Translations under genes and position numbers: made by a program
Shown here: in pieces, positions 1 to 64,000 of the stretch
How the letters are laid out: each line of letters opens with the position of its first letter
How positions within the stretch are numbered: position 1 is the first letter of the stretch
Source: Siderastrea siderea
Lineage: Eukaryota > Cnidaria > Anthozoa > Scleractinia > Rhizangiidae
Assembly: GCA_964030785.1 (NCBI GenBank)
Contig: OZ034970.1
Location: forward strand, 17,319,911-17,383,910
Direction: 5' to 3'
Length of the DNA stretch: 64,000 nucleotides
The notes under the pieces: model-generated
The model's database searches: none
The model's input: only the letters and a program-made list of their open reading frames with translations
Told to the model about the DNA's origin: nothing

Positions 1-655
1 GGACACACCATACTGTGCCTAGGGCTTGTCTCAGCACACTTGGCAAATCTTCTCACCAATGTACAGAATGCACCTGAGGGATTCTGGATGAAGGAGACAT
101 ATGGATTGCTCAACAGCTCAGTGGTGCCCCATTGGTTAAAGGGTGGGGGTGAAAACAAGCAATTTATAGCAAGCAGCATGAAGAAAATACTTGGACAGCT
201 AGAGATCACTTGGTGCCATGTACCCACAAATCAGAATCCTGCAGCCCTGGCAAGCAGAGGAGGGAAAGTCAACATTTGCAAGCTATGGTGGCAAGTACGG
301 GACTGGCTTTCCAATGAAAGTGAGTAACCTCCAGACATCATGAAAGTCCCCACCCCTGAGAGCCAGGTGGAGGCAAAAGCAACTAAAGAACTCTTCAGTG
401 GAGTCACTACATCAAATGCAAGGAATTCTGGGAACATTTAACCACAGCAAGGTAATAAGAATTGGTGTGTGGGTCTTGAGATTCACAAGGAATTCAAACA
501 TGAAGAGAGATGAGAGACTGACTGGACAACTGACCTCCCAAGAGACTCAAGACATGATCCTGTTCTAGATAAAGCAGGAGCGTGAGAGATTCAAAGCCAA
601 GAATTGAGAGGCCATTAGCAATGGCTAGGTTCAGAGGAGGACAAACATATACCTG
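1..655 (+). pseudogene. BEL/Pao retrotransposon pol remnant (RNase H to integrase linker)
   Basis: Frame 1 from the window edge reads as the RNase H to pre-integrase part of a BEL/Pao polyprotein. It has a HWLKGGGE block, then VPTNQNPAALASRGG and an LWW..WL block, all typical of Pao elements (normally NPADLASRG). An in-frame TAA at 325-327 cuts the frame, but similarity resumes directly after it (PTPESQVEAKATKELF) to about 438. Further disrupted similarity to the integrase zinc-binding region runs to about 655. The acidic residue normally found in the LDS block is Asn here, so the catalytic site looks lost. The element continues to the left of the window. It is a dead fragment with no intact LTR visible. 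Confidence 0.75.
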
Positions 656-777
656 CAGCGTTTTTTGACCATTTTGTTCTGTGGAGTTTTTGGTCGAGCT
701 CGACGTTACCTCAACTGGTTTGTTTAGCATGTGTGCGTGGTTTTTATTTCCTGTTTTGTTGTGTTGAGGTGAATTCT

Positions 778-1000
778 GTTGTGTTGCGTTGCGTTGCGTT
801 GTAATCCATTATGTTGTGTTGCATTGCGTTGTGTTGCGATCCATTGTGTTGTGTTGTGTCTGTTTTGTTGGGCTGCGTTGCGTTGGGTTGTGATCCGTCG
901 TGTCGGTGTTGTGTTGTATTTGTTGAGTTGCGTTGGGTTGCGATCCGTTGTGTCAGTGTTGTGTTGTATCTGTTGAGTTGCATTGCGTTGTGATCCACTG
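778..1000. repeat. GTTGTGTTGC-type minisatellite
   Basis: This is a degenerate tandem array of GTTGCGTTGTGTTG units with periodic GATCC interruptions. It gives long open frames on both strands (Cys/Val-rich on +, Asn/Thr/Gln-rich on -) that are compositional artefacts and not genes. Confidence 0.85.
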
Positions 1001-2173
1001 CAGTGGATACCAACTGAAGTACCAACTGAAGTAACACAGAAGAAAGAGGAAAAGGCCTCCTCTACCTGGAACTCAGCTACCCAATTCCCCACTTGGGGAA
1101 ACATGGAAATTGATGATGATGATGACCTGGAACTCAGCAAGAGTATGGAGACTAGGTAGTTTCTTAGAAGCCTCAAGTGACTTATTGCCAAGAAAGATAT
1201 ACTCATAAAATGCGAACAGTTTTGTTGCTGCAGCTGATTGCCTAAAGCATTACCAACAAGACAGTGGTTCCTTATTCACGATGAGCAAGAAGGTTGAAAG
1301 TTGATAACTATAATTCATATCAAACCTTGAACTGTATTGTTTTTGAGCAATTCTGTTTCCTAGCAAAGAGTATGTCTCCAAATGTAGACATGTGGGAAGA
1401 TGGTGTCGGAAAACGTCCGAGTTTCAGTTTATATTATTTTGCTTAGGTGATTTCAACTCCATTCACAATGAATGTGCTGAGTGATGATAGCGTGTGAAAA
1501 ACTGTAATGAACAACAATCAAGATTACTGTGAATATGTGTTGGATATCAATCCTTGAAGGCCATTCCCAAAAATACCATACAAATGAAATTCACTATATG
1601 AAGCACCTTCACTAAAAGGATTCCAGCACACAGTCATAATTTCCACTTCATTAAGGCATCAATAAGGTGTTGCTTTCTAGCTTATTTAACAGTGACAATT
1701 AATCAACCCACAAACCTGGCAGTTTTCCACTGCTTGTTTAAACACATGCCAAGAAATTCTACCACTGGAAGGCAGATATGTTAGTGATTAGAAGAATTAT
1801 TGGAATCAAATACAAAGTAAAGTAAAATAAATCTCAACTAACCACCCCATTTCTATTTTTGTGAGACCTAAACACGAAGTGTCGATCCTGGTACCTTTGT
1901 TTTTTATTTGCTTCAGTTTTAAATATTTAAGCTATGGGAAAATGTACAATCTTACCTGGGTCAAGGCATAAATAAGGGACATGTTTCTTACGTGATACTC
2001 ACCCGGTGCACTGAAGTATATACATCCCGGGATATACATTAGAGCTAATATGGAGCAATTTGAATTCCAAGTCCCAGTGGCATTGGTACAAGCAAACCCT
2101 TCACTTGTTGTTCTGATTTGCAATTTTCAAACACATGATGACAAGTGAGTTGCACCTAAGAACCCCATTAACC
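1001..2173. other. No recognised gene
   Basis: This is AT-rich unique-looking sequence. A minus-strand open stretch at 1994-2118 is bounded by a possible acceptor and a GTGAGT donor, but I cannot connect it to other exons or recognise a product. Confidence 0.4.
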
Positions 2174-2710
2174 TTAACTCTTTCCCATCAAGAGTAGTAT
2201 TTTCCCGACGTTAAAGTCGGGAACCATTGAACCACTTGTGATGTCATCATTTTTGACGTCACCAAATTGTTTTGATAAGCAGCTAACACAGCAAGGACAG
2301 ATTCATCTATACGTGTGCCCATTTTGAATATTGACCAAATTCTGGCAGAGTTATACCAGAAAAAACGTGTCCAATTTTGGGTGCAAAGTTGGTGGTAAAA
2401 TAGGCCAAGTCACCTAGTTGATCAATGTTCCATTTCTAGGTTTTTTGAAGGGCTGAAGCCAAAACTTTTCCAGTGGATAGAAAGGGGATAAAGGGTAGAA
2501 GATAAAGTCCAAATTTTGGCTTATGTGCATGCGTGAAAGCAAAATATTGTGCAATTTACAACAGAAGCTGGTTGAAAATCTAGCTAAATTGTAAGAAAAT
2601 GCTTTTGTAGCAAAGTTTAGTGGGATTTCGCAACGTAGCACTCAAAAAAACCGCTTTAACGGTAAAAAATGTGCTTTTTTAAGGAAAAAAGTCGGACGGG
2701 AAAGGGTTAA
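2174..2710. mobile_element. piggyBac-type MITE, copy 1
   Basis: The sequence is flanked on both sides by TTAA (2174-2177 and 2707-2710). It begins CTCTTTCCC and ends GGGAAAGGG, so the ends are inverted copies of CYCTTTCCC. TTAA target duplication plus CCC-starting ends is the piggyBac signature. There is no transposase. A second copy of the same family lies at 25606-26219 with high similarity along its length. The 75-aa minus ORF inside has no recognisable homology. Confidence 0.8.
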
Positions 2711-3332
2711 GGGAAGGTGACAAACATTATCTAATGTGAACAAAAAACCACTTCCCCCTGAAAACCATTTCAGTTGATTGCATATGAGTCACAAACTGGC
2801 GAAGTAGACTTTAACAATGATTGAGAAAACAGCATGCCAATTGCATGTTTATCTCAAAAGACTTACAAATAAATAAGAAGAGGCAAATAAGAGGAAGCCT
2901 TGCTGTGCAACAGGAACATTCCAGACAGATCTAATATTTGATTGCAAGACAATTTACTATCTTGCTGAAAGGCATAATTTCCATCAATATGGTAGCGTAT
3001 GGACTAGCAGATCCATCAGAGCATTCCATGAAATGAGGAGTTACCCAAGCCTATTATAGTCCACAATGTTGGCAATCCTTCTACACTTCTGGCAAGAGTA
3101 CAAATCCACAGATTTTTTACTTGAACGTTTCAAGCCTTTCGGTAACAAATCTTATAGAAAGGTGGACCTTTTTTAAGTAGAAAAATTCAATTACCAAAAT
3201 GTCCATTGTGAAGAAGCACACCAGTTCCTACAAATCAAAATAAAAAAGAAGAAATGAATAGAATTGCATGATTTTTTGTTTACAGTCAACGCGCTTCACG
3301 CATGAACGACTACGGATTCAAGATTGCATTCC

Positions 3333-3560
3333 TCACGTGCGCATTCCTTTCTTAATTAGATTATAGGTGTCCTTGTAGACAGATTGAAAGATAACGAGTT
3401 TTTTTGCCATTAATGAAATCAATTCTTCAAAAGTTTGCACGCAACAACGCAAATCGTCAACATGGCACACTCGGAAGAGAAGTTTACAAATCTCGATTAC
3501 TTCAAGGATGTCATCCATTATTAACACAGGATCTTTTCCTCCACAACAAAATAGTTGAGT
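3333..3560 (-). CDS. Possible coding exon, unknown product
   Basis: A minus-strand open frame of about 75 codons with helix-like composition (DDILEVIEICKLLF...) ends in a stop at 3333-3335. The open frame continues upstream past the first ATG to about 3620, where an in-frame TGA occurs. No domain is recognised and no linked exon was found. It could be a terminal exon of a host gene or chance. The rest of 2711-4037 shows nothing I can name. Confidence 0.25.
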   Translation of the reverse strand, partial: TQLFCCGGKDPVLIMDDILEVIEICKLLFRVCHVDDLRCCVQTFEELISLMAKKLVIFQSVYKDTYNLIKKGMRT

Positions 3561-4037
3561 CGTAGTCTTGATGGATGATTTTATGAACAGCTCCTTTTGT
3601 CACTCGATCATGTTCTGTGAAATATCTGACAATCCAATAAATCACCTTTGAACAGATTGACAATATTCATGCCTTACATTAGAAGGCAAACGTTTACCAG
3701 GATTGTAAAACCCTCCAAGCGAATTTCTTGCCATTCTGAATTAACTCGTGCAAAATTAAACTATTATGTACACCGCACAATGTAAATTGCTGCTAAAATG
3801 TGGCAGTTATTTATACTATTTGCCGTTTTCCAATTTAATATTAAAGACATTAAAGCCTCGTGCACGTATAAAAAAAAAAGCAAACAAAAAACCTCCAGCC
3901 AAAGAATAAAGTTGCCTCGATAAATTGGCAAGTCCTTTGGATTTTCTTTTGAAGGATTACTTCTAGTTTGTCGATTTTCTCTTCACGGATATATTTTGGC
4001 CAGCTTTTTGTCCTCGCGATTTTTTTGCTTCACACTT

Positions 4038-5120
4038 CAGGGCTCAAAGTTTATTTTTGGCTTTGGGAGCACTTGTGCGACCAGGTGGAAATTTCTAGGT
4101 GCACTGCCAAAATTTTAAACGTACAGCTAAAAATGCTAGGAGCACAGCTTAAAATACTGGTGGCACCAAAAAGAAAAATCCGAAAGCTTCGGATGTTGGT
4201 TAAATATTCATTTATCAGTATGTTATCTTTTATTTCAATCCTGTGTTTGTTCCTTTCAGGTTCTTACTATATGTTGAAGATAACACTAATACTGTTACGT
4301 TTTTTAAATCAACCTTCTCAACCTCAAAAAGTATTACACTTTATGGTACATTCAAGATAACAGAAAAATTCCACATTCATTTCCTTTGAAATTAACATGA
4401 ATAACTAAGAAAATATACACTGTCACTTTACTGCTCACAACTTTCATCTTATTTTAATTTAAAACTGATACAGACTTGAATGTAGATCCACATCATTTGA
4501 TTAATACAACAAACTCGGTCAGTCGAAATCCACTAATTCCCATGAATTAGCAACTGCAATTAATTCATCTGGCCACATTCTGTAAGCAAAGTTAGGACGC
4601 CTTGATCTCTGACCACTGTTGAACCACTTGACAACTGCTGGAGTTGGGTCAAATGCCTCTAATTCCTTGCTGATGCGGATTAGGTCTTCTGTATTAACCC
4701 AGGTTGTTTAGCCATTCTTGACTTCTTGACTCTGGATTGACCTTTCACATCAGCAACGCAAACTCGATTGCACAAGAAGCACGTTTTTTAAAGGTAGCCT
4801 TCACTCACCTGTCAGCGGAGTCTTTACAAAACCGAAAATGGGATGGAATGGAAACGTCGGGAAGAAATGGACCTCGGGGTTCGGAGAAACCACAGGGGGA
4901 AAACAACCAATAAAACACACACTGATGCAAGGAAAATGATGGAACTTTATTGATTATATCTACCTTTGAATTAGTTATTTCAAGCTTCCGTTTCGTGTCT
5001 AACCAGTACATACACTGTAAGGACGATCAGTCGAGTAGCGATTTAGTCGCACTGAACTCGGGCTTTTTAGGCTTTTTTAGGCTTTTTGTGCGACCAGCTG
5101 GTTGTTAACTTTGAGCCCTG
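4038..5120. mobile_element. Possible hAT-type non-autonomous element
   Basis: CAGGGCTCAAAGTT at 4038 is matched exactly in inverted orientation at 5107-5120, and both ends are followed inwards by a related GTGCGACCAG motif. CAGGG ends fit hAT elements. However, the flanking bases (ACACTT and ATGCCA) do not match, so there is no target duplication. This may be two separate element ends and not one element. No transposase is visible inside. Confidence 0.4.
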
Positions 5121-6836
5121 ATGCCATCAAGTTCAAATACAGCTATGAAAGAATAAATAATTTGAGTTCTTGCACTTTACCGGTAATTGCACTTTGTGAA
5201 TTATTTTAAGTACAATTTTTTTCACAAAATTATTAAGGAATAAAAGTTACCAATTCCTCTAGTATTGCAAAAATTGAATTTCCCCATACACTGTAAGTAT
5301 GTTCAAAATCATTTGTCTTTCCACAGCCTTCCTAAATACTTCTTTCAAGGGTTGTAGCTTTCAATAACTTACTATACTAGACACTTCCAGGGTATGAGTC
5401 CCAAGCCCCATACTCAAGAAGCATGTAAATGTATACCCATGCAAGTAGATTTTGTTGGTCACTATACTGCATGCAAAAGCACAATGAATTGTCATGTGTT
5501 CTCATCAGTGATATTCCAATACATGTAGATGCCCTCCCAACCCAGGACTGTCATCAAGTGCTGCAACCCGTAACACCTGTTATTATATGGCAAGCAATTC
5601 TCCAGTGTAAATTGAGCATTCTGATTGGTTAGTTTTCGGTCAGGACTTTACAGTACGGACCATTACCATGGAAATGGTCCTTTTTGGATATTTTTTTCGC
5701 ACTCCCGCTGCCGCAAAATTCAAATTGCGAAAACGCAAGAAGATAAAAAAAAGAAAGGTTTGGAGCTGGTACAAAACAAATGAACAACATAAACACGTCT
5801 GTTTAGAAAAAGCGCTCTTCGTTTAACTTTACCGACATTTTGATATAAGCCAAAGACTCGCCAGCTGTGAATCAAAAAGCATGGCCAACGTTCTTCGGTG
5901 ACTGTGTGTGTTTATTGTGTTTTTTTGTACGGCTATAGACTGTAAGCTGTAAAGAGCTGAGTAAATCGGCCAAGAAACAATTAAACAATAAACAATAATT
6001 ATTAAAATTCAGCATTAACAAGAGTTTGCTTCTCACAAGAAAACCTCTTCGCGAAAAAAAATGAAAACTGCAAAACAACTAGCAAGCGGTTTTCATCGGC
6101 AACTGTAAATCGAAAGGAAATGATCACATTCTTGTCTAGTTTAATATTGGCCATCGCTTCAGTCAGCACTTTCCACAAGAAGAAATTAAAGTTACACGTA
6201 CATGTACATGTATTAAACTAACAGTGTACCTTGATTCCTCATCAAGATTTTTGCTCTTGTAGTGGACATCCTTGAAAATAATTTTAGCTTGTTTACAAGT
6301 CCGCTCTTGGTCTAGCTCGCACTAAAAACAACTTTGTTAGGTGCGACGAAAATTTGCTGTCAGCATCCACGAAGTTCTCCATAAAGCCACTGAAGCAAAC
6401 AACTTGCGTATCTGATGGAGAGATAATTTCCAGTGTCTTTTCTTTTACGTTCGAGTGTTCCTTTGTTCACATTACAGACTAACACGCTGCCACAATTTCC
6501 AGTTTGAGAAGCACGATTGTGAGATTTTATCGCGGCCCTTTCATTTTTCTTTTTCCCAAATTGTCTCCGCCCATAACAAAGAAGTATTTTCAAATAAAAC
6601 TATCTGGTGTTGTAGAAGACGACGAAAAACTGACACATATAATAGAAGCAGAGCAGTTTTCATTCAAGAGCCACATACGTTTTTGCCGATCGACAGCAAC
6701 AATCATCAAACTGATTCAAAAGCCAGTTAAAATCGCTGGCTTCTTTCCTTGACATCGCGCCGGAAATTGACTTGAATGGACTATCGGAAGTGTTGTTTCG
6801 TACGAAACATGATGCCATATAATAAACTACAGGTAG
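5121..6836. other. No recognised gene
   Basis: AT-rich sequence. Only short chance open frames are present on both strands, and I see no feature I can support. Confidence 0.4.
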
Positions 6837-6976
6837 TTACTAACTTCACTTGCTCGGGACCGTACTGGGGAATATTGGCCCTCAGTCATTTTTGTACGGA
6901 CCTCACTGCGCTCAGTCCGTACTGCCACGACTTCGGGCCAATATTCCCCAGTACGGCCCTCGTGTTCAGTTAGTAA
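6837..6976. repeat. Palindromic repeat (MITE-like)
   Basis: Two arms are inverted copies: TTACTAAC at the left end and GTTAGTAA at the right end, with CGTACTGGGGAATATTGGCC in the left arm matched inverted in the right arm. The short loop holds a second nested inversion around GTACGGAC. This is typical of a foldback MITE. No clear target duplication was identified. Confidence 0.75.
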
Positions 6977-7769
6977 GAGGTTATTACAGCTGAGTATGCT
7001 TTATTGGGACCTCAGTGTCATAGGTGAACTTGCCTTGTGTGGGTACAATTTACTCACAAAGCAACAAGTTTGTTATGGGTGTAAAGATCAAGGCAACAGG
7101 TGACAATTCAAAGCTTAATGACAGCCCTGCCAGTCCCACAATTTGGCAGGTTAGCCCACAAACAGGTGACAGTTGAGGGAACAAGTGCCATTTGATGGCG
7201 AAATCTTTTAACCAAGAAAAGACTGAGCCCACGATTTTCGGCATTTGGCCAGTTGGCTATTCAGATATGAATCCTCGAGGTCTCGATCACCTCGAGTGAA
7301 ATATTTAAAGAACTCTATTTAATTGATTATTTAACTTGAAGGTCAGTTTATTGTTACTTCGAAAAACGGATAACTCTCAACTCAGAAAAAAAGTAGACTG
7401 TTTGAAAATATTTATCAGGACAAACTACGTGCTCGCTTTTAGAGTTGGGTGACATCTATTTTGTTTGTGACGGGCCGCACAGGTAAGAGCCAGTATTAAA
7501 ATGAACTGAGTCCACAAGTCGACTGGACGAGTGGTCCCTGAATTATCTTGAGTATGGAATGGATGGGGAAACAAAACTACCACTCAACGAACACTGGTTG
7601 CTACCAACAACAACGATTTTGCCGTCGTGCTATCACTAGATCCGTGCGTAATCCATCGTTAGGACCGAGCTGATTCATAAGCTTATGCAGGCTTACAGAT
7701 TCAGATTCGCGGTATTCTTATTCTTGACAATTTTTCACTTTTATTATCACTATTTCAGTCTTGATAATG
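6977..7769. other. No recognised gene
   Basis: Nothing supported. Short open frames only. Confidence 0.4.
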
Positions 7770-8652
7770 CAGGGTTGGAGCCAGAACGTGAAGTTGCGAC
7801 ATTCTCGCACTTCGGTGTCAATTTGTCCCTTAAAATTTGGCAGCTGCGCCAAAATTGTCCACCACAATAAAAATTAAACGCATGTGTAAAATTCAAATGC
7901 TGTTTTGAACTTTCCTTTACATTTTCCCATCTTTACACGTAGATAAAGTGAATATGAATGATCAAATAAAGTTACTGTCCATAAAAACAAATCAGATAAA
8001 GTTGATTTGCCATGGAAGAATACTCCACAGACGCGACACGAAAATGTTGTAAACATGACCATATTAATTTTGGAAATATGACAAAAATTTGCATGATTGC
8101 CAGACTTCACGCTTGACTGATTTTGTGACACGAGGTGCAGACCTTTTGTGACCTTTTAACAAAATGTCTAAGTGGAAAATCTCCAGCTATTTTGGCAGCA
8201 AAAGAAATGAAGAAACTGAAAAAGACAAAGATCAGGACGACTTGAGGGTTGAAGAAGCTGAAGGCGATGGTAATACAAATCCTAAAGTGGCAAAAACGTC
8301 TAATGAAAGCCGCAATTTTCAGGTGAAATGGCTAAAAGAACACACGTGGTTGAGATACGAAAACCAAGCTATGTTTTGCCATTCTTGTCGCTTGGGTAAA
8401 AAGAAAAACCCTTTCGCAAGTCGCAATTGACAAGTCACATTTTCACTGCAAGACTTTTTTTAGTAATATACATATTAAATGATAAAGTCATTCAGTTCAC
8501 GATAATCAGTGTTTAAGTTAGTACTGAAAAACATATTACATTTGCTATACTGATAAAAAAATTTTGTCCCCCAATTGTTCCCATTTGTCCCCTTCCAAAG
8601 GCCTTGAAGAGACAAATTGTCTCCTAAGGCCCGAAAGCTGGCTCAAACCCCG
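7770..8652. mobile_element. hAT-type element, internally reduced
   Basis: The left end CAGGGTTGGAGCCAG (7770) is matched by the inverted right end CTGGCTCAAACCCCG (ends 8652). ATAATG lies directly outside both ends (7764-7769 and 8653-8658), giving a 6-bp target duplication, or GATAATG if one base is shared. The interior carries a fragment of a hAT-family protein (8164-8430). At about 880 bp it is far shorter than an autonomous hAT, so it is a deletion derivative. Confidence 0.75.
8164..8430 (+). pseudogene. hAT/ZNF862-like N-terminal fragment with TTF/BED-type finger
   Basis: This 88-residue frame starts with ATG in the context AAAATGTC. An acidic, lysine-rich N terminus (residues 1-55) is followed by FQVKWLKEHTWLRYE...MFCHSCR, which is the opening of the TTF-type zinc finger seen in ZNF862/KIAA1586-like proteins derived from hAT transposases. 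The frame stops after CHSC, before the second half of the finger and all of the catalytic core. It lies inside a TIR-bounded element with a target duplication, so it is a transposase remnant and not a host gene. Confidence 0.7.
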
Positions 8653-8754
8653 ATAATGATGTCAGCAATATTGAAACATTGTCTTGCTTTAATTTTTGTA
8701 TTTATAGCAAAATGGTTGAGCCAATGAGAAGTAGTTTGTTTCGAAACTGAAGAA

Positions 8755-11700
8755 TTATGAGCTGGAACCATATTTGTTGATTTCTTGTCGCTGTTCAATA
8801 TGAATTCCTTCTGAGCTTGAATAATAAAGAATTACAGAAGGTGATGTGTTTGTCTTGGAAGGCATAATTCTCCGTGGGTCATAAACGAAGTCAGTAATAC
8901 TAATAAAAACTTGAGAATTATTGACAAGAAGAATCAATACAACATGCGGACCGCTGAGGAAACAACAAGTTTAGCGCTTGTTTTTTGTTCAAGTAAAAAA
9001 GCCCATTATTTTGGCAATATTTTCTGGTCTAAAATTAACCTGGATCAGAATAGGGGTCATTGGGAATAACACAAAATCTGAATAGGGCTTTTAAAGCTTT
9101 GAAAATGGAGAATTGCTTTGTTCTCTAGCTGACAAGTGCAAGAAGAATTTCATGCAATCAGCTGTTTTCCGCTCCGTAAGTCAACTTTTTCTTCAGTTTA
9201 TGCATGAATGTGAATGAGGATGTGGAAAATATTTAACTTATGCAGGATACTCGCTTCTCTTTCGTGAAGAATGCTCGCCTCACCACAGTAACGCAGCGAG
9301 GTGTAAACACAGTTTGAAGCACTAGTGCACTGCGTTTAACCCGTGTTTAACTGCCTTAACTACTGTAAGATCAGGTAACCTTCTTTTCTTTCGGATCTTT
9401 TAACGTGCTTTGAACAATGCTATATTTCAGCCTTGGAAAGCCGTAAAAACTGGAAATGGTTTTGCAATTTCGTGCTGTGCCACGGCAAGAAATGAAGAAC
9501 AATCTGAATATGTAAACCAATAAAGCTTCAACACAGACTATCTTTAACCATTATTCAACAGTAACACATAAATTTCAGAATCTCCAGCAGCCAAACTTCT
9601 CGCTGATACTGCCAAAGCATGACTAGAAGTAAGCTTATCGCCTGCAGATTCCTCCATGCTAGGGACGCCATGTTTAAAACTAGAAAACATTCCCTTTCAT
9701 TTTTTACGTGAGTTCATAGTTCTTTCTGATTGGACAATATAAATCGGAGCTTCTTCAGGCCCCTTCGGGCTTCTTCGGGCATAGTTATGAAAATTGACCA
9801 AAAGAAGTACTTGTTCCCCCGACTGGTGATGTCATCTGATTAATGAGTTACAATCCTCCCAAGGCTCAGGTTGAGACCTCACATAATCGTCACAAAGTGT
9901 CCCAAACAGTGATACTGTACATGAATTCAAATCAGCGACTCACCACCCCAACATTTTTGGGATATTAAACAATAAGCATGGGACGTTATCTGATCAGTGG
10001 TTAGCCCCGCACTCCCTCTCCCAACCAGCAAGGAATAGGTTAACACTTTATGTAAATGTTGCAAAGTGTCTCCATCAGTGGCATTAAAATAGATGTCCCT
10101 CTAACCTTCCCCCCCCCCCCCCCTGGCCCCTTAATTTTAGAATGTTAGCCAAGAGTGTGTGATACAATCATTGGATCAGGAGTTACCAACCCTCCCAAGT
10201 CTTCATACAGGCATCACAAAGTATCCCCATCAGTGATGTTTTAAAGGACATCTCCCCACTTCCCACATCTACTAATAACAAATGAAGAGGTGCCTGGAAT
10301 AAAGCCCCAAGTGACTTCTGATGAACTGCTAAATTTTCCTTTCAGTTTTTCTTTTCTATGTTTGTAAATCAAAGGGAGAATTTGACATTAGATCAGGAGT
10401 CATTTAGGGCCTTTTTCCATGCATCCCTTCAAGATTTTTTTTGCATTTTATTGTCTGTACAACACACTAATGACTTTCATCTGATATATACACTCAAAAC
10501 ATTCCTTTAACGTACATTACTATCAACTCACCAAGAGAAAAATACTCCAGCATATCAGATACCATATCGACATCATGTCTAACAGCTTCAGAATTCCCCT
10601 GCAGTTTTATAAACAAGTATTTTCAAATGACAAAGTGTATTTGACTTGCTGTTTTTACCCCACTACTATTAATATTATAAACCTTTTTTTTAATTTAGCA
10701 GGGGACAAACATCACCAAAGTGCTTATCAGGGGGGTCCTACAAAAGGGAAGGTGAGAATTAAATAGGGGATCTAGAACATGCTTCCAGGACCTTCACATT
10801 CTAATTTCTGGCTGAAATCACGATTCAAAATGTACAGTTTACACAGGACTGTACTTGATTATATAAATTATACTTTAACTTCAGTTTATAAATAATACTC
10901 TTGGCCTAGAAGAAATTCCAAACAATTATCTAGTGTACAAAATACAATGTACAAATGAGGCTACCAATTCTTTGTGACATACCAGATTTATGATGTCCTT
11001 TGTAATGCTTATCTTGTTCAAAACCAGAGTGTTCACAACTTCAGAGGACCAATCTTCAGGAAAACTATCAAAGATGCTGCAGAAATAAAAAGTCAAAATA
11101 ACAATGTCATTAGACGACAACACTCAACCAATGTTATACATTTTTTATATATAGTATATTCATAGGTTGTTAAAACTTTCAAATGCATTTCCACAATTCT
11201 TCTTGAATCTGTTACATACTGAATATTGCAATAATTTGTGTGAAATTTGGTGCATCCCTCCAGTTTTTGTAATTTTTACCTTGTACTCTTGTACGTCAAT
11301 AACAGACAAGAAACATGCATTGGAAACTAAAAATTAAGCAATACGAATAAACGTAGAGGAATAATGTAGAATTTCATCTTTTTTTTTCATTTTGGGCACT
11401 TTGTGTAATCTGTGACTTTGTCCCTGTGGTTTGTGATATTGCTCACTAAGACAACACCTTTCAAATAATAAATAACATTTTTTTAGACTTTCTGTTCACT
11501 GTTTTGTTGCCAGATTTCTAGTAAGACTAATATACATGTAAATTTTCATGTAGTTTAAAATACCTTGCCACAATTCTCCTTGAAGGATTTTTTATGTCAC
11601 ATGTAATATACACTTCAGCCAGAAAAGCCATACATTTGTTAAAGCCCTCAGGTGGTTTTCCTTGGCTGTTGCCTTGTGTTTGTTGAAGAAGGTTTCCAGC

Positions 11701-14700
11701 CTGATACAATAAGGGCACAAGTAGGTAACCATGCAGTAGCAATAACAAACCATAAAGTAACACAGGATAAAATGGCACACTTAAACAGACAGCTGCAGCT
11801 GAATTACATGTATCTCATATTGTCCATCTGTCCATCCTTCCATGTATGTTTGTCATATGCCTGTATTTATGTATTTGTTATTTACAGTTGAATCTGAGAG
11901 ACCACCCAAAATTTCAAGCCTAAGTGATCACATATGAAAGGGTGTGGACAAAACCTGGGCCTGGGCCCATGGGCCAGCACATGGGCTATCCTATGGGCTA
12001 CCTTATGGGCTATCCTATGGGCTACCCTGTGGGCCACCCCCAAAATTATTTTTTGGATAAAAATAAAAAATGATAAACATAAGAAAAATAAATTAAAAAT
12101 TAATTTCTTATTAATTTATCAATTATTGATATTTTAAAAAAAGTTGGTGGCTGTGGTGGATTAATTTATTAATTATGTAGTCAAGCAGAAACATAAAACA
12201 AATTAAAACAAAGCTAAAGAGAAATCACAACCGAACAATGCAATGAATCCGAACTACGTGTTTATTCGAGGCCAATTTTTCTCTGTGGAATATGCCAAAC
12301 AGCACAGGAGCACATGCTGCGAATTAGTGAAAGGTGTGTTTTTAGAAAAAAAAAATCAAATATAATACTGTATACCTGCCAACCTTTCGGAAGTCAAATG
12401 TGTGAGATTTTCATATGGATATTAGCTGAATTTTCTAAAAAATTGTGACGACCTTAGCCTGCATAGCTGGCGGTATTGTCTGCGAAGGTAAGGTTTTGGT
12501 GGCGGAGCCTCCATGAGCGGCGAAAGCCGCGACAACGAGCGGCACAACTGCTAACGTCAGTCATTAACATAGTGACTTTAACTAGACTGACTGTCTGGTG
12601 TTAGAAGGTACACCGGAAGTTTTGTTTTATGCAACTCCCCCATCAGCGGTAAGGTTCCTCTTGCATGGTTTTGCCGGGCGGTCGTCAGCCTGCATCGTTG
12701 AACTAGAGCTGGTCGCTTACAAGAGTGGTCGCAAGGAGGACCAAGGAGAGCTTTGACTGTACCGTGAAGCACAAAGCTCACTATCGAAACATTGGCACAA
12801 CTTTGTTGCAAATTGGTCTAGACATTGTGGATGAGACATTACCGGAAGGCCTCATTGCCGAATTTAACTCGTGAAGTGTGATGTGATAACTGCGAATTAC
12901 ACCCCTCCTTACCACTCCTGATGCAACACACACACACACACACGCATGTACGCCTCTTCAAGAGTCATTACATAAGCCGACTAAAGTTCCAAAATTCCAA
13001 ACTAATTTTATACTCTGACCAGTGTTCACTCGGTGAAGAGTATCCCCTAACAGTACTGGCTTACGAAACACCCGCAGACAAGCGAGGTGAATCCATTCAG
13101 AAAATTATTGGAGAGCTTTTCCAAGTTTGTCCGATGCAAACCCAGTGCATGCTTTTATGTTTCAAGCAGTCCGGATAACATATTGGTGTCAAGATTGTTT
13201 TGCTCCCCGTGGACATAAGGCAGAACACTGCAGATCTCAAGACAACTATGTAAGAACGCCATAAGTCACTTAGTCATTTTTGGCCATCTTTTTATGTCTA
13301 CAAAGGGGTAAATCGACTTTTTATACTGGATATGTGACAAACACGAGTGCTGATTACGGTTAACATGCAAAACAAAGACAGCTGAACTCATCTGGTGGGA
13401 TCCCAGGAAGAAAACGTGCTGTAAAACCCCAAGGGGGCACACCCCCCAAAACAATTGTTTGTGAGCTTGGTGTAGGGAAAACCCTTTATTTAATACCCTG
13501 TTTGAGGCAGATTCAGACCCCGTTTTCATGGGGCAGACTTCCCTAAAATCATATACCCTGTCTCAGGGCAAAGAGGCCAAAAACCATACAGAGAAATGCC
13601 GTGTCAGTATTATGTTGTGTCAAAGTTATTCTGTACCCCAGGGTAATATCAACAAAAACCACAACGTGGCATGTCCACTGACCACATACAAGCGATCACC
13701 TGCGTAAAGAACAATTTCCACTCTTGACTCACAATTGCGTGAAAAATGGAGTTCACTTTCCAAACAAAATAGTCCAGCTGTGAACAGTGCTAAGTGATGC
13801 ATGTGTCCTCAATAAGAAGCTTACAAGATCACGCCAATTTCGAGCTTCGTACTGTGGCATTTGGTAATCCTCAGAAATTATCGGAACCTCTTCGGGAATC
13901 TTCGGCAACAAGTGTCTGAACATTGGTGCTGTAGTGTTCGGAGATCGTCATAGCCTGCGTAGCTGGCGGGATTCTTTGCACAAAGTTTGAGCGGCGGAGC
14001 CGGGATGCCGCTCATGGCGGCTCCGCCACCAAAACTTTACCTTTGCAGACAATACCGCCAGCTACACAGGCTAAGGTCGTCACAATTTTTTAGAAAATTC
14101 GGCTAATATCCATATGAAAATCTCACACATTTGACTTCCGAAAAGTTGGCAGGTATACAGTGTTATAGTTGCTTTTTTTCCCTAAAAACACACCTTTCAC
14201 TAATTCGCAGCATGTGCTCCTGTGCTGTTTGGCGTATTCCACAGAGAAAAACTGGCCTCGAATAAACACGTAGTTCGGATTCATTGCATTGTTTGGTTGT
14301 TATTTCTCTTTTGTTTTGGTTTAATTTGTTTTATGTTTCTGCTTGACTACATAATTAATAAATTAATCCACCACAGCCACCAACTTTTTTTAAAATATCA
14401 ATAATTGATAAATTAATAAGAAATTAATTTTTAATTGATTTTTTCTTATGTTTATCATTTTTTATTTTTATCAAAAAAAAATTGGGGGGTGGCCCACAGG
14501 GTAGCTCATAGGGTAGCCCATAAGGTAGCCCATAGGGTAGCCCATGGGCTGGCCCATGGGCCCAGGCCCAGGTTTTGTCCACACCCCATATGAAAGGTGG
14601 TGGCTTATGAGAGGTCTGTTCATAAGAGTAAAATTTTGATTTCTTACTTTAGCTAAATGTATGTTTCAAGATAAAATTTTTATCCACACACAACCCAAAA

Positions 14701-17700
14701 TCCAGCAAGCAAGCAGTTCAATGCACTTGACTTTTGCGGAGCAGAGTCCTGGAGTCACAAGTACATAACACTAATAATTGAGTCAAATTAGGGTTGTATG
14801 GTGCCACTCTAAACAATTTGCACCCAGTGAGATAGGGAATGTGTCAGAAATTCCAACTATTTAAGAGATTTGACTGAGTAGACTTTCAGTTGGTATAATA
14901 TTATGACAGACCACCCATCTTTAGTGAGAAGTGCAGTCCCATAACCTCTCTTACTATATGTGTACACTCCTAGCAAAATGAACCATATTACAGCAGCTGT
15001 ATTTTCATCTCTTCCAGATTATGTAAAAATACCAAATTCCACCCTCCTCCGGATTTATGTTTGTTACTTAGTAAACGTTAACACAACCTGCTGTAAGTAA
15101 AACAAAAAAGAATAATTGATGGAAGACCATCGCAGTTGTGTATGCAACATAGCCAGTTGCAAAAGGAAGGCAGGCTTGAACAATGGGATTATTTTGAAAC
15201 CCATGACCCATGGCTGTGCAATACTGCAGTACACAATTTTTGGTTTGTTGTTTGAATTAAAAGGATATATTAACAACCTGTGGGACTGTCCTTTAAGGAT
15301 GGTGCCTCCTAATCCCAGGGGGGGTACTCCGAGTTTCAAGTGACGGGGATGATCGAATGGGGACAAAAATCAATACCCAAAAAAATCCCTAGGGCTTCCA
15401 ACAAAACCCAAAAAAATCCCTGGACCAAAAATTTACCCCAAAAAAATCCCATGCCGAAATTCCGAGCCTTAATTTCCAGAAAGGATTAAATGATCTAACA
15501 TGAAAAAAACCCACTAGAAATTGAATGTTTGTATTTGGTTATAATTCATCATACCAGATGATTTTATCCTTTCCTTATCTGGTAGTCATTCTAACAACAC
15601 TAGGGACACCCAAGAACATCTTCTGTATCAAAAACAACATTATGAATGACAACTCTAAACAAAACAAGACTACCTGGGCAAGAACAAGTTTGGTTGTACT
15701 TTATTTGCGGAACTACGCGGCCGGGATACATGGGCACTACCATGAATCTTCAGATCATTTTGAATGCCCAAAAAAATCCATACTTAAATCAAGCCACCCA
15801 AAAAAATACCTGCCAAATCTTCATACCCAAAAAAATCCCGGAATCGAAAATTTCAAACCCAAAAAAATCCTTCGATCATCCCCGTCACTTGAAGTCCGGA
15901 GTACCCCCCTGGGCTCCTAATACAGATGTATTTTTCCAAAGGTTATGACTATGGGGAAAAAGTAGATCTTAGCAAGGGTTATTGGAATCCAAAAAGAAAA
16001 ATGTGGGTAACCACGCATTTTTCACATTTACTTAAGCAACCATAATTCTAAAAAAGCGTTAAAATACAAGGAATGTATGGCAATTTATTTCCAAATTTAA
16101 GCTCAAACATCTCTGAAAAATGCGTGGTTACCCCCAGTTTCCTTTTTGGATTCTGATAGCCCTTGCCAAGATCTGCTTTTCCCATATAGTCTTGAACCGC
16201 ACAAACTTATTGTTGTATTGATGAGCATGTCCCAAGATGTGCAGAACGTATGCGCAGTAACAAAAGGAGGCACCGTCCTTAAGGATATCCAACACCTCAA
16301 ATTTCATCCCCAAAAAATAATGCTAATTGTTGTTTAATGTTGAAAACCCTGATATACTTCATTAATATTAAATACCTTTTTCAACAAGGCACATTGCTTA
16401 ACACTATCATCCTCCTTTAAACACTGAGAAAATAGTATTGCCACTTCAACCCATTCTCCTGAATCACACAGTCCTGGAAACAAGTTTTAAAAAAAACAAA
16501 GTGGAAATTACTATTAACCAAGTGCAACATTTAATTCAGTAACTATTTTAACAAAAAACCTTTTGTAAATTAGCACTCAAACTCCAATTTTACCATATTC
16601 TTTTACTCTTGACAAGTTAACACCTCTAAATTTACAGTTTATTTCAACACCCCAAGAGCTTCCCTCAGAAAAAATTCCCAGTCATCTGATAGCAGGGTGG
16701 TTCACAACTTTTCAAGTAGCTGGCAAAAATTTCTTAGTAGCCGGATAGTGATTAGCAAGTGTGAAAGGCGATCTGGGGGCATGCCCCCCCACGAAATTGT
16801 TACATTTTAAGTCCCCAGAAACGGAATTTCCTTGATTCTGAGCACAAATTTCCAATCATGTCAGTTTCAAAAGTAATCGTAACTTTTCAATTTTATTTGT
16901 ATAAACTCATGCCTTCAGTGGTTTTCTACAGTCATGTAATTCCCAGAACTCAACGTAATGAACTACATGTAGCTAACAATTGTGTATCTCTGTGCCAACC
17001 AGATTATTTTTAAGTCAATAAACTGCAATGGGAAATAAGTTTCACTTTCATATATCTGCACTAGTAAAGGAACAAATGATTGTCTTTAAAAATTTATATA
17101 TCACAAAAGCAGCCGGCACAAACGACACGAGTAGCTGGTTAATTCTGCCGGCTGCCAGCTGTTAGGGACTACCCTGTGATAGTGGAGAAGAGGAGACTTA
17201 ATCATTCCATCAAACAATATAACTTGATACAACAGGTAACAAATACGTATATTTTATTACTATGGCCTACACACATGCACACATTTGATTTTGAGCAGAA
17301 CATTTAGAGGTCAAATTTGCAATTGATAGCAAAATTTTGCCCATAAACAAACCTTAAACTTAACAATACTTCAGCAGTACAGTGAGTGCCTGAGTATGTT
17401 TGTAGAAGAAACCTTTTCCGAAAAGAAATTCGGTAACGCAACAAACTTGCTCAATTCTGAAAAGCGTTCGCTCAGCACAGCGAGTATGATAATTATAAAC
17501 AAACACAGATCTAAAGATAAATATCGACATTTGCCTGCTTCAATCATTCAATACTAAATAGAGGTTCCTGAATCTCCTTATTCACTAACTGCTTTTTGAA
17601 TCAACAAGTGCTTAATATCATTGATGTATTGATTCTGGATTCTGCAGCCCTTTCAATTCGCAGCCGCAGTCTCAATACTGCAAGGAAATCCAAACCCCCT

Positions 17701-19417
17701 ATGGGAGCTTTTAGTTCCATTTCAGCGTGGTGCAAGGGTGAAACGTAACCTCGTAATAGCTAGGCATGTTGCCGACTATTGCTGTATATGCCGCCCTCTT
17801 GATTCAGTCTTACTTGTATTTTCTGGGCAAAAGCCATTTGGAAACACTTAGATTTACTGTAAGCTTATACGTGTAACTTATGTAGCTCGTACAAATAATC
17901 CGCGAGATATTTTTATTCACATTGAGTCAACACTGCACTGTTTGAAAATGTTCAAAAATCACCATTGAAGCTAACCAATTAAAAAATTAGACTATTCCCC
18001 GAGAGGTCCGCAGAATTAGACAGTTTCAAATTTATTTGGAGATGTATTGTCCAGATCCTTCAATGTTATTGGTCAGCTTATGAAACAATGTTGGCTTCTT
18101 TTGTTCTCAATTAAGGCTGTGATTTATTTTCTTCCAAGTGGCCCGGTCCAAGTAGTCGCACTGTAAATGCATCTCTTAATAAATGATCTACTGAATTTAC
18201 CAAATTTGCAAAAAGGCAACTAAATTTGACCATGAATTACCTAAAATCAAGCTTCATCTAAAATTTCATAACAAACCTTAATTCTACCATAGGATGTCTT
18301 CGAAGATTAAGAATTTTTGCAAAGCCATGTTACATGTGGTACCAGCCAGAAGCTACCTGGCTGTTGAAGGAAAGAATTCGTTTGTTTTATGGTTGGCAAA
18401 TCTGAATCTGACATCCACAAGTAACATGACAAAGCATCTACTTATCGTTAATAATTAGAGCAGATCTCAATAAAGTGCCAAAGTCATTAGTGTTTGCTTT
18501 GGTTTTGCTTTACCACATTGTTATGACTAGTTTTCAAATTGAGCCATGCTTTCATCTAATCAGAGGTAAGATCCCAGGGGGGGTGGTGTTCTGGATTTCA
18601 AGTGTTGGGGAGGTGCGAAGGATTTTTTTGGGTTTGAACATCACGATTTTCAGGATTTTTTGGGGTGAGAAAATTTTGCCATGTACTTTTTTAGCTAGTT
18701 TGCTGGCATAACTACTAGATCTGAGAAAGTTTATTACGAATTTAGCAAACAAAACATGAACATTCAAAAAGTACTGTTGTTCTTTGTTGTTTGTCATTTA
18801 ATCCCTTCTGTGTACTTGTAAGGCTCCAAAATTCAGTATGGGATTTGTCTGGGTTTCATGGTCAGGGGATTTTTTAGGCTTTTGCTTCAAGCTTTCAAGA
18901 GGGTATTTTGGGTTTTAATTTATGTCGCCATTTGCACCTCCCCATCACTCGAAATCCAGAGTACCCTCGCTGGGGGTAAGACCAAAACCAATCCGTGTAT
19001 TTTATATGACATGGCCCCTGGCCTGAAGCCATTAATAATTATTTACACGAACTACATGTTTGATGCTTATTGAACACACAATTAAGTGACAGCTCTGTAT
19101 ATATCACTAATCCTTATGATTCTTCAGTTTGATTTCAATCAAAATTATAAAACTGATTAAACTGTAATTTCTTCAGTCCACTTCATTACGGCTCTTGTCA
19201 GCTTCGTGCAAAACCTGTGTCACAATGGTCGACAAACTAACTAAGCTTAAGTTATATGTAACTTTTTTGGTGCAAATGTTCAGAATAAAATTTTGTGGAC
19301 AGTAGCCTTTAATACTCACGTTCTAGTCCCAGTCTGCCACTTTCACTGACTAACAACTCCTGTTTGAAAGGCTTTTTTTGCTTCTTCATTCCCAAATCCT
19401 CAAAACAATCACACGTG
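8755..19417 (-). CDS. Unrecognised multi-exon host gene (five phase-compatible exons, sixth possible)
   Basis: Five minus-strand exons have GT-AG borders and phases that chain without a break. They are 19320-19417 (CDCFEDLGMKKQKKPF...), 16376-16473 (LCDSGEWVEVAILFSQC...), 11564-11700 (AGNLLQQTQG...FLAEVYIT), 10983-11076 (FDSFPEDWSSEVVNTL) and 10532-10598 (GNSEAVRHDVDMV). A possible terminal exon at 8755-8909 is also in phase and ends in TAA, but its acceptor (CTCAAG) is weaker. The upstream start was not found. The product looks soluble and helical. I do not recognise it; a MIF4G-like helical fold is only a weak impression. The introns are filled with transposons (11940-14586, 15314-15913, 15947-16191, 16693-17176, 18573-18974). 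Confidence 0.6.
9830..10420. repeat. Degenerate direct repeats, about 170-200 bp period
   Basis: Phrases such as CACAAAGT-TCCC-CAGTGAT and ATCAGGAGT recur about three times at irregular spacing. This looks like a very old tandem repeat. A homopolymeric C run lies near 10112-10127. Elsewhere between 8660 and 10530 I see no gene apart from the possible terminal exon at 8755-8909. Confidence 0.4.
11940..14586. mobile_element. Long-TIR DNA transposon, MULE-like, non-autonomous
   Basis: CATATGAAA occurs exactly on both sides (11931-11939 and 14587-14595), a 9-bp target duplication. The element starts GGGTGTGGACAAAACC and ends with its exact inverse. Inverted arms of about 580 bp (11940-12522 and 14006-14586) include GGGCCTGGGCCCATGGGCC and an iterated CCTATGGGCTA motif. 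A 9-bp duplication with long TIRs fits Mutator-like elements. The 1.4-kb interior has only short open frames and no recognised transposase. A smaller inverted repeat is nested at about 13952-14074. Confidence 0.85.
12921..13178 (+). CDS. Open frame inside long-TIR element, unknown
   Basis: An 85-codon frame follows a CA microsatellite. The part after the microsatellite (NSKLILYSDQCSLGEEYPLT...) looks more protein-like than the rest of the interior, but matches nothing I recognise. It may be a captured host fragment or a transposase remnant, or chance. Confidence 0.2.
   Translation: MQHTHTHTHVRLFKSHYISRLKFQNSKLILYSDQCSLGEEYPLTVLAYETPADKRGESIQKIIGELFQVCPMQTQCMLLCFKQSG
14596..15305. other. Intronic sequence, no gene seen
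   Basis: Lies within an intron of the minus-strand gene. Nothing further supported. Confidence 0.35.
15314..15913. mobile_element. CCCAGGGGGG-family MITE with 8-bp TSD, copy 1
   Basis: CTCCTAAT occurs directly outside both ends (15306-15313 and 15914-15921). The left end CCCAGGGGGGGTACTCC and right end GGAGTACCCCCCTGGG are inverted copies, continuing inwards through AAGTGACGGGGATGATCGAA. The interior has many CCCAAAAAAATCC units in tandem or near-tandem. An 8-bp duplication fits several superfamilies (hAT, P, Merlin or Zisupton), and I do not assign one. Confidence 0.85.
15947..16191. repeat. Palindromic MITE
   Basis: Inverted arms of about 80 bp (15947-16025 and 16112-16191) share GACTATGGGGAAAA, AAGGGTTATTGGAATCC and GGGTAACCACGCATTTTTC. 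The centre is about 85 bp of AT-rich DNA. It sits just right of the preceding MITE, in the same intron. Confidence 0.8.
16693..17176. mobile_element. hAT-like non-autonomous element with 6-bp TSD
   Basis: It starts CAGGGTGGTTC and ends with the inverse of CAGGGTAGTCC. TGATAG lies directly outside both ends (16687-16692 and 17177-17182). The interior includes GGGGGCATGCCCCCC and no coding potential. The ends and duplication length resemble the hAT element at 7770-8652. Confidence 0.6.
17183..18564. other. Intronic sequence, no gene seen
   Basis: No supported exon or repeat in this stretch. Confidence 0.35.
18573..18974. mobile_element. CCCAGGGGGG-family MITE, copy 2
   Basis: It begins CCCAGGGGGGGTGGTGTTC and ends in the inverse of a related sequence (GAGTACCCTCGCTGGG). 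GGTAAGAT on the left (18565-18572) and GGTAAGAC on the right (18975-18982) form an 8-bp target duplication with one mismatch. Iterated GGATTTTTTTGGG motifs link it to the copy at 15314-15913. Confidence 0.75.
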
Positions 19418-19533
19418 CTGCAAATTTTTGCAAGAGTTCGTTTGGGTAGGTACTTCATGTAAGAGGTCATATACGTCACAATACGTGGCCATACGGTAAT
19501 AGATAGGTTTAGCCAAGCCTAAAAGCGGAGCCC

Positions 19534-19690
19534 CCCCCCCTTTTGTTTTTTGTTTTTGTTTGTTTTTTGTTTTTGTTTTTGTTTTTTCTTGCTGGCAGTT
19601 ATTAATTTGCGAAAATACTCTCATTCAAGTTGTTAAATAAAAAAAAAAGAAGAAGAAGAAGAAGGAGAAGAAGAAACAAAAGAAAAAAAT
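19534..19690. repeat. Simple repeats: C run, GTTTTT array and GAA purine tract
   Basis: A C10 run and a (GTTTTT)n tract are followed, after about 50 bp, by an AAG/GAA purine tract at about 19637-19690. There is no gene here, and the minus-strand Lys/Thr-rich frame is compositional. Confidence 0.8.
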
Positions 19691-20311
19691 TCGCACCTCG
19701 CTGAGAGCCGAACTAGGCCATGAGCGTTTATTGTCATATTGCAAGTTAATTTTAATACTTATTTTTTTTTCTTCGTGACAAGCTGCCTATCAGCATGAAA
19801 ATGCTGGTGTTTTTCCTGACAAAATGTGTTCGGAACGCCGTAAAAACCATGGTTGTGTACAGAAAAAAACAAAAAGCACTAGCCCTGCTATATTTGGCGT
19901 GGAAACCGCAACGAAAAGCTGCGAACTCAAGCGGTGTGCCGACTGAGTTCGAACAGAACCGACGAGGCAAATTTGAACATTTCGCCTGAACTTTATCGCC
20001 TAATTTTTTTCGCCTAAATTGAACTTTTCCCCTTCCGCCAAAAAGACAACTGAGTATTCTTTTGAACTTTTTTTTCCTTTAACAAATCTGTTTTTGACTT
20101 TTGTTGTCTTTGCTTGTTTTGCTACAACGGTGGCTACAACGCGGGTAAAAATGCGATTTCGCGCCAAAAACACACGGGATTCAGCACAGGGTAATATCAA
20201 GTATAGTATGAAGTGTATTGGTAAACCTGTGGTGCGGACGGCCGGGATGTACAGACCGACGGTCACGTGACTATTACGTCAATACCAAAATTTCTTGGCT
20301 TGAGTCTTGGC

Positions 20312-20555
20312 TAGACTGCGAGTAGTCTCTAATTTTGGCGATGGCGATTGTGGGGCGGGTGAAATACACACACGCGCGCGCATGAAACGCGAAGCGAATT
20401 TTCGGCGCTCCTTTCGCGTCGCGTTGTGAAGTCGCGTTGCCTCCAAATTTCGCGCGCGTGCGCGTGTGTGTATTCCGCCCACCCCACATTCGCCATCGCC
20501 AAAATTAAGCCGTGTAGCCGCGGCTTTAGAGACTACTCGCAGTCCTCGCAGTCTA
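20312..20555. mobile_element. Palindromic MITE with 9-bp TSD
   Basis: AGTCTTGGC occurs directly outside both ends (20303-20311 and 20556-20564). The element starts TAGACTGCGAG and ends CTCGCAGTCTA. Inverted arms share ATTTTGGCGATGGCGA and the GTGGGG-GGCGG block. CpG-rich stretches (CGCGCGCG) lie centrally. The 9-bp duplication is compatible with a MULE-derived element. Confidence 0.8.
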
Positions 20556-20796
20556 AGTCTTGGCTTGATAGGTTACCAAATTTCCTTAGCAATGGAGCTC
20601 CGCTGACGCGCTAGCGCGCTGGCTCCGCTACAATAAATGTCCCTATACATGGAGTACCTATCCACAATTGGATGAGCCACTGATTACAGAGCTTGCGTGG
20701 CAGCAAAATCGCAAAAAGCACAATATATTATTGTAAATAATTGACAACGGATTTGATAACGCCGCCATTATTGAAGGAAATCGTTTTGTTTTCCAG

Positions 20797-20816
20797 CCGA
20801 AGGATTATCCAGAAAT
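20797..20816 (+). promoter_or_regulatory. 5' UTR end after a likely splice acceptor
   Basis: A pyrimidine-rich tract ending TTTTGTTTTCCAG at 20796 looks like a 3' splice site. The first 20 bases of the exon would be 5' UTR, followed by ATATGG with the ATG at 20817. An upstream non-coding exon is therefore likely. Confidence 0.45.
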
Positions 20817-21386
20817 ATGGTGGAAGTGATCAACGGTGATGTCGCTTGTACCGAGTGTGGAGCCGGGAGATCGGTGAAGGAGGCACAAATTCAGGTTGAA
20901 AAAGCCGTTCTCGGTAAAAGTTGCCTGCCACTGGCTTCACGTCTTATTCTGTACGGCTTGTGTGGTCTGTTTGCTGAAGTCATGTTCACTGCTACCTGGT
21001 ATTTTATCGACTCTGTCAGGTATCGCCATGGCTGGAAACTTCATGGTTGTACGTCCGTGTGGTCGTTCCCCATTTATGCCATTTCCTCGTTCGCTGTAGA
21101 GCGAATGTTCCTTTTCCTGAACGGCAGAGTCCCATTGGTGATGCGAGGCTTCATATACGTCGTGTGGACATACATGTGGGAATTTGTTACCGGGCTGGTG
21201 TTACGGCAGTTCAACGCATGTCCCTGGGATTACAGAGGATATACTCACTTCAACATTATGGGTCTCATCACTCTAGATTATGCACCTTTGTGGTTCATTG
21301 GCTCATTGTTGCTTGAAACTGTTGTTATTCAAAGTGCTTTGCAACTTCAATATACAACAACAGACAGCCACAAAAAGGCAAATTAA
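20817..21386 (+). CDS. TMEM229B: TMEM229-like multipass membrane protein
   Basis: A single open frame of 189 codons. Four hydrophobic segments lie near residues 42-63, 82-101, 108-130 and 153-174. The block WTYMWEFVTGLVLRQF, then ACPWDY near 134-139 and MGLITLDYAPLWF near 148-160, are the conserved core of the TMEM229 (ABC-transporter-permease-like DUF) family. Length matches the family (about 170-200 aa). The N-terminal 40 residues with a CxxC pair are divergent. Membrane localisation follows from the segments, and the molecular role of the family is poorly known. AATAAA-type signals lie near 21860. Paralogue (A or B) is not certain. Confidence 0.85.
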   Translation: MVEVINGDVACTECGAGRSVKEAQIQVEKAVLGKSCLPLASRLILYGLCGLFAEVMFTATWYFIDSVRYRHGWKLHGCTSVWSFPIYAISSFAVERMFLFLNGRVPLVMRGFIYVVWTYMWEFVTGLVLRQFNACPWDYRGYTHFNIMGLITLDYAPLWFIGSLLLETVVIQSALQLQYTTTDSHKKAN

Positions 21387-21950
21387 CTGCAGGATATCTT
21401 TGACGATATTCCCATTTTGTATAATTGCAAATTCTACTGTAACTTAGTTTTATAAAACTCAGTTCTATCATTGCTACAACATACTTAGATATTTAACACA
21501 CACCTAAAATACCTTAATTATTTTATAACACACCATCCGGGCACACCATATACGAAATTATTTATTTATTTATGATGAGGGTTTCCGTCACTGATGTTCG
21601 TTTTATAATTGTTTTCACTTTGGGGTCCTACTGTTTGACGGCCTGGAACAGGCTAAAAGAAAATAACCGGCATGGGTAAACACACAGTCTGTCTTAGGGA
21701 CCATTGACATAATTACTCACAAGATGTCAGCATAATCTCCTCTCTCCCCTTTTAATGTCCACATGGAAATTCGCACTTCCATGTTTTTCTAGAGCCAATG
21801 AACTTAGTCACTACAACTGATGAATTTATAACCGTGGCATGGTACTGCATTAAAACTGCAATAAATAAAATAGGTAAATCGACTTTGTTTAACGAGGGTG
21901 ACACTGAACAGTCTTCAACTGGAATTTAGAAATGTTGGTTTTTGAAAAGG
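21387..21950. other. 3' UTR and intergenic
   Basis: AT-rich sequence downstream of the TMEM229-like stop with TATTTATTTATTTA near 21560 and AATAAATAAAATA near 21860, plausible 3' UTR and polyadenylation signal. No other gene is seen. Confidence 0.5.
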
Positions 21951-21954
21951 GAGG

Positions 21955-22037
21955 AAAAACCAGGGATCTGAAGAAACAAACCTGGGCCACAATGGTGGGA
22001 GGCAAGTGCTCTCACCACTGTGCCACCCCACTCCCCC
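21955..22037 (-). mobile_element. tRNA-derived SINE head
   Basis: Read on the minus strand, GTGGCACAGTGGTGAGAGCA is an A-box-like promoter, and CAGGTTTGTTTCTTC about 40 bp later is a degraded B box. The spacing and the phrase GCACTTGCCTCCCACCA are those of tRNA-derived SINEs. It is not a functional tRNA because the B-box and acceptor pairing are poor. Confidence 0.65.
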
Positions 22038-22660
22038 AAATTCAAATTCTGAATAGACATGGCACTGAATGGCTTTAATGATTGAGAAGGTTTGAAATTC
22101 TGTTGTAATTGTTTTGTTATCAACGTGAGTAAGATGTGTTTCTAAACACATTATTTTGCTTTTGCTGTAGATTTCCCACTCTAACGTCCAAATCTTGAGT
22201 GATAATGCCTAACCCCCTACACCTAAATGTCCAGTGGACGTTAAAAGGGGAACTTGTGAATGTGTTGATGGCCCCTTAATGAAAGTTTTTTTTTTTACAG
22301 TTGATTTTTGTCGATTACTTGTTAAAAAATGGAAAACATTCTCTGTCTTTTATTCAGTTTTGTTGTTGATGTTCGATCTTGTTCTCCCAAACTTCAACAA
22401 AACATTGTGTTTCTACATGTAAAAACACAATGTTCTGCCTCGTACTCAGCCACTTCTTTATCTATTTGGGATTTTGGCAATGCACAAGGGGTAATGGGTA
22501 ATTAGTGCCTTGCGATCTCTGTGAAATCTTCCTGTAAGCCTTTATTTCGCTCTCATTTCAAAATCCTCAGAAGCATCTGGGTACAAGGCAGGACAATATA
22601 TTTCATAAACATCATATTGTTACTGCATGTTAATATCTACTACCTTTTAAAACAGACTTA

Positions 22661-22845
22661 CACTTGAGAAGTTGATCTTAGTAGTTATGAAGCAGCATAC
22701 AGTCTGTATGCAGCAATCTGATGTGGTTTTAACCACAGGAGAGTTGAGAAGTTGACTTGAGAAGTTCACTTGAGAAGTTGATCTTAGTAGTTATGAAGCA
22801 GCATACAGTCTGTATGCAGCAATCTGATGTGGTTTTAACCACAGG
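22661..22845. repeat. Direct duplication of about 78 bp
   Basis: The segment from CACTTGAGAAGTTGATC to TTTTAACCACAGG occurs at 22661-22739 and again, apparently identical, at 22768-22845. It has an internal palindrome (GCATACAGTCTGTATGC). The sequence after copy 2 (AACCACAGGCAGCCCAA) is found inverted near 22990-23012, so a foldback repeat is also present. Confidence 0.8.
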
Positions 22846-23419
22846 CAGCCCAACTTGGCAGTATGTGTACTGGAAGATTTTTTTGGTAGTGCATAAATGC
22901 AATAAATGAAAAACTTGAAATGAAGACGTAATCAAAAGAATGTAAACATTTGAATTGTTTTCATTTCAACTTCCAGTGCAGAAACTGTCAATTTGGGCTG
23001 CCTGTGGTTTTCACAATAACACGGTTTAGGGACTGTTATGAAACCTTGTGAGCTTTAAAAGAGATGCTGCAAAACCATATCAGAGATTTTGCTTTATGTT
23101 TGCAAGCTATGGTTGACTATCTTAACAGAAACTTCCTGATAGATCAAAACCCTATCAGACTCAACTACTGTGGTTGTGAAATTAAAGAACACGTTGCAGA
23201 GGAGGGGTGTAAACAGGTCAATTTTAACACTTAACAACGTTCCTGTAAATAAAACTAAACCCACTGCATTTGCTTCAAAACACATCACCTGTCGAATGCA
23301 CTGTTTTTGTGGACAGAGTTTGGCAGTATGGGCTCAGTGATTAGCACACCACGAAGTTGCCTACGTAAGTTAGACTACAGAGGATCTTACTGTTGTGTGA
23401 CTCACATAGAGTGCCAAAC

Positions 23420-23740
23420 GGGTCCTCACTCGCCCTTACTGTCCTTATTCGTCTTTATCTGTCCTCACTCGTCCTTTTCTGTCCTTAAAAGTCCTGATCT
23501 ACCCTTACTCACCCTTTTCTGTCCTTACTCGTCTTTTTCTGTCCTTGCTCCTATTCTGTCCTTACTCGTCCGTTTCTGTCCTTACTGCTGTTACACGCAC
23601 TCACAAACCCTCACAGTCCGTCATAAGCCGTTACACACAGTTACAAGCCGTCACAGTTCCTCACAAGCCGTTACATACAGTCATAAACCGTCACAATTCG
23701 TTACAATCCGTCACACCCCGTCGCAAGTCGTCACGTTGCA
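23420..23740. repeat. Two adjacent minisatellites
   Basis: A pyrimidine-rich GTCCTTACTCGTCCTTTTCT array (about 23423-23588) passes directly into a CCGTCACAAGCCGTTACA array (to about 23740). The overlapping 166-codon frame is a by-product of the repeat. Confidence 0.8.
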
Positions 23741-25319
23741 GCAAAAACGAGTACGGCTAGAAGTACAACCTGAAGTAAAAGCCTACAATACTCCTTGCAG
23801 TTATTAAGCCATTTAGTTCGAATGTAGTGTTTGAAGAAGCAAATGTTTCTTGTCGAGAACGAGATAAAAACCGCAATCTATTTGGTTATCGCCTACAGGC
23901 TCCAGTACGATTTCTAGTTTCTAGTACGTCACCTTCACTAGCTTGGACCGAGTTATAATAATAATAATAAGAATCGTTCGAATACGCTTTTTTCGCAAAT
24001 GTTTCAATTATGTGAGGAAATTAAATGTCACCTAAACATTGAGTGCAATCCTTACTCATTTCCTTGCGTTCTTGTTGTTTCAGTAGTGTTTTTTAGTGAG
24101 GAAAATGGAGAATAAATTCAGTTGTCGGTTCGTAACGCTGCATGGTTTTTGTAAAATACGAATACGTAAAACTGTAAAATAGGAATGTTCAGGTTAAACA
24201 GCTAAAATGGGTAAACATAGTCTCGTGCTACGCCCATCTTCAAGTACATCAGAAAAAAGTTCCTTTGATTGCCGAAAATAGGCAGTACGAAGAGCCATCT
24301 CGTTGAAGAGATGATGAACGCTCCGAAGCGTAACGCTTTTTGAGACCATTAAATCTTAAAGTTGAAGATTTCCTTTTTTGCTGTGTTTAAATTACAACTG
24401 TACTAGGCCCCCCTGAAAAGCACTTCATCACGTTTGGCTACTGAGTAAATGGAAGGACGATGATCTGGAACTGTCTGCCCCGAATCATTATCTCTGTTGG
24501 GCATTCACTTCACTGATAAGCAAGCCTGACTGCTTGTGTATTTGTCTACTAGGCATCTGTTATTGCTTAGACGACCCACGATTATAGAAAACCATATTCA
24601 CAATTAATCGGTGTCACATTGTCAAAGTTTGAACAAGAATATTAGTTGCAGATAAAAATGTTGTTTACGTTATCTTTATACTATTTTGCCAGTTTATCAG
24701 TTATCTTACGCTATTTTATGGGTTATTAGAGGAAAACAAAATCAACTGGTTTCCCGCAGGGACCAGCCATTAAGTAATTTGCTATACATATAGCACAACA
24801 AGGGCATTTGCTAGATCAAACGTGGAAAACAAATTATCGGTTTATTGGTAAATAAAGCGCAGAAAGCTGCAGAGGTCTATAAAAAATGTCAAAAGCATTG
24901 GTAAAATGTATAAAAATCGCCTTAAACATCTCAGAGATCTAGAAAATATAACGCTTAATAACAATAGTGTTTAATAATATTTGAATTTTACAGTGATACT
25001 ACCGATGGTTTTTTTTCCTATCACTGAGGTAAAATTCTATGAGGAGTTCGTTTAGTTCTTCTTTTGAAATCTCGTCGAAATCTTGCGCCTTTCCCGAAAC
25101 ATTTTTTTTCTCTACAGAGGGTTCTTAATGAAGACAAGGCTTGTTTTTATTGGCACTAGCTTTGTATTTTTGGAGTCTTTAACTTCAATGAGACGACCAA
25201 TTCAGTTCTTCTCGTGTCAAATCGGTAAGGCAGAGCAGACTCCGTTATGTAGTAAAATAAAAGCAAAAACAAACAAAACTTGGAAAACGCAGCTCCCGAA
25301 AACGAGGAAACCTTGGTGA
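23741..25319. other. No recognised gene
   Basis: AT-rich sequence with a short TAA/ATA microsatellite near 23955. Open frames are short and composition-driven. No supported exon. Confidence 0.35.
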
Positions 25320-25605
25320 GGAAGCATGTTTCTTAAATGTTTCCTCGCTTAAACATTTTGTTTCCGCAACAAATGTTTCCCCTTTTGCGACCCCGAGGGA
25401 ACAGTGTTTACCGGAATAGATTATATCGTCGCGTTGGCTCCATTTCCTAAATTGAGCATGCGCAGACGCTTGTTTCTAGTGAAATGTTTCTTGGTTTACT
25501 CTGTAAGGAAACATTGTTTCCCAGCTCGTTTCCGCGCCCAAGAAAAGTTCTGAGAAACAATGTTTCCGCAAGGATGTTTCCTGACCTGCGGTAGTTGCGG
25601 AGGCC
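25320..25605. repeat. Cluster of GGAAACATTGTTTCC palindromes
   Basis: GGAAACA and TGTTTCC motifs recur in both orientations at least eight times in 280 bp, consistent with a decayed foldback MITE. It abuts the second piggyBac-type MITE. Confidence 0.55.
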
Positions 25606-26219
25606 TTAACTCTTTCCCCTCAAGAGTAGTATTCTCCCGACGTTAAAGTCGGGAACCATTGAACCACCTGTGACGTCATCATTTTTGACGTCACCAAATT
25701 GTTTTGATAAGCAGCTAATACAGCAAGGACAGATCCATCTGAACGTGTGTCCATTTTGAATATCTACCAAATTCTGGCAGAGCTATACCAGACAAAACGT
25801 GTCAATTTTGGGTGCAAAGTTGGTGGTAAAATAGGCCAAGCCACCTAGTTGATCAATGTTCCATTTCCAGGTTTTTTGAAGGACTGAGGCCAAAACCTTT
25901 CCAGTGGATAGAAAGGGGATAAACGGTAGAAGATAAAAAGGAAAGAAAGGGAGAGATAAAGGAAAGCAAAAGAAGCGAGAAAAAAAATTGGAAATGAATC
26001 CACCAAAAAAACACCCGTCCAAATTTTGGCTTATGCGCATGCGTGAAAGCAAAATATTGTACAATTTACAACAGAAACTGGTTCAAAATCTAGCTTAATT
26101 GTAAGAAAACGCTTTTGTGGCAACGTTTAGTGGCATTTGGCAACATAGCACTCAAAAAACCGCTTTAACGGTAAAAAAATGCGGTTTTTTAAGGAAAAAA
26201 TCGGACGGGAAAGGGTTAA
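25606..26219. mobile_element. piggyBac-type MITE, copy 2
   Basis: TTAA flanks both ends (25606-25609 and 26216-26219). The ends are CTCTTTCCC and GGGAAAGGG. It is co-linear with copy 1 (2174-2710) but carries an extra purine-rich segment of about 75 bp near 25938-26017 (AGGAAAGAAAGGGAGAG...). There is no transposase. Confidence 0.8.
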
Positions 26220-26344
26220 TATTTACAACACCGTCGTGCCACCGTCAGTCACACTCTGTTCAGTGCGAAAGTGGTCAACATTTGCATCAAAGTTTTTGCC
26301 TTGTTACCTGCTTGTGGGCTTTTGGTCGGAAATAGTTGTGTTAG

Positions 26345-26402
26345 ATGTCATGTCACCATATCACCATGTCATGTCACCATGTCACCATGTCATGTCACCA
26401 TG
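26345..26402. repeat. CATGTCACCATGT minisatellite
   Basis: Short array of about 13-bp units, roughly four copies. 26403-27402 beyond it contains no gene I can support. Confidence 0.75.
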
Positions 26403-27402
26403 AATTGCATGAGTTGTGTTAGATGCCTTGCAGCAGGAAATGTCCCAGCTATATAACAATTGTTGTTGCTTAGGTGTTGTTGCTTATGATCTTTTCTCTT
26501 CTATGTGTCTGTGGTGTAACTCCGATTCGTTATGAGCGAAACCCCGTTATAACGAATGTGCGAGAAAACAATTTACGTTTAATGAAAAAGGGTTTTTGGA
26601 ATAAGAGATAACTTTCCTCTTTCATAGCTACAAGGGATAAATATCATTAAAAGTATGTGGATTAAAATTAATTACATGCCTGGTGATTTCGCTTATTTAA
26701 GTGATAAGGGATAACTTTCTCGCAAGTTTTAGCTGAGCTCCCCCGCGCCGAATTCGCGCGCAAGGGGAGCCCTTTACCTAAAAAAAATGAGAAATCCCGA
26801 AAGCTAAAAAAGTTTAGAGCATACTACCGAAGACCGGGACCCGCACTTGGCGGGAAATCGCCCGGCCAACGTCGCTTTTGAGATCAGTTTTTTTAACAAG
26901 AGAGAACAGATACGTATGAGCGTGAGCCATATTGTTTAATACCATTCAGGGGCACCCAACGAGAAAATTATAGCAAAATACTCGAAACATCAAATATCAC
27001 TTTCTGGTTTCTAAGATTGTTTCCAAACTTTTTAAAGCCATATTTTGTAAGCTAATACGGGTTGATCTGTTCCGTTTTTCTAACTGGGGCGCTCAAACGC
27101 CTCCTAGCTCGCTAGAATCCAACTTGTAAAACCCCCGTGCACCTGTGCCCATGCGGAAGGCTCTGTTCCGCAAAGCGTTTACTCGTTTGGTATAAATTGC
27201 TTGCTCTCATCGCATTTTTCCTCTCTGCGTTAAATCGGAAGCAAGTCTTTCGCTTAGCGCTCCTTTTGATGCCCAAAACATCGCTGCGCCTCTTCAGCGG
27301 ATTTATATATAGATGGCAGACCAAGTCCCTCAAATCACCAAATGCGTAGTACCTAAGTAGTGGCCATTCGTGCCAATTTATATAACGCTTGAAGTTAAGT
27401 AG

Positions 27403-27471
27403 CCTGATTCTCAGACGGTCCAGGGGAGAGAGTGTGTGGCCGCGAGCGACCTGGACCGACTGAGAATCAGG
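27403..27471. repeat. Short foldback repeat
   Basis: CCTGATTCTCAGACGGTCC at the left pairs with GGACCGACTGAGAATCAGG at the right around a loop of about 30 bases, a hairpin-type MITE. Confidence 0.7.
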
Positions 27472-27632
27472 ATATAAGTCAAGCTGTAACTGAGAAAATT
27501 ACGCCTGGCTTCCTGCACCATTGGCTTAGTGTTGCGTATCTCCCCGGTGTCGTTTAGGTTTTTCCTGGCGATGGGTTTAGTTTTTGAGTTTTGTTTCTTA
27601 CTTCGTATACTAGCTTTCATGTCTGTGTAACT

Positions 27633-28144
27633 TACCTTATTACAGGAAATTAACGCTTGTGTTAATTAAGGTATTTGAAATTAACGCCACTTAAATTAAT
27701 GCGAATTGAAGGGTAAATTACTCCCCAATAAAGGAAATTAACGCGAAAGAGGGGGGTAAATTTTCAAAATGAGGGAAATTAACGCAATTAACACAAACAC
27801 ACACTTTGTGGTTACAACTGGAACAATTTTATTTCATGACTGGATTTAAAAATCGCGAACCGAAACAGATCTACAGGTGTGTAAGGCAATTTCTTTACAG
27901 GCACTTTGCGTTAAATTCTGCCTTAATGTAGGAAAGCTACGGTTTTGTTGGTGTCAGGAATGTCTGGACTGGATCCAGAATTTGAAATTAAAATGATGAA
28001 TATTAAGGTCGCAATAATTAACTCTCCACCTCTTAATTAACTACGCGAAAATCTACGCTCACTAAAATTAACGGAACTTAAATTAACGCGAATTTTTGAA
28101 ATTCGCCTTCATTTCATGGAGCGTTAATTTCCTATAACAAGGTA
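27633..28144. mobile_element. TIR element built of AAATTAACGC motifs
   Basis: TACCTTATTACAGGAAATTA at the left end matches, inverted, TAATTTCCTATAACAAGGTA at the right end. The motif AAATTAACGC or its inverse recurs about ten times across the element, denser near both ends. No coding sequence. The target duplication is not clear. Confidence 0.65.
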
Positions 28145-28149
28145 CTGTT

Positions 28150-29200
28150 TGCGTCGCTTTTGCAAATTCTTGTCTTCTTGTCTGTGTAACACTTCGGACT
28201 TGGCATTCGCGTGGAAACTTTTTGAGCGTTTGCGTACTCCCCAATTTTTAGCTTTTACATCCACGGTGTGGAATTTAGTTTTCCATATCTGTGTGCCGAA
28301 CCTTTTGGGTTTGTGTCTGCCCCATCGTTTGCAGTACATAATTTTAGTCTTTACGTCTTTGTGACTAGTTTCATTCCTTGTGGCTACTTTGTAGCTTCAT
28401 ACGTCTTTATGTATTTATGTTTATCTTGGCGTCTCTGTAGGAAGTTCGGCCGCGTGTCTGTGTGGCAGATTTTACCTTTTTTGCCGCTGTGTCTGTCTGG
28501 CAAGTTGTAACTTTTTGCATGTGTTGCGTCTGTTTTACTTATTTTGCACCTGTGTTTAATACCACTTTTAGCGTTCACGTCTGTGTTACTTATTTTGCAT
28601 CTGTGTGTCCAACTCTAGCGTTGGTGTCTGTGTGGCTTCTTTCAGGCCCGCCGTGACAAACTTTCGCGTTCGCATCTATGTAACTTATTTCAGGTCTGTG
28701 CGGGCAGCTTCGCGTTCGTATCTATGTGGCTTGTTTTGGGTCTTCGTGACCAGTTTTGGCGTTCGCGTCTGTGTCCCCTATTTTGGGTCTGTGCGACCAA
28801 ATTTAGCGTTTGCACTTGTGTGACTTATGTGGGGTCTCTGTGACCAACGTCTGGGTGGTTGTTCCGCGTCTGTGTGGCTTACTTCAGCGTTCGCGTCTGT
28901 GTGGCTAACTTCTGCGTTCGCGCCTGAGTGGCTAACTTCTGCGTCGCTAATGTCAGCATTTGCGTCTGCGTGGCTAACGTCAGCGTTCGCGTCTGTGTGG
29001 CTAATTCAGCGTTCTCGTCTGTGTGGCTAACTTCAGCGTTTGCGTCTGTCTGGCTAATTCAACGTTCCCGTCTGTGTGGCTAACTTCAGAGTTTGCATCT
29101 GTGTGGCTACCTTCAGCGTTCGCCTCTGTGTGGCTAACTTCAGCGTTTGCGTCAGTATGGCTAATTCAACGTTCGCGTCTGTGTGGCTAACTTCGCATAA
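28150..29200. repeat. GTGTGGCTAACTTCAGCGTTCGCGTCT minisatellite (about 27 bp)
   Basis: An array of about 1 kb whose units are nearly identical at the right end (28860-29200) and increasingly degenerate leftwards. The long plus-strand frames (residue pattern ASVWLTSAF) are encoded by the repeat and are not evidence of a gene. Confidence 0.85.
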
Positions 29201-29206
29201 AACCGC

Positions 29207-29302
29207 CGACGCAAACAGTCAGCCGGCCAAAAGAAACCCAGCATTTTCTGCCACGTCTTTCTCTCTTCTTGCACAGTTCAGGCATGCCAGACGGACAGGC
29301 AA
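29207..29302 (+). repeat. Dispersed module shared with 44640-44741
   Basis: About 95 bp from AACCGCCGACGC through AGCCGGCC, CCCAGCATTTTCTGCC and CAGGCATGCCAGACGGACAGG recurs in reverse orientation at 44640-44741 with few differences. In each place it directly abuts a different minisatellite. Confidence 0.85.
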
Positions 29303-29708
29303 GTGAGCTGAGCGCATCAGGTCCACAAGGAAGCTGAAGGAATGCTAGAAAAGTGCCTCAGCGAAGGAAAAATCCTCCGGTTCGTTTGCTACTATCGCTG
29401 GCCAAAGGCCAGTTTCCACAACTTCCATCATTCTTTCCTTACCATAGGCTGGTAAGGCATATAGGGACACATGATTTGTTACGTTTAGCGTCAAACGCCA
29501 ACTTTTACCTCCTTCTGCCTCCAATAGGCCTCTAGAGATCAATAAATCCTGATCTCAGCCCGCAAACACAAGAGAACAGGGCTTACACGCGGGCCCACTT
29601 CGAGTCACCCTTGGAAGCCTGCCTCCTCACTATATCCTTAAAACGCCCTTGGGTCATGCGAGACGGCAGGTGTTAGAAATTTCTCACATATTTTGCTGTA
29701 TGGTATAG

Positions 29709-30178
29709 ACTGCACAGCACGTTTGGAAAGTCACCAGATCTTCATCTTTGGCAGAAATGTTGCCATCACTAATGCCAATGAAACTAGGATATTCATATCC
29801 ATTGTCTCCGCGTGTGCTGCATGTACGAGGCACGAAAACTCTCTCATTCTGCAGAGTCTAAAAACTGCACAGCACCTTTAGAAAGTCACCACATCTTCAT
29901 ATCTTTGGCAGAAATGTTGCCCTCACTAATGTGAATGAAACTACCATATTCATATCCTTTGTCTCCACGTGTGCTGCGTGTAACAGGCACGAAAAGTCCC
30001 TGATTCTGCAGAGGCTAGTAACTGCACAGCACGTTTCGAAAGGCGCCAGAACCTCACCTTTGCTAGAAATGGTCATCACACTAATACGAATAACACTAGC
30101 ATATCTGTATCCAAAACGTCCACCTCTGCTTGTTGTACGAGGAACGAAAACTCTCTTCCATGCATTCTCTTATATTTC
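29709..30178. repeat. Satellite of about 156 bp, three copies
   Basis: Units start ACTGCACAGCAC at 29709, 29864 and 30021, giving a period of 155-157 bp. Each includes GGCAGAAATGTTGCC or a variant, and CGTGTGCTGC-TGTA. Copies diverge by roughly 10-25 percent by eye. Confidence 0.8.
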
Positions 30179-30419
30179 ACCGCATAACATTAGGGAAGCC
30201 ACAACTCCCTACAATCATCGCCAATCGTCCAGAAAATTCGCCAGCAGGCATTATTAGACCAGAACTAAAGATAGCCACCAAAAAATTGAAACTCTTGAAA
30301 TAGGGGCGAAATGACCGAAATAAGGGCGTATTAATCAGTCCACATTTCTACTTCTAAGAGCATGAAACTTCCCAAGCCACAAAACACTCTTTTCTGGGTG
30401 CACAAAAGCCCCTGATTGA

Positions 30420-31326
30420 ATGATGACACAACATACACCTCACTGGCCAAAGACTCTCCTACACTGGGCTCAGGAGAATTCTATGAATCTGAACCCGAAG
30501 AAGTATAAGGATATGCTTATTTCCTTTCTTCGAATAGACCCCAGGGTGCCTCTGCTGGAGGTTAATACCACCCCACTTGAGAAAGTGCAGACACACAAAG
30601 TATTCGGGGTCACATTATGCGACAACCTCAAATGGAATAGCAATACACAGGAAATTATTGACAAAGCATCTAAACGGTTGTATCTGATACGCCTGTGTTC
30701 CACCACCGCATCTTCGTACCATCTATAATGCCCTAGTTAGATCTGTTTTGAAGTATGCCTGCCTCGTGTGGTCCAGTAGCCTCCAGCAGTACCTTAATCA
30801 GAAAGTTGAAATGGTCCAGAAACACGCGATGCGAACTATTTATCCTTACACCAGCTACGACATGGCTCTGAGCCTGAGCTCTATTCGGAGTTGGAGGAAA
30901 GAAGGTTGAGCATTTGCTCCAGAACCTTCTTTACTAACGCCTGCCACCCCACTTCACGCCTGTTTTAAAACGTACCGTTGCGTCGCAACGAGGTGCACAG
31001 CCATAATTTGCGTCACGCTGATCACATCTCTTTGCCCCTTTGCAGAACAGAGTAATTTAAAAATAGTTTCTTTCCAGCAATGGCTTTCCAGCAAGCCCTA
31101 AAATAATGTGGGTTAATAGGCTATATCTCTAAAGACTTATTAAACTGTTTCTTAATAATGTCTTGTAAATCGTATGTTTAGAGTAGTTTCTTAGCATTTT
31201 TGTAACCCCAATCCTCTTAGATTAGCTTAAGATATATTACATTTTTGTATTTTTTATTTCCTACTATCAATTTGTAAACATGTATTAATTCATCCTCTTG
31301 ACACAAGATGTATTTAATAAATGTTC

Positions 31327-31384
<58 letters not shown>
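30420..31384 (+). pseudogene. LINE 3' end (reverse transcriptase C terminus) with ATT tail
   Basis: The first 102 codons contain ENSMNLNPKKYKDMLISF and KVFGVTLCDNLKWN, the C-terminal RT palm/thumb region common to CR1/L2/RTE-like LINEs. After a frameshift near 30725, similarity continues (NALVRSVLKYACLVWSSSL). The 3' UTR ends in a long (ATT)n tract at about 31324-31384, a normal LINE tail. It is 5'-truncated and inactive. Confidence 0.75.
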
Positions 31385-31387
<3 letters not shown>

Positions 31388-31394
31388 GACTTGA

Positions 31395-31425
31395 ACCCTA
31401 ACCCTAACCCCTAACCCTAATCTTC
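31395..31425. repeat. Interstitial CCCTAA telomere-like repeats
   Basis: Four to five CCCTAA units with variants, followed by decayed CCC-AACC sequence to about 31455. A second short run lies at 48393-48412. Confidence 0.7.
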
Positions 31426-31454
31426 ACCCCAACCCAAACCCTATTCCTTATCCT

Positions 31455-32330
31455 AACAGTACGGAGGAGCTTTTCTGACTTACAAAACTCCAGTCAACGT
31501 TTAGGAGGGAGGAGCCTTTTGCACTGTCAAACTTATGACACAACCACTGGAAGGAGGAGCCTTTCTCAGTAAGAAAAAAATTAAAGCCAATGCTTTTGAG
31601 GGAGGAGCCTTTCTAACTTAGAAAAAAAATTGAGCCAACGTTTTCGAGGGAGGGGCCTTTCCGACTAAGAAAAATTAAGCCAACGTTTTGGAAGGATTAG
31701 CCTTTCTGACTTAAAGAAATTTAGTAGACGTCTCGGAAGGAACCGCCTTTCTGAGTAAGAGGAGCCTTTCTGACCTAAAAACTCCCCTCGACGTTTAGCA
31801 AGGAGGAGCCTTTCTCACTTAGAGGAGCCGTCCTGACTTAAAAAAAAAATCCAGTCGACATGTAGGAGGGAGGAGTCTTTCTTACTTTACAAACCTTTGA
31901 GAAAGTTGTGTGAAGTTTGCTAGGCCAGAAAGGCTCCTCGCTCCAAAGGTTGTGAGAAATCTTTCTAGGTCATAAAGGCTCCTCCCTCCTAAAGGTTGAG
32001 TGAAAGTTTTCTTAGTCAAAAAGGCTTCTCCCTAAAATAAGGTTGCTCGAAATTTTTCTAAGTCAAAAGGCTCGTCCTACCAAAAGGTTGTCTGAAATTA
32101 TGTCAGAAAGGCTCCTCCTTTGGAGGGAGGAGCCTTTCTGACATAAAAAATTCAGCATACCCTTTGGAAGGAGAAACCTTTCTGACTGAGAAAAAATGTT
32201 ATCCAACCCCTTGGAAGGAGGAGCCTTTCTGACTTAGATAAAATTTCAGGCAACGTTGTGGAGGGAGGCGCCTTTTTGACGGAAAAAAATTTCAAGCCAA
32301 CCGTCAGGAGGGAAGTAGTAAAGCCGGGAT
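31455..32330. repeat. GGAGGAGCCTTTCTGACTTA minisatellite with orientation switches
   Basis: Units of about 50-55 bp with the core GGGAGGAGCCTTTCTGACTTA run on the plus strand to about 31890, then on the minus strand (AAAGGCTCCTCCCTCC) from about 31915 to 32120, then plus again to about 32330. The second switch is an exact palindrome near 32103-32143. Confidence 0.85.
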
Positions 32331-32601
32331 TTAACAAATACCGCCTCATCCGTACACCTGTATTTACCTCTTTTAAACCACCCAGCGCACAAAGCGAAGC
32401 AAGCAGAATGGCGGGAGGCAGTACCAGCGCGGATGTGTCACGGAAAATATTTCGTATTGAAGTCACCTCAGCTATAGAATATAAGTATTTTCCAATTGAA
32501 GAAATTCTTTAAAACGAGAACATTTGGCGTGTGACCTCTGAGTGTCGCATAAATAATTTCCTATTGAAGAAATATCTGCACAAGTATATATATTTTGCAA
32601 G

Positions 32602-33468
32602 ATGGCAAACATCATTCAACAAACCGAGGAATATTTTCTGAATGGGATTTTAGTTATAATAGACTTGGGGCCGATTGTCGAAATATTGTTCAATGAATAT
32701 GTCAAGATAAAGATTTGTCAACGATTATCGCTGGGCTGGAACGAGATTCATTATGATTCACATTTTAGCGAAAATCAAGAAAGAATGGTTCATCCGTTTA
32801 CTTTCCCTCATCAAATAGACCAAGGGCTTCTGTGGATGTGCGATTCGATTACACCTCATCAACTAAAGCAAGAAATACTGAGGCTTTTCGATCGATATTC
32901 TCCGCAGAACGGAAATTTGATAGATTATTTAAAAGATTATTTGAGTAGTAGAGTCGGAATTCAATGAATACCTTCAAACGAAATATCCACTAATTCAACC
33001 AAACCTTGAGAAATGCTTTAAAGAAATTCAAGCAAAGTTTGTTGGAGAACAAGTTTCTTCAAACGAAGATAAAACAGGAAAAGTGAAGAAGCTTTTAAAG
33101 TCGCTTATGGATATGAAACATTTGGAGATGTCATACCAAGGTCTGATCGACGAAACGGCAAGTAATGAAAATGAACTTATACAACTTTTGAAGAAACTAT
33201 CTGAAGCGTCTTTATCCTGTAAGAAGAAGACGACAATGCTTGCTTCAAGTCAGGGGAGATTATTGAGAGATGCAAAGACATTTCTTTGAAAACCGATGTT
33301 CAAGCATGCTCGAGATATGTACATTTTCTAACTTCATTTTACCAGCTACTTGAAGAGTATCCAAGACTCTGTTATTGTGCAGTGCCAATTTGTACTTTTA
33401 TGTTAAATATGAAAATTATCCGGGAAATCTGTGAAGAAGAGGTTGTATTTTGGAAGAACTTATCTTAG
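32602..33468 (+). pseudogene. Polinton-associated ORF, unknown, frameshifted
   Basis: The frame opens at ATG 32602, 9 bases after TATATATAT. It runs for 121 codons, shifts frame near 32960, and shifts again near 33250, ending at 33468. Together this covers about 285 residues, acidic and helical (KKLLKSLMDMKHLEM...), with a Cys-containing C-terminal part. I do not recognise the family. The start context GCAAGATGGC equals that of the gene at 40637, which supports membership of the same element. Confidence 0.5.
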
Positions 33469-33520
33469 GACTATTTTAGATGCCGTTATTCTGCTGAACG
33501 ATGTGACTCAATGTAGACAA

Positions 33521-33650
33521 TTAATATATGGGCAACAGCGTTTCCCACTTTTTTATATGACGTCATTAATTTTATATCAAGACAGTTAATATATAGGCAA
33601 CAGCGTTTCCCACTTTTTTATATGACGTCATTAATTTTATATCAAGACAG
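33521..33650. repeat. Tandem 65-bp duplication
   Basis: Two adjacent 65-bp units (33521-33585 and 33586-33650) begin TTAATATATRGGCAACAGCG and contain TATATGACGTCATTAA. They are almost identical, so the duplication is recent compared with the decay of the nearby genes. Confidence 0.85.
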
Positions 33651-33754
33651 TTTAAATAAAGTGTTCTGGTTTTAATTCGAAATAATGTAAAACATTAGTG
33701 AAATTAAGTGTAATAATTACTCACGGCTTAATTTGAAGAGTCGTAAACAAAATT

Positions 33755-33870
33755 CCCACACCGTGAGACACCAAAAATATACTCTTTTGATTTGCACAAG
33801 TCCCACACCGTGGGACAAAAAAATATACTCTTTTTGATTTGCATAAGTCCCACACCGTAGGACACAAACA
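33755..33870. repeat. 47-bp repeats with CCCACACCGTGGGA palindrome
   Basis: CCCACACCGTGRGAC recurs at 33755, 33802 and 33849 with AAATATACTCTTTTTGATTTG between, a 47-bp period. 33871-34340 shows no gene; the minus frame at 34105-34314 matches nothing I know. Confidence 0.8.
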
Positions 33871-34339
33871 CTTGGAGCCATTTCAGGCTCAAAACGAGTT
33901 ACCCAGATCATCATTATAAAAGGGAAAATAGGATCGCGGATCGGATCAAAGGATTGGGGATCGAGGGACGAAGCACCCCCGACAAGGGTTTTGTCCTTTT
34001 TCATGACCCGTCACACAACGTCACGAGTGTCAGCCACGATTTTTGTGTCACGCAACTTCACGCGTGACTGTCACATGTTCTTTCGATTTTTGTGGCAAAT
34101 TTCATTATGGAACCACATCTAGCCCTGAAATAGGGTAGCCATCCTTATCACGAGTTGGGGATATTATTTTTGAAACACACTCACGAGTAATAAATCGTAT
34201 TTGTTTTATTTCGGGGGAGGTGAGAACTTCAAAGAGGCAATAATAAATAGCTTGCAAAGTTGCAATCATTTTGCAAGCGTTTATAATTACTTTAGAAATC
34301 TTACAAGGAAGCAAATGTATTGCTATATTTTTTACAAAT

Positions 34340-34781
34340 AGATGGCGGAATCTCCATCATTCATCCATCATCATCATCTATCATTTTCAATCTATCAAAA
34401 AAGACCTTTTCGTCGAAAGCTTCGCCTCTGAGGAGAAGCGAATCTCATCAAGGACTTTTTGGTATTCGATCAGGGCAAAATTTGCTTGTTCTGTCTTCTT
34501 ATCGTATTTCTTAAGGCTAGCCACTGCTTTTAAAATAAGACCAACCCCTGTTAAAGTTGCAATGACAACGGGGTTCAGCGTAATGCCTCCGGCTACTGCG
34601 GCGCTGATAATTAATTTGCCAGCAGAAAGATTACAAACAAAATTTTTCTTCGAAAACCGCGGTACAGCTTTTCATATCCAAAATGCTTCTTGTGGTAATG
34701 CGCATATAAATCTTTCAGAATTTTAACTTTCTCTTTAGAAAGTGTCTGGTCGATATGGTTGAAGTCGTATATGTCGCGCAT
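34340..34781 (-). pseudogene. Polinton membrane-type protein remnant
   Basis: The likely start is the ATG at 34781-34779, preceded by TATACCACA. The first 55 residues (IYDFNHIDQTLSKEKVKILK...) are followed near 34625 by a frameshift, then by a strongly hydrophobic glycine-rich stretch (GGITLNPVVIATLTGVGLIL) and a helical, charged C-terminal part. This layout resembles a putative membrane protein family commonly encoded by cnidarian Polinton/adintovirus elements. The role is unknown. Confidence 0.55.
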
Positions 34782-34983
34782 TGTGGTATACAATAACTGA
34801 ATAATGCTTATGGCGCTCTGTATTCAATCAATAGTAACAGTTCTTCATCTTTTACAACCGAAGCCAGTTCCACAGCCATAAGATCAAACACCAGTACTAA
34901 ATTAATATTTATTGTCTGTAATATAGTTGCTTGGGTTGAAGTGTAAGTGATTGATTGAGTTAAATGTGAACTGTGTTTTATTT

Positions 34984-36523
34984 TTAAAGAATAGGCGTAT
35001 ATTGACTTTTGAGCTTGAAATAGAGCACTTTTATAGTTATTATGTGGCTATAATTTGCAATGATTATTTTATCACAACCATTTAATAAGAATGTGTTTCC
35101 ATTGTTAGTATTCAAAATCCCATTTATGTCATGAACGGAATCACGCAAACGATGCCCTTTTAAAGACAGGTCTGTTTGCATTATCATTTGTCCATTTTCA
35201 ATAACAAAAGCAGTGTCATAGACACTTGGATCTACGTTTGAAACGGTTTCTTTAACGCCATAAACGATGAGATGTCCATTTACGGATGTTGTGACACGGA
35301 CCATACCGTACAGGTCGAGGTATATGAATTGCGGGGGTGAGCTATCCCATCTGTGAAGGTGGATAAGGGTTTTGGTGTACTTCTCGAATATTTTGGTTGT
35401 ATGTTTAGAAATTGAAATCGTCGTGGCTTGTGGTGTTACACTCACCTCATTCATTTCTGGTGGAAACCATTCCGCAACCATTGTGTAGTAACCAACCGGA
35501 AGTGAATGGAGGGTAAAACCGAGGCGTGACCGGTACTGGTTCGGTGAGTCTTTCTCTAACACGAGCTTGATATCGTAAGCTTTTTTGTTAATTTGATGTG
35601 AAGACTCGGGAAAATCGTTGATACCCAAAACACCGATGTTGTTTTCACTGGACGATTCATCAGCATCTTCCATCAAGTATCTCAAGGCGTCCTTTTTATT
35701 TGTCGAGCTACTGATATGTGATTCATTGAGTTGTTTAGTTATAAAGTTTGTTAGAGCTGTTGTGTTAGTTAGTTAACATTCGCGGCGGAGTTCGGATCGT
35801 CGTCGGTGTTTTAAGTGAAGTATTTTTTTTATCATTTAAGTCCAAGTTACCAGTCATGCTGTTAGTGCCATCAATTTTGATAAACTTTTTTCGCGTTTCG
35901 TTATAAATTCTGTAGTTAACAAACTCGACACATGCGGCGTCTCTCTGGTTTGATGGAAGGTCAAGATTGGTAATTAAACGATTTTTCATGTCAATGTCAG
36001 CAGCTTTATACTTTTTGTTTGTCGCTTGAGCTGCCCCTTCTGGGTCTTTTACGTAGTAGAGTGTATTATTATTCATATTTCTGCTTGCTTCCATTTTCCC
36101 GCCTTCCTTCTATGAAAGGAAGATATCTCTCGTGTCCTGATAGTTTATTACCTTTGTCAGATCACCGTGGATAGGATAAGGGTTTCTTTTTAACCGAAAA
36201 ATCTCGTACTTATTTTGCATGTCAATATCAGCGGCACCGCTGGCTCTACCCTCAGGTCCAGGATCACCTTTCTCGCCTTTTGGACCCTGCGGTCCATCTT
36301 GTCCTTGGGGTCCCTGTGGACCAGCCACCCCTTGGGGACCCTGGGGTCCATCTTGCCCTTGGGGTCCCTGTGGACCGGCCTTCCCTTGAGGACCCTTCCC
36401 CCCTCGGGGACCTATCGGACCTTGTGGTCCCGCGGGGCCTATATCACCCCTCGGCCCAGGAGGACTCACCGTTTCACTTGTCGTTTGGCTAGTTTCAACG
36501 ATTTGGCTGTTAATATACCCCAT
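34984..36523 (-). pseudogene. Collagen-like fibre protein of the Polinton, broken in three frames
   Basis: Residues about 24-95 of the first segment (36523-36110) are 24 uninterrupted Gly-X-Y triplets rich in GPQ. Then comes the phrase [12 protein letters not shown], repeated as AADIDMKNRLIT in the second segment (36094-35765), which also has a phage-fibre-like block (GTNSMTGNLDLNDKK). The third segment (35685-34984) is a beta-rich, probably knob-like C-terminal domain of about 230 residues. Frame changes lie near 36100 and 35740. Collagen-like shafts with a C-terminal knob are known in viral receptor-binding fibres, so that role is inferred. The start ATG overlaps the stop of the ATPase gene (TAATG). 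Confidence 0.65.
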
Positions 36524-37124
36524 TATATCTCTTCATCGAAATTTTTCTTCATTAATTTTTGGGGTTTGTCATAGTAAAAGAAAGAATATTTTTTATCAGT
36601 GGCGCGATCTAACGTGGTATGATCAACACCTATTTCGTCCGCAATCCGCTTGTTTCCTCGTGGAAGAAATCTGAAAATACAAAAATGGCTGCAGTTATCA
36701 CGGATATTTTTCGGCACCTTGTAGAAAGTTTGAGTAAGGTAAATAACGCAGCAGTTTCTGTGCCGCCCGTTGATAAAATAATTTATGATGCAAAGACAAC
36801 AATTTTTTGGTTGTCCACCGGTAGCTCCTCGAGTGGAATGATTTTATCGCCGGGGGCCTCAATGATCTCGTAATCAACTCTGGGGTTGATTCGTTCAACA
36901 AAGTACTGCAGAAGAGCCTGGAATTTGTTCTGGTGCAGGTGCTTTGAAAAGAGGTAAATTTTACCAAACTCTAGCAACTCATAAAGCAAATGCAGTAATA
37001 TGTTTGTTTTGCCAGAATTACTGGGTCCACAAATCAGCATCCGGAAAACATCAGCTGGCATGCAAGGGTGGCCTTGCATGTAGCTACTCTCGGAAAAACC
37101 TGGGTCATAATTTGGAATCTTCAT
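36523..37124 (-). pseudogene. Polinton genome-packaging ATPase (FtsK/HerA type), broken
   Basis: The first frame (37124-36783) holds the Walker A motif GPSNSGKT near residue 34 and ends at KIVVFAS, where the Walker B acidic residues should follow. They are replaced by AS and a stop. After a gap or frame change the C-terminal part resumes (36717-36523: NCSHFCIFRF...ADEIGVDH...FFYYDKP), as in A32-like packaging ATPases. In the family the enzyme drives DNA into the capsid. The gene lies head-to-head with the 37240 gene, with TATATAG 13 bases before its ATG, and its stop overlaps the fibre start. Confidence 0.75.
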
Positions 37125-37239
37125 TTTTTTTGGTTTCTATATAATCACGCTGGAATTATGTCAATACAACAGTGGCATAAGTTGGCTGAGGAAAAGTCGG
37201 CGGTCGATCAACAAACAAGGCATTCGCCAAAAATTTAGA

Positions 37240-38153
37240 ATGAACAAAATAAGCAGAGCTTGGTCAGCTTTCAGGGGAGGAGCTTTTTAAACCTATTACA
37301 AAAAGGCTTGATGAAAAGAGCAGCACCATTACGCAAGAGGTGGAGGAAAGTCCTGATTATGCAATGGACGAATTTGACAGAACCAACCTGTTTGGCGAAT
37401 AATTCAGACCGGATGCACCAACACCAGAACCAACACCACCACCATCACCAGAACCATCACCACCACCATCACCCGCACCACCATCACCACCACCCCCATA
37501 CCAATATGATGATGGTGGTGATTTTCCACAACCACCCCCACCGCTGATGAAAGAAAAATTCCAAACGTAAAGAGTGGGGGATGCCGGGACCGGTTGGGCC
37601 TGAATATCTCCATTAATCAACCATGTTGCAAACGGTCAATCAGCTGATCACGAAATACGGAAATGACCACAATTACATAGTAAAAAGTAAAAAATCTCGA
37701 TTACATGGTAGAACCGTGGGAGAGCTCAAAAAAATAAGAGATGCGATTTATGAAAAAAGGAAGGTAACCCAACCTCTTTCGAAACAGCTACAGGAGGGGA
37801 AGCAGAGACTAAAGTCTTCACCCCCACGCAAAAGTAAAGAATCTCCTCCAACCTCCCTGGAAAAGACTGTCATGAGTCGAAGACCTGCTGTCGAGCCTTC
37901 AGACGATGAAGAAGACTTCCCTGAACAGGATTGGGAAACCGAAGGAAGTGGCTTTGCCAGTGCAGAAGATTTGATTGCCCAACTTTATGTGAGCTTAGGA
38001 TCGATCAAAGCAGGAAACAGTTCAATAAAACTAAAAAATCAGGTATTTTCTCTGCTTGATTCACTAGTTGGACTCGGCGCAATCGACAAAAAGCAAAAGA
38101 AAAAATTGTTCGTGATTATACAGGCCAATAATGACGTTAAATCTTCTGCTTGA
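37240..38153 (+). pseudogene. Polinton proline-rich structural-type protein, frameshifted
   Basis: ATG at 37240. The frame shifts near 37275, then runs through an acidic stretch to a stop near 37400, followed by a proline-rich tract (PTPEPTPPPSPEPSPPP) in another frame and a third frame from 37623 (TVNQLITKYGNDHNYIVKSK...). The last part is helical and basic, with an acidic SDDEED segment, and ends at 38153, overlapping the next gene by 23 bases. Gene order next to the capsid genes suggests a virion component, but function is unproven. The opposite-strand Gly/Val frames here are shadows of the proline codons. Confidence 0.5.
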
Positions 38154-38890
38154 CTCGAGCCTCGCAAAATTACAAAGAACTGGCGGGCGCCAGGTTTTAC
38201 ACGATTTCACAATAAACTTTCAACCTCCGATCCACTTGGGTTCAGGAAACTATAAAGCCGTGCTAAACAAACTTATCACAATGAGATACTCATGGTACAA
38301 CATCGATACCTCTTTTGATAACAACAAAATTCGCTGGAGAAAGAAAACTGAAGAGTGGCAGACCTTGATTTTTCTGAACGGAATGTATGATTATTCATCA
38401 ACAGTTTTCTTCAGTCCCAAACCGGTAAAGTGGACCCGGAAGACAAAGACAGTGATTTCATTTTCGCTCTGTATTTCGATATGACGATATTCCGGGTTGT
38501 CATTTTGAAGGATGAAAATTATGAGCTTGACCTTTCTGGAAAAGATTTTGCTAAATTGCCTGGTTATGAAAAAAAGATTTTGACGGGAGAAAAGAATTTT
38601 GTCGGAGCAATGGTCCCGAATATCACAAGAAGCGTTAATTGGGTGTTTCTCCACTGCGATCTGATCAGCCAGCGAGCAAACGATGTTCCAAGCGATGTCT
38701 TATACAGTTTTTCAACAACAGGGCTTCAGGTCAGTTATCCGTTTCAAAAAGAACCGTATCGGCTTGAGTGGCATCCTGTGAACAAAAGCGAGATTAATTC
38801 AATAAGGATTTGGGTGACGGACGGAAGAGACAACCCCCTGGATCTCAAGGGATAGACGTTGCTGTCAGCATAATGATTGAAAAAGAGTAA
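38131..38890 (+). pseudogene. Polinton penton-like (minor capsid) protein, frameshifted
   Basis: The frame opens at 38131, shifts near 38400 (after MYDYSS), and runs to a TAG at 38853; a further shift would carry the end to 38890. The C-terminal pattern I-RIWVTDGRDNPLDL is the signature I associate with single jelly-roll penton/minor capsid proteins of Polintons and adintoviruses. Total length would be about 250 residues, in the family range. It sits directly before the other capsid genes. Confidence 0.65.
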
Positions 38891-38920
38891 AGATTTTTTG
38901 TTGTCTTTAATATATACACC

Positions 38921-39301
38921 ATGAATCATCCGAGTGAGTCGTCAAAATTTTTTGACGAAAACGCCAGAAGGTATCGATATAAACACAAGGGGTCGGGCGT
39001 GATCCGTGACACCCTTATGACTATCGGCAAAGCATTCAAAGGCACTGCAAAGAATGTGGTGAAGGCAGCCGCCGAAAAAGCTGCAAAAATAGTCGCTGAA
39101 AAAGCGGGGCAGAAAGTTGGTGAAATTGCTGTCGAAAAAGGGTCAAAACAAATTCAACAAATACTGCGAAACTGTAAGCCAAAACCACGAAAGGTGCTGC
39201 AGGATGCAAAAAAGAAACTTGAAAACATTTTGCAAAACCAAGTGTCGAAAAAACCTGCTTCATCTACCGCCTTGAAATTAAATCGAATTTTGGCAAACTA
39301 A
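38921..39301 (+). CDS. Small basic Ala/Lys-rich Polinton protein
   Basis: An uninterrupted 126-codon frame, one of few intact ones in the element. ATG follows TATATACACC by 4 bases. The middle (AAAEKAAKIVAEKAGQKVGEI) is a predicted amphipathic helix and the C-terminal third is strongly basic. This profile would suit a DNA-condensing core or membrane-active minor capsid protein, as found at this position in related elements, but there is no diagnostic motif. Confidence 0.5.
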   Translation: MNHPSESSKFFDENARRYRYKHKGSGVIRDTLMTIGKAFKGTAKNVVKAAAEKAAKIVAEKAGQKVGEIAVEKGSKQIQQILRNCKPKPRKVLQDAKKKLENILQNQVSKKPASSTALKLNRILAN

Positions 39302-39341
39302 TCATAGAATTTTTTCCCTTAGTATAACCGTTTGTGTTAAG

Positions 39342-40605
39342 ATGTTCAGAACACAGCCATATCTCTCGAAGAATGCATACGTCCGAGTGTTTTTGGACAG
39401 ACCACTCACATACCCGGGGAATAACCAAACGCAAAACAAGTCGGGCCACAAATTTACCGTAAGAGATCGGGACAATTTTTATGACGGGTGCAATACTTTT
39501 TTCCTCGTCGATTTCACGTTTGAGGTCGTGGCAAATGGAGCAAACATTGCCGCTGACACCGAAATGGCTCCGATCAACGGTTCTTTCTCATTGATCAAAA
39601 GTTTGAATCTTAAATCAGCGGGAAAAACTCTGTACGAGGCCAACAGTATCCACAAGGTTATTTTCATCAAAAGCCTGCTTGACTTTTCGGGCGATTTTTT
39701 CGAAAATCGTGGCTAAAAACCTATTTTGGTATCTTGACTCTGACGCCACCGCAGTGACTGGAGACAATGCGATGAACGCCGGAATGCGGGCAAGGGCACT
39801 TCTGTCACATGACGGTGCGACAGTTCAAACTATTATCCCTTTGAACCGATACTCCTTCTTCGAAGGTCTATCAGACAGGCTGCTGCCACCGATGCAACTT
39901 GAGTTTGAAATTGTTTTGCAAGACGACAGAGAAATGATTTTCCAAAGCGATGGAACAGCTCGAAGGATTGTCGTCCGTAGATTAGAGTTGAGGGTTCCAC
40001 AATTACGTTTTACTGGCGGAGGACAAATCCTGGTTAATGACAATTTCTTGCGACCAACCCAATGGAAATACTTGAAAGAAGTTTTGCATCTCAGCAGCTC
40101 GCGAAGGGATTCATATGGTACGTGGTTAATTACACCTGGGGTAAAAAACCCGAAGCATGTCTTCGTATTCCTTCAACAAACTCGGAAACAAAATTCTTAT
40201 ACGCAAAACCCTTATATCTTTGACATATTTAATATCGACGGTGATAACTCCGCAAAATTAACCACTTGTCGCCTTCAGTACGGCACAAACTTTTACCCTG
40301 AGTTTGATTACGACCATAACGATAAAATAGCAATTTTGAATGATTTAATCAATTTCAGATACAGAAAGAACGACTACAACAGCGGCGTTGAGCTGCAGCT
40401 CGCCAACTTTCAGGCGTTATACCCAACTACCTACTTTAATCTACGAAACACCGAAGAAAGGGTGACAGGCGACCCGAGAAAGCTCGAATTCCATTACACA
40501 CTGAATGAAGTCGCTAACGCTCAAGATTACATAATCTTTGCCGTGGTTTTGAATGAGGAAGAATTTGTGCTGAAGCAAATTGGCAATGAACTTGTCGCCG
40601 TCTAG
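39342..40605 (+). pseudogene. Polinton major capsid protein (double jelly-roll family), one frameshift
   Basis: Two overlapping frames (39342-39716 and 39679-40605) are joined by a frameshift between 39690 and 39716. Together they give about 420 residues, close to known Polinton major capsid proteins. Recognisable stretches are DRPLTYPG, the NGSFSLIKSLNLKSAGKTLY block and PLNRYSFFEGLSDRLLPPMQ. In the family this protein forms the icosahedral shell. ATG lies 14 bases after TATAAC. It has the expected place between penton-like and protease genes. Confidence 0.75.
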
Positions 40606-40636
40606 AAAAAAAAATCTCAATTAATATATACGCAAG

Positions 40637-41761
40637 ATGGCTACAACTTATCATCCATATAAAATAGCACTGACCGATGGTCAGAAAAAGAAACTACAAA
40701 AGGCTTATGTTTCGAAAACAGCTGTGGCTCTGAGGGTAAAACCGGAGCAAATTGGACGCGGTGACAAACTCCTTCTCACTGCTACTCAAATCTCACGAGT
40801 AAAAAAATCAGCCGCAGCAGGGAAAGGAATTGAGCTTAAATTAAGCCAGACCCAGATTCGAAATACTGCGCAGCGTGGTGGAAATTTGTTTTCTGCTGTG
40901 CTAGGTTTGGCACGACCTTTGATAAAGCCAGCCCTTGGGGCGTTAGCAAGTGCGGGTTTGAGTTTCGGTGCGGAAAAGGTGCTGAAAAAGATATTCGGAA
41001 GGGGTTTTGGGCCGAAGGAAATCGAGCTTTACAAACTCGTCCAGCGAATGACTCCTGATCAGAAAAAGTAAGTGGAGCGATATCTTGTTAGACAGGGTGT
41101 TGTAAAGGGAGGCGCCGCACAATACGACGGTTTACTTGGTTTGTTAGCATCTATCGGAGTACTTTTGGCTATCGGCCTAGTCAAAAAGATACTCGGAAAA
41201 GGCTTGCAAACTCAACCGCCACGACCACGACGCTCCCCGACCCCCACCTCCAAAGGGAAGAGGAATGCAAATGCGACCCCCACCTTTCTTCGGAACGTGG
41301 GATGGTTATTTAAAAAAATAAAGTTTAAAGACACGCCTATCTCCAACATTGACCTTAGAAAATGGTGCGATTTTTTGTGCATTCCAATTAAAGGTATTTT
41401 TAGCAGAAATGAAACGAAACCCCTGTCCCATTCCCCATGCATTATCAACTTAGATGATTTTGGAAGTTTGGGAACTCATTGGGTGTGTTGTTGGCATGCC
41501 AAAAATGGCACGTACGAGTATTTCGACTCATTTGGGCTTCCACTACCTTTAGAATGGGAAAAAGAAACGTTAATGCACGGAAACAACCATTTTTTCAGAA
41601 ACGACAACCAAATTCAATGGGAACAAAGTGTGAGATGTGGCTATTACTGCCTTCTCTTTTTAAACGAAAAAAACAAAGGCAAAAGTTTCGCCAACATTTT
41701 GAAAATCTTCACCAACGATGTCCTTCAAAACGAACGCATCGTAAAGAATTATTTTTCATAA
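40637..41761 (+). pseudogene. Minor capsid/core protein in frame with adenain-like protease, split by one stop
   Basis: The same frame is open from ATG 40637 to 41761 except for one TAA at 41069-41071. The N-terminal part (residues 1-145) is basic with KIALTDGQKKKLQKAY, a block typical of a small virion protein of these elements, then a hydrophobic Gly/Ala helix. The part after the stop has a second hydrophobic segment and then a cysteine protease of the adenovirus-maturation/Ulp1 family: GTHWVCCW (His), YFDSFGLP (Asp), QSVRCGYYC (Gln and Cys). All catalytic positions are present. It is either a natural fusion broken by a nonsense change or two genes that lost their border. TATATA lies 6 bases before the ATG. 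Confidence 0.7.
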
Positions 41762-41771
41762 GATATACACA

Positions 41772-41915
41772 ATGGAAGTGTACTGTGTAAAAGAAAACGG
41801 CACACCCCCAATGTGAAAGGAAGTGAAAAGGTTGTAATTACAAAGAACAATCGAAAACTCTTAAAGGCAAAATGCGCTAGTTGTGGAATAACAAAAACAC
41901 GTTTTCTGCCGGGAA
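41772..41915 (+). pseudogene. Small zinc-ribbon (DUF5679-like) ORF remnant
   Basis: ATG at 41772 follows ATATACACA. It starts MEVYCVK; a frameshift follows within ten codons, after which another frame has ITKNNRKLLKAKC and CASCGITKTRFLPG and then stops. VYCVKC, KN.R and C-x2-CG-x2-K are the DUF5679 layout seen in giant viruses and Polintons. The first CxxC pair is damaged. Confidence 0.55.
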
Positions 41916-41919
41916 ACTA

Positions 41920-42586
41920 GGCGAGCCCTCCCGAGCGGAGGGCGGTATTGTGCTTGGTAATATCGCTATGACGGTGGGTGATCTAGCCATTGAAAAAAGA
42001 ATCTCGTTTCTTGCGAAAAAGGGGCTAGAGGCTGGACGTTATTACGCGTCTGAAGCTTTGCGAGACCCCAATCTGCAAAAGAAAGCAATCAATTATACGC
42101 TAGACAAAGCCCGCCCAGTTTTTCAAAAAGTTGGCAGTGAGATGCTTGATCAAATTTCAACCAAAGTTCGACTAAACAGACGCCACAAAACAGACAGACC
42201 AGATTTAGATGGGGCGGGGATTGACATTCATACAGCGATAGGAAAACTCCCCAAACCAAAACGGGGTTGGACGTTACCGGGCCATATAATCCCCTTGAAC
42301 AGCAGGTGAAGTACGATCCCGAAACGGGGCAGATTCAGCAAATATATCAACAACCAACGAGGGCAACAGACGCTATCGCAATGCAACATGACGTGGACTA
42401 TGGTGTCTGTGCGAACCGAAACGAAAAATACAGTGAAAATGAAAAAAAATGCAAACGCAAAGCGGACAAAAAATGGTGAAGGCTCTTGACGCAGTTCCGT
42501 GAAAACAAAGGCAGTGGGGACATGCGGCAGCAAGGAACACAATAAATTTAAAACAAAAGTTGGGGTTGGGTTTTGAACAGAAATAG
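41920..42586 (+). pseudogene. Polinton protein with parvovirus-type phospholipase A2 domain, frameshifted
   Basis: The frame is helical and Ala-rich (FLAKKGLEAGRYYASEALRD...) from about 41968, then reaches LPKPKRGWTLPGH. A frameshift near 42265 gives TGPYNPLEQQVKYD (calcium-loop type) and AIAMQHDVDYGVC, the HDxxY catalytic motif of the PLA2 domain found in parvovirus VP1 and several Polintons/adintoviruses. Another shift near 42475 leads to the basic C terminus, which has a TGA. The family function is membrane breach during entry; here it is a fossil. The true start is uncertain. Confidence 0.7.
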
Positions 42587-42597
42587 TGCAGCGCCAT

Positions 42598-43131
42598 TAA
42601 TCAAACTCCTGTTTTGCGCGTCGCCTGGCTGCAAAGGATTTAGAAAGGCGATGAGAAATAGATTCCATAATTTCTTTTTTACAGGGCCAGACTTCAGAAG
42701 GGACCATTTCAAAATAATTGTGCAGAAAGCAGGGATAGTTCACTGACTTGCCGGTTTTCTCCTGAAATTGAGCAATAGCATTTCCCAGAAAAGAGATCTG
42801 GTTGAAGAAAACATTTCATAAATCTTCCATTTCCGAAGAGCATTTTTTAAATGAGCAGAGGGAGCAGAGGGAACAGAGGAAGCAGAGGGAGCAGCAGATC
42901 TGTCCGGACCCACCTCTTGGAACTGATCATCATCATATTCAAACACTCTATGGCATTCTGGGCATTCACGACAGAACTCATTTACCACATTAACTAGGTG
43001 CACCTCGCATGAAGGATAATGATTAATCCTTGGCAGTTCATTTAACTTTTTTTCCACCATTTCTGAGGTCAGTTTGTAAAGGTCGTGCTCGACCGACCCC
43101 ACACCTCGCAAACAACCAAATGGGTCGTCCA
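42598..43131 (-). pseudogene. Polinton-associated Cys-containing ORF, unknown, one frameshift
   Basis: The probable start is the ATG at 43131 (MDDPFGCLRG), 14 bases after TATATC, and not the upstream in-frame ATG. A CxxCH pair (CRECPECHRVF) lies near residue 63, followed by an acidic and Ser/Ala/Pro-rich linker. A frameshift near 42780 leads to a further helical, basic end (SHRLSKSFAARRRAKQEF) stopping at 42598. About 175 residues. Not recognised; a small zinc-binding protein is a guess from the cysteines. Confidence 0.45.
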
Positions 43132-43194
43132 TTTTTTTATTGTGTGATATACAATGAGCGCACAAAGTTTCAATAGGTTGTCAAATATTTATTA

Positions 43195-43405
43195 CAGCCT
43201 GCGAGGGTATTGGAAAGGGTTTGACTGACTTGACTTGATCCTCCTAGCCCCTCGAGAGGCATAGGGCTTCCACCATAGCTTTCCACCGAATTTTGTTGTT
43301 TGCTAGCAACTTGGCCTCGCCCCATGTCCTCCCGATGTTCTCCAGTTCCTTAGACACCGTGCGCCTCTACGACTGCTTCGGTCTGCCTCTACTTCTCCTT
43401 CCCTG
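43195..43405 (-). pseudogene. LINE 3'-end fragment inserted in the Polinton
   Basis: On the minus strand the reading GRPKQS-RRTVSKELENIGRTWGEA...IRWKAMVEALCLSRG resembles the C-terminal end of cnidarian non-LTR retrotransposon polyproteins. Two stops interrupt it. It lies between the Cys-containing ORF and the integrase, where it has replaced or displaced the integrase N terminus. Confidence 0.55.
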
Positions 43406-43439
43406 GGGTTTTCTCCTTCCCTGGGGATTGCAGCGATAA

Positions 43440-44351
43440 AAAATTTAGCCCAAGCTGCGAAAGTCTCTGAAGATGTTGCTCAAAACTGGTTGGTGAAGCA
43501 AGCTCTTTGGCAGATTTACTTACCAGCGCCGCGGTACATTCCAAGATCGAAATTTGATGTGCCTGTTCCAAACAAAGTTCACCAAGCCGATCTTCTGTAT
43601 CTCCCACACGATCGCCCACCACGCTCCCGTAAAACTTTTAAGTACGCGCTCACAGTGGTAGATGTGGCCTCTTGTTTCAAAGAGGCCGAACCGTTGACTA
43701 CAAAAGAGGCCAGAGAAGTCGCAGCTGCTCTGGAACGGATTTATAGCAGGAGCCCTTTGAGTTGGCCAAAACTGCTTCAGGTAGATCCTGGTCGTGAGTT
43801 TATGGGCGCTGTGAATCAGCTGCTTTCGAAACATAATGTCGAGGTAAGACGCGGTCGTGTGGATATTCACCGTGATCAAGCTATCGTTGAAAGATTCAAC
43901 CGCATCCTGGCTGAACGACTGTTTGGACACCAATATGGGGTTGAAATGCGCCTCCCAGACGACAAACGATCGACTGAATGGGTGGCACGATTGCCCGCTG
44001 TTATTTCAGCTTTGAATAAAGAAGTCACTCGAATGACCGATAAGAAACCCGCTGAGACCATCAAAAAGAAAACTGTTTCAGCTAAGCCCCTTATTTGAGG
44101 TTGGTGTGAACGAAAAAAAGCTCCCCTCCGGTTTAAGTGTTCGCTATCTCTACCAACCCGGTGAACTTAAAGGTGGCTGCCGAAGAGTTACCGACCCAAT
44201 CGGGTCTCTGAAAGATTACGAGATTGAAAAGATTATGATAAAACCAAATGCACCGGTTATCTATTATTTGTTTGACGGCCCAAAACGCTGGTTTGTCCGT
44301 GAAGAGCTGTTGGTTGTCCCTCCCGATACACAGCTACCGCCAGCAATCTAA
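43440..44351 (+). pseudogene. Polinton integrase (retroviral type, DDE), one frameshift
   Basis: The open part (43490-44098) shows the whole catalytic core: HQADLLYL (first Asp), VDPGREFMG (second Asp) and RDQAIVERFNR (Glu), with 34 residues between the last two. Coding similarity extends upstream to about 43440 without an ATG. TGA at 44096 plus a frame change leads to the C-terminal segment at 44106-44351 (VRYLYQPGELKGG...KRWFVREELLVVPP), a small beta domain normal for this family. The enzyme inserts element DNA into the host genome. It converges with the polymerase remnant and the two stop codons overlap. Confidence 0.8.
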
Positions 44352-44590
44352 CAATGAAACTCGATCGGCTCTGTGTGAATGCTGTCTTCCAATACCCAGC
44401 GTTTGTCGTAATATGCGCTCAACCCCAGCTTCTCCTGCTCATACGTAACCATCCTCCCGTTGTTCATACGAAAACCAATGCTTGTTGCCATGTCCTTGCT
44501 ACCATCCAACGCTGACTTGAAACGCTGCCACGTGATCACGTTCTGTTTCTTTGACATCCCCTTCGTGCTGAACTTCTTTTTTTCGCCCTC
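44348..44590 (-). pseudogene. C terminus of Polinton type B DNA polymerase
   Basis: Minus-strand frame of about 80 residues with KGMSKKQNVITWQRFK and MVTYEQEKLGLSAYYDKRWVL, ending THTEP-type residues before the stop. This is the conserved tail of protein-primed PolB in cnidarian Polintons, as far as I recall. Everything upstream (catalytic palm, exonuclease, terminal-protein region) is absent: the frame runs into a short GTTCCTCGTTCCA minisatellite at 44591-44646. Confidence 0.55.
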
Positions 44591-44646
44591 CAGTTCCTCG
44601 AACTGGTTCCTCGTTCCAGTTCCTCGTTCCAGTTCCAGTTCCTGTC
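44591..44646. repeat. Short CAGTTCCTCGTTC minisatellite
   Basis: About four units of 12-18 bp (CCAGTTCCTCGTT) lie between the polymerase tail and the dispersed module. Confidence 0.8.
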
Positions 44647-44741
44647 CGTCTGGCATGCCTGAACTGTGCAAGAAGAGAGAAAGACGTGGCAGAAAATGCT
44701 GGGTTTCCTTTGGCCGGCTGACCGTTAGCGTCGGCGGTTTG
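44640..44741 (-). repeat. Dispersed module, inverted copy of 29207-29302
   Basis: CCTGTCCGTCTGGCATGCC, GGCAGAAAATGCTGGG and GCGTCGGCGGTTT are the reverse complement of the 29.2-kb module. It directly follows the short minisatellite and precedes about 100 bp of unknown sequence and the 18S relic. Confidence 0.85.
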
Positions 44742-44839
44742 ACTGGATTCCCACGATGGAGGGCAAACTGTGCGAAAGCGAGCAGACCTCGAGCAAGGGA
44801 TGCGCTTGGCGAGGAACTCTGTTCCCCGTTGGAGATAGT

Positions 44840-45980
44840 TACCTGGTTGATCCTGCCAGTAGTCATATGATTGTCTCAAATTAAAGTTGTTGCAGTTAAA
44901 AAGGTCGTAGTTGGATTTCGGGATGGCCCGACCGGTCTCCCGAGCTGTTCTTCCTCGCAAAGACTGTGTGTGCTCTTAACTGAGTGTGCTCAGGATCTGT
45001 GACGTTTACTTTGAAAAAAATAAGACTAATCAAAGCAAGCCAGCGCTCGGAAACATAAGCATGGAATAATGGAATAGGACTTTGGTTCTATTTTGTTGGT
45101 TTCTGGAACCGAAGTAATGATTAAGAGACACAGTTGGGGGCATTTGTATTTCGTTGTCAGAGGTAAAATTCTTGGATTTACGAAAGACGAACTACTGCGA
45201 AAGCATTTGCCAAGAATGTTTTCATTAATCAGGAACGAAAGTTAGAGAACGACGACGATCAGATAAAGTCCTAGTTCTAACCATAAACGATGCCAACTGG
45301 GGATCAGAGGATGTTATTGGATGACCCCTTTGGCACCTTATGGGAAACCAAAGTTTTTGGGTTCTGCGGGACGTAAGGTTGCAAAGCTGAAACGTAAAGG
45401 AATTGACAGAAGGGCACCACCAGGAGTGGAGCCTGCGGCTTAATTTGACTCAACACGGGGAAACTCACCAGGTCCAGAAATAGTGAGGTTTGACAGATTG
45501 AGAGCTCTTTCTTGATTCTATGGGTGGTGGTGCATGGCCGTTCGTAGTTAAGGGAGTGATTTGTCTGGTTAATTTCGTTAACGAACGAACGTTACGCGAA
45601 TCCCGATTTGGTGGGACTGTTGGTATCCAACCAAAGTCACGAAGGCAATAACAGGTCTGTGATGCCCTTAGAGATTCTGGGCCACACGTGCGCTACACTG
45701 ACGATATTAGAGAGTGTCTCTTTCACCGAGAGGTGTGGGTAATCTAATAAACATCGTCGTGCTGGGGATAGATCCATGCAATTTTTGATCTTGAACGAGG
45801 AATTCCTAGTAAGCGCGTCATCAGCTCGCGTTGATTACGTCCTTGCCGTTTCTACACACCGCCCGTCGCTACTACCGATTGCAAGTTTAGTCAGGCCTCC
45901 TGACTGACACCGATGCTCTGGAAACAGAGCGCCCGATGCCGGGAAGTTGGTCAAACTTGACCATTTAGAGGAAGTAAAGG
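44840..45980 (+). pseudogene. 18S rRNA pseudogene, internally deleted and 3'-truncated
   Basis: TACCTGGTTGATCCTGCCAG at 44840 is the universal 18S start. After about 41 bases the sequence jumps (44880/44881) to TTAAAGTTGTTGCAGTTAAA, skipping roughly 550 bases. It then follows the 18S order: GGTAAAATTCTTGGATTTAC, AAACTCACCAGGTCC, ACACACCGCCCGTCGC, to GAGGAAGTAAAGG, where it stops short of the normal 3' end. Many substitutions occur in invariant positions, several as CG to TG or CA (GCCACACGTGCGC). It cannot make a functional rRNA. The loop composition fits a metazoan. Confidence 0.9.
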
Positions 45981-47660
45981 TTCTGTGCTTGTACTTGTGC
46001 AAGTCCTTGTGCTGGTGCTTGTGCCTGTATTCGTGCTAGTGCCTAAACTCGTGCTTGTGCCTGTATTGGTGCTTGTGCCTAATCTCGTGCTTGTGCTTGT
46101 ACTCGTTCTTGTGCTTGTACTCGTGCTTGTGCTTATACTGAAGCTGGTGCTCGTACTCGTGCTAGTGCTTGTACTCGTGCCTTTACTTGTGCTTGTGCTA
46201 AAGCTACTCCTTGTGCTTGTACTCCTTCTTGTGCCTGTACTCGTGCTTGTGCTCGTGCCTGTGCTGGTACTCGTGCTTGTGCCTATACTGGAGCTGGTGC
46301 CTGTGCTTGTGCTTGTACTCATGCTTGTGCCTGTACTTGTGTTCGGTCCTTGTACTCCTGCTTGTGCCTGTACTTAGTGCTCGGTCCTTGTACTTGTGCC
46401 TGTACTCGTGCTAGGTGCTTGTACTCATACTTGTGCCTGCACTTGTGCTGGTGCTTGTACCTGTGCTTGTACTTGTGATGGTGCTTGTGCTTGTACTCAT
46501 TGCTTGATGCTTGTGCTCGTGCCTGTGCCTGCACTCGTGCTGGTGCTTGTACCTGTGTTTGTACTCGCGCTGGTGCTTGTGCCTGTACTCGTGCTTGGTG
46601 CTTGGTGCTTGTGCTCGTGCCTGTGCCTGCACTCGTGCTGGTGCTTGTACCTGTGTTTGTACTCGCGCTGGTGCTTGTGCCTGTACTCGTGCTTGGTGCT
46701 TGGTGCTTGTACTCGTGCTTGTGCCTGCACCTCGTGCTGGTGCTTGTACATGTGCTTGTACTCGTGCTGGTGCTTGTGCTTGTACTCGTGCTTGTACTCG
46801 TTTTTGTGCCTGTGCTCGTGCCTGTACCTGTACCTGTACTTGCCCTGGTGCTTTTGCCTGTTCTCGTTCTTGTGCTTGTACTCGTACTTGTCCTTGTACT
46901 CCTCGTTTTACCTGTACTCGTGCTGGTGCTTGTGCCTGTACTTGTGCTTATGCGCGTGCTCGTGCTGGTGCTGTGCTTGTACTCGTGCCTGTACCTATAC
47001 TTGTGCTTGTACCTGTTTGTGCCTGTGCTGGTGCTTGCACCTGTGTTTGTACTCGCGCTCGTGCAGGTACTCGTGCTTGGTGCTTGTGCTCGTGCTTGTG
47101 TCTGCACCTCGTGCTGGTGCTTGTACATGTGCTTGTACTCGTGCTGGTGCTTGTGCTTATACTCGTGCTTGTGCCTGTACCTGGTGCTGGTGCTTGTACA
47201 AGTGGTTGTACTCGTGCTTGTGCCGGCACGTGGTGCTGGTCCCTCTACTCGCACTGGTGCTTGTGCCGTGGTTGGTGCTTGTACTCGTGCTAGTGTGTGC
47301 ATGTCGTGCTGGTGCTTGTACATGTGCTTGTACTCGTGCTGGTACTTGTGCCTTCACCTCGTTCTGGTGCTTGTACTCGTGCTGGGGATTGTGCCTGCAC
47401 TCATACTTGTGCTTGTGCTCGTGCTTTTGCTTGTGTTCGTTTTTGTACTTGTACTCGTGCTTGTGCCTGTACTCGTGCTGGTGCTGGTGCTTGTACTCGT
47501 CCTTGTACTTGTACTCATGCCTGTACCTGTACCTGTGCTTGTGCCTGTACTCGTGCTTGGTGCTTGTTTTCGTGCTTGTGCCTGCACTCGTGCTGTTACT
47601 GTTACCAGTGTTTGTACTCGTGCTGGTGCTATTGTCTTTACTCGTGCTTGTACTAATATT
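45981..47660. repeat. GTGCTTGTACTC / GTGCCTGTACTCGTGCTGGT minisatellite, 1.7 kb
   Basis: A long array of 12-18-bp units made of GTGCTTGTACTCGTGCTGGT variants begins exactly where the 18S relic breaks off. All frames are long and open (Leu/Val on +, Cys/Thr on +, Ser/Thr/Gln on -) because units lack stops; none is considered a gene. Confidence 0.9.
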
Positions 47661-48116
47661 AATGGGATGATGAACCGTGAACCAATCAGAAACAGGGCCA
47701 TAAATGCATTTGCAGGCCGTCAAATTTAATATCGCCCACCACTCACGCGTGTTTTCGCGAAGGTAGTTTCTTGTTTGGCCGTGCATATTGATAATAATTG
47801 TCAATAATAGGATCTTAAAAAAATGACCGCACTTGTGCTAACAATTCTGTCAAAGCATTCGTGAATAACCTACTGCAGGGTGGTAGAAGTGGGAACTTTT
47901 AAACTTTTTAAAGCGAGATTGAAACCCTTCCTCAAATTGTAAATATGTAAATAGCATTGTCGTAGATTTTAGACGCACACAATACATTTTTCCATTTTAT
48001 TTGGGGAAGCATTATAGAGTCGACCTCTTGCTTCATTTTTAAAGTGCATTTTTGTTTTCCTCTTCTAAGATCTTGAAAAAAAAAACCGGCATGTTATGTT
48101 ATGTTACGATCACCTA
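47661..48116 (+). other. Possible LINE 3' end with ATGTT tail
   Basis: VEVGTFKLFKARLKPFL at about 47887-47937, followed by a stop and an AT-rich stretch ending in (ATGTT)n near 48091-48107, resembles the extreme C terminus, 3' UTR and microsatellite tail of a LINE. The match is short. Confidence 0.35.
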
Positions 48117-48840
48117 CGTTCATTAGACTAAATTTAGCGACGAGTGATCAGATGGGACCTGTGCTTATTAAACCAAAGTTGCCAAAGGGTTCGACAGATT
48201 CACAAGGCCATTTCGCATTTTTGTTTATTAATTTAAATTCGCCAGCGAATAAGAGCATTTGGCACAGGTGTTTATTCAAAGAAAATTCCCAGAGTGAGAT
48301 TGATACACACCTGCGTTTACTAATTACTTCTCTGAGACATCTGTGTTAGTTAGGGGGAATGGCGGAATGGCACTCCTACAAACGTGTAAATGTACCCTAA
48401 CCCTAACCCTTAAACCAGTGACCTAACAGCAACACTAATTTGCACTTGAAACCAGAGAGTAGGTTTAATACGCACTTGCAGTTATTAAACTAAAGTCGTC
48501 AAAGGAAAAGTCATGCACGTTTTGTGCCAAAGTGACAAAAGAAGGAGACTAATGCGCACTTGCGTCTATTACACTAAAGTCACCAATTAGGATGACTGTT
48601 TTGCACTTGTATTTATGAAACCAAAGTTGCCAAAGGATAAAACCGATGCGCCTTTGTGTTTATTAACCAAAGTTTCCAAAAGGACAAGACTGTTGGGCAC
48701 TTGCATTTATTTTGCCAAAATTACCAAAGGATACGACTGATGCGCAATTGCATTTATCAAGCTAAAGACATCACATAACAACACTGATAGGAACTTGCTA
48801 CTTGAACAAAGAATGAGACTGATGCAGACTGACTGATTCT
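48117..48840. repeat. GCACTTGCGTTTATTAAACCAAAGT minisatellite, array 1
   Basis: Units of about 45-55 bp with the core GCACTTGCRTTTATTAAACC and AAAGTYRCCAAAGGA, degenerate. CCCTAA telomere-like repeats interrupt it at 48393-48412. The same family occurs at 57860-58370. Confidence 0.75.
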
Positions 48841-50199
48841 TACCTGCAAAAGAAATAAAAGGAAATGTCTCAATGGTACTCAATTTCGATTAATAAGAAC
48901 TGGGTCAACACCACTACACATTGAGTACTTAAAAATTGCGTCTAAGGCTGTAATGTTCCTCGAATTATATTCGATCTACGTCATGCGCATTCAGTACTTA
49001 ATTTACACTCTCGATCGATGGAAAACTACTAGGTCCGGAATTTTTAAGCAATTTTCTATATTACAAACTGACTTTACAAGGTGCGATGTACAACATGAAT
49101 CAGCTTGAGAAATAAATTAAGAGACCACATATTCATTGCTGTTAAACACTTGCTTCAAAAAGGTTCAAGTTAAGACCGTGTGCTTTGCATGGTGAATTTC
49201 GATATGTGTCCTTTTCTGTTTTTGGTTGTTGTCATTAAAAACAGGTCAGTGTCAAACCCTTTCACCACTATGTCAACTCCTGACTACAACTACTCCATTT
49301 TTGTTGACTGACATTGCTTAAATTCACTGCTACATGCTAGAATATTTACCACTTCTTAGTTCTCTTTTTGGATCCATGTTGGCCACCTCCCTTTCTCTTG
49401 CCTCTAACTGTCACCTTGAGAAAACAATTGCAATAAGATATTTAGAGAATTGAATTATTTAGAGAATTGTGTTAGTTTATGGGATGTACCTGACAAGGAA
49501 TAAGGAAATTTTTTTCTTGTTACAACGAAGCAGCTAAAGGCTTTGCACTTGTTCTGTTCATGCTATGAACTACATTTGAAATCTAATAAGTAATAGTAAT
49601 TGGACTGAGTGGGTTACATTTTAGGGACTAATCGAGCGAGTAATTTGAAATTACAAGCACGATTATCCCTGAACTGTATGACATGAAGTCAAGTTACCAC
49701 TTTCTCGGATCAATAACAAAATGCGAGATTAGAATATCTACATGCTCTCTTTTACTGAAAACGTCGGGATATATTTTAACAGTTTTGCAACCAGCGGAGA
49801 AATAGTTATAAAAACACATTTCAGTGCACCTGATTGATGGGTGCGCAGCATACTTGTCGGGCTGCAGCTATGCAGTTACAGAAAGTTCAAATTGGACAGC
49901 TGCAATTGGACACCCACTTGAAACCCCCTTCAATTACGTATCAGATAGGTGTGCAGAAAAGTAACCACAATCAAGCATTTTGTTATAAATATGATTATGT
50001 TGGTGAAGGTTGATCTTCGTAACTTCTTATCTTTTTCGTGAGATATCTTTTAGCCAAAGTTGTTGCAAAAAGCTGTTTTTGCATCTTACACAGCCTAACA
50101 GAACACTTGTGATGACAGCCTCTATAACAAAACACACACAATTACTATATTTGGCCACTACATTACGAAGCCTAGTTTTCATGCACAAAGATAAGAAGA
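48841..50199. other. No clear gene
   Basis: A minus-strand lysine/glycine-rich open segment near 49384-49420, ending in a stop, could be a terminal exon of the DUF7869-like gene to the right, but I cannot show the link. Nothing else is supported. Confidence 0.3.
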
Positions 50200-51374
50200 C
50201 GGCATTAGTGTGTGCTAAAGAAACCTCTTAATCAATGCCTTACCTGCACCTCACGTTCCTCTCTTTCTACTAGTCTGGTCCAAGTCTTGCTGATATCCTG
50301 GTTTGGTTTTGTTCTATGAGGTTGCTCTGGTTGCGTGACTCGTTGTTTTTTAAGCTTTGGAAGCATCCACTCTGGTGCCACGCTAGGAACAGGGCCTCAC
50401 TCTTGAGAACTTCTTCCCAGCACTTGATGGTCTCAGGTTCAAAGTGAAGGTGATTCTTGGGAATATCCTGTTGAGGTTTTGTCAAGTTGAGATTTGACTT
50501 GTTGGGATCAACGAGTCTTGGGGCCCCTCTTGGTGCCAGTCTCTCTGATCAACTCCAACAGTGTCCGGGTGTTGTGGTTTGATAATCAAAGATACACGCA
50601 AGAACATCAGATCGGTAACCTCGTGCGTGTGGCCCACCATCAGGAGGCAAATCTATCTTGATCTAGCGGTAAATAAAAAAGGCAGTTTTACTTTTAATAC
50701 CCCTTTTTCGCCATGTTTCGTCTTATTCACTATTAAGAAATCACCCCACTAAGGCGCAATGACTGCTGCAATATTTTCCTTTCGTGGCTTTTACATGCAT
50801 TAAATGTTTCGGACATTTCTCATGATGGGTTGAGGCGATCACTACAGAAGGCCACACGGGAAGGCTTAGCCGGAAAGAGTGCCTCTTTGCCTTGGCAATG
50901 GTTGTGGGATATTTAGTAAATCAATCAGCGATTTCCTCCACCACCCTATAATGCATGCTGAGCGTTTGATGGAATTAAAAAACACTGTTACATGAATTGG
51001 ACTCGTGTAAAAACATACCCAATAAGAATAACGATAACACATTTACTCACCTTCTCAAAAATACCCAACTCTACCAGAAGAGCCAAAAAAACAGAAGACA
51101 TATCGGTTCTTGCTCTCGCGCCAGCAGTTGTCCATTTGTGAATACATAGTTGGCAGAAGTTGACCAAACTGTATAAACAAAAGAATCAACGGTTAACCCT
51201 TTTGAAAGGAAATGTTAGCCACTGTTACTGTTAAATTCACAACTCCCTGAGCATTTATTTTGAAATGAACCTCGCGGCATTTAGTGATGACTTCTTCAAA
51301 TCTGTTGACATCAATTGCAGAAAAAATGCACTCAAGGTGCTGAATTCTGTCCTCTATATATCTTGTCAAGTGAA
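50200..51374 (-). pseudogene. DUF7869-like gene remnant
   Basis: Minus-strand exon 51237-51374 (LVHLTRYIEDRIQHLEC...) is open, with possible borders. Exon 51057-51174 (acceptor TTTATACAG, donor GAGAAG/GTGAGT) reads QMDNCWRESKNRYVF in one frame and FLALLVELGIFEK in another, so one frameshift is inside. The next segment near 50590-50660 has LMVGHTHEVTDLMF. DNxxREnKN, LALLVELGIF and VGHTHEDID-like blocks in this order mark the DUF7869 family, which is highly multiplied in cnidarians and of unknown function. The frames beyond 50550 are broken. A PIF/Harbinger element sits immediately beside it. Confidence 0.5.
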
Positions 51375-51603
51375 CGAGTTCTGACCATTAGCCCTTTTCA
51401 CAATTAACTTCTCTCGTTTGCATTACAACGTATTTGAACGTGAATGTGAGGCAGTAGAGATCTTTAGATCCACGTTTACGGCGAACCTCTAACCGCAGTT
51501 TGACGTTGCAGTTTGTGGTTTGCCGTTAGCGCATTTCTTGGTTTAGATCCGGGGGCCGTTTGAACGATGCGAAACAATGGATTCTGGGTAATATAATCTA
51601 AAC

Positions 51604-53463
51604 ATGGCGGCCACTGCAAGGTTAGTTGTGTGTGTTTTTTAGGTGTTTTAGATATTTTATGGAAATCTGACCGTTTTTACTTGCAAACATTGATTGAATC
51701 ATAAGAGTACAATCTGATAGAAAGTAAATTTTATTTTTAAAATTATTTTTCAGGCAAGATTTTGATGATGTTCTACAGTTGAAGTTGTACGATGACAGCA
51801 GCGAGAATTCGAGCAGTAGTGACGAGGATGACCTCGATAATCTGTAGACCTTATGTTTCCCCCCACCTTTTCCCCAAACTACTCCAGACTAAATCTTGAA
51901 GATATATCTGATGTACAGTGCGAATCCATGTTTAGGTACAAAACGTTTGTTTTCATTTATTCCGTTCCAAAACCCTATTATCGTCCAACCTAGATCAGCT
52001 CATCATTAATTATATTATATGTGCAGGTTCCAAAAACGTGACATGGAACGTCTCCGTGAAGGTTTGCAGATACCAGCCTGCTATATATGCAGTAATGGAA
52101 CAAATGTTACTGGAATGGAGGCCCTTATGGTTCTACTTAGACGCTTGGCATATCCTAACAGATGGTGCGGTCGGAATCTACTTTTGGGCGAAGCCAATTT
52201 GAGCTGAGTTTAATTTTCAATAAGGTACACAATGCTGCATATGAATCAATTAAGATTCGTAAGTTTCCTGGGTATGCTAGAGACAAAATCCTTTTGCTAA
52301 CTTAAACTACTGGGATAGTAGTCTCAAGAGTAGACACCAGCAGTTTTTGGTGTCTCTTATGACACCCACAATTCGATTCATGATCATAACTTAGTAGGTA
52401 CACACAATTTTCAAGTGGCAGCCTTGCCTGGCATAAAGGAAATGTGATGCCCTTGGAACATGTTTCTCTGCTAACTTGCATCTTACATTTTAGATTATGG
52501 ATGAGATCCACGACCGTTTCCACCACCTGTTGGATTCTCCAGACTTAGTGTGGCTTGACCCTGAGGTGTTTACTCAGGCCATTCATGAGAAAGGAGCCCC
52601 ACTTACTGAATGCTGGGGTTTTGTGGATGGGACACCTAGACCGATAACACGTCCCATCTGCAATCAAAGGATAATGTTCAGTGGACACAAGCGAGTACAC
52701 TGCTTGAAATTTCAGGTACTATACAAAACATTCTAATATTATTCATGTTCACAGTGTCTAAAGTAATTTTCGTGCCTCCCTTCCTACAGCCCTCACTGTA
52801 AATCCTCTATCCTAATTTAATGCTAACCTAGAGAGATTAAGTGATGCCCACTGGTGACACACCCTTAAGGCTCAACATAAATCATGCATCTACAGTTTTA
52901 TAGCAGTCAGCACCCACACTCTGTCACTTACTCTAATGGTACACCCCCTTCTGAAAATTAATACTATATCCACTCCTAATTGCAGGTTTAAAATTATTGT
53001 AATCATAAGGCAATCTTTGTTCTTCTTTTTTTTCAGTCAGTTCAAGCCCCCAACGGTATTGTTGCTCATATGTATTGTTGCTCATATGCCTTTATGCTCA
53101 GAGAGAGTGGCCTTTTGGATAAGCTATGGAGACCCTTACATCATTTATGGTGACCCTGCATCTGGTTTAACACTTAACATCATGTCTCCATTTCGTGGTG
53201 CCCACCTTACTGACAATGAACAAGAATTCAACACACGAATGAGCAAAGTGAGGGTCAGCGTTGAATGGGGATTTGGCAAAATAATCCAAATGTTTGCATA
53301 TTTAGACTTCAAAAAGAACTTGAAAGTACTCCTTCAGCCTGTTGGCAAGTATTATTTGGTGGCTAGCATTTTAATCAACTGTCATACTTGTCTGTATGGA
53401 TCACAGACATCAACTTTCTTTAACCTGCAACCACCATCATTGGTGGTTAATAATTACTTTTAA
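51604..53463 (+). pseudogene. PIF/Harbinger DDE transposase (HARBI1-like), decayed
   Basis: Exons are separated by short introns. 51604-51620 (MAATA) is followed by an acidic exon from about 51752, with a stop and frameshift near 51846. Exon from 52025 (RFQKRDMERLREGLQIP) loses frame near 52165. Exon 52495-52715 has CWGFVDGTPRPI (first Asp) and ends at a GGTACT donor. Exon from 53037 shifts near 53125, then has YGDPA (second Asp), MSKVRVSVEWGFGK (Glu) and a normal C terminus to 53463. All three catalytic acids are visible. The family cuts and pastes the element together with the Myb-like partner. Confidence 0.8.
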
Positions 53464-54304
53464 TAATTACTTTTAGTACATCACATGAAGGCTAATACAC
53501 TAATTCTAAGAATTGTTTCACAGGCTGATGAAAATCACTCTAAAAGTTAGTGGAAGGGTGGCTAACAAAATAGGAAAACAGGAGTTTCAGGATCCAAAAA
53601 GGGAAAAAAATGTCAAAAAGAGGAAAAATTAACTGCAGTTAACTAAGAGCACTGGTGGTAGCATTCTCATCAACTTTCAGGGTAAATAAATCATGGAAAT
53701 AGCAAAATCCCTTAGTTACTGCTAAAGCAGTGAGAACATTAAAATGCATTTTGTTCATTTTAGGGGGGGGGTGCCAACAGCAGGAAATTTTTAAATTTTA
53801 GTCATGAAATGACCAGAAAATTATGCATCAAAATTTGGTGGAAATCAGAAACTTGAAACCAAATGTTACATCTTTTTTACCTTCAGCCTAGGATAAAAAC
53901 ATGGATGAGCCTAAGAAAAAAGTAGGAGATTGACATGCTACATTGCAAAAGTGACCCTGTTGTTTTTGTAGATTCTGTATTTTTTACGAGTCAAGTAGGG
54001 CTGAAACAATTGAATGCCTAAACCTATAGGGTAGCTATGCCATTGAGACAAACAAAATAATTCTAATAAATACTATTTTCTCCAACTAGCAAGGAACCTT
54101 TTGTTACTACAAACACATAAGAACTGTACATTGAAAGCTTGTGAGCTTTAATGTTCTTGACCTGGATTGAAACATGTTGTCTAAGTGCGTGTGTTAAAGA
54201 GGTTTCTAAAGTTTCTTTAAAAAGAAACCTGTATGTTCAAATGCACATGCAACAGCTGATAAGCTTAATAAAATACCCAAAAGGGGCAAAAGATAACAAA
54301 CAAT

Positions 54305-56827
54305 TTAGAGTTTGTCTTTCAATAGAGACAGTAGCACACGCCGTTCTTCCATCTCTAGTTTCAACTCTTCCTTTCGCTCTTGCGCCTCGTCCTCATACTT
54401 CCTCTTCTGCAATTCATATTCAAGCTTTCTCTGTTCTAGTTCTTTCTCTTTAAAATCTGCCTTCCTTTGATATTTAGCTTCCAGCATCTCCATGGCAGAC
54501 AACCGTGAGGCACGCTTCTGAGGTGTTTGCTTTACTAAAAATATATATATCAAAAACTGTTTAAATATTGATGATACATTTTATTATTGGTGGGGGGAGA
54601 GGGGCTAAATTTTCCTTTTTTTAATGGAGGAGACTGGGCGAGTGAAAGTATCAAAGTATCATGCACTGTATTCACTTGTGGTTTAGGGCTAAGATTACGG
54701 GACAATTCTACACCACTCTCAAACAAATGAGAGAGACATCATCGAAATGAGAGACAACACTCTCAAATGACCGACACTTTTTTATACCACTCTCAAATAA
54801 ACACCTTGCCACAGAGCTCCATTGTTTGTTTATTTACAGATTTCAATAAATGCCTGGGACTTTAAAATTAAAAATATATGGTTTTCGTAGTTGCTCAGAT
54901 GAAATCTTTATAGCAATGAAACTTTTTAAAATCATTTTTTGAAGTAAAAATAGAATAAAAATGTATTAAGTTCCTGGCTTTACCTTTTGATGGAGTGCTC
55001 TTCTCATTATCTGACCCACTTTCAGCACTTGAATCCCCATCAGAGGACTGGGCAGACGTCTTCCTGCGACGTTCTAAAATAAAGCACATGGACTGATTAG
55101 ATCACCATTTTTACATTTTATAAGGCATTAGAAGAAATACCTGTACAGTGGCAGGTCAGCCTTTAAGCAACTAGCCTGCTAGCAACAATGAGCACCAAAA
55201 GTGTTGTGACATTCGGCAGTTTATGAGTACCTTGGACAAATATAACAATTCACCCCTTCGATATAACCCCCTCCCCCCCGAAACAATGTTGGATTTACTG
55301 TCTGCAAGGCTTGCCTCGTTTGTGTACAACATTGAAAGGGGGGAGGGGGAGTGGTTCACAAGCTGCAACGAATTTAAAGTGGAAAAATGGGAATGTTAAA
55401 TTTAGTATTCATTTCAACCAACTGTCTCAAGGACTTTTGTCACTAATTGAAGTTCTTGGACTCAGAGGCGAGGGTTGGGGCTCAAGAGACCCACAAACAA
55501 GAGGAAAAGGTAAAAAAATACAATAGTTAATAAAACCAACAATTTTAAATTAAATAGAGATGTGACATCAAATAAATTAAGACCACCAGAATTCAAAATT
55601 ATGATGCTCTTTGAAAGCAATCAGGATGAAAAAGTCAGGCTTTTACTCGAACACAACTGATTTCGGATTTCACTAGGTGTGTGGGCACCTAAAATTTAAA
55701 TTTGCCCCCAGGGGCTAAACACTAGTCCATAAGCATAATCACAAGGAAGATGCCATTCTTCTGGTGCCTAAGTTTAAGCGCTGTTCTAGCAAAGACAGCT
55801 GGTTGGAGTGGATATATGCTTGTGTTCCTGCTGTTTTCATAAGTTATAGTAGTTAAGTTTAGTGCTAGCACTAAATATGCAATAATCCACAAACTATAAT
55901 ATTCTACATGTCCATGTATTAACTTGCTAATCTTTCTACTGCCGCCTTCCTCATCTTTCTCCCCTTTTCCTGTCCTCTTCTTCTTTCTTTTTCTTGGCTT
56001 CTTTTTCTCTGTTTCTCTCCTCCACTACATCTCTCCTATACGTTATAATGTCTTCACAGAGCTGTTGAAGCTCTGTGAATTCTTCCTCTGTGCCTGATCT
56101 TGGGAAGTTAATAAAAACAGCAATTTAAATGGATGACACCCTATCTTTTGAATTTATTTTGAGTGTTTACCCCTACCTTTTCAAGGCCTTGAAAAGGTAG
56201 GTGGGGTGGCCCACTTGCATGTATTCTCGCTGTATTCTTGTTGAGGCAGCTGAGATCTCGGTAAACAGGCTGAACAAATACAGCCAGCATGATAAAATGT
56301 TCCCAAATCAAAGGTTCATCACGGCAAGGCCTTGCTGTTTATCCCAAAAACAAAAAGCTGCTCTTGAGACACTTTTCATTTTATTTTCATATACAAATGA
56401 AAAGTGGCGGGGTATTCAAGTTGTTCCAAGAGCTTGAAATAAACAAAACAGTTGCTACTTAACATTTATGGCAGCATTAATCGCTCCACTCAGCACAGGT
56501 GTCGGATCATATAAACAGAGAGAGAGAAAGAAAGCTTCAATCCATAACAGTGTTTTCACTAGTGAAAACACAGAGCTGTCTTTTTGAAATTAAAAATAGT
56601 TCCTACCTCTTCAGGGATTTGGCATCTTCTTCCTTGTACTTTGTTAGTATCCTGTCCATCCTTTCGCGGCACCCTCTTCCCTTTAGTGTCACCGTTTTCT
56701 CAGTTGAGAAGAGTTGACTTAGCGACTCTGCAATCTTGTCCCACTCACAAGGCTTTTCTGGTCTGTCTCTGGCAACCTCAGTTGCGAGGGCTATATCATG
56801 AAACATGCTAGGCCATCTAAAGGCCAT
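54305..56827 (-). pseudogene. Harbinger Myb/SANT-like DNA-binding protein, four exons, one frame break
   Basis: Exons are 56607-56827, 55924-56098, 54984-55073 and 54305-54534. Exon 1 is a Myb/SANT-like domain (MAFRWPSMFHDIALATEV..., WDKIAESLSQ, GRGCRERMDRILTKYKEED). Exon 2 is helical and charged (TEEEFTELQQLCEDI, EKEAKKKKEEED); in it the frame breaks near 55945, apparently by one missing base, since all other exon phases then agree. Exon 3 is Ser/Asp-rich and exon 4 a coiled coil (EKELEQRKLEYELQKRKYED) ending in TAA. In Harbingers this protein binds the ends and brings the transposase to the nucleus. Confidence 0.75.
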
Positions 56828-57332
56828 GGTGTATTTTGCTGGGGTCTAAACGCGAGAGAAAAATTGATTTTAAGCACTTTATAAAGATCAAAGGGTAAAA
56901 ACACACGTTAGATATTGATCGCCGCCATATTGGATTTGCCACCTTCGCAAATGCTTGTTTTTCGAGAGAAGACAAAATGCTCAACATGCACTCTTTCGAC
57001 CTAAATTTCTTCTCTATATTTAGACAAATAACTACTTTACATATTTATAGCGTCAATACGTAAGATAACTGGAAATAAAAGCAAACAAACCTTGAGGGAA
57101 ATCGTAAACGTGAAAACCTACCTCTTGCCGTCGAAAACGCGCGTTGAAAACCTCAAACGTGACCTCAGGGCCTGGTCACCTGACTTCTAGACGTTCGAGG
57201 TTTGCGGTAAACGTGGATCTAAAGGTCTCTAGTTTCAGGCTAGAAACTGCAAAATTCCCCGAAATTGTCTCACATTCACATTCAAATACAATGTGATGCA
57301 AATGAGAATAGGTACCTGTGAAAAGAGCTATT

Positions 57333-57526
57333 ATAGGGGGTATTATTGGCAGAAGAGCGTTTCAGAATGCAAGGATTTCCTCATAGCGAACATTCTAGCG
57401 GCGAGACGTGACAGCAAAGAGAACGAAGAAGGAGGGCGTGGACCGGCTGAAAAGAGGCACTTTCTTCAAGGAGTGGCGCTGTGCCTGAATGCATGGTGTG
57501 CAGTTTACGGGATCTGCTGGTTAAGG
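57333..57526 (+). CDS. Possible exon, N-terminal part of a DUF7869-like protein
   Basis: Open plus-strand segment ECKDFLIANILAARRDSKE...HFLQGVALCLNAWCAVYGICWLR is followed by TTAAG/GTGTGT, a usable donor. The pattern G-x-x-LC-x-x-x-x-x-x-x-YGI resembles the N-terminal region of DUF7869-type proteins. It lies just outside the Harbinger, but on the strand opposite to the DUF7869 remnant left of it, so the two cannot be one simple gene. Confidence 0.3.
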
Positions 57527-57859
57527 TGTGTTATTTATTCATGGGCAAAAACGTACGAACACCACTATGATAATGAAACAACAATAAAATGCACAACGGG
57601 TAAAAAATTGAAGTTTGTTGCACTCACATTTTCAGTACTAAGGCTTCCTTCACCTTTCTCAGTAATTTAATAAGCGCAACGAGGGCTCAAGATCTCAAAA
57701 AAGTGAACAAAAATGAAAGCAATCAATCAAAACAATTTGTACTATAATGAAAGCAGGTGGACTGTACTTTAGTTCTAACTGAATAGACTCTGTTCCTCAA
57801 ACTGAGAAACACTTATAGATTTCGATTCCACTCTGTAACAGAATAACACTGTTGCCTAT

Positions 57860-58370
57860 AACCAAATTCACCAAAGAGTAAGAGAGATGCACACTCGCGT
57901 TTATTAAACCAAACTTGCCAAACAGTAAGATATATGCGCACTCGCCTCTATTAACCCAAATTCAACAAAGACAAACACAAATGCAAAATTCCGTTTATTA
58001 AACAAGTCATTTGAGAGTAAGACAGATGCGCAGTCGCGTTTATTAAACCAAAGGTGCCAAATAATAAGAGGGATACAAACACGTTTGTTAAACAAAAGTT
58101 GGCAAGAGTAAGACAGAGGGGCACTTGCGTCTATTAAACCACATTCACCAAAGAGTGAAACAGATGCAAACTTGCATCACCAAAGAGTTAGACACATGGG
58201 CACTTGCGTTTATTAAACCAAAGTCATCAAGGACAGATGCGCACTTCCGTTTATTAAACCAAAGCAATCACGGCATAAGACAAATGCGCATTTGTGTTCA
58301 TTAAACTAAACTCATCAAAGAGTTAGACACATGGGCACTTGCGTTTATTAAACCAAAGTCATCAAGACAA
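57860..58370. repeat. GCACTTGCGTTTATTAAACCAAAGT minisatellite, array 2
   Basis: Units such as GATGCGCACTTGCGTTTATT, AAACCAAAGTCATCAA and AGAGTTAGACACATGGGCAC recur about ten times at 40-55 bp. Same family and orientation as array 1 (48117-48840). 58371-58954 shows no gene. Confidence 0.8.
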
Positions 58371-59339
58371 AAGAGAACTTTACTGAAGAATAAGCATCTG
58401 CTATGAGGATTTATTCCTCCCGTAAGATTGGGTTGGATACCGCGATAAGTTTACACTAGTTTTCGTAGCCTCCTATTGTAGGCATCGCCTCCTTTTCAGG
58501 CATCGAGATCGAAGGTTTATCAAATGAATAACACTCCCAGGTTTATAGAGGTTTTTCAACTTGCTTAGTCCTTTTCATTATTCCTTTCAAACTAATTAGC
58601 TTTATCAGGTATCAATTGGGGCCAATTTCAAACATTGCATTTTCATCTATTGACCATATTTGATCCTCGATTCACATTGCAGGAACTTTTTTGTTTTTTT
58701 TCTTCACCCGTTTAGAGTCGGGTCGATTTTTACCGCGGGAGCATTTCTTTCCTCTAAGACTTCTTAAAGGGCGATTTAGACGGTACGATTTTGCCTAGGA
58801 TTATCGCATGTGATACGCTTACGCCATGACTTACAACCCAAATCACATCGTGTAGACAATCGCAGCCGAGAACAATAAAAAGATGACATTTCGTGACCTT
58901 TTAGTGACAAAAATTTACTGAGTAAGAGTAGGGTGGAGGTGGTGTCGCATCAAAATGGTGGACTCGGAGTCGGAGGAAGTTGTTTCAGTACAAGTTCAAA
59001 ATGCCCGTAAATCCGATAAACCCAACGGTAACCCAAGGTGTCTTTTTCTCAATAAGAGACAGAACGTCTCGTATCATTGCAGAGTCAGGAGGAGGTGTAG
59101 TTCAATTGTAAGCACAAAGACTATCTTAAGACCGATCTATGGGGCGCCGTACTGGACATTATTACGAACTTTTTTAACATATACGCTCAACTTCAAATTT
59201 ACCTGCTAAACTTTGAGTATCCTCATTGCTATTTTTTCGCGCTAAATTCCATCTACATATGCTATGTTTCACAAAAAAGCTTCTTGCGTTCTCATACAGT
59301 ATGGTCAACTTTACATACCGTATGGTATGATGCACCGCG

Positions 59340-59502
59340 CGCCAGTTTCTCTAAAATAGACCCAGACCTCTCTCGGCTAGTGACACCGCCAGTGAAAGAG
59401 GAAAGAACGGAAAATTTTCGAGAAGCGTTCACAAATATTGCCCGTCAAGCTAGATCATTACAAGAAACCTTTAACGAAAGTAACGTGCAGCCTATTGAGT
59501 AA
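59340..59502 (+). CDS. Open segment inside the IS3EU-like element, unknown
   Basis: Plus-strand frame with KIDPDLSRLVTPPVKEERTEN and EAFTNIARQARSLQETFNES ends in TAA at 59500. Its composition is protein-like. It could be the last exon of a second element gene or a captured host exon. Not recognised. Confidence 0.3.
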
Positions 59503-59734
59503 CCAATGCTTGAAATTGGACTACATAGCGATAATTTGCAGCTGTTGAATGTTGGATTTTGTCTGGATTGTTACGGCGTTAAGCTTAGTCTATTCATTGC
59601 ACAATTTGATTTCACGGTATTTTGTAGATATTGTAACGATAAAGGCCAAATTAATGACAGAAATGAAAACGGATTTCAATAACTGTCTCAGTATGGTAAA
59701 CAAATTACCTGTTTTGTAGCAGTTGACATTAATA

Positions 59735-60345
59735 ATAATTAATAATGATGATGATGATGATGAAGATGATGATAGCAACTTTTCAATATTAATTTATCAT
59801 TTCTTTAAGCTAGCCTATTACAGGCTTACTAATTGGGGACACTTACTTATTGAAATATAAAGTTATAAAATCCTAAATTACAATTAATAAGATGCAAATA
59901 TTAATAAGTTAAAATAAGGTGCAATTACTATCTGAGAACTGTTTAGTTTACATGCAATCGAGTTCAATATTAATTACAACACTTAGGACAGTTTCCTTTA
60001 CATATGTCATCTGCAACCAGACTGGTAAGATCTTTTTTCCGAATATTCGATGTTAATGCCGTTATAGTTGGTTTTTCTCGTCACTGGAGCTAAGTTAGAC
60101 AGTAGACGTGGTCCGGCGAAATATCTTAAGGGGTGTTTTCCGTATTTGACAGTGTTAAATGGACTAAGACCATGAGAGTCCGAAAGAAAGACGTACTGTA
60201 CATGACTGCTGAATGGAAAGCGGCGATCAGGATAAAATGTAGAAGTGCAAAACAATACAACAAGAAATAGACAGTTATCCCCTACTTCTGTTCTACTAAG
60301 ACATTGTTTAGAACACACCCTAAAAAGTATAACTTGAGTCAACAT
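59735..60345 (-). pseudogene. LINE 3' fragment nested in the IS3EU-like element
   Basis: On the minus strand, FNTVKYGKHPLRYFAGPRL is the typical C-terminal RT-family phrase of cnidarian LINEs. After frame changes the tail LVADDICKGNCPKCCN and a stop follow. Its 3' side ends in ATC/ATT microsatellite at about 59735-59775, a usual LINE tail. It is 5'-truncated. Confidence 0.55.
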
Positions 60346-60436
60346 TTTCTACTTTACAGTAAAAAATCATTTAAAACAATGTTGAAGACCAGTGACTATA
60401 GGTCTAAGGGTTTCCAGTTTTATGTTCCTTGTTCGT

Positions 60437-61546
60437 TTACGAATTAGGAAGCATTTCACACACAACGCTTACAAGCTCCACATAGTGTGTTACACTTTCA
60501 TTCCTATTTAAGTATGTGGGTATTAAGGAATGAAGGTAGTCTAGTTGAAGAGGCGATGAACCTCCTTCAGTACTAAGACAGTGGTAATTCCATTGATTGG
60601 TTAATTCTTGCAAAGATTTGTTAATTTGCTGCAAAAGTACAAGATGAAGCGATAACAAATGAATTTTCTTTAGTGGGTCCAACAGACCAGATGCTTCCAT
60701 CATGTAAAACTCATCTGTATAGCTCTTAAGAACTCCACTAATCATGTCCCTGTGAAGTCTTTCTGCTCTTTGGTTATGGACTGAGCTTCCAATTATCATG
60801 CTACCACGGCACTCCGCGGCACTCCAACATCTTGCGTGCTGCACCCACATTCTCGAGACCATGATCACTTCTACATCTTAAGGGTATTCTATAACTGCAT
60901 AAGTTTGGCATGCATTTTGAAACAGTCAAACTGTGTCTGAGTTGTTGTTTTTAGCATAGTATAGGAATGGAGTCAGACTGGAATACCCATCAATAGCCGT
61001 ATGGATTACAAACCGCCAGCGTATCATCTTGTGATTACTATCGATATGCCATAAGGCATTTGGACATCGCACATTGTATTTTCGTGGACAAACAGTTCCT
61101 CTCCATCGAAGTGCCGTTCCAACTGGATCCAGCTCACGCATCAGTTACTTAACTTTCCATCGCTGCACCTATATTCCCCTGCTATACAGTGCGCCCAGCA
61201 TGCGAGTTTGAATGATTTCTCTTAGTTCTCCGTCTTTACTGGCAGTCCAGTTCTGTTCATCATTCATTTGGAACTCTTGCCTCCTTCTACTCAAGGTTTT
61301 AGTAGAAATTCCGAGTAGTTCTGCTATTCTTACGTTAGAAAAGTGCAACTAACAAAGGAATTCTATTTGCCTTTCGGAAACTTCAAACTTTGGTTGACTT
61401 TTCCCCTGTACAGTTTCTCGCACATTGGTGGCAAAACAGCACACGAATTTTAACTTGTCTCCTGCCGTTTTCTCAAAGTAAACTGGAAGTCTTTTCAGGC
61501 ATGTGAACAATTCATCCATATTGCTATGAAAGTTGTCCATTTTCAA
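60437..61546 (-). pseudogene. Integrase-core (DDE) transposase of the IS3EU-like element, decayed
   Basis: Minus-strand pieces in order: N-terminal helical part (61546-61349), helix-turn-helix-like block (VRIAELLGISTKTLSRRR) near 61330, then MRELDPVGTALRW...NALWHIDSNHKMIRWRFVIH (61141-60926, first Asp), SDHGLENVG near 60860 (second Asp) and SSVHNQRAERLHRDM (Glu) in 60868-60437. Frameshifts and stops lie between the pieces. This order is that of the rve-type transposases very common in cnidarian genomes. No functional protein is possible. Confidence 0.7.
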
Positions 61547-62114
61547 ATCGTGCTCTGAAAGAACATAGTTCGTAAAGGAAAACTATGGAGAAACTATGGA
61601 AAGAAGCAATAGCTCTGCCGCCGCTTTTTTAAAATAAAAACAGTTCTCCAGCCTCTGCAAGCCTTTCGTGTGACTTTCAAAGGGTACGAACGGAGACATA
61701 TATTTTTCTGCCTCTGCAAGTAGCGCTTTTGTCCATTGAAAAAAATATTAGTCAGGTCTATTCTCGGAGCCTGCTATGCCGCATAAAGCCACAATTTTTG
61801 ACTTCTGCAAAAAATGCCCAAGAGGGGCCTGGAGACTATTTTGAAAAAACCGGCGCACGGTGCATCATACCATATGGTACGTAATGTTGACTATACTGTA
61901 TGAAAACACAGGAAACTTTTTTGTAAAACATAGCATATGTAGATGGAATTTGGCAAGAAAATATAGCAACGAGAATACTCAATGTAAAGTTTAGCAGGTA
62001 AATTTGAAGTTGAGCATACATTGTAAAAGTTTGTAATAATGTCCAGTATGGCGCCCCATACCGATCCACGACAAAATGCCATCAACTGCATCTTGTTGGC
62101 TTTGGATTAACAAG

Positions 62115-62812
62115 GTGAGTAAATTGATACAAACATAAACATTTTGTCATCCTTCTTCCCGTTTCCTCAGGCAACCCAGTTAAGTGATAATAATGTGATT
62201 CAAAACCAATGCTATGCGGCTGCAAATTTTCCGCCAGAAGATATAACTTGCCAGAATTAGCTCAGCACTCGCGTCGCCAGGCCTGCGATTGTTCAAAACC
62301 GAATAAGCTTGTTAACTCGAGGCTAAAATAGTGTGTTGTTTCGATACATAATGGGCACTGAAACCTGCGGTTCAAAAAGCTCGAGTTTTATTTTAATAGG
62401 CTCACTGCAACCCAGTGAAAACTCGCCGTTATGTTTATTAACATTAAACATGGCTCCCCTTCAAAACACAACTTTACCTTCATAGAAATCTAACAGGACC
62501 AAATTTTCAAGGAGAGAGATTGTTAGCATTAATAGGACATTAAGAGATTCTTTTTCATTGTTTGTCACTCTAGTTTTAAAGTTTCTGCAAAATTAATATA
62601 AAGTGATCTTAAATTTAACTTGTAGTTCTGGCTTCCCTCCCTAAAAGTTACATTAATTCCAATGAGGGCAGGCTGTACAAATGTACAAAAACGGCGGCAT
62701 AACACTCTAGCATCTGTTACGAATACATCATACTTTTGTATGGTTTAGATTGAGTTTGCTCATAATTATAGTTAATTTTCATCTTAGTACGTTCATGAAC
62801 ATTTAATTTCCC
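62115..62812. other. No recognised gene
   Basis: Likely intron sequence if the 58955-62114 exon is real. Nothing else supported. Confidence 0.35.
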
Positions 62813-62816
62813 AGGT

Positions 62817-63038
62817 CTAACATCTGATGAGGTCCAAAAGAAAATGAGTTCCCTCCAAACATACCATGGCAAAATAGTTAGCAAGGAGAGAAATAGCAAA
62901 ACAAGCGGTGCAGGAACCAATCAGGTTTATACCTAACCATGGCCCTATTTCAAGCGCATGCATTTCTTGAGGGACAATATAACCCCAAGAAAGACAGGGC
63001 TTGTCTTTGTTTATATTCTCGCTGTCAAGGGAAGCCAT
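62817..63038 (-). CDS. Possible first exon, membrane-type, unknown
   Basis: ATG at 63038 (AAAAATGGCTTCC) opens 73 codons. The first 25 are polar; residues 30-62 (LGINLIGSCTACFAISLLANYFAMV) are hydrophobic and could be one membrane segment. TCTCGCGA, an element seen in animal core promoters, lies about 25 bases upstream, together with a GC-rich patch. The stop comes soon after, and a second frame is open across the same end, so an intron border or a frameshift is possible. Not recognised. Confidence 0.35.
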   Translation of the reverse strand: MASLDSENINKDKPCLSWGYIVPQEMHALEIGPWLGINLIGSCTACFAISLLANYFAMVCLEGTHFLLDLIRC

Positions 63039-64000
63039 TTTTGATGTTTTAATGGCCGCACGTCTCGCGATAAAATGAACATCTCTTTTCAGTTACACGT
63101 ACGCCGAAAGATTTCGAAAAAATAATAAGTTTCAATTTCTTCTCATTTGCGTCACTTTAATCCTTGCATGATCGAGAGATTTCTTGAACTGCTAACAAAT
63201 TTGAGGATTGATATATGAAACATTTTCACTACAGCTATGTCCTAGCGACAATGACTTTTGAACGGCTTTTTAATCATCGCTATCGAACGGCTATTTTGCC
63301 TTGAAATGGTTTTCCGAAGGTGAATGTTGTGATGCCAGTTTATTGCGCCGCAACCTGCGATCAGGCATTTTTTTTAACTGGGGAGGGGGAAAACGACGCC
63401 TGATACATTTACTTTACCAGTCGTCTGCCCGTAGTCCAGAATCTGGACTTTTGTCTGATTGGTAAAAAAAAAAGGGTCTTTGAGCCCTGTTCTGATTGGT
63501 TACATGTTGCATACCTGACTTCCGGTGCAAATGAACTTACAATTTCGATCCGACCGCCATCGCCAAGGAACAAGTCTGGCGAGGTAAATGTGTCGCTCTA
63601 AAGCTCTCTTAGATATTCTCGTCGTTTTAAGGGAATAGTCATTATTCCTTTCTCTCCTGAGAATGGCATTCGGTTTGACACAAGCTCTCTCCCACTTGGA
63701 GCAGAGAACTACAGCAACAGCGAAGTATGTATCCCGTTCTTTGTAGCTTTCAGGTAGCATTGAAAATAACAGAGTAGTGGTTGTTTCCGCGTTTTACGAA
63801 ACAAAACGAACAGCAGAGGGTCTAGTATCTTTCGACAAGAAAGATCAACAAGTCAACCGATAATTCAATAAACTTAACGGTAAACTGATGTTTAGCGAGA
63901 GCCACAATCAGCAAGATGCTCTATTAGTTTATAACTAAGTATTAAAGATTTTCAGCCTCCTCATTCAGTTTTACTAGTGTCGTTTTATTTTATTGATATC
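63039..64000. other. No recognised gene
   Basis: A possible promoter patch at 63050-63110, then AT-rich sequence. The 86-codon minus frame near 63500-63760 has no recognisable features. Confidence 0.35.

What the first reader, a model, noticed from the sequence alone, without database searches (positions are those of the whole stretch)
32585..44590. Near-complete gene set of a Polinton/adintovirus-like element, frozen as a pseudogenised fossil
ATPase, fibre, penton-like, capsid, protease, PLA2, zinc-ribbon, integrase and polymerase tail are all recognisable in 12 kb, yet nearly every one has a frameshift or stop. The small basic gene (38921-39301) is still open. Seen: motifs and breaks. Known: this gene combination is that of Polintons/adintoviruses. 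Inferred: one integrated copy decaying neutrally.
Basis: partly seen in the sequence, partly recalled or inferred. Interest (0 to 1): 0.75.

Follow-up and report, generated by a model that had tools for sequence, protein, structure and literature searches.

The report
Broken copy of coral Polinton
This is a decayed, truncated copy of a virus-like jumping element (a Polinton) in a coral-type genome that also holds many sister copies with open genes; the kind of element is already known, so this copy is ordinary and the large family behind it is the more interesting part.

Summary
Window 32314-44601 is a Polinton/Maverick-type element: A32-like ATPase, collagen-headed fibre, penton, double-jelly-roll capsid, protease, PLA2, rve integrase and the last ~80 codons of PolB, nearly every frame broken. 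Homology starts at 32314 with an end-like AGTAGTA, though the outermost ~150 bp may be lost. Most of PolB and the right terminal repeat are gone: homology to ten sister copies reaches no further than 44601; a repeat, a cut 18S rRNA piece and a satellite array follow. It is not one copy: in the same 831-Mb genome the integrase gives 145 and the capsid 121 scored matches (lower bounds), 135 and 91 without a stop in the matched stretch. Nine of ten sister copies fetched have terminal repeats (87-100% alike), seven a 5-bp target duplication. Over five genes, substitutions private to the window copy fall evenly on codon positions 1/2/3 (0.047/0.042/0.049), those of sister copies do not (0.023/0.017/0.041): the family evolved under selection, this copy drifted. 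Polinton membership is supported; "adintovirus" is not established. Coral Polintons are already in print. Corollary, untested: such proviruses could pass for coral "Adintoviridae" in metagenomes.

The parts
31463..32313 (.). Flanking ~47-bp minisatellite abutting the element's left limit; last 5 bp (AGGGA, 32309-32313) are a candidate left half of a target duplication if 32314 is the true end
   Evidence: TRF; blastn of 31441-32313 found no further part of the array in 1-31440 or 44001-64000
32314..32402 (+). Left terminal-repeat remnant, starting AGTAGTA; either the true end or a subterminal unit with the outermost ~150 bp lost
   Evidence: Sister TIR hits with E<0.01 all lie in 32314-32402. 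Base 32314 lines up with the AGTAGT end in L033, L034, L037 and by offset L035, but with a place 146 bp inside the end in L039, the closest over this stretch but one, and about 171 bp inside in L032
32569..32967 (+). Left-end accessory frame, function unknown (open 136 aa stop to stop, 32557-32967)
   Evidence: 91.5% aa identity over 32569-32886 to a frame in one sister copy; only sub-cut-off Pfam match
34105..34823 (-). Remains of a ~170-aa protein gene, function unknown, in pieces
   Evidence: collinear DNA in 9 of 10 left stretches fetched; open 170-aa frame in a sister copy
34811..36532 (-). Fibre gene: collagen-like head and a long C-terminal part; three frames and one stop (590 and 594 aa open in two sister copies)
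   Evidence: Collagen PF01391 E=6.5e-14; tblastn pieces; open frames
36526..37112 (-). Packaging ATPase (Pox_A32 type), two frames
   Evidence: PF04665 in both pieces and E=7.7e-16 in an open sister frame; tblastn
37038..37985 (+). Gene left of the penton, function unknown, three frames and two stops
   Evidence: tblastn with a 315-aa open sister frame
38116..38852 (+). Penton (minor capsid) gene, two frames
38921..39301 (+). Small basic protein gene, still open, no sign of codon constraint
   Evidence: open frame; 61.8% aa to a sister; private substitutions 5/3/2 at codon positions 1/2/3 of 78/80/63 eligible (p=0.61 against equal rates)
39342..40602 (+). Major capsid protein gene (about 420 aa in full-length relatives), frame break within 39670-39698
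   Evidence: tblastn; DJR fold of a relative
40625..41290 (+). Gene after the capsid, function unknown, one in-frame stop at 41069-41071; right end approximate
   Evidence: ORFs 40625-41071 and 41072-41761 in the same frame; frames of 222-232 aa with a like start in four sister copies
41320..41761 (+). Adenain/S273R-like cysteine protease part of the frame, no stop; left end approximate
   Evidence: PF00770 E=0.063 and 0.021 in a sister copy, both below cut-off; best PDB sequence match ASFV S273R E=0.036; His/Asp/Cys motif by eye (recalled)
41881..42479 (+). Phospholipase A2-like gene in two overlapping frames
   Evidence: PF08398 E=0.0018, below cut-off; E=3.2e-9 in a sister copy
42597..43180 (-). 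Zinc-ribbon-like gene, in pieces
   Evidence: 76% DNA identity to a sister copy over 42594-43223, with a 202-aa frame there; no Pfam family passing its cut-off
43424..44348 (+). rve integrase, core open, frame break between core and C-terminal part (44089-44100)
   Evidence: PF00665 E=2.6e-8; tblastn; 145 matches in own genome
44351..44601 (-). C-terminal tail of type B DNA polymerase; the rest is absent
   Evidence: collinear DNA in right stretches of sister copies, none beyond 44601; sister PolB PF03175 E=1.8e-12
44602..46009 (+). Not part of the element: repeat 44641-44740 and cut 18S rRNA piece 44840-46009 that stand where the right end should be
   Evidence: RF01960, 845 bits, 571 model positions replaced by 9 bases; 97% inverted match to 29200-29299

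Best explanation
A Polinton/Maverick element of a large hexacoral family inserted next to or into a minisatellite. From sister copies such elements are about 17 kb: the integrase (+) faces a PolB (-) tail to tail, capsid genes lie to the left, and AGTAGT... terminal inverted repeats bound the whole. Inferred from known Polintons: PolB copies the linear DNA from its ends, the integrase inserts it with a short target duplication, and the capsid set may package it. After insertion this copy lost its right third (about 4 kb of PolB and the right repeat; perhaps also the outermost ~150 bp on the left), rDNA-derived sequence now stands in its place, and it drifted with frame breaks and stops. Shown: gene set, limits of homology, missing right part, many sister copies with terminal repeats and 5-bp duplications, neutral pattern here against constraint in sisters. 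Inferred: order and cause of events, particle formation.
For: Genes. Copies in own genome: integrase 145 matches (3154 first-look candidates, 145 scored), 135 without stops in the matched stretch; capsid 121 (1911 candidates, 121 scored), 91 without, window included; PolB 43 matches from 41 scored candidates of 3481, 15 without. Ends: 9 of 10 copies fetched have inverted repeats, 150-316 bp as BLAST segments, 86.9-100% alike; 7 of 10 show a 5-bp target duplication by eye, one of them after one extra ACT. Limits in the window. Neutral decay: five genes pooled, window copy 34/33/26 private substitutions of 722/795/528 eligible sites at codon positions 1/2/3 (p=0.79 against equal rates); sister copies 148/118/194 of 6340/6976/4712 (p=3e-15); capsid and integrase, tested apart, also do not depart from equal rates in the window copy (p=0.18, 0.17), while pairs of other copies differ mostly at third positions.
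Against: The left end is not certain: in the two copies most alike over 32314-32402 (L032, L039) the matching stretch lies about 171 and 146 bp inside the end. No right terminal repeat was found in the window, so the insertion cannot be closed. Protease and PLA2 are weak in the window itself. Capsid and penton models have low confidence (mean pLDDT 63 and 60). The codon test uses 9-17 other copies per gene; single genes are small samples, and for the fibre alone the third-position rate is the highest (19/14/20 of 259/282/194, p=0.10), for the penton the lowest (4/7/0, p=0.12).
Confidence: 0.92

Rival explanations
1. The breaks are sequencing or assembly errors in an otherwise working copy.
For: Several breaks are single frame changes; reads were not available to me.
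Against: 93 private substitutions over 2045 eligible sites with no codon-position bias, three-frame fibre with a stop, PolB and right repeat missing; sister copies in the same assembly have open frames, for PolB 15 of 43 matches without a stop.
Confidence: 0.03
2. The right junction at 44601 is an assembly chimera, and the real locus continues into PolB and a right repeat.
For: The element ends in a low-complexity stretch next to rDNA-like sequence and a 1.6-kb satellite array, which are hard to assemble; the minisatellite does not resume on the right.
Against: The 18S piece is itself cut and carries changes at places I recall as conserved, so it is not a fresh rDNA unit (by eye); the contig is 60.8 Mb; the other breaks are independent of the junction.
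Confidence: 0.12
3. The copy, or its open basic gene, was taken over by the host.
For: The basic frame 38921-39301 and the left-end frame are still open.
Against: Basic gene private substitutions 5/3/2 at positions 1/2/3, no third-position excess, but only ten changes; a frame of this size can stay open by chance.
Confidence: 0.04

Closest known systems
Polinton/Maverick elements (Kapitonov and Jurka 2006, not read; vertebrate set in PMC8097293, passages read)
   Same: rve integrase, PolB, A32-like ATPase, DJR capsid, terminal inverted repeats; (AGT)2 end motifs are quoted there for vertebrate Mavericks and are seen in sister copies here
   Different: Sister copies here show 5-bp target duplications, where the vertebrate set is reported with 6 bp; this copy lacks the right end and most of PolB; collagen-headed fibre and PLA2 are present (I did not check how common these are in Polintons).
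Stylophora coral adintovirus / polinton (Starrett et al. 2021, not held; cited in PMC11071308, passages read)
   Same: A Polinton of a stony coral, so coral Polintons are already in print
   Different: There the vOTU domain is fused to PolB and the terminal protein is separate; I found no OTU hit in the one sister PolB frame tested. No sequence comparison was made.
Adintoviruses (definition in PMC11071296, passages read)
   Same: Integrase + PolB + double-jelly-roll capsid + penton combination
   Different: The defining OTU domain, integrase chromodomain and BLASTp-recognisable Hexon were not shown here.
Cnidarian Polinton MCPs (PMC10120064, passages read)
   Same: Cnidarian host; MCP reported as lying outside the main Maverick-Polinton cluster
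   Different: Whether the coral MCP here belongs with those was not tested.

Membership tests
Polinton/Maverick | rve-type integrase | tested here: met
   PF00665 E=2.6e-8 in window, 2.4e-10 in a sister copy
Polinton/Maverick | type B DNA polymerase (protein-primed) | tested here: met
   Only the tail in the window; sister copies have PolB frames of about 1,100-1,350 aa without stops in 15 of 43 matches, PF03175 E=1.8e-12; protein priming itself not testable here
Polinton/Maverick | A32/FtsK-HerA packaging ATPase | tested here: met
   PF04665 in both window pieces, 7.7e-16 in a sister copy
Polinton/Maverick | double-jelly-roll major capsid protein | tested here: met
   Model of the database relative P0004: Foldseek PDB best E 1e-13 (iridovirus capsid), PBCV-1, faustovirus, PRD1 and mavirus MCPs in the first 50 rows; 8-11% identity; model pLDDT 63
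Polinton/Maverick | single-jelly-roll penton | tested here: inconclusive
Polinton/Maverick | adenain-like protease | tested here: inconclusive
   PF00770 below cut-off (0.063 window, 0.021 sister); ASFV S273R E=0.036; motif by eye
Polinton/Maverick | terminal inverted repeats and 5-6 bp target duplication (this copy) | tested here: inconclusive
   End-like AGTAGTA at 32314, possibly ~150 bp inside the true end; right end absent, so no pair
Polinton/Maverick | terminal inverted repeats and 5-6 bp target duplication (family) | tested here: met
   Inverted repeats in 9 of 10 copies fetched; 5-bp duplication in 7 of 10 by eye
Adintovirus | PolB with N-terminal OTU-like domain | tested here: inconclusive
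   One sister PolB frame of 1114 aa: no OTU family at E<=0.1; remote domains can escape Pfam
Adintovirus | integrase with C-terminal chromodomain | tested here: inconclusive
   One sister integrase of 313 aa: no chromodomain family at E<=1; rve plus two matches below cut-off
Adintovirus | Hexon recognisable by BLASTp to adintovirus Hexon | not tested
   No adintovirus Hexon was compared; the window capsid and the A1 profile found no confirmed relative in viral contigs

The most novel reading that the evidence does not exclude
The family behind this fossil is still mobile and still makes capsids in a living coral, so that part of the 'Adintoviridae' signal reported from coral metagenomes (for example the disease-associated vMAG001 of PMC12743298) comes from host-encoded copies rather than from an outside virus.
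Probability: 0.25. Interest if true: 0.75.

Novelty: new member of a known kind. Interest (0 to 1): 0.33.

Why it matters
As a single locus it is ordinary. As an entry into its family it points to a chromosome-scale animal genome with over a hundred capsid-coding Polinton copies of graded age (terminal repeats 87-100% alike in nine copies, identical in one). That makes the open question whether Polintons form particles in animals testable by observation in living coral tissue, and it warns that virus-hunting in coral metagenomes should subtract host proviruses.

Tried and rejected
No free-virus relatives found: window capsid and integrase pieces and the capsid and penton alignments gave no confirmed relative in viral contigs; the integrase piece and capsid P0020 gave none in phages. 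Pfam gave nothing for the window capsid or for P0004, P0020, P0117; PDB sequence searches of the capsid and the penton profile gave nothing of use. PHROGs gave a terminase for the second ATPase half (9.4e-11), a weak ATPase hit for the first half, transposases for the integrase (best 3.9e-4) and a few near-chance hits.

One search used a wrong reading frame for the basic gene; one search repeats it with the right frame and is the one cited. There the copy serving as reference was not used a second time for that gene, and the tenth left stretch (L040) was not used. The counts of matches with and without stops, the 29 capsid-integrase pairs from which I chose ten copies, and the target duplications were made by eye. 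Capsid copies at least 80% like the window's carry stops in 15 of 32, the rest in 15 of 88 (Fisher p=0.0016; counts by hand, the 80% line set after seeing the list).

An exact left end at 32314 was my first reading, made on re-checking, show that it may be a subterminal unit, and the claim is lowered. Considered and dropped: a TIR role for the inverted pair 29200-29310 / 44630-44740, because it lies outside the homology to sister copies. Whether the 18S piece is frequent in the genome stayed open because the DNA search did not complete.

Literature: the listings showed no title on Polinton expansion in corals; but PMC11071308 (passages) names a Stylophora polinton, so I make no claim of priority.
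Full report
What is there. The stretch 32314-44601 carries, from left to right: a left terminal-repeat remnant, an accessory frame, remains of a ~170-aa gene, a fibre gene with a collagen head, a Pox_A32-type ATPase, a gene of unknown function, a penton gene, a small basic gene, the major capsid gene, a further gene of unknown function, an adenain-like protease, a PLA2-like gene, a zinc-ribbon-like gene, an rve integrase and the last ~80 codons of PolB. Matches of the window pieces themselves: Pox_A32 1.3e-4 and 8.1e-6, Collagen 6.5e-14, rve 2.6e-8, Phospholip_A2_4 0.0018, Peptidase_C5 0.063; the first Pox_A32 piece and the last two lie below Pfam's cut-offs. In a sister copy PLA2 reaches 3.2e-9 while the protease stays weak at 0.021; the protease's best PDB match is ASFV S273R at 0.036.

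Host. The window lies in an 831-Mb assembly of 402 contigs. A TMEM229B-like exon at 20775-21383 has Nematostella vectensis as its nearest named relative, 68%, with unnamed ones at 81-82%. With the Oculina hit this points to a hexacoral, probably a stony coral; the species is not known to me.

A family, not one copy. In the same genome the integrase frame gives 145 scored matches (3154 first-look candidates), 135 without a stop in the matched stretch; the capsid 121 (1911 candidates), 91 without, window included; a sister PolB 43 matches from 41 scored candidates (of 3481), 15 without (stops counted by eye, frame shifts not seen by this count). The tool calls such counts lower bounds. Capsid copies nearest to the window's (>=80% aa, a line I drew after seeing the list) carry stops more often, 15 of 32, than the rest, 15 of 88.

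Ends. From ten copies with both capsid and integrase I fetched left and right stretches. Nine have inverted terminal repeats right of PolB and left of the fibre side, 150-316 bp as BLAST segments, 86.9-100% identical. Seven of the ten show a 5-bp target duplication by eye: six directly at AGTAGT.../...ACTACT, one after one extra ACT; two with repeats do not show it and one has no repeat match. (AGT)2//(ACT)2 ends are quoted for vertebrate Mavericks, there with 6-bp duplications (PMC8097293, passages). In the window, sister repeats match with E<0.01 only within 32314-32402. Base 32314, the start of an AGTAGTA next to a ~47-bp minisatellite, lines up with the very end in L033, L034, L037 and, by offset, L035; but in the two copies most alike over this stretch, L032 and L039, it lines up about 171 and 146 bp inside the end, with a subterminal unit. 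So 32314 is the limit of homology and either the true end or ~150 bp short of it. On the right, DNA homology ends at exactly 44601 in 6 of 10 stretches, earlier in 4 (44323-44596), later in none. A sister PolB frame (1114 aa, without the last part) finds nothing in the window at E<=1e-3, rows starting in the array 45900-47700 not shown. To the right follow a repeat that recurs inverted at 29200-29299 with 97% identity, an 18S rRNA piece in which 571 model positions are replaced by 9 bases, and a satellite array.

Decay. Against open frames of sister copies or a database relative, the ATPase, penton, capsid and integrase are each split over two frames, the fibre over three with a stop, the gene before the penton over three with two stops; the basic gene is open. 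For five genes (basic, ATPase, penton, fibre, the ~170-aa gene; nine other copies each) I counted substitutions private to one copy at sites where all others agree: window copy 34/33/26 of 722/795/528 eligible sites at codon positions 1/2/3 (rates 0.047/0.042/0.049, p=0.79 against equal rates); other copies 148/118/194 of 6340/6976/4712 (0.023/0.017/0.041, p=3e-15). Single genes of the window copy do not depart from equal rates either, p 0.10 to 0.98, but are small: fibre 19/14/20 has its highest rate at third positions, penton 4/7/0 its lowest. Capsid (11 others) and integrase (17 others): window 9/14/4 and 5/1/1, p=0.18 and 0.17, while pairs of other copies differ mostly at third positions (0.050/0.055/0.131 and 0.037/0.030/0.130). 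The basic gene alone is 5/3/2: open, but without sign of constraint. So the copy has drifted, and the family evolved under selection.

Mechanism. By analogy with Polintons (established knowledge): PolB copies the linear DNA from its ends, the integrase inserts it with a short duplication, and capsid genes may package it. Shown here: the gene set, the ends and duplications in sisters, the missing right part, the neutral pattern. Inferred: that the right end was lost through rearrangement with rDNA-derived sequence, when it happened, and that the family makes particles.

What is known. Cnidarian and coral Polintons are in print: a Stylophora pistillata polinton/adintovirus (PMC11071308, passages), Nematostella and Hydra Polintons (PMC4028283, passages), and cnidarian MCPs lying outside the main Maverick-Polinton cluster (PMC10120064, passages). 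Membership in Polinton/Maverick is well supported; membership in adintoviruses, defined by OTU-bearing PolB, recognisable Hexon and an integrase chromodomain (PMC11071296, passages), is not shown: Pfam found neither domain in the one sister frame tested for each. A coral-disease study reports an Adintoviridae vMAG as putatively host-infecting after a virus call with provirus finding disabled (PMC12743298, passages); genomes like this one could supply such reads, which I have not tested, and the rise reported there in diseased colonies is not explained by this alone.

Verdict. A decayed, right-truncated member of a large coral Polinton family: a new member of a known kind. Interest is modest for the copy and higher for the family.

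Noticed in passing
44840-46009: Cut 18S rRNA gene piece on the + strand (RF01960, 845 bits; 571 model positions replaced by 9 bases near the 5' side) close to the right of the element remnant.
   Followed up: partly
29200-29299 and 44641-44740: Inverted pair, 97% identical over 100 bp, flanking the element region from outside; possibly rDNA spacer or a dispersed repeat.
   Followed up: partly
45984-47594: 1.6-kb satellite array of ~6/18-bp TGTGCT-type units beginning where the 18S piece ends.
   Followed up: no
31463-32313: ~47-bp minisatellite ending at the element's left limit; part of it lies in inverted orientation.
   Followed up: partly
L032, L039 (left stretches): The terminal repeats of some sister copies hold a second, subterminal unit about 150-170 bp inside the end.
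   Followed up: partly
L024, L027, L030 (right stretches): The integrase frames of three of ten sister copies end at the same place before the C-terminal part, hinting at a shared or recurrent frame change.
   Followed up: no
43432-44089 against L029; 39667-40602 against L020: The same sister copy is 97.0% like the window in the integrase but 91.5% in the capsid (DNA), which may mean mosaic exchange between copies or faster capsid change.
   Followed up: no
30420-30909: Fragments that read like a non-LTR reverse transcriptase C-terminal part (by eye from the ORF list; recalled likeness).
   Followed up: no
20775-21383: TMEM229B-like host exon (PF06541 in its relatives), useful as a host marker.
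   Followed up: partly
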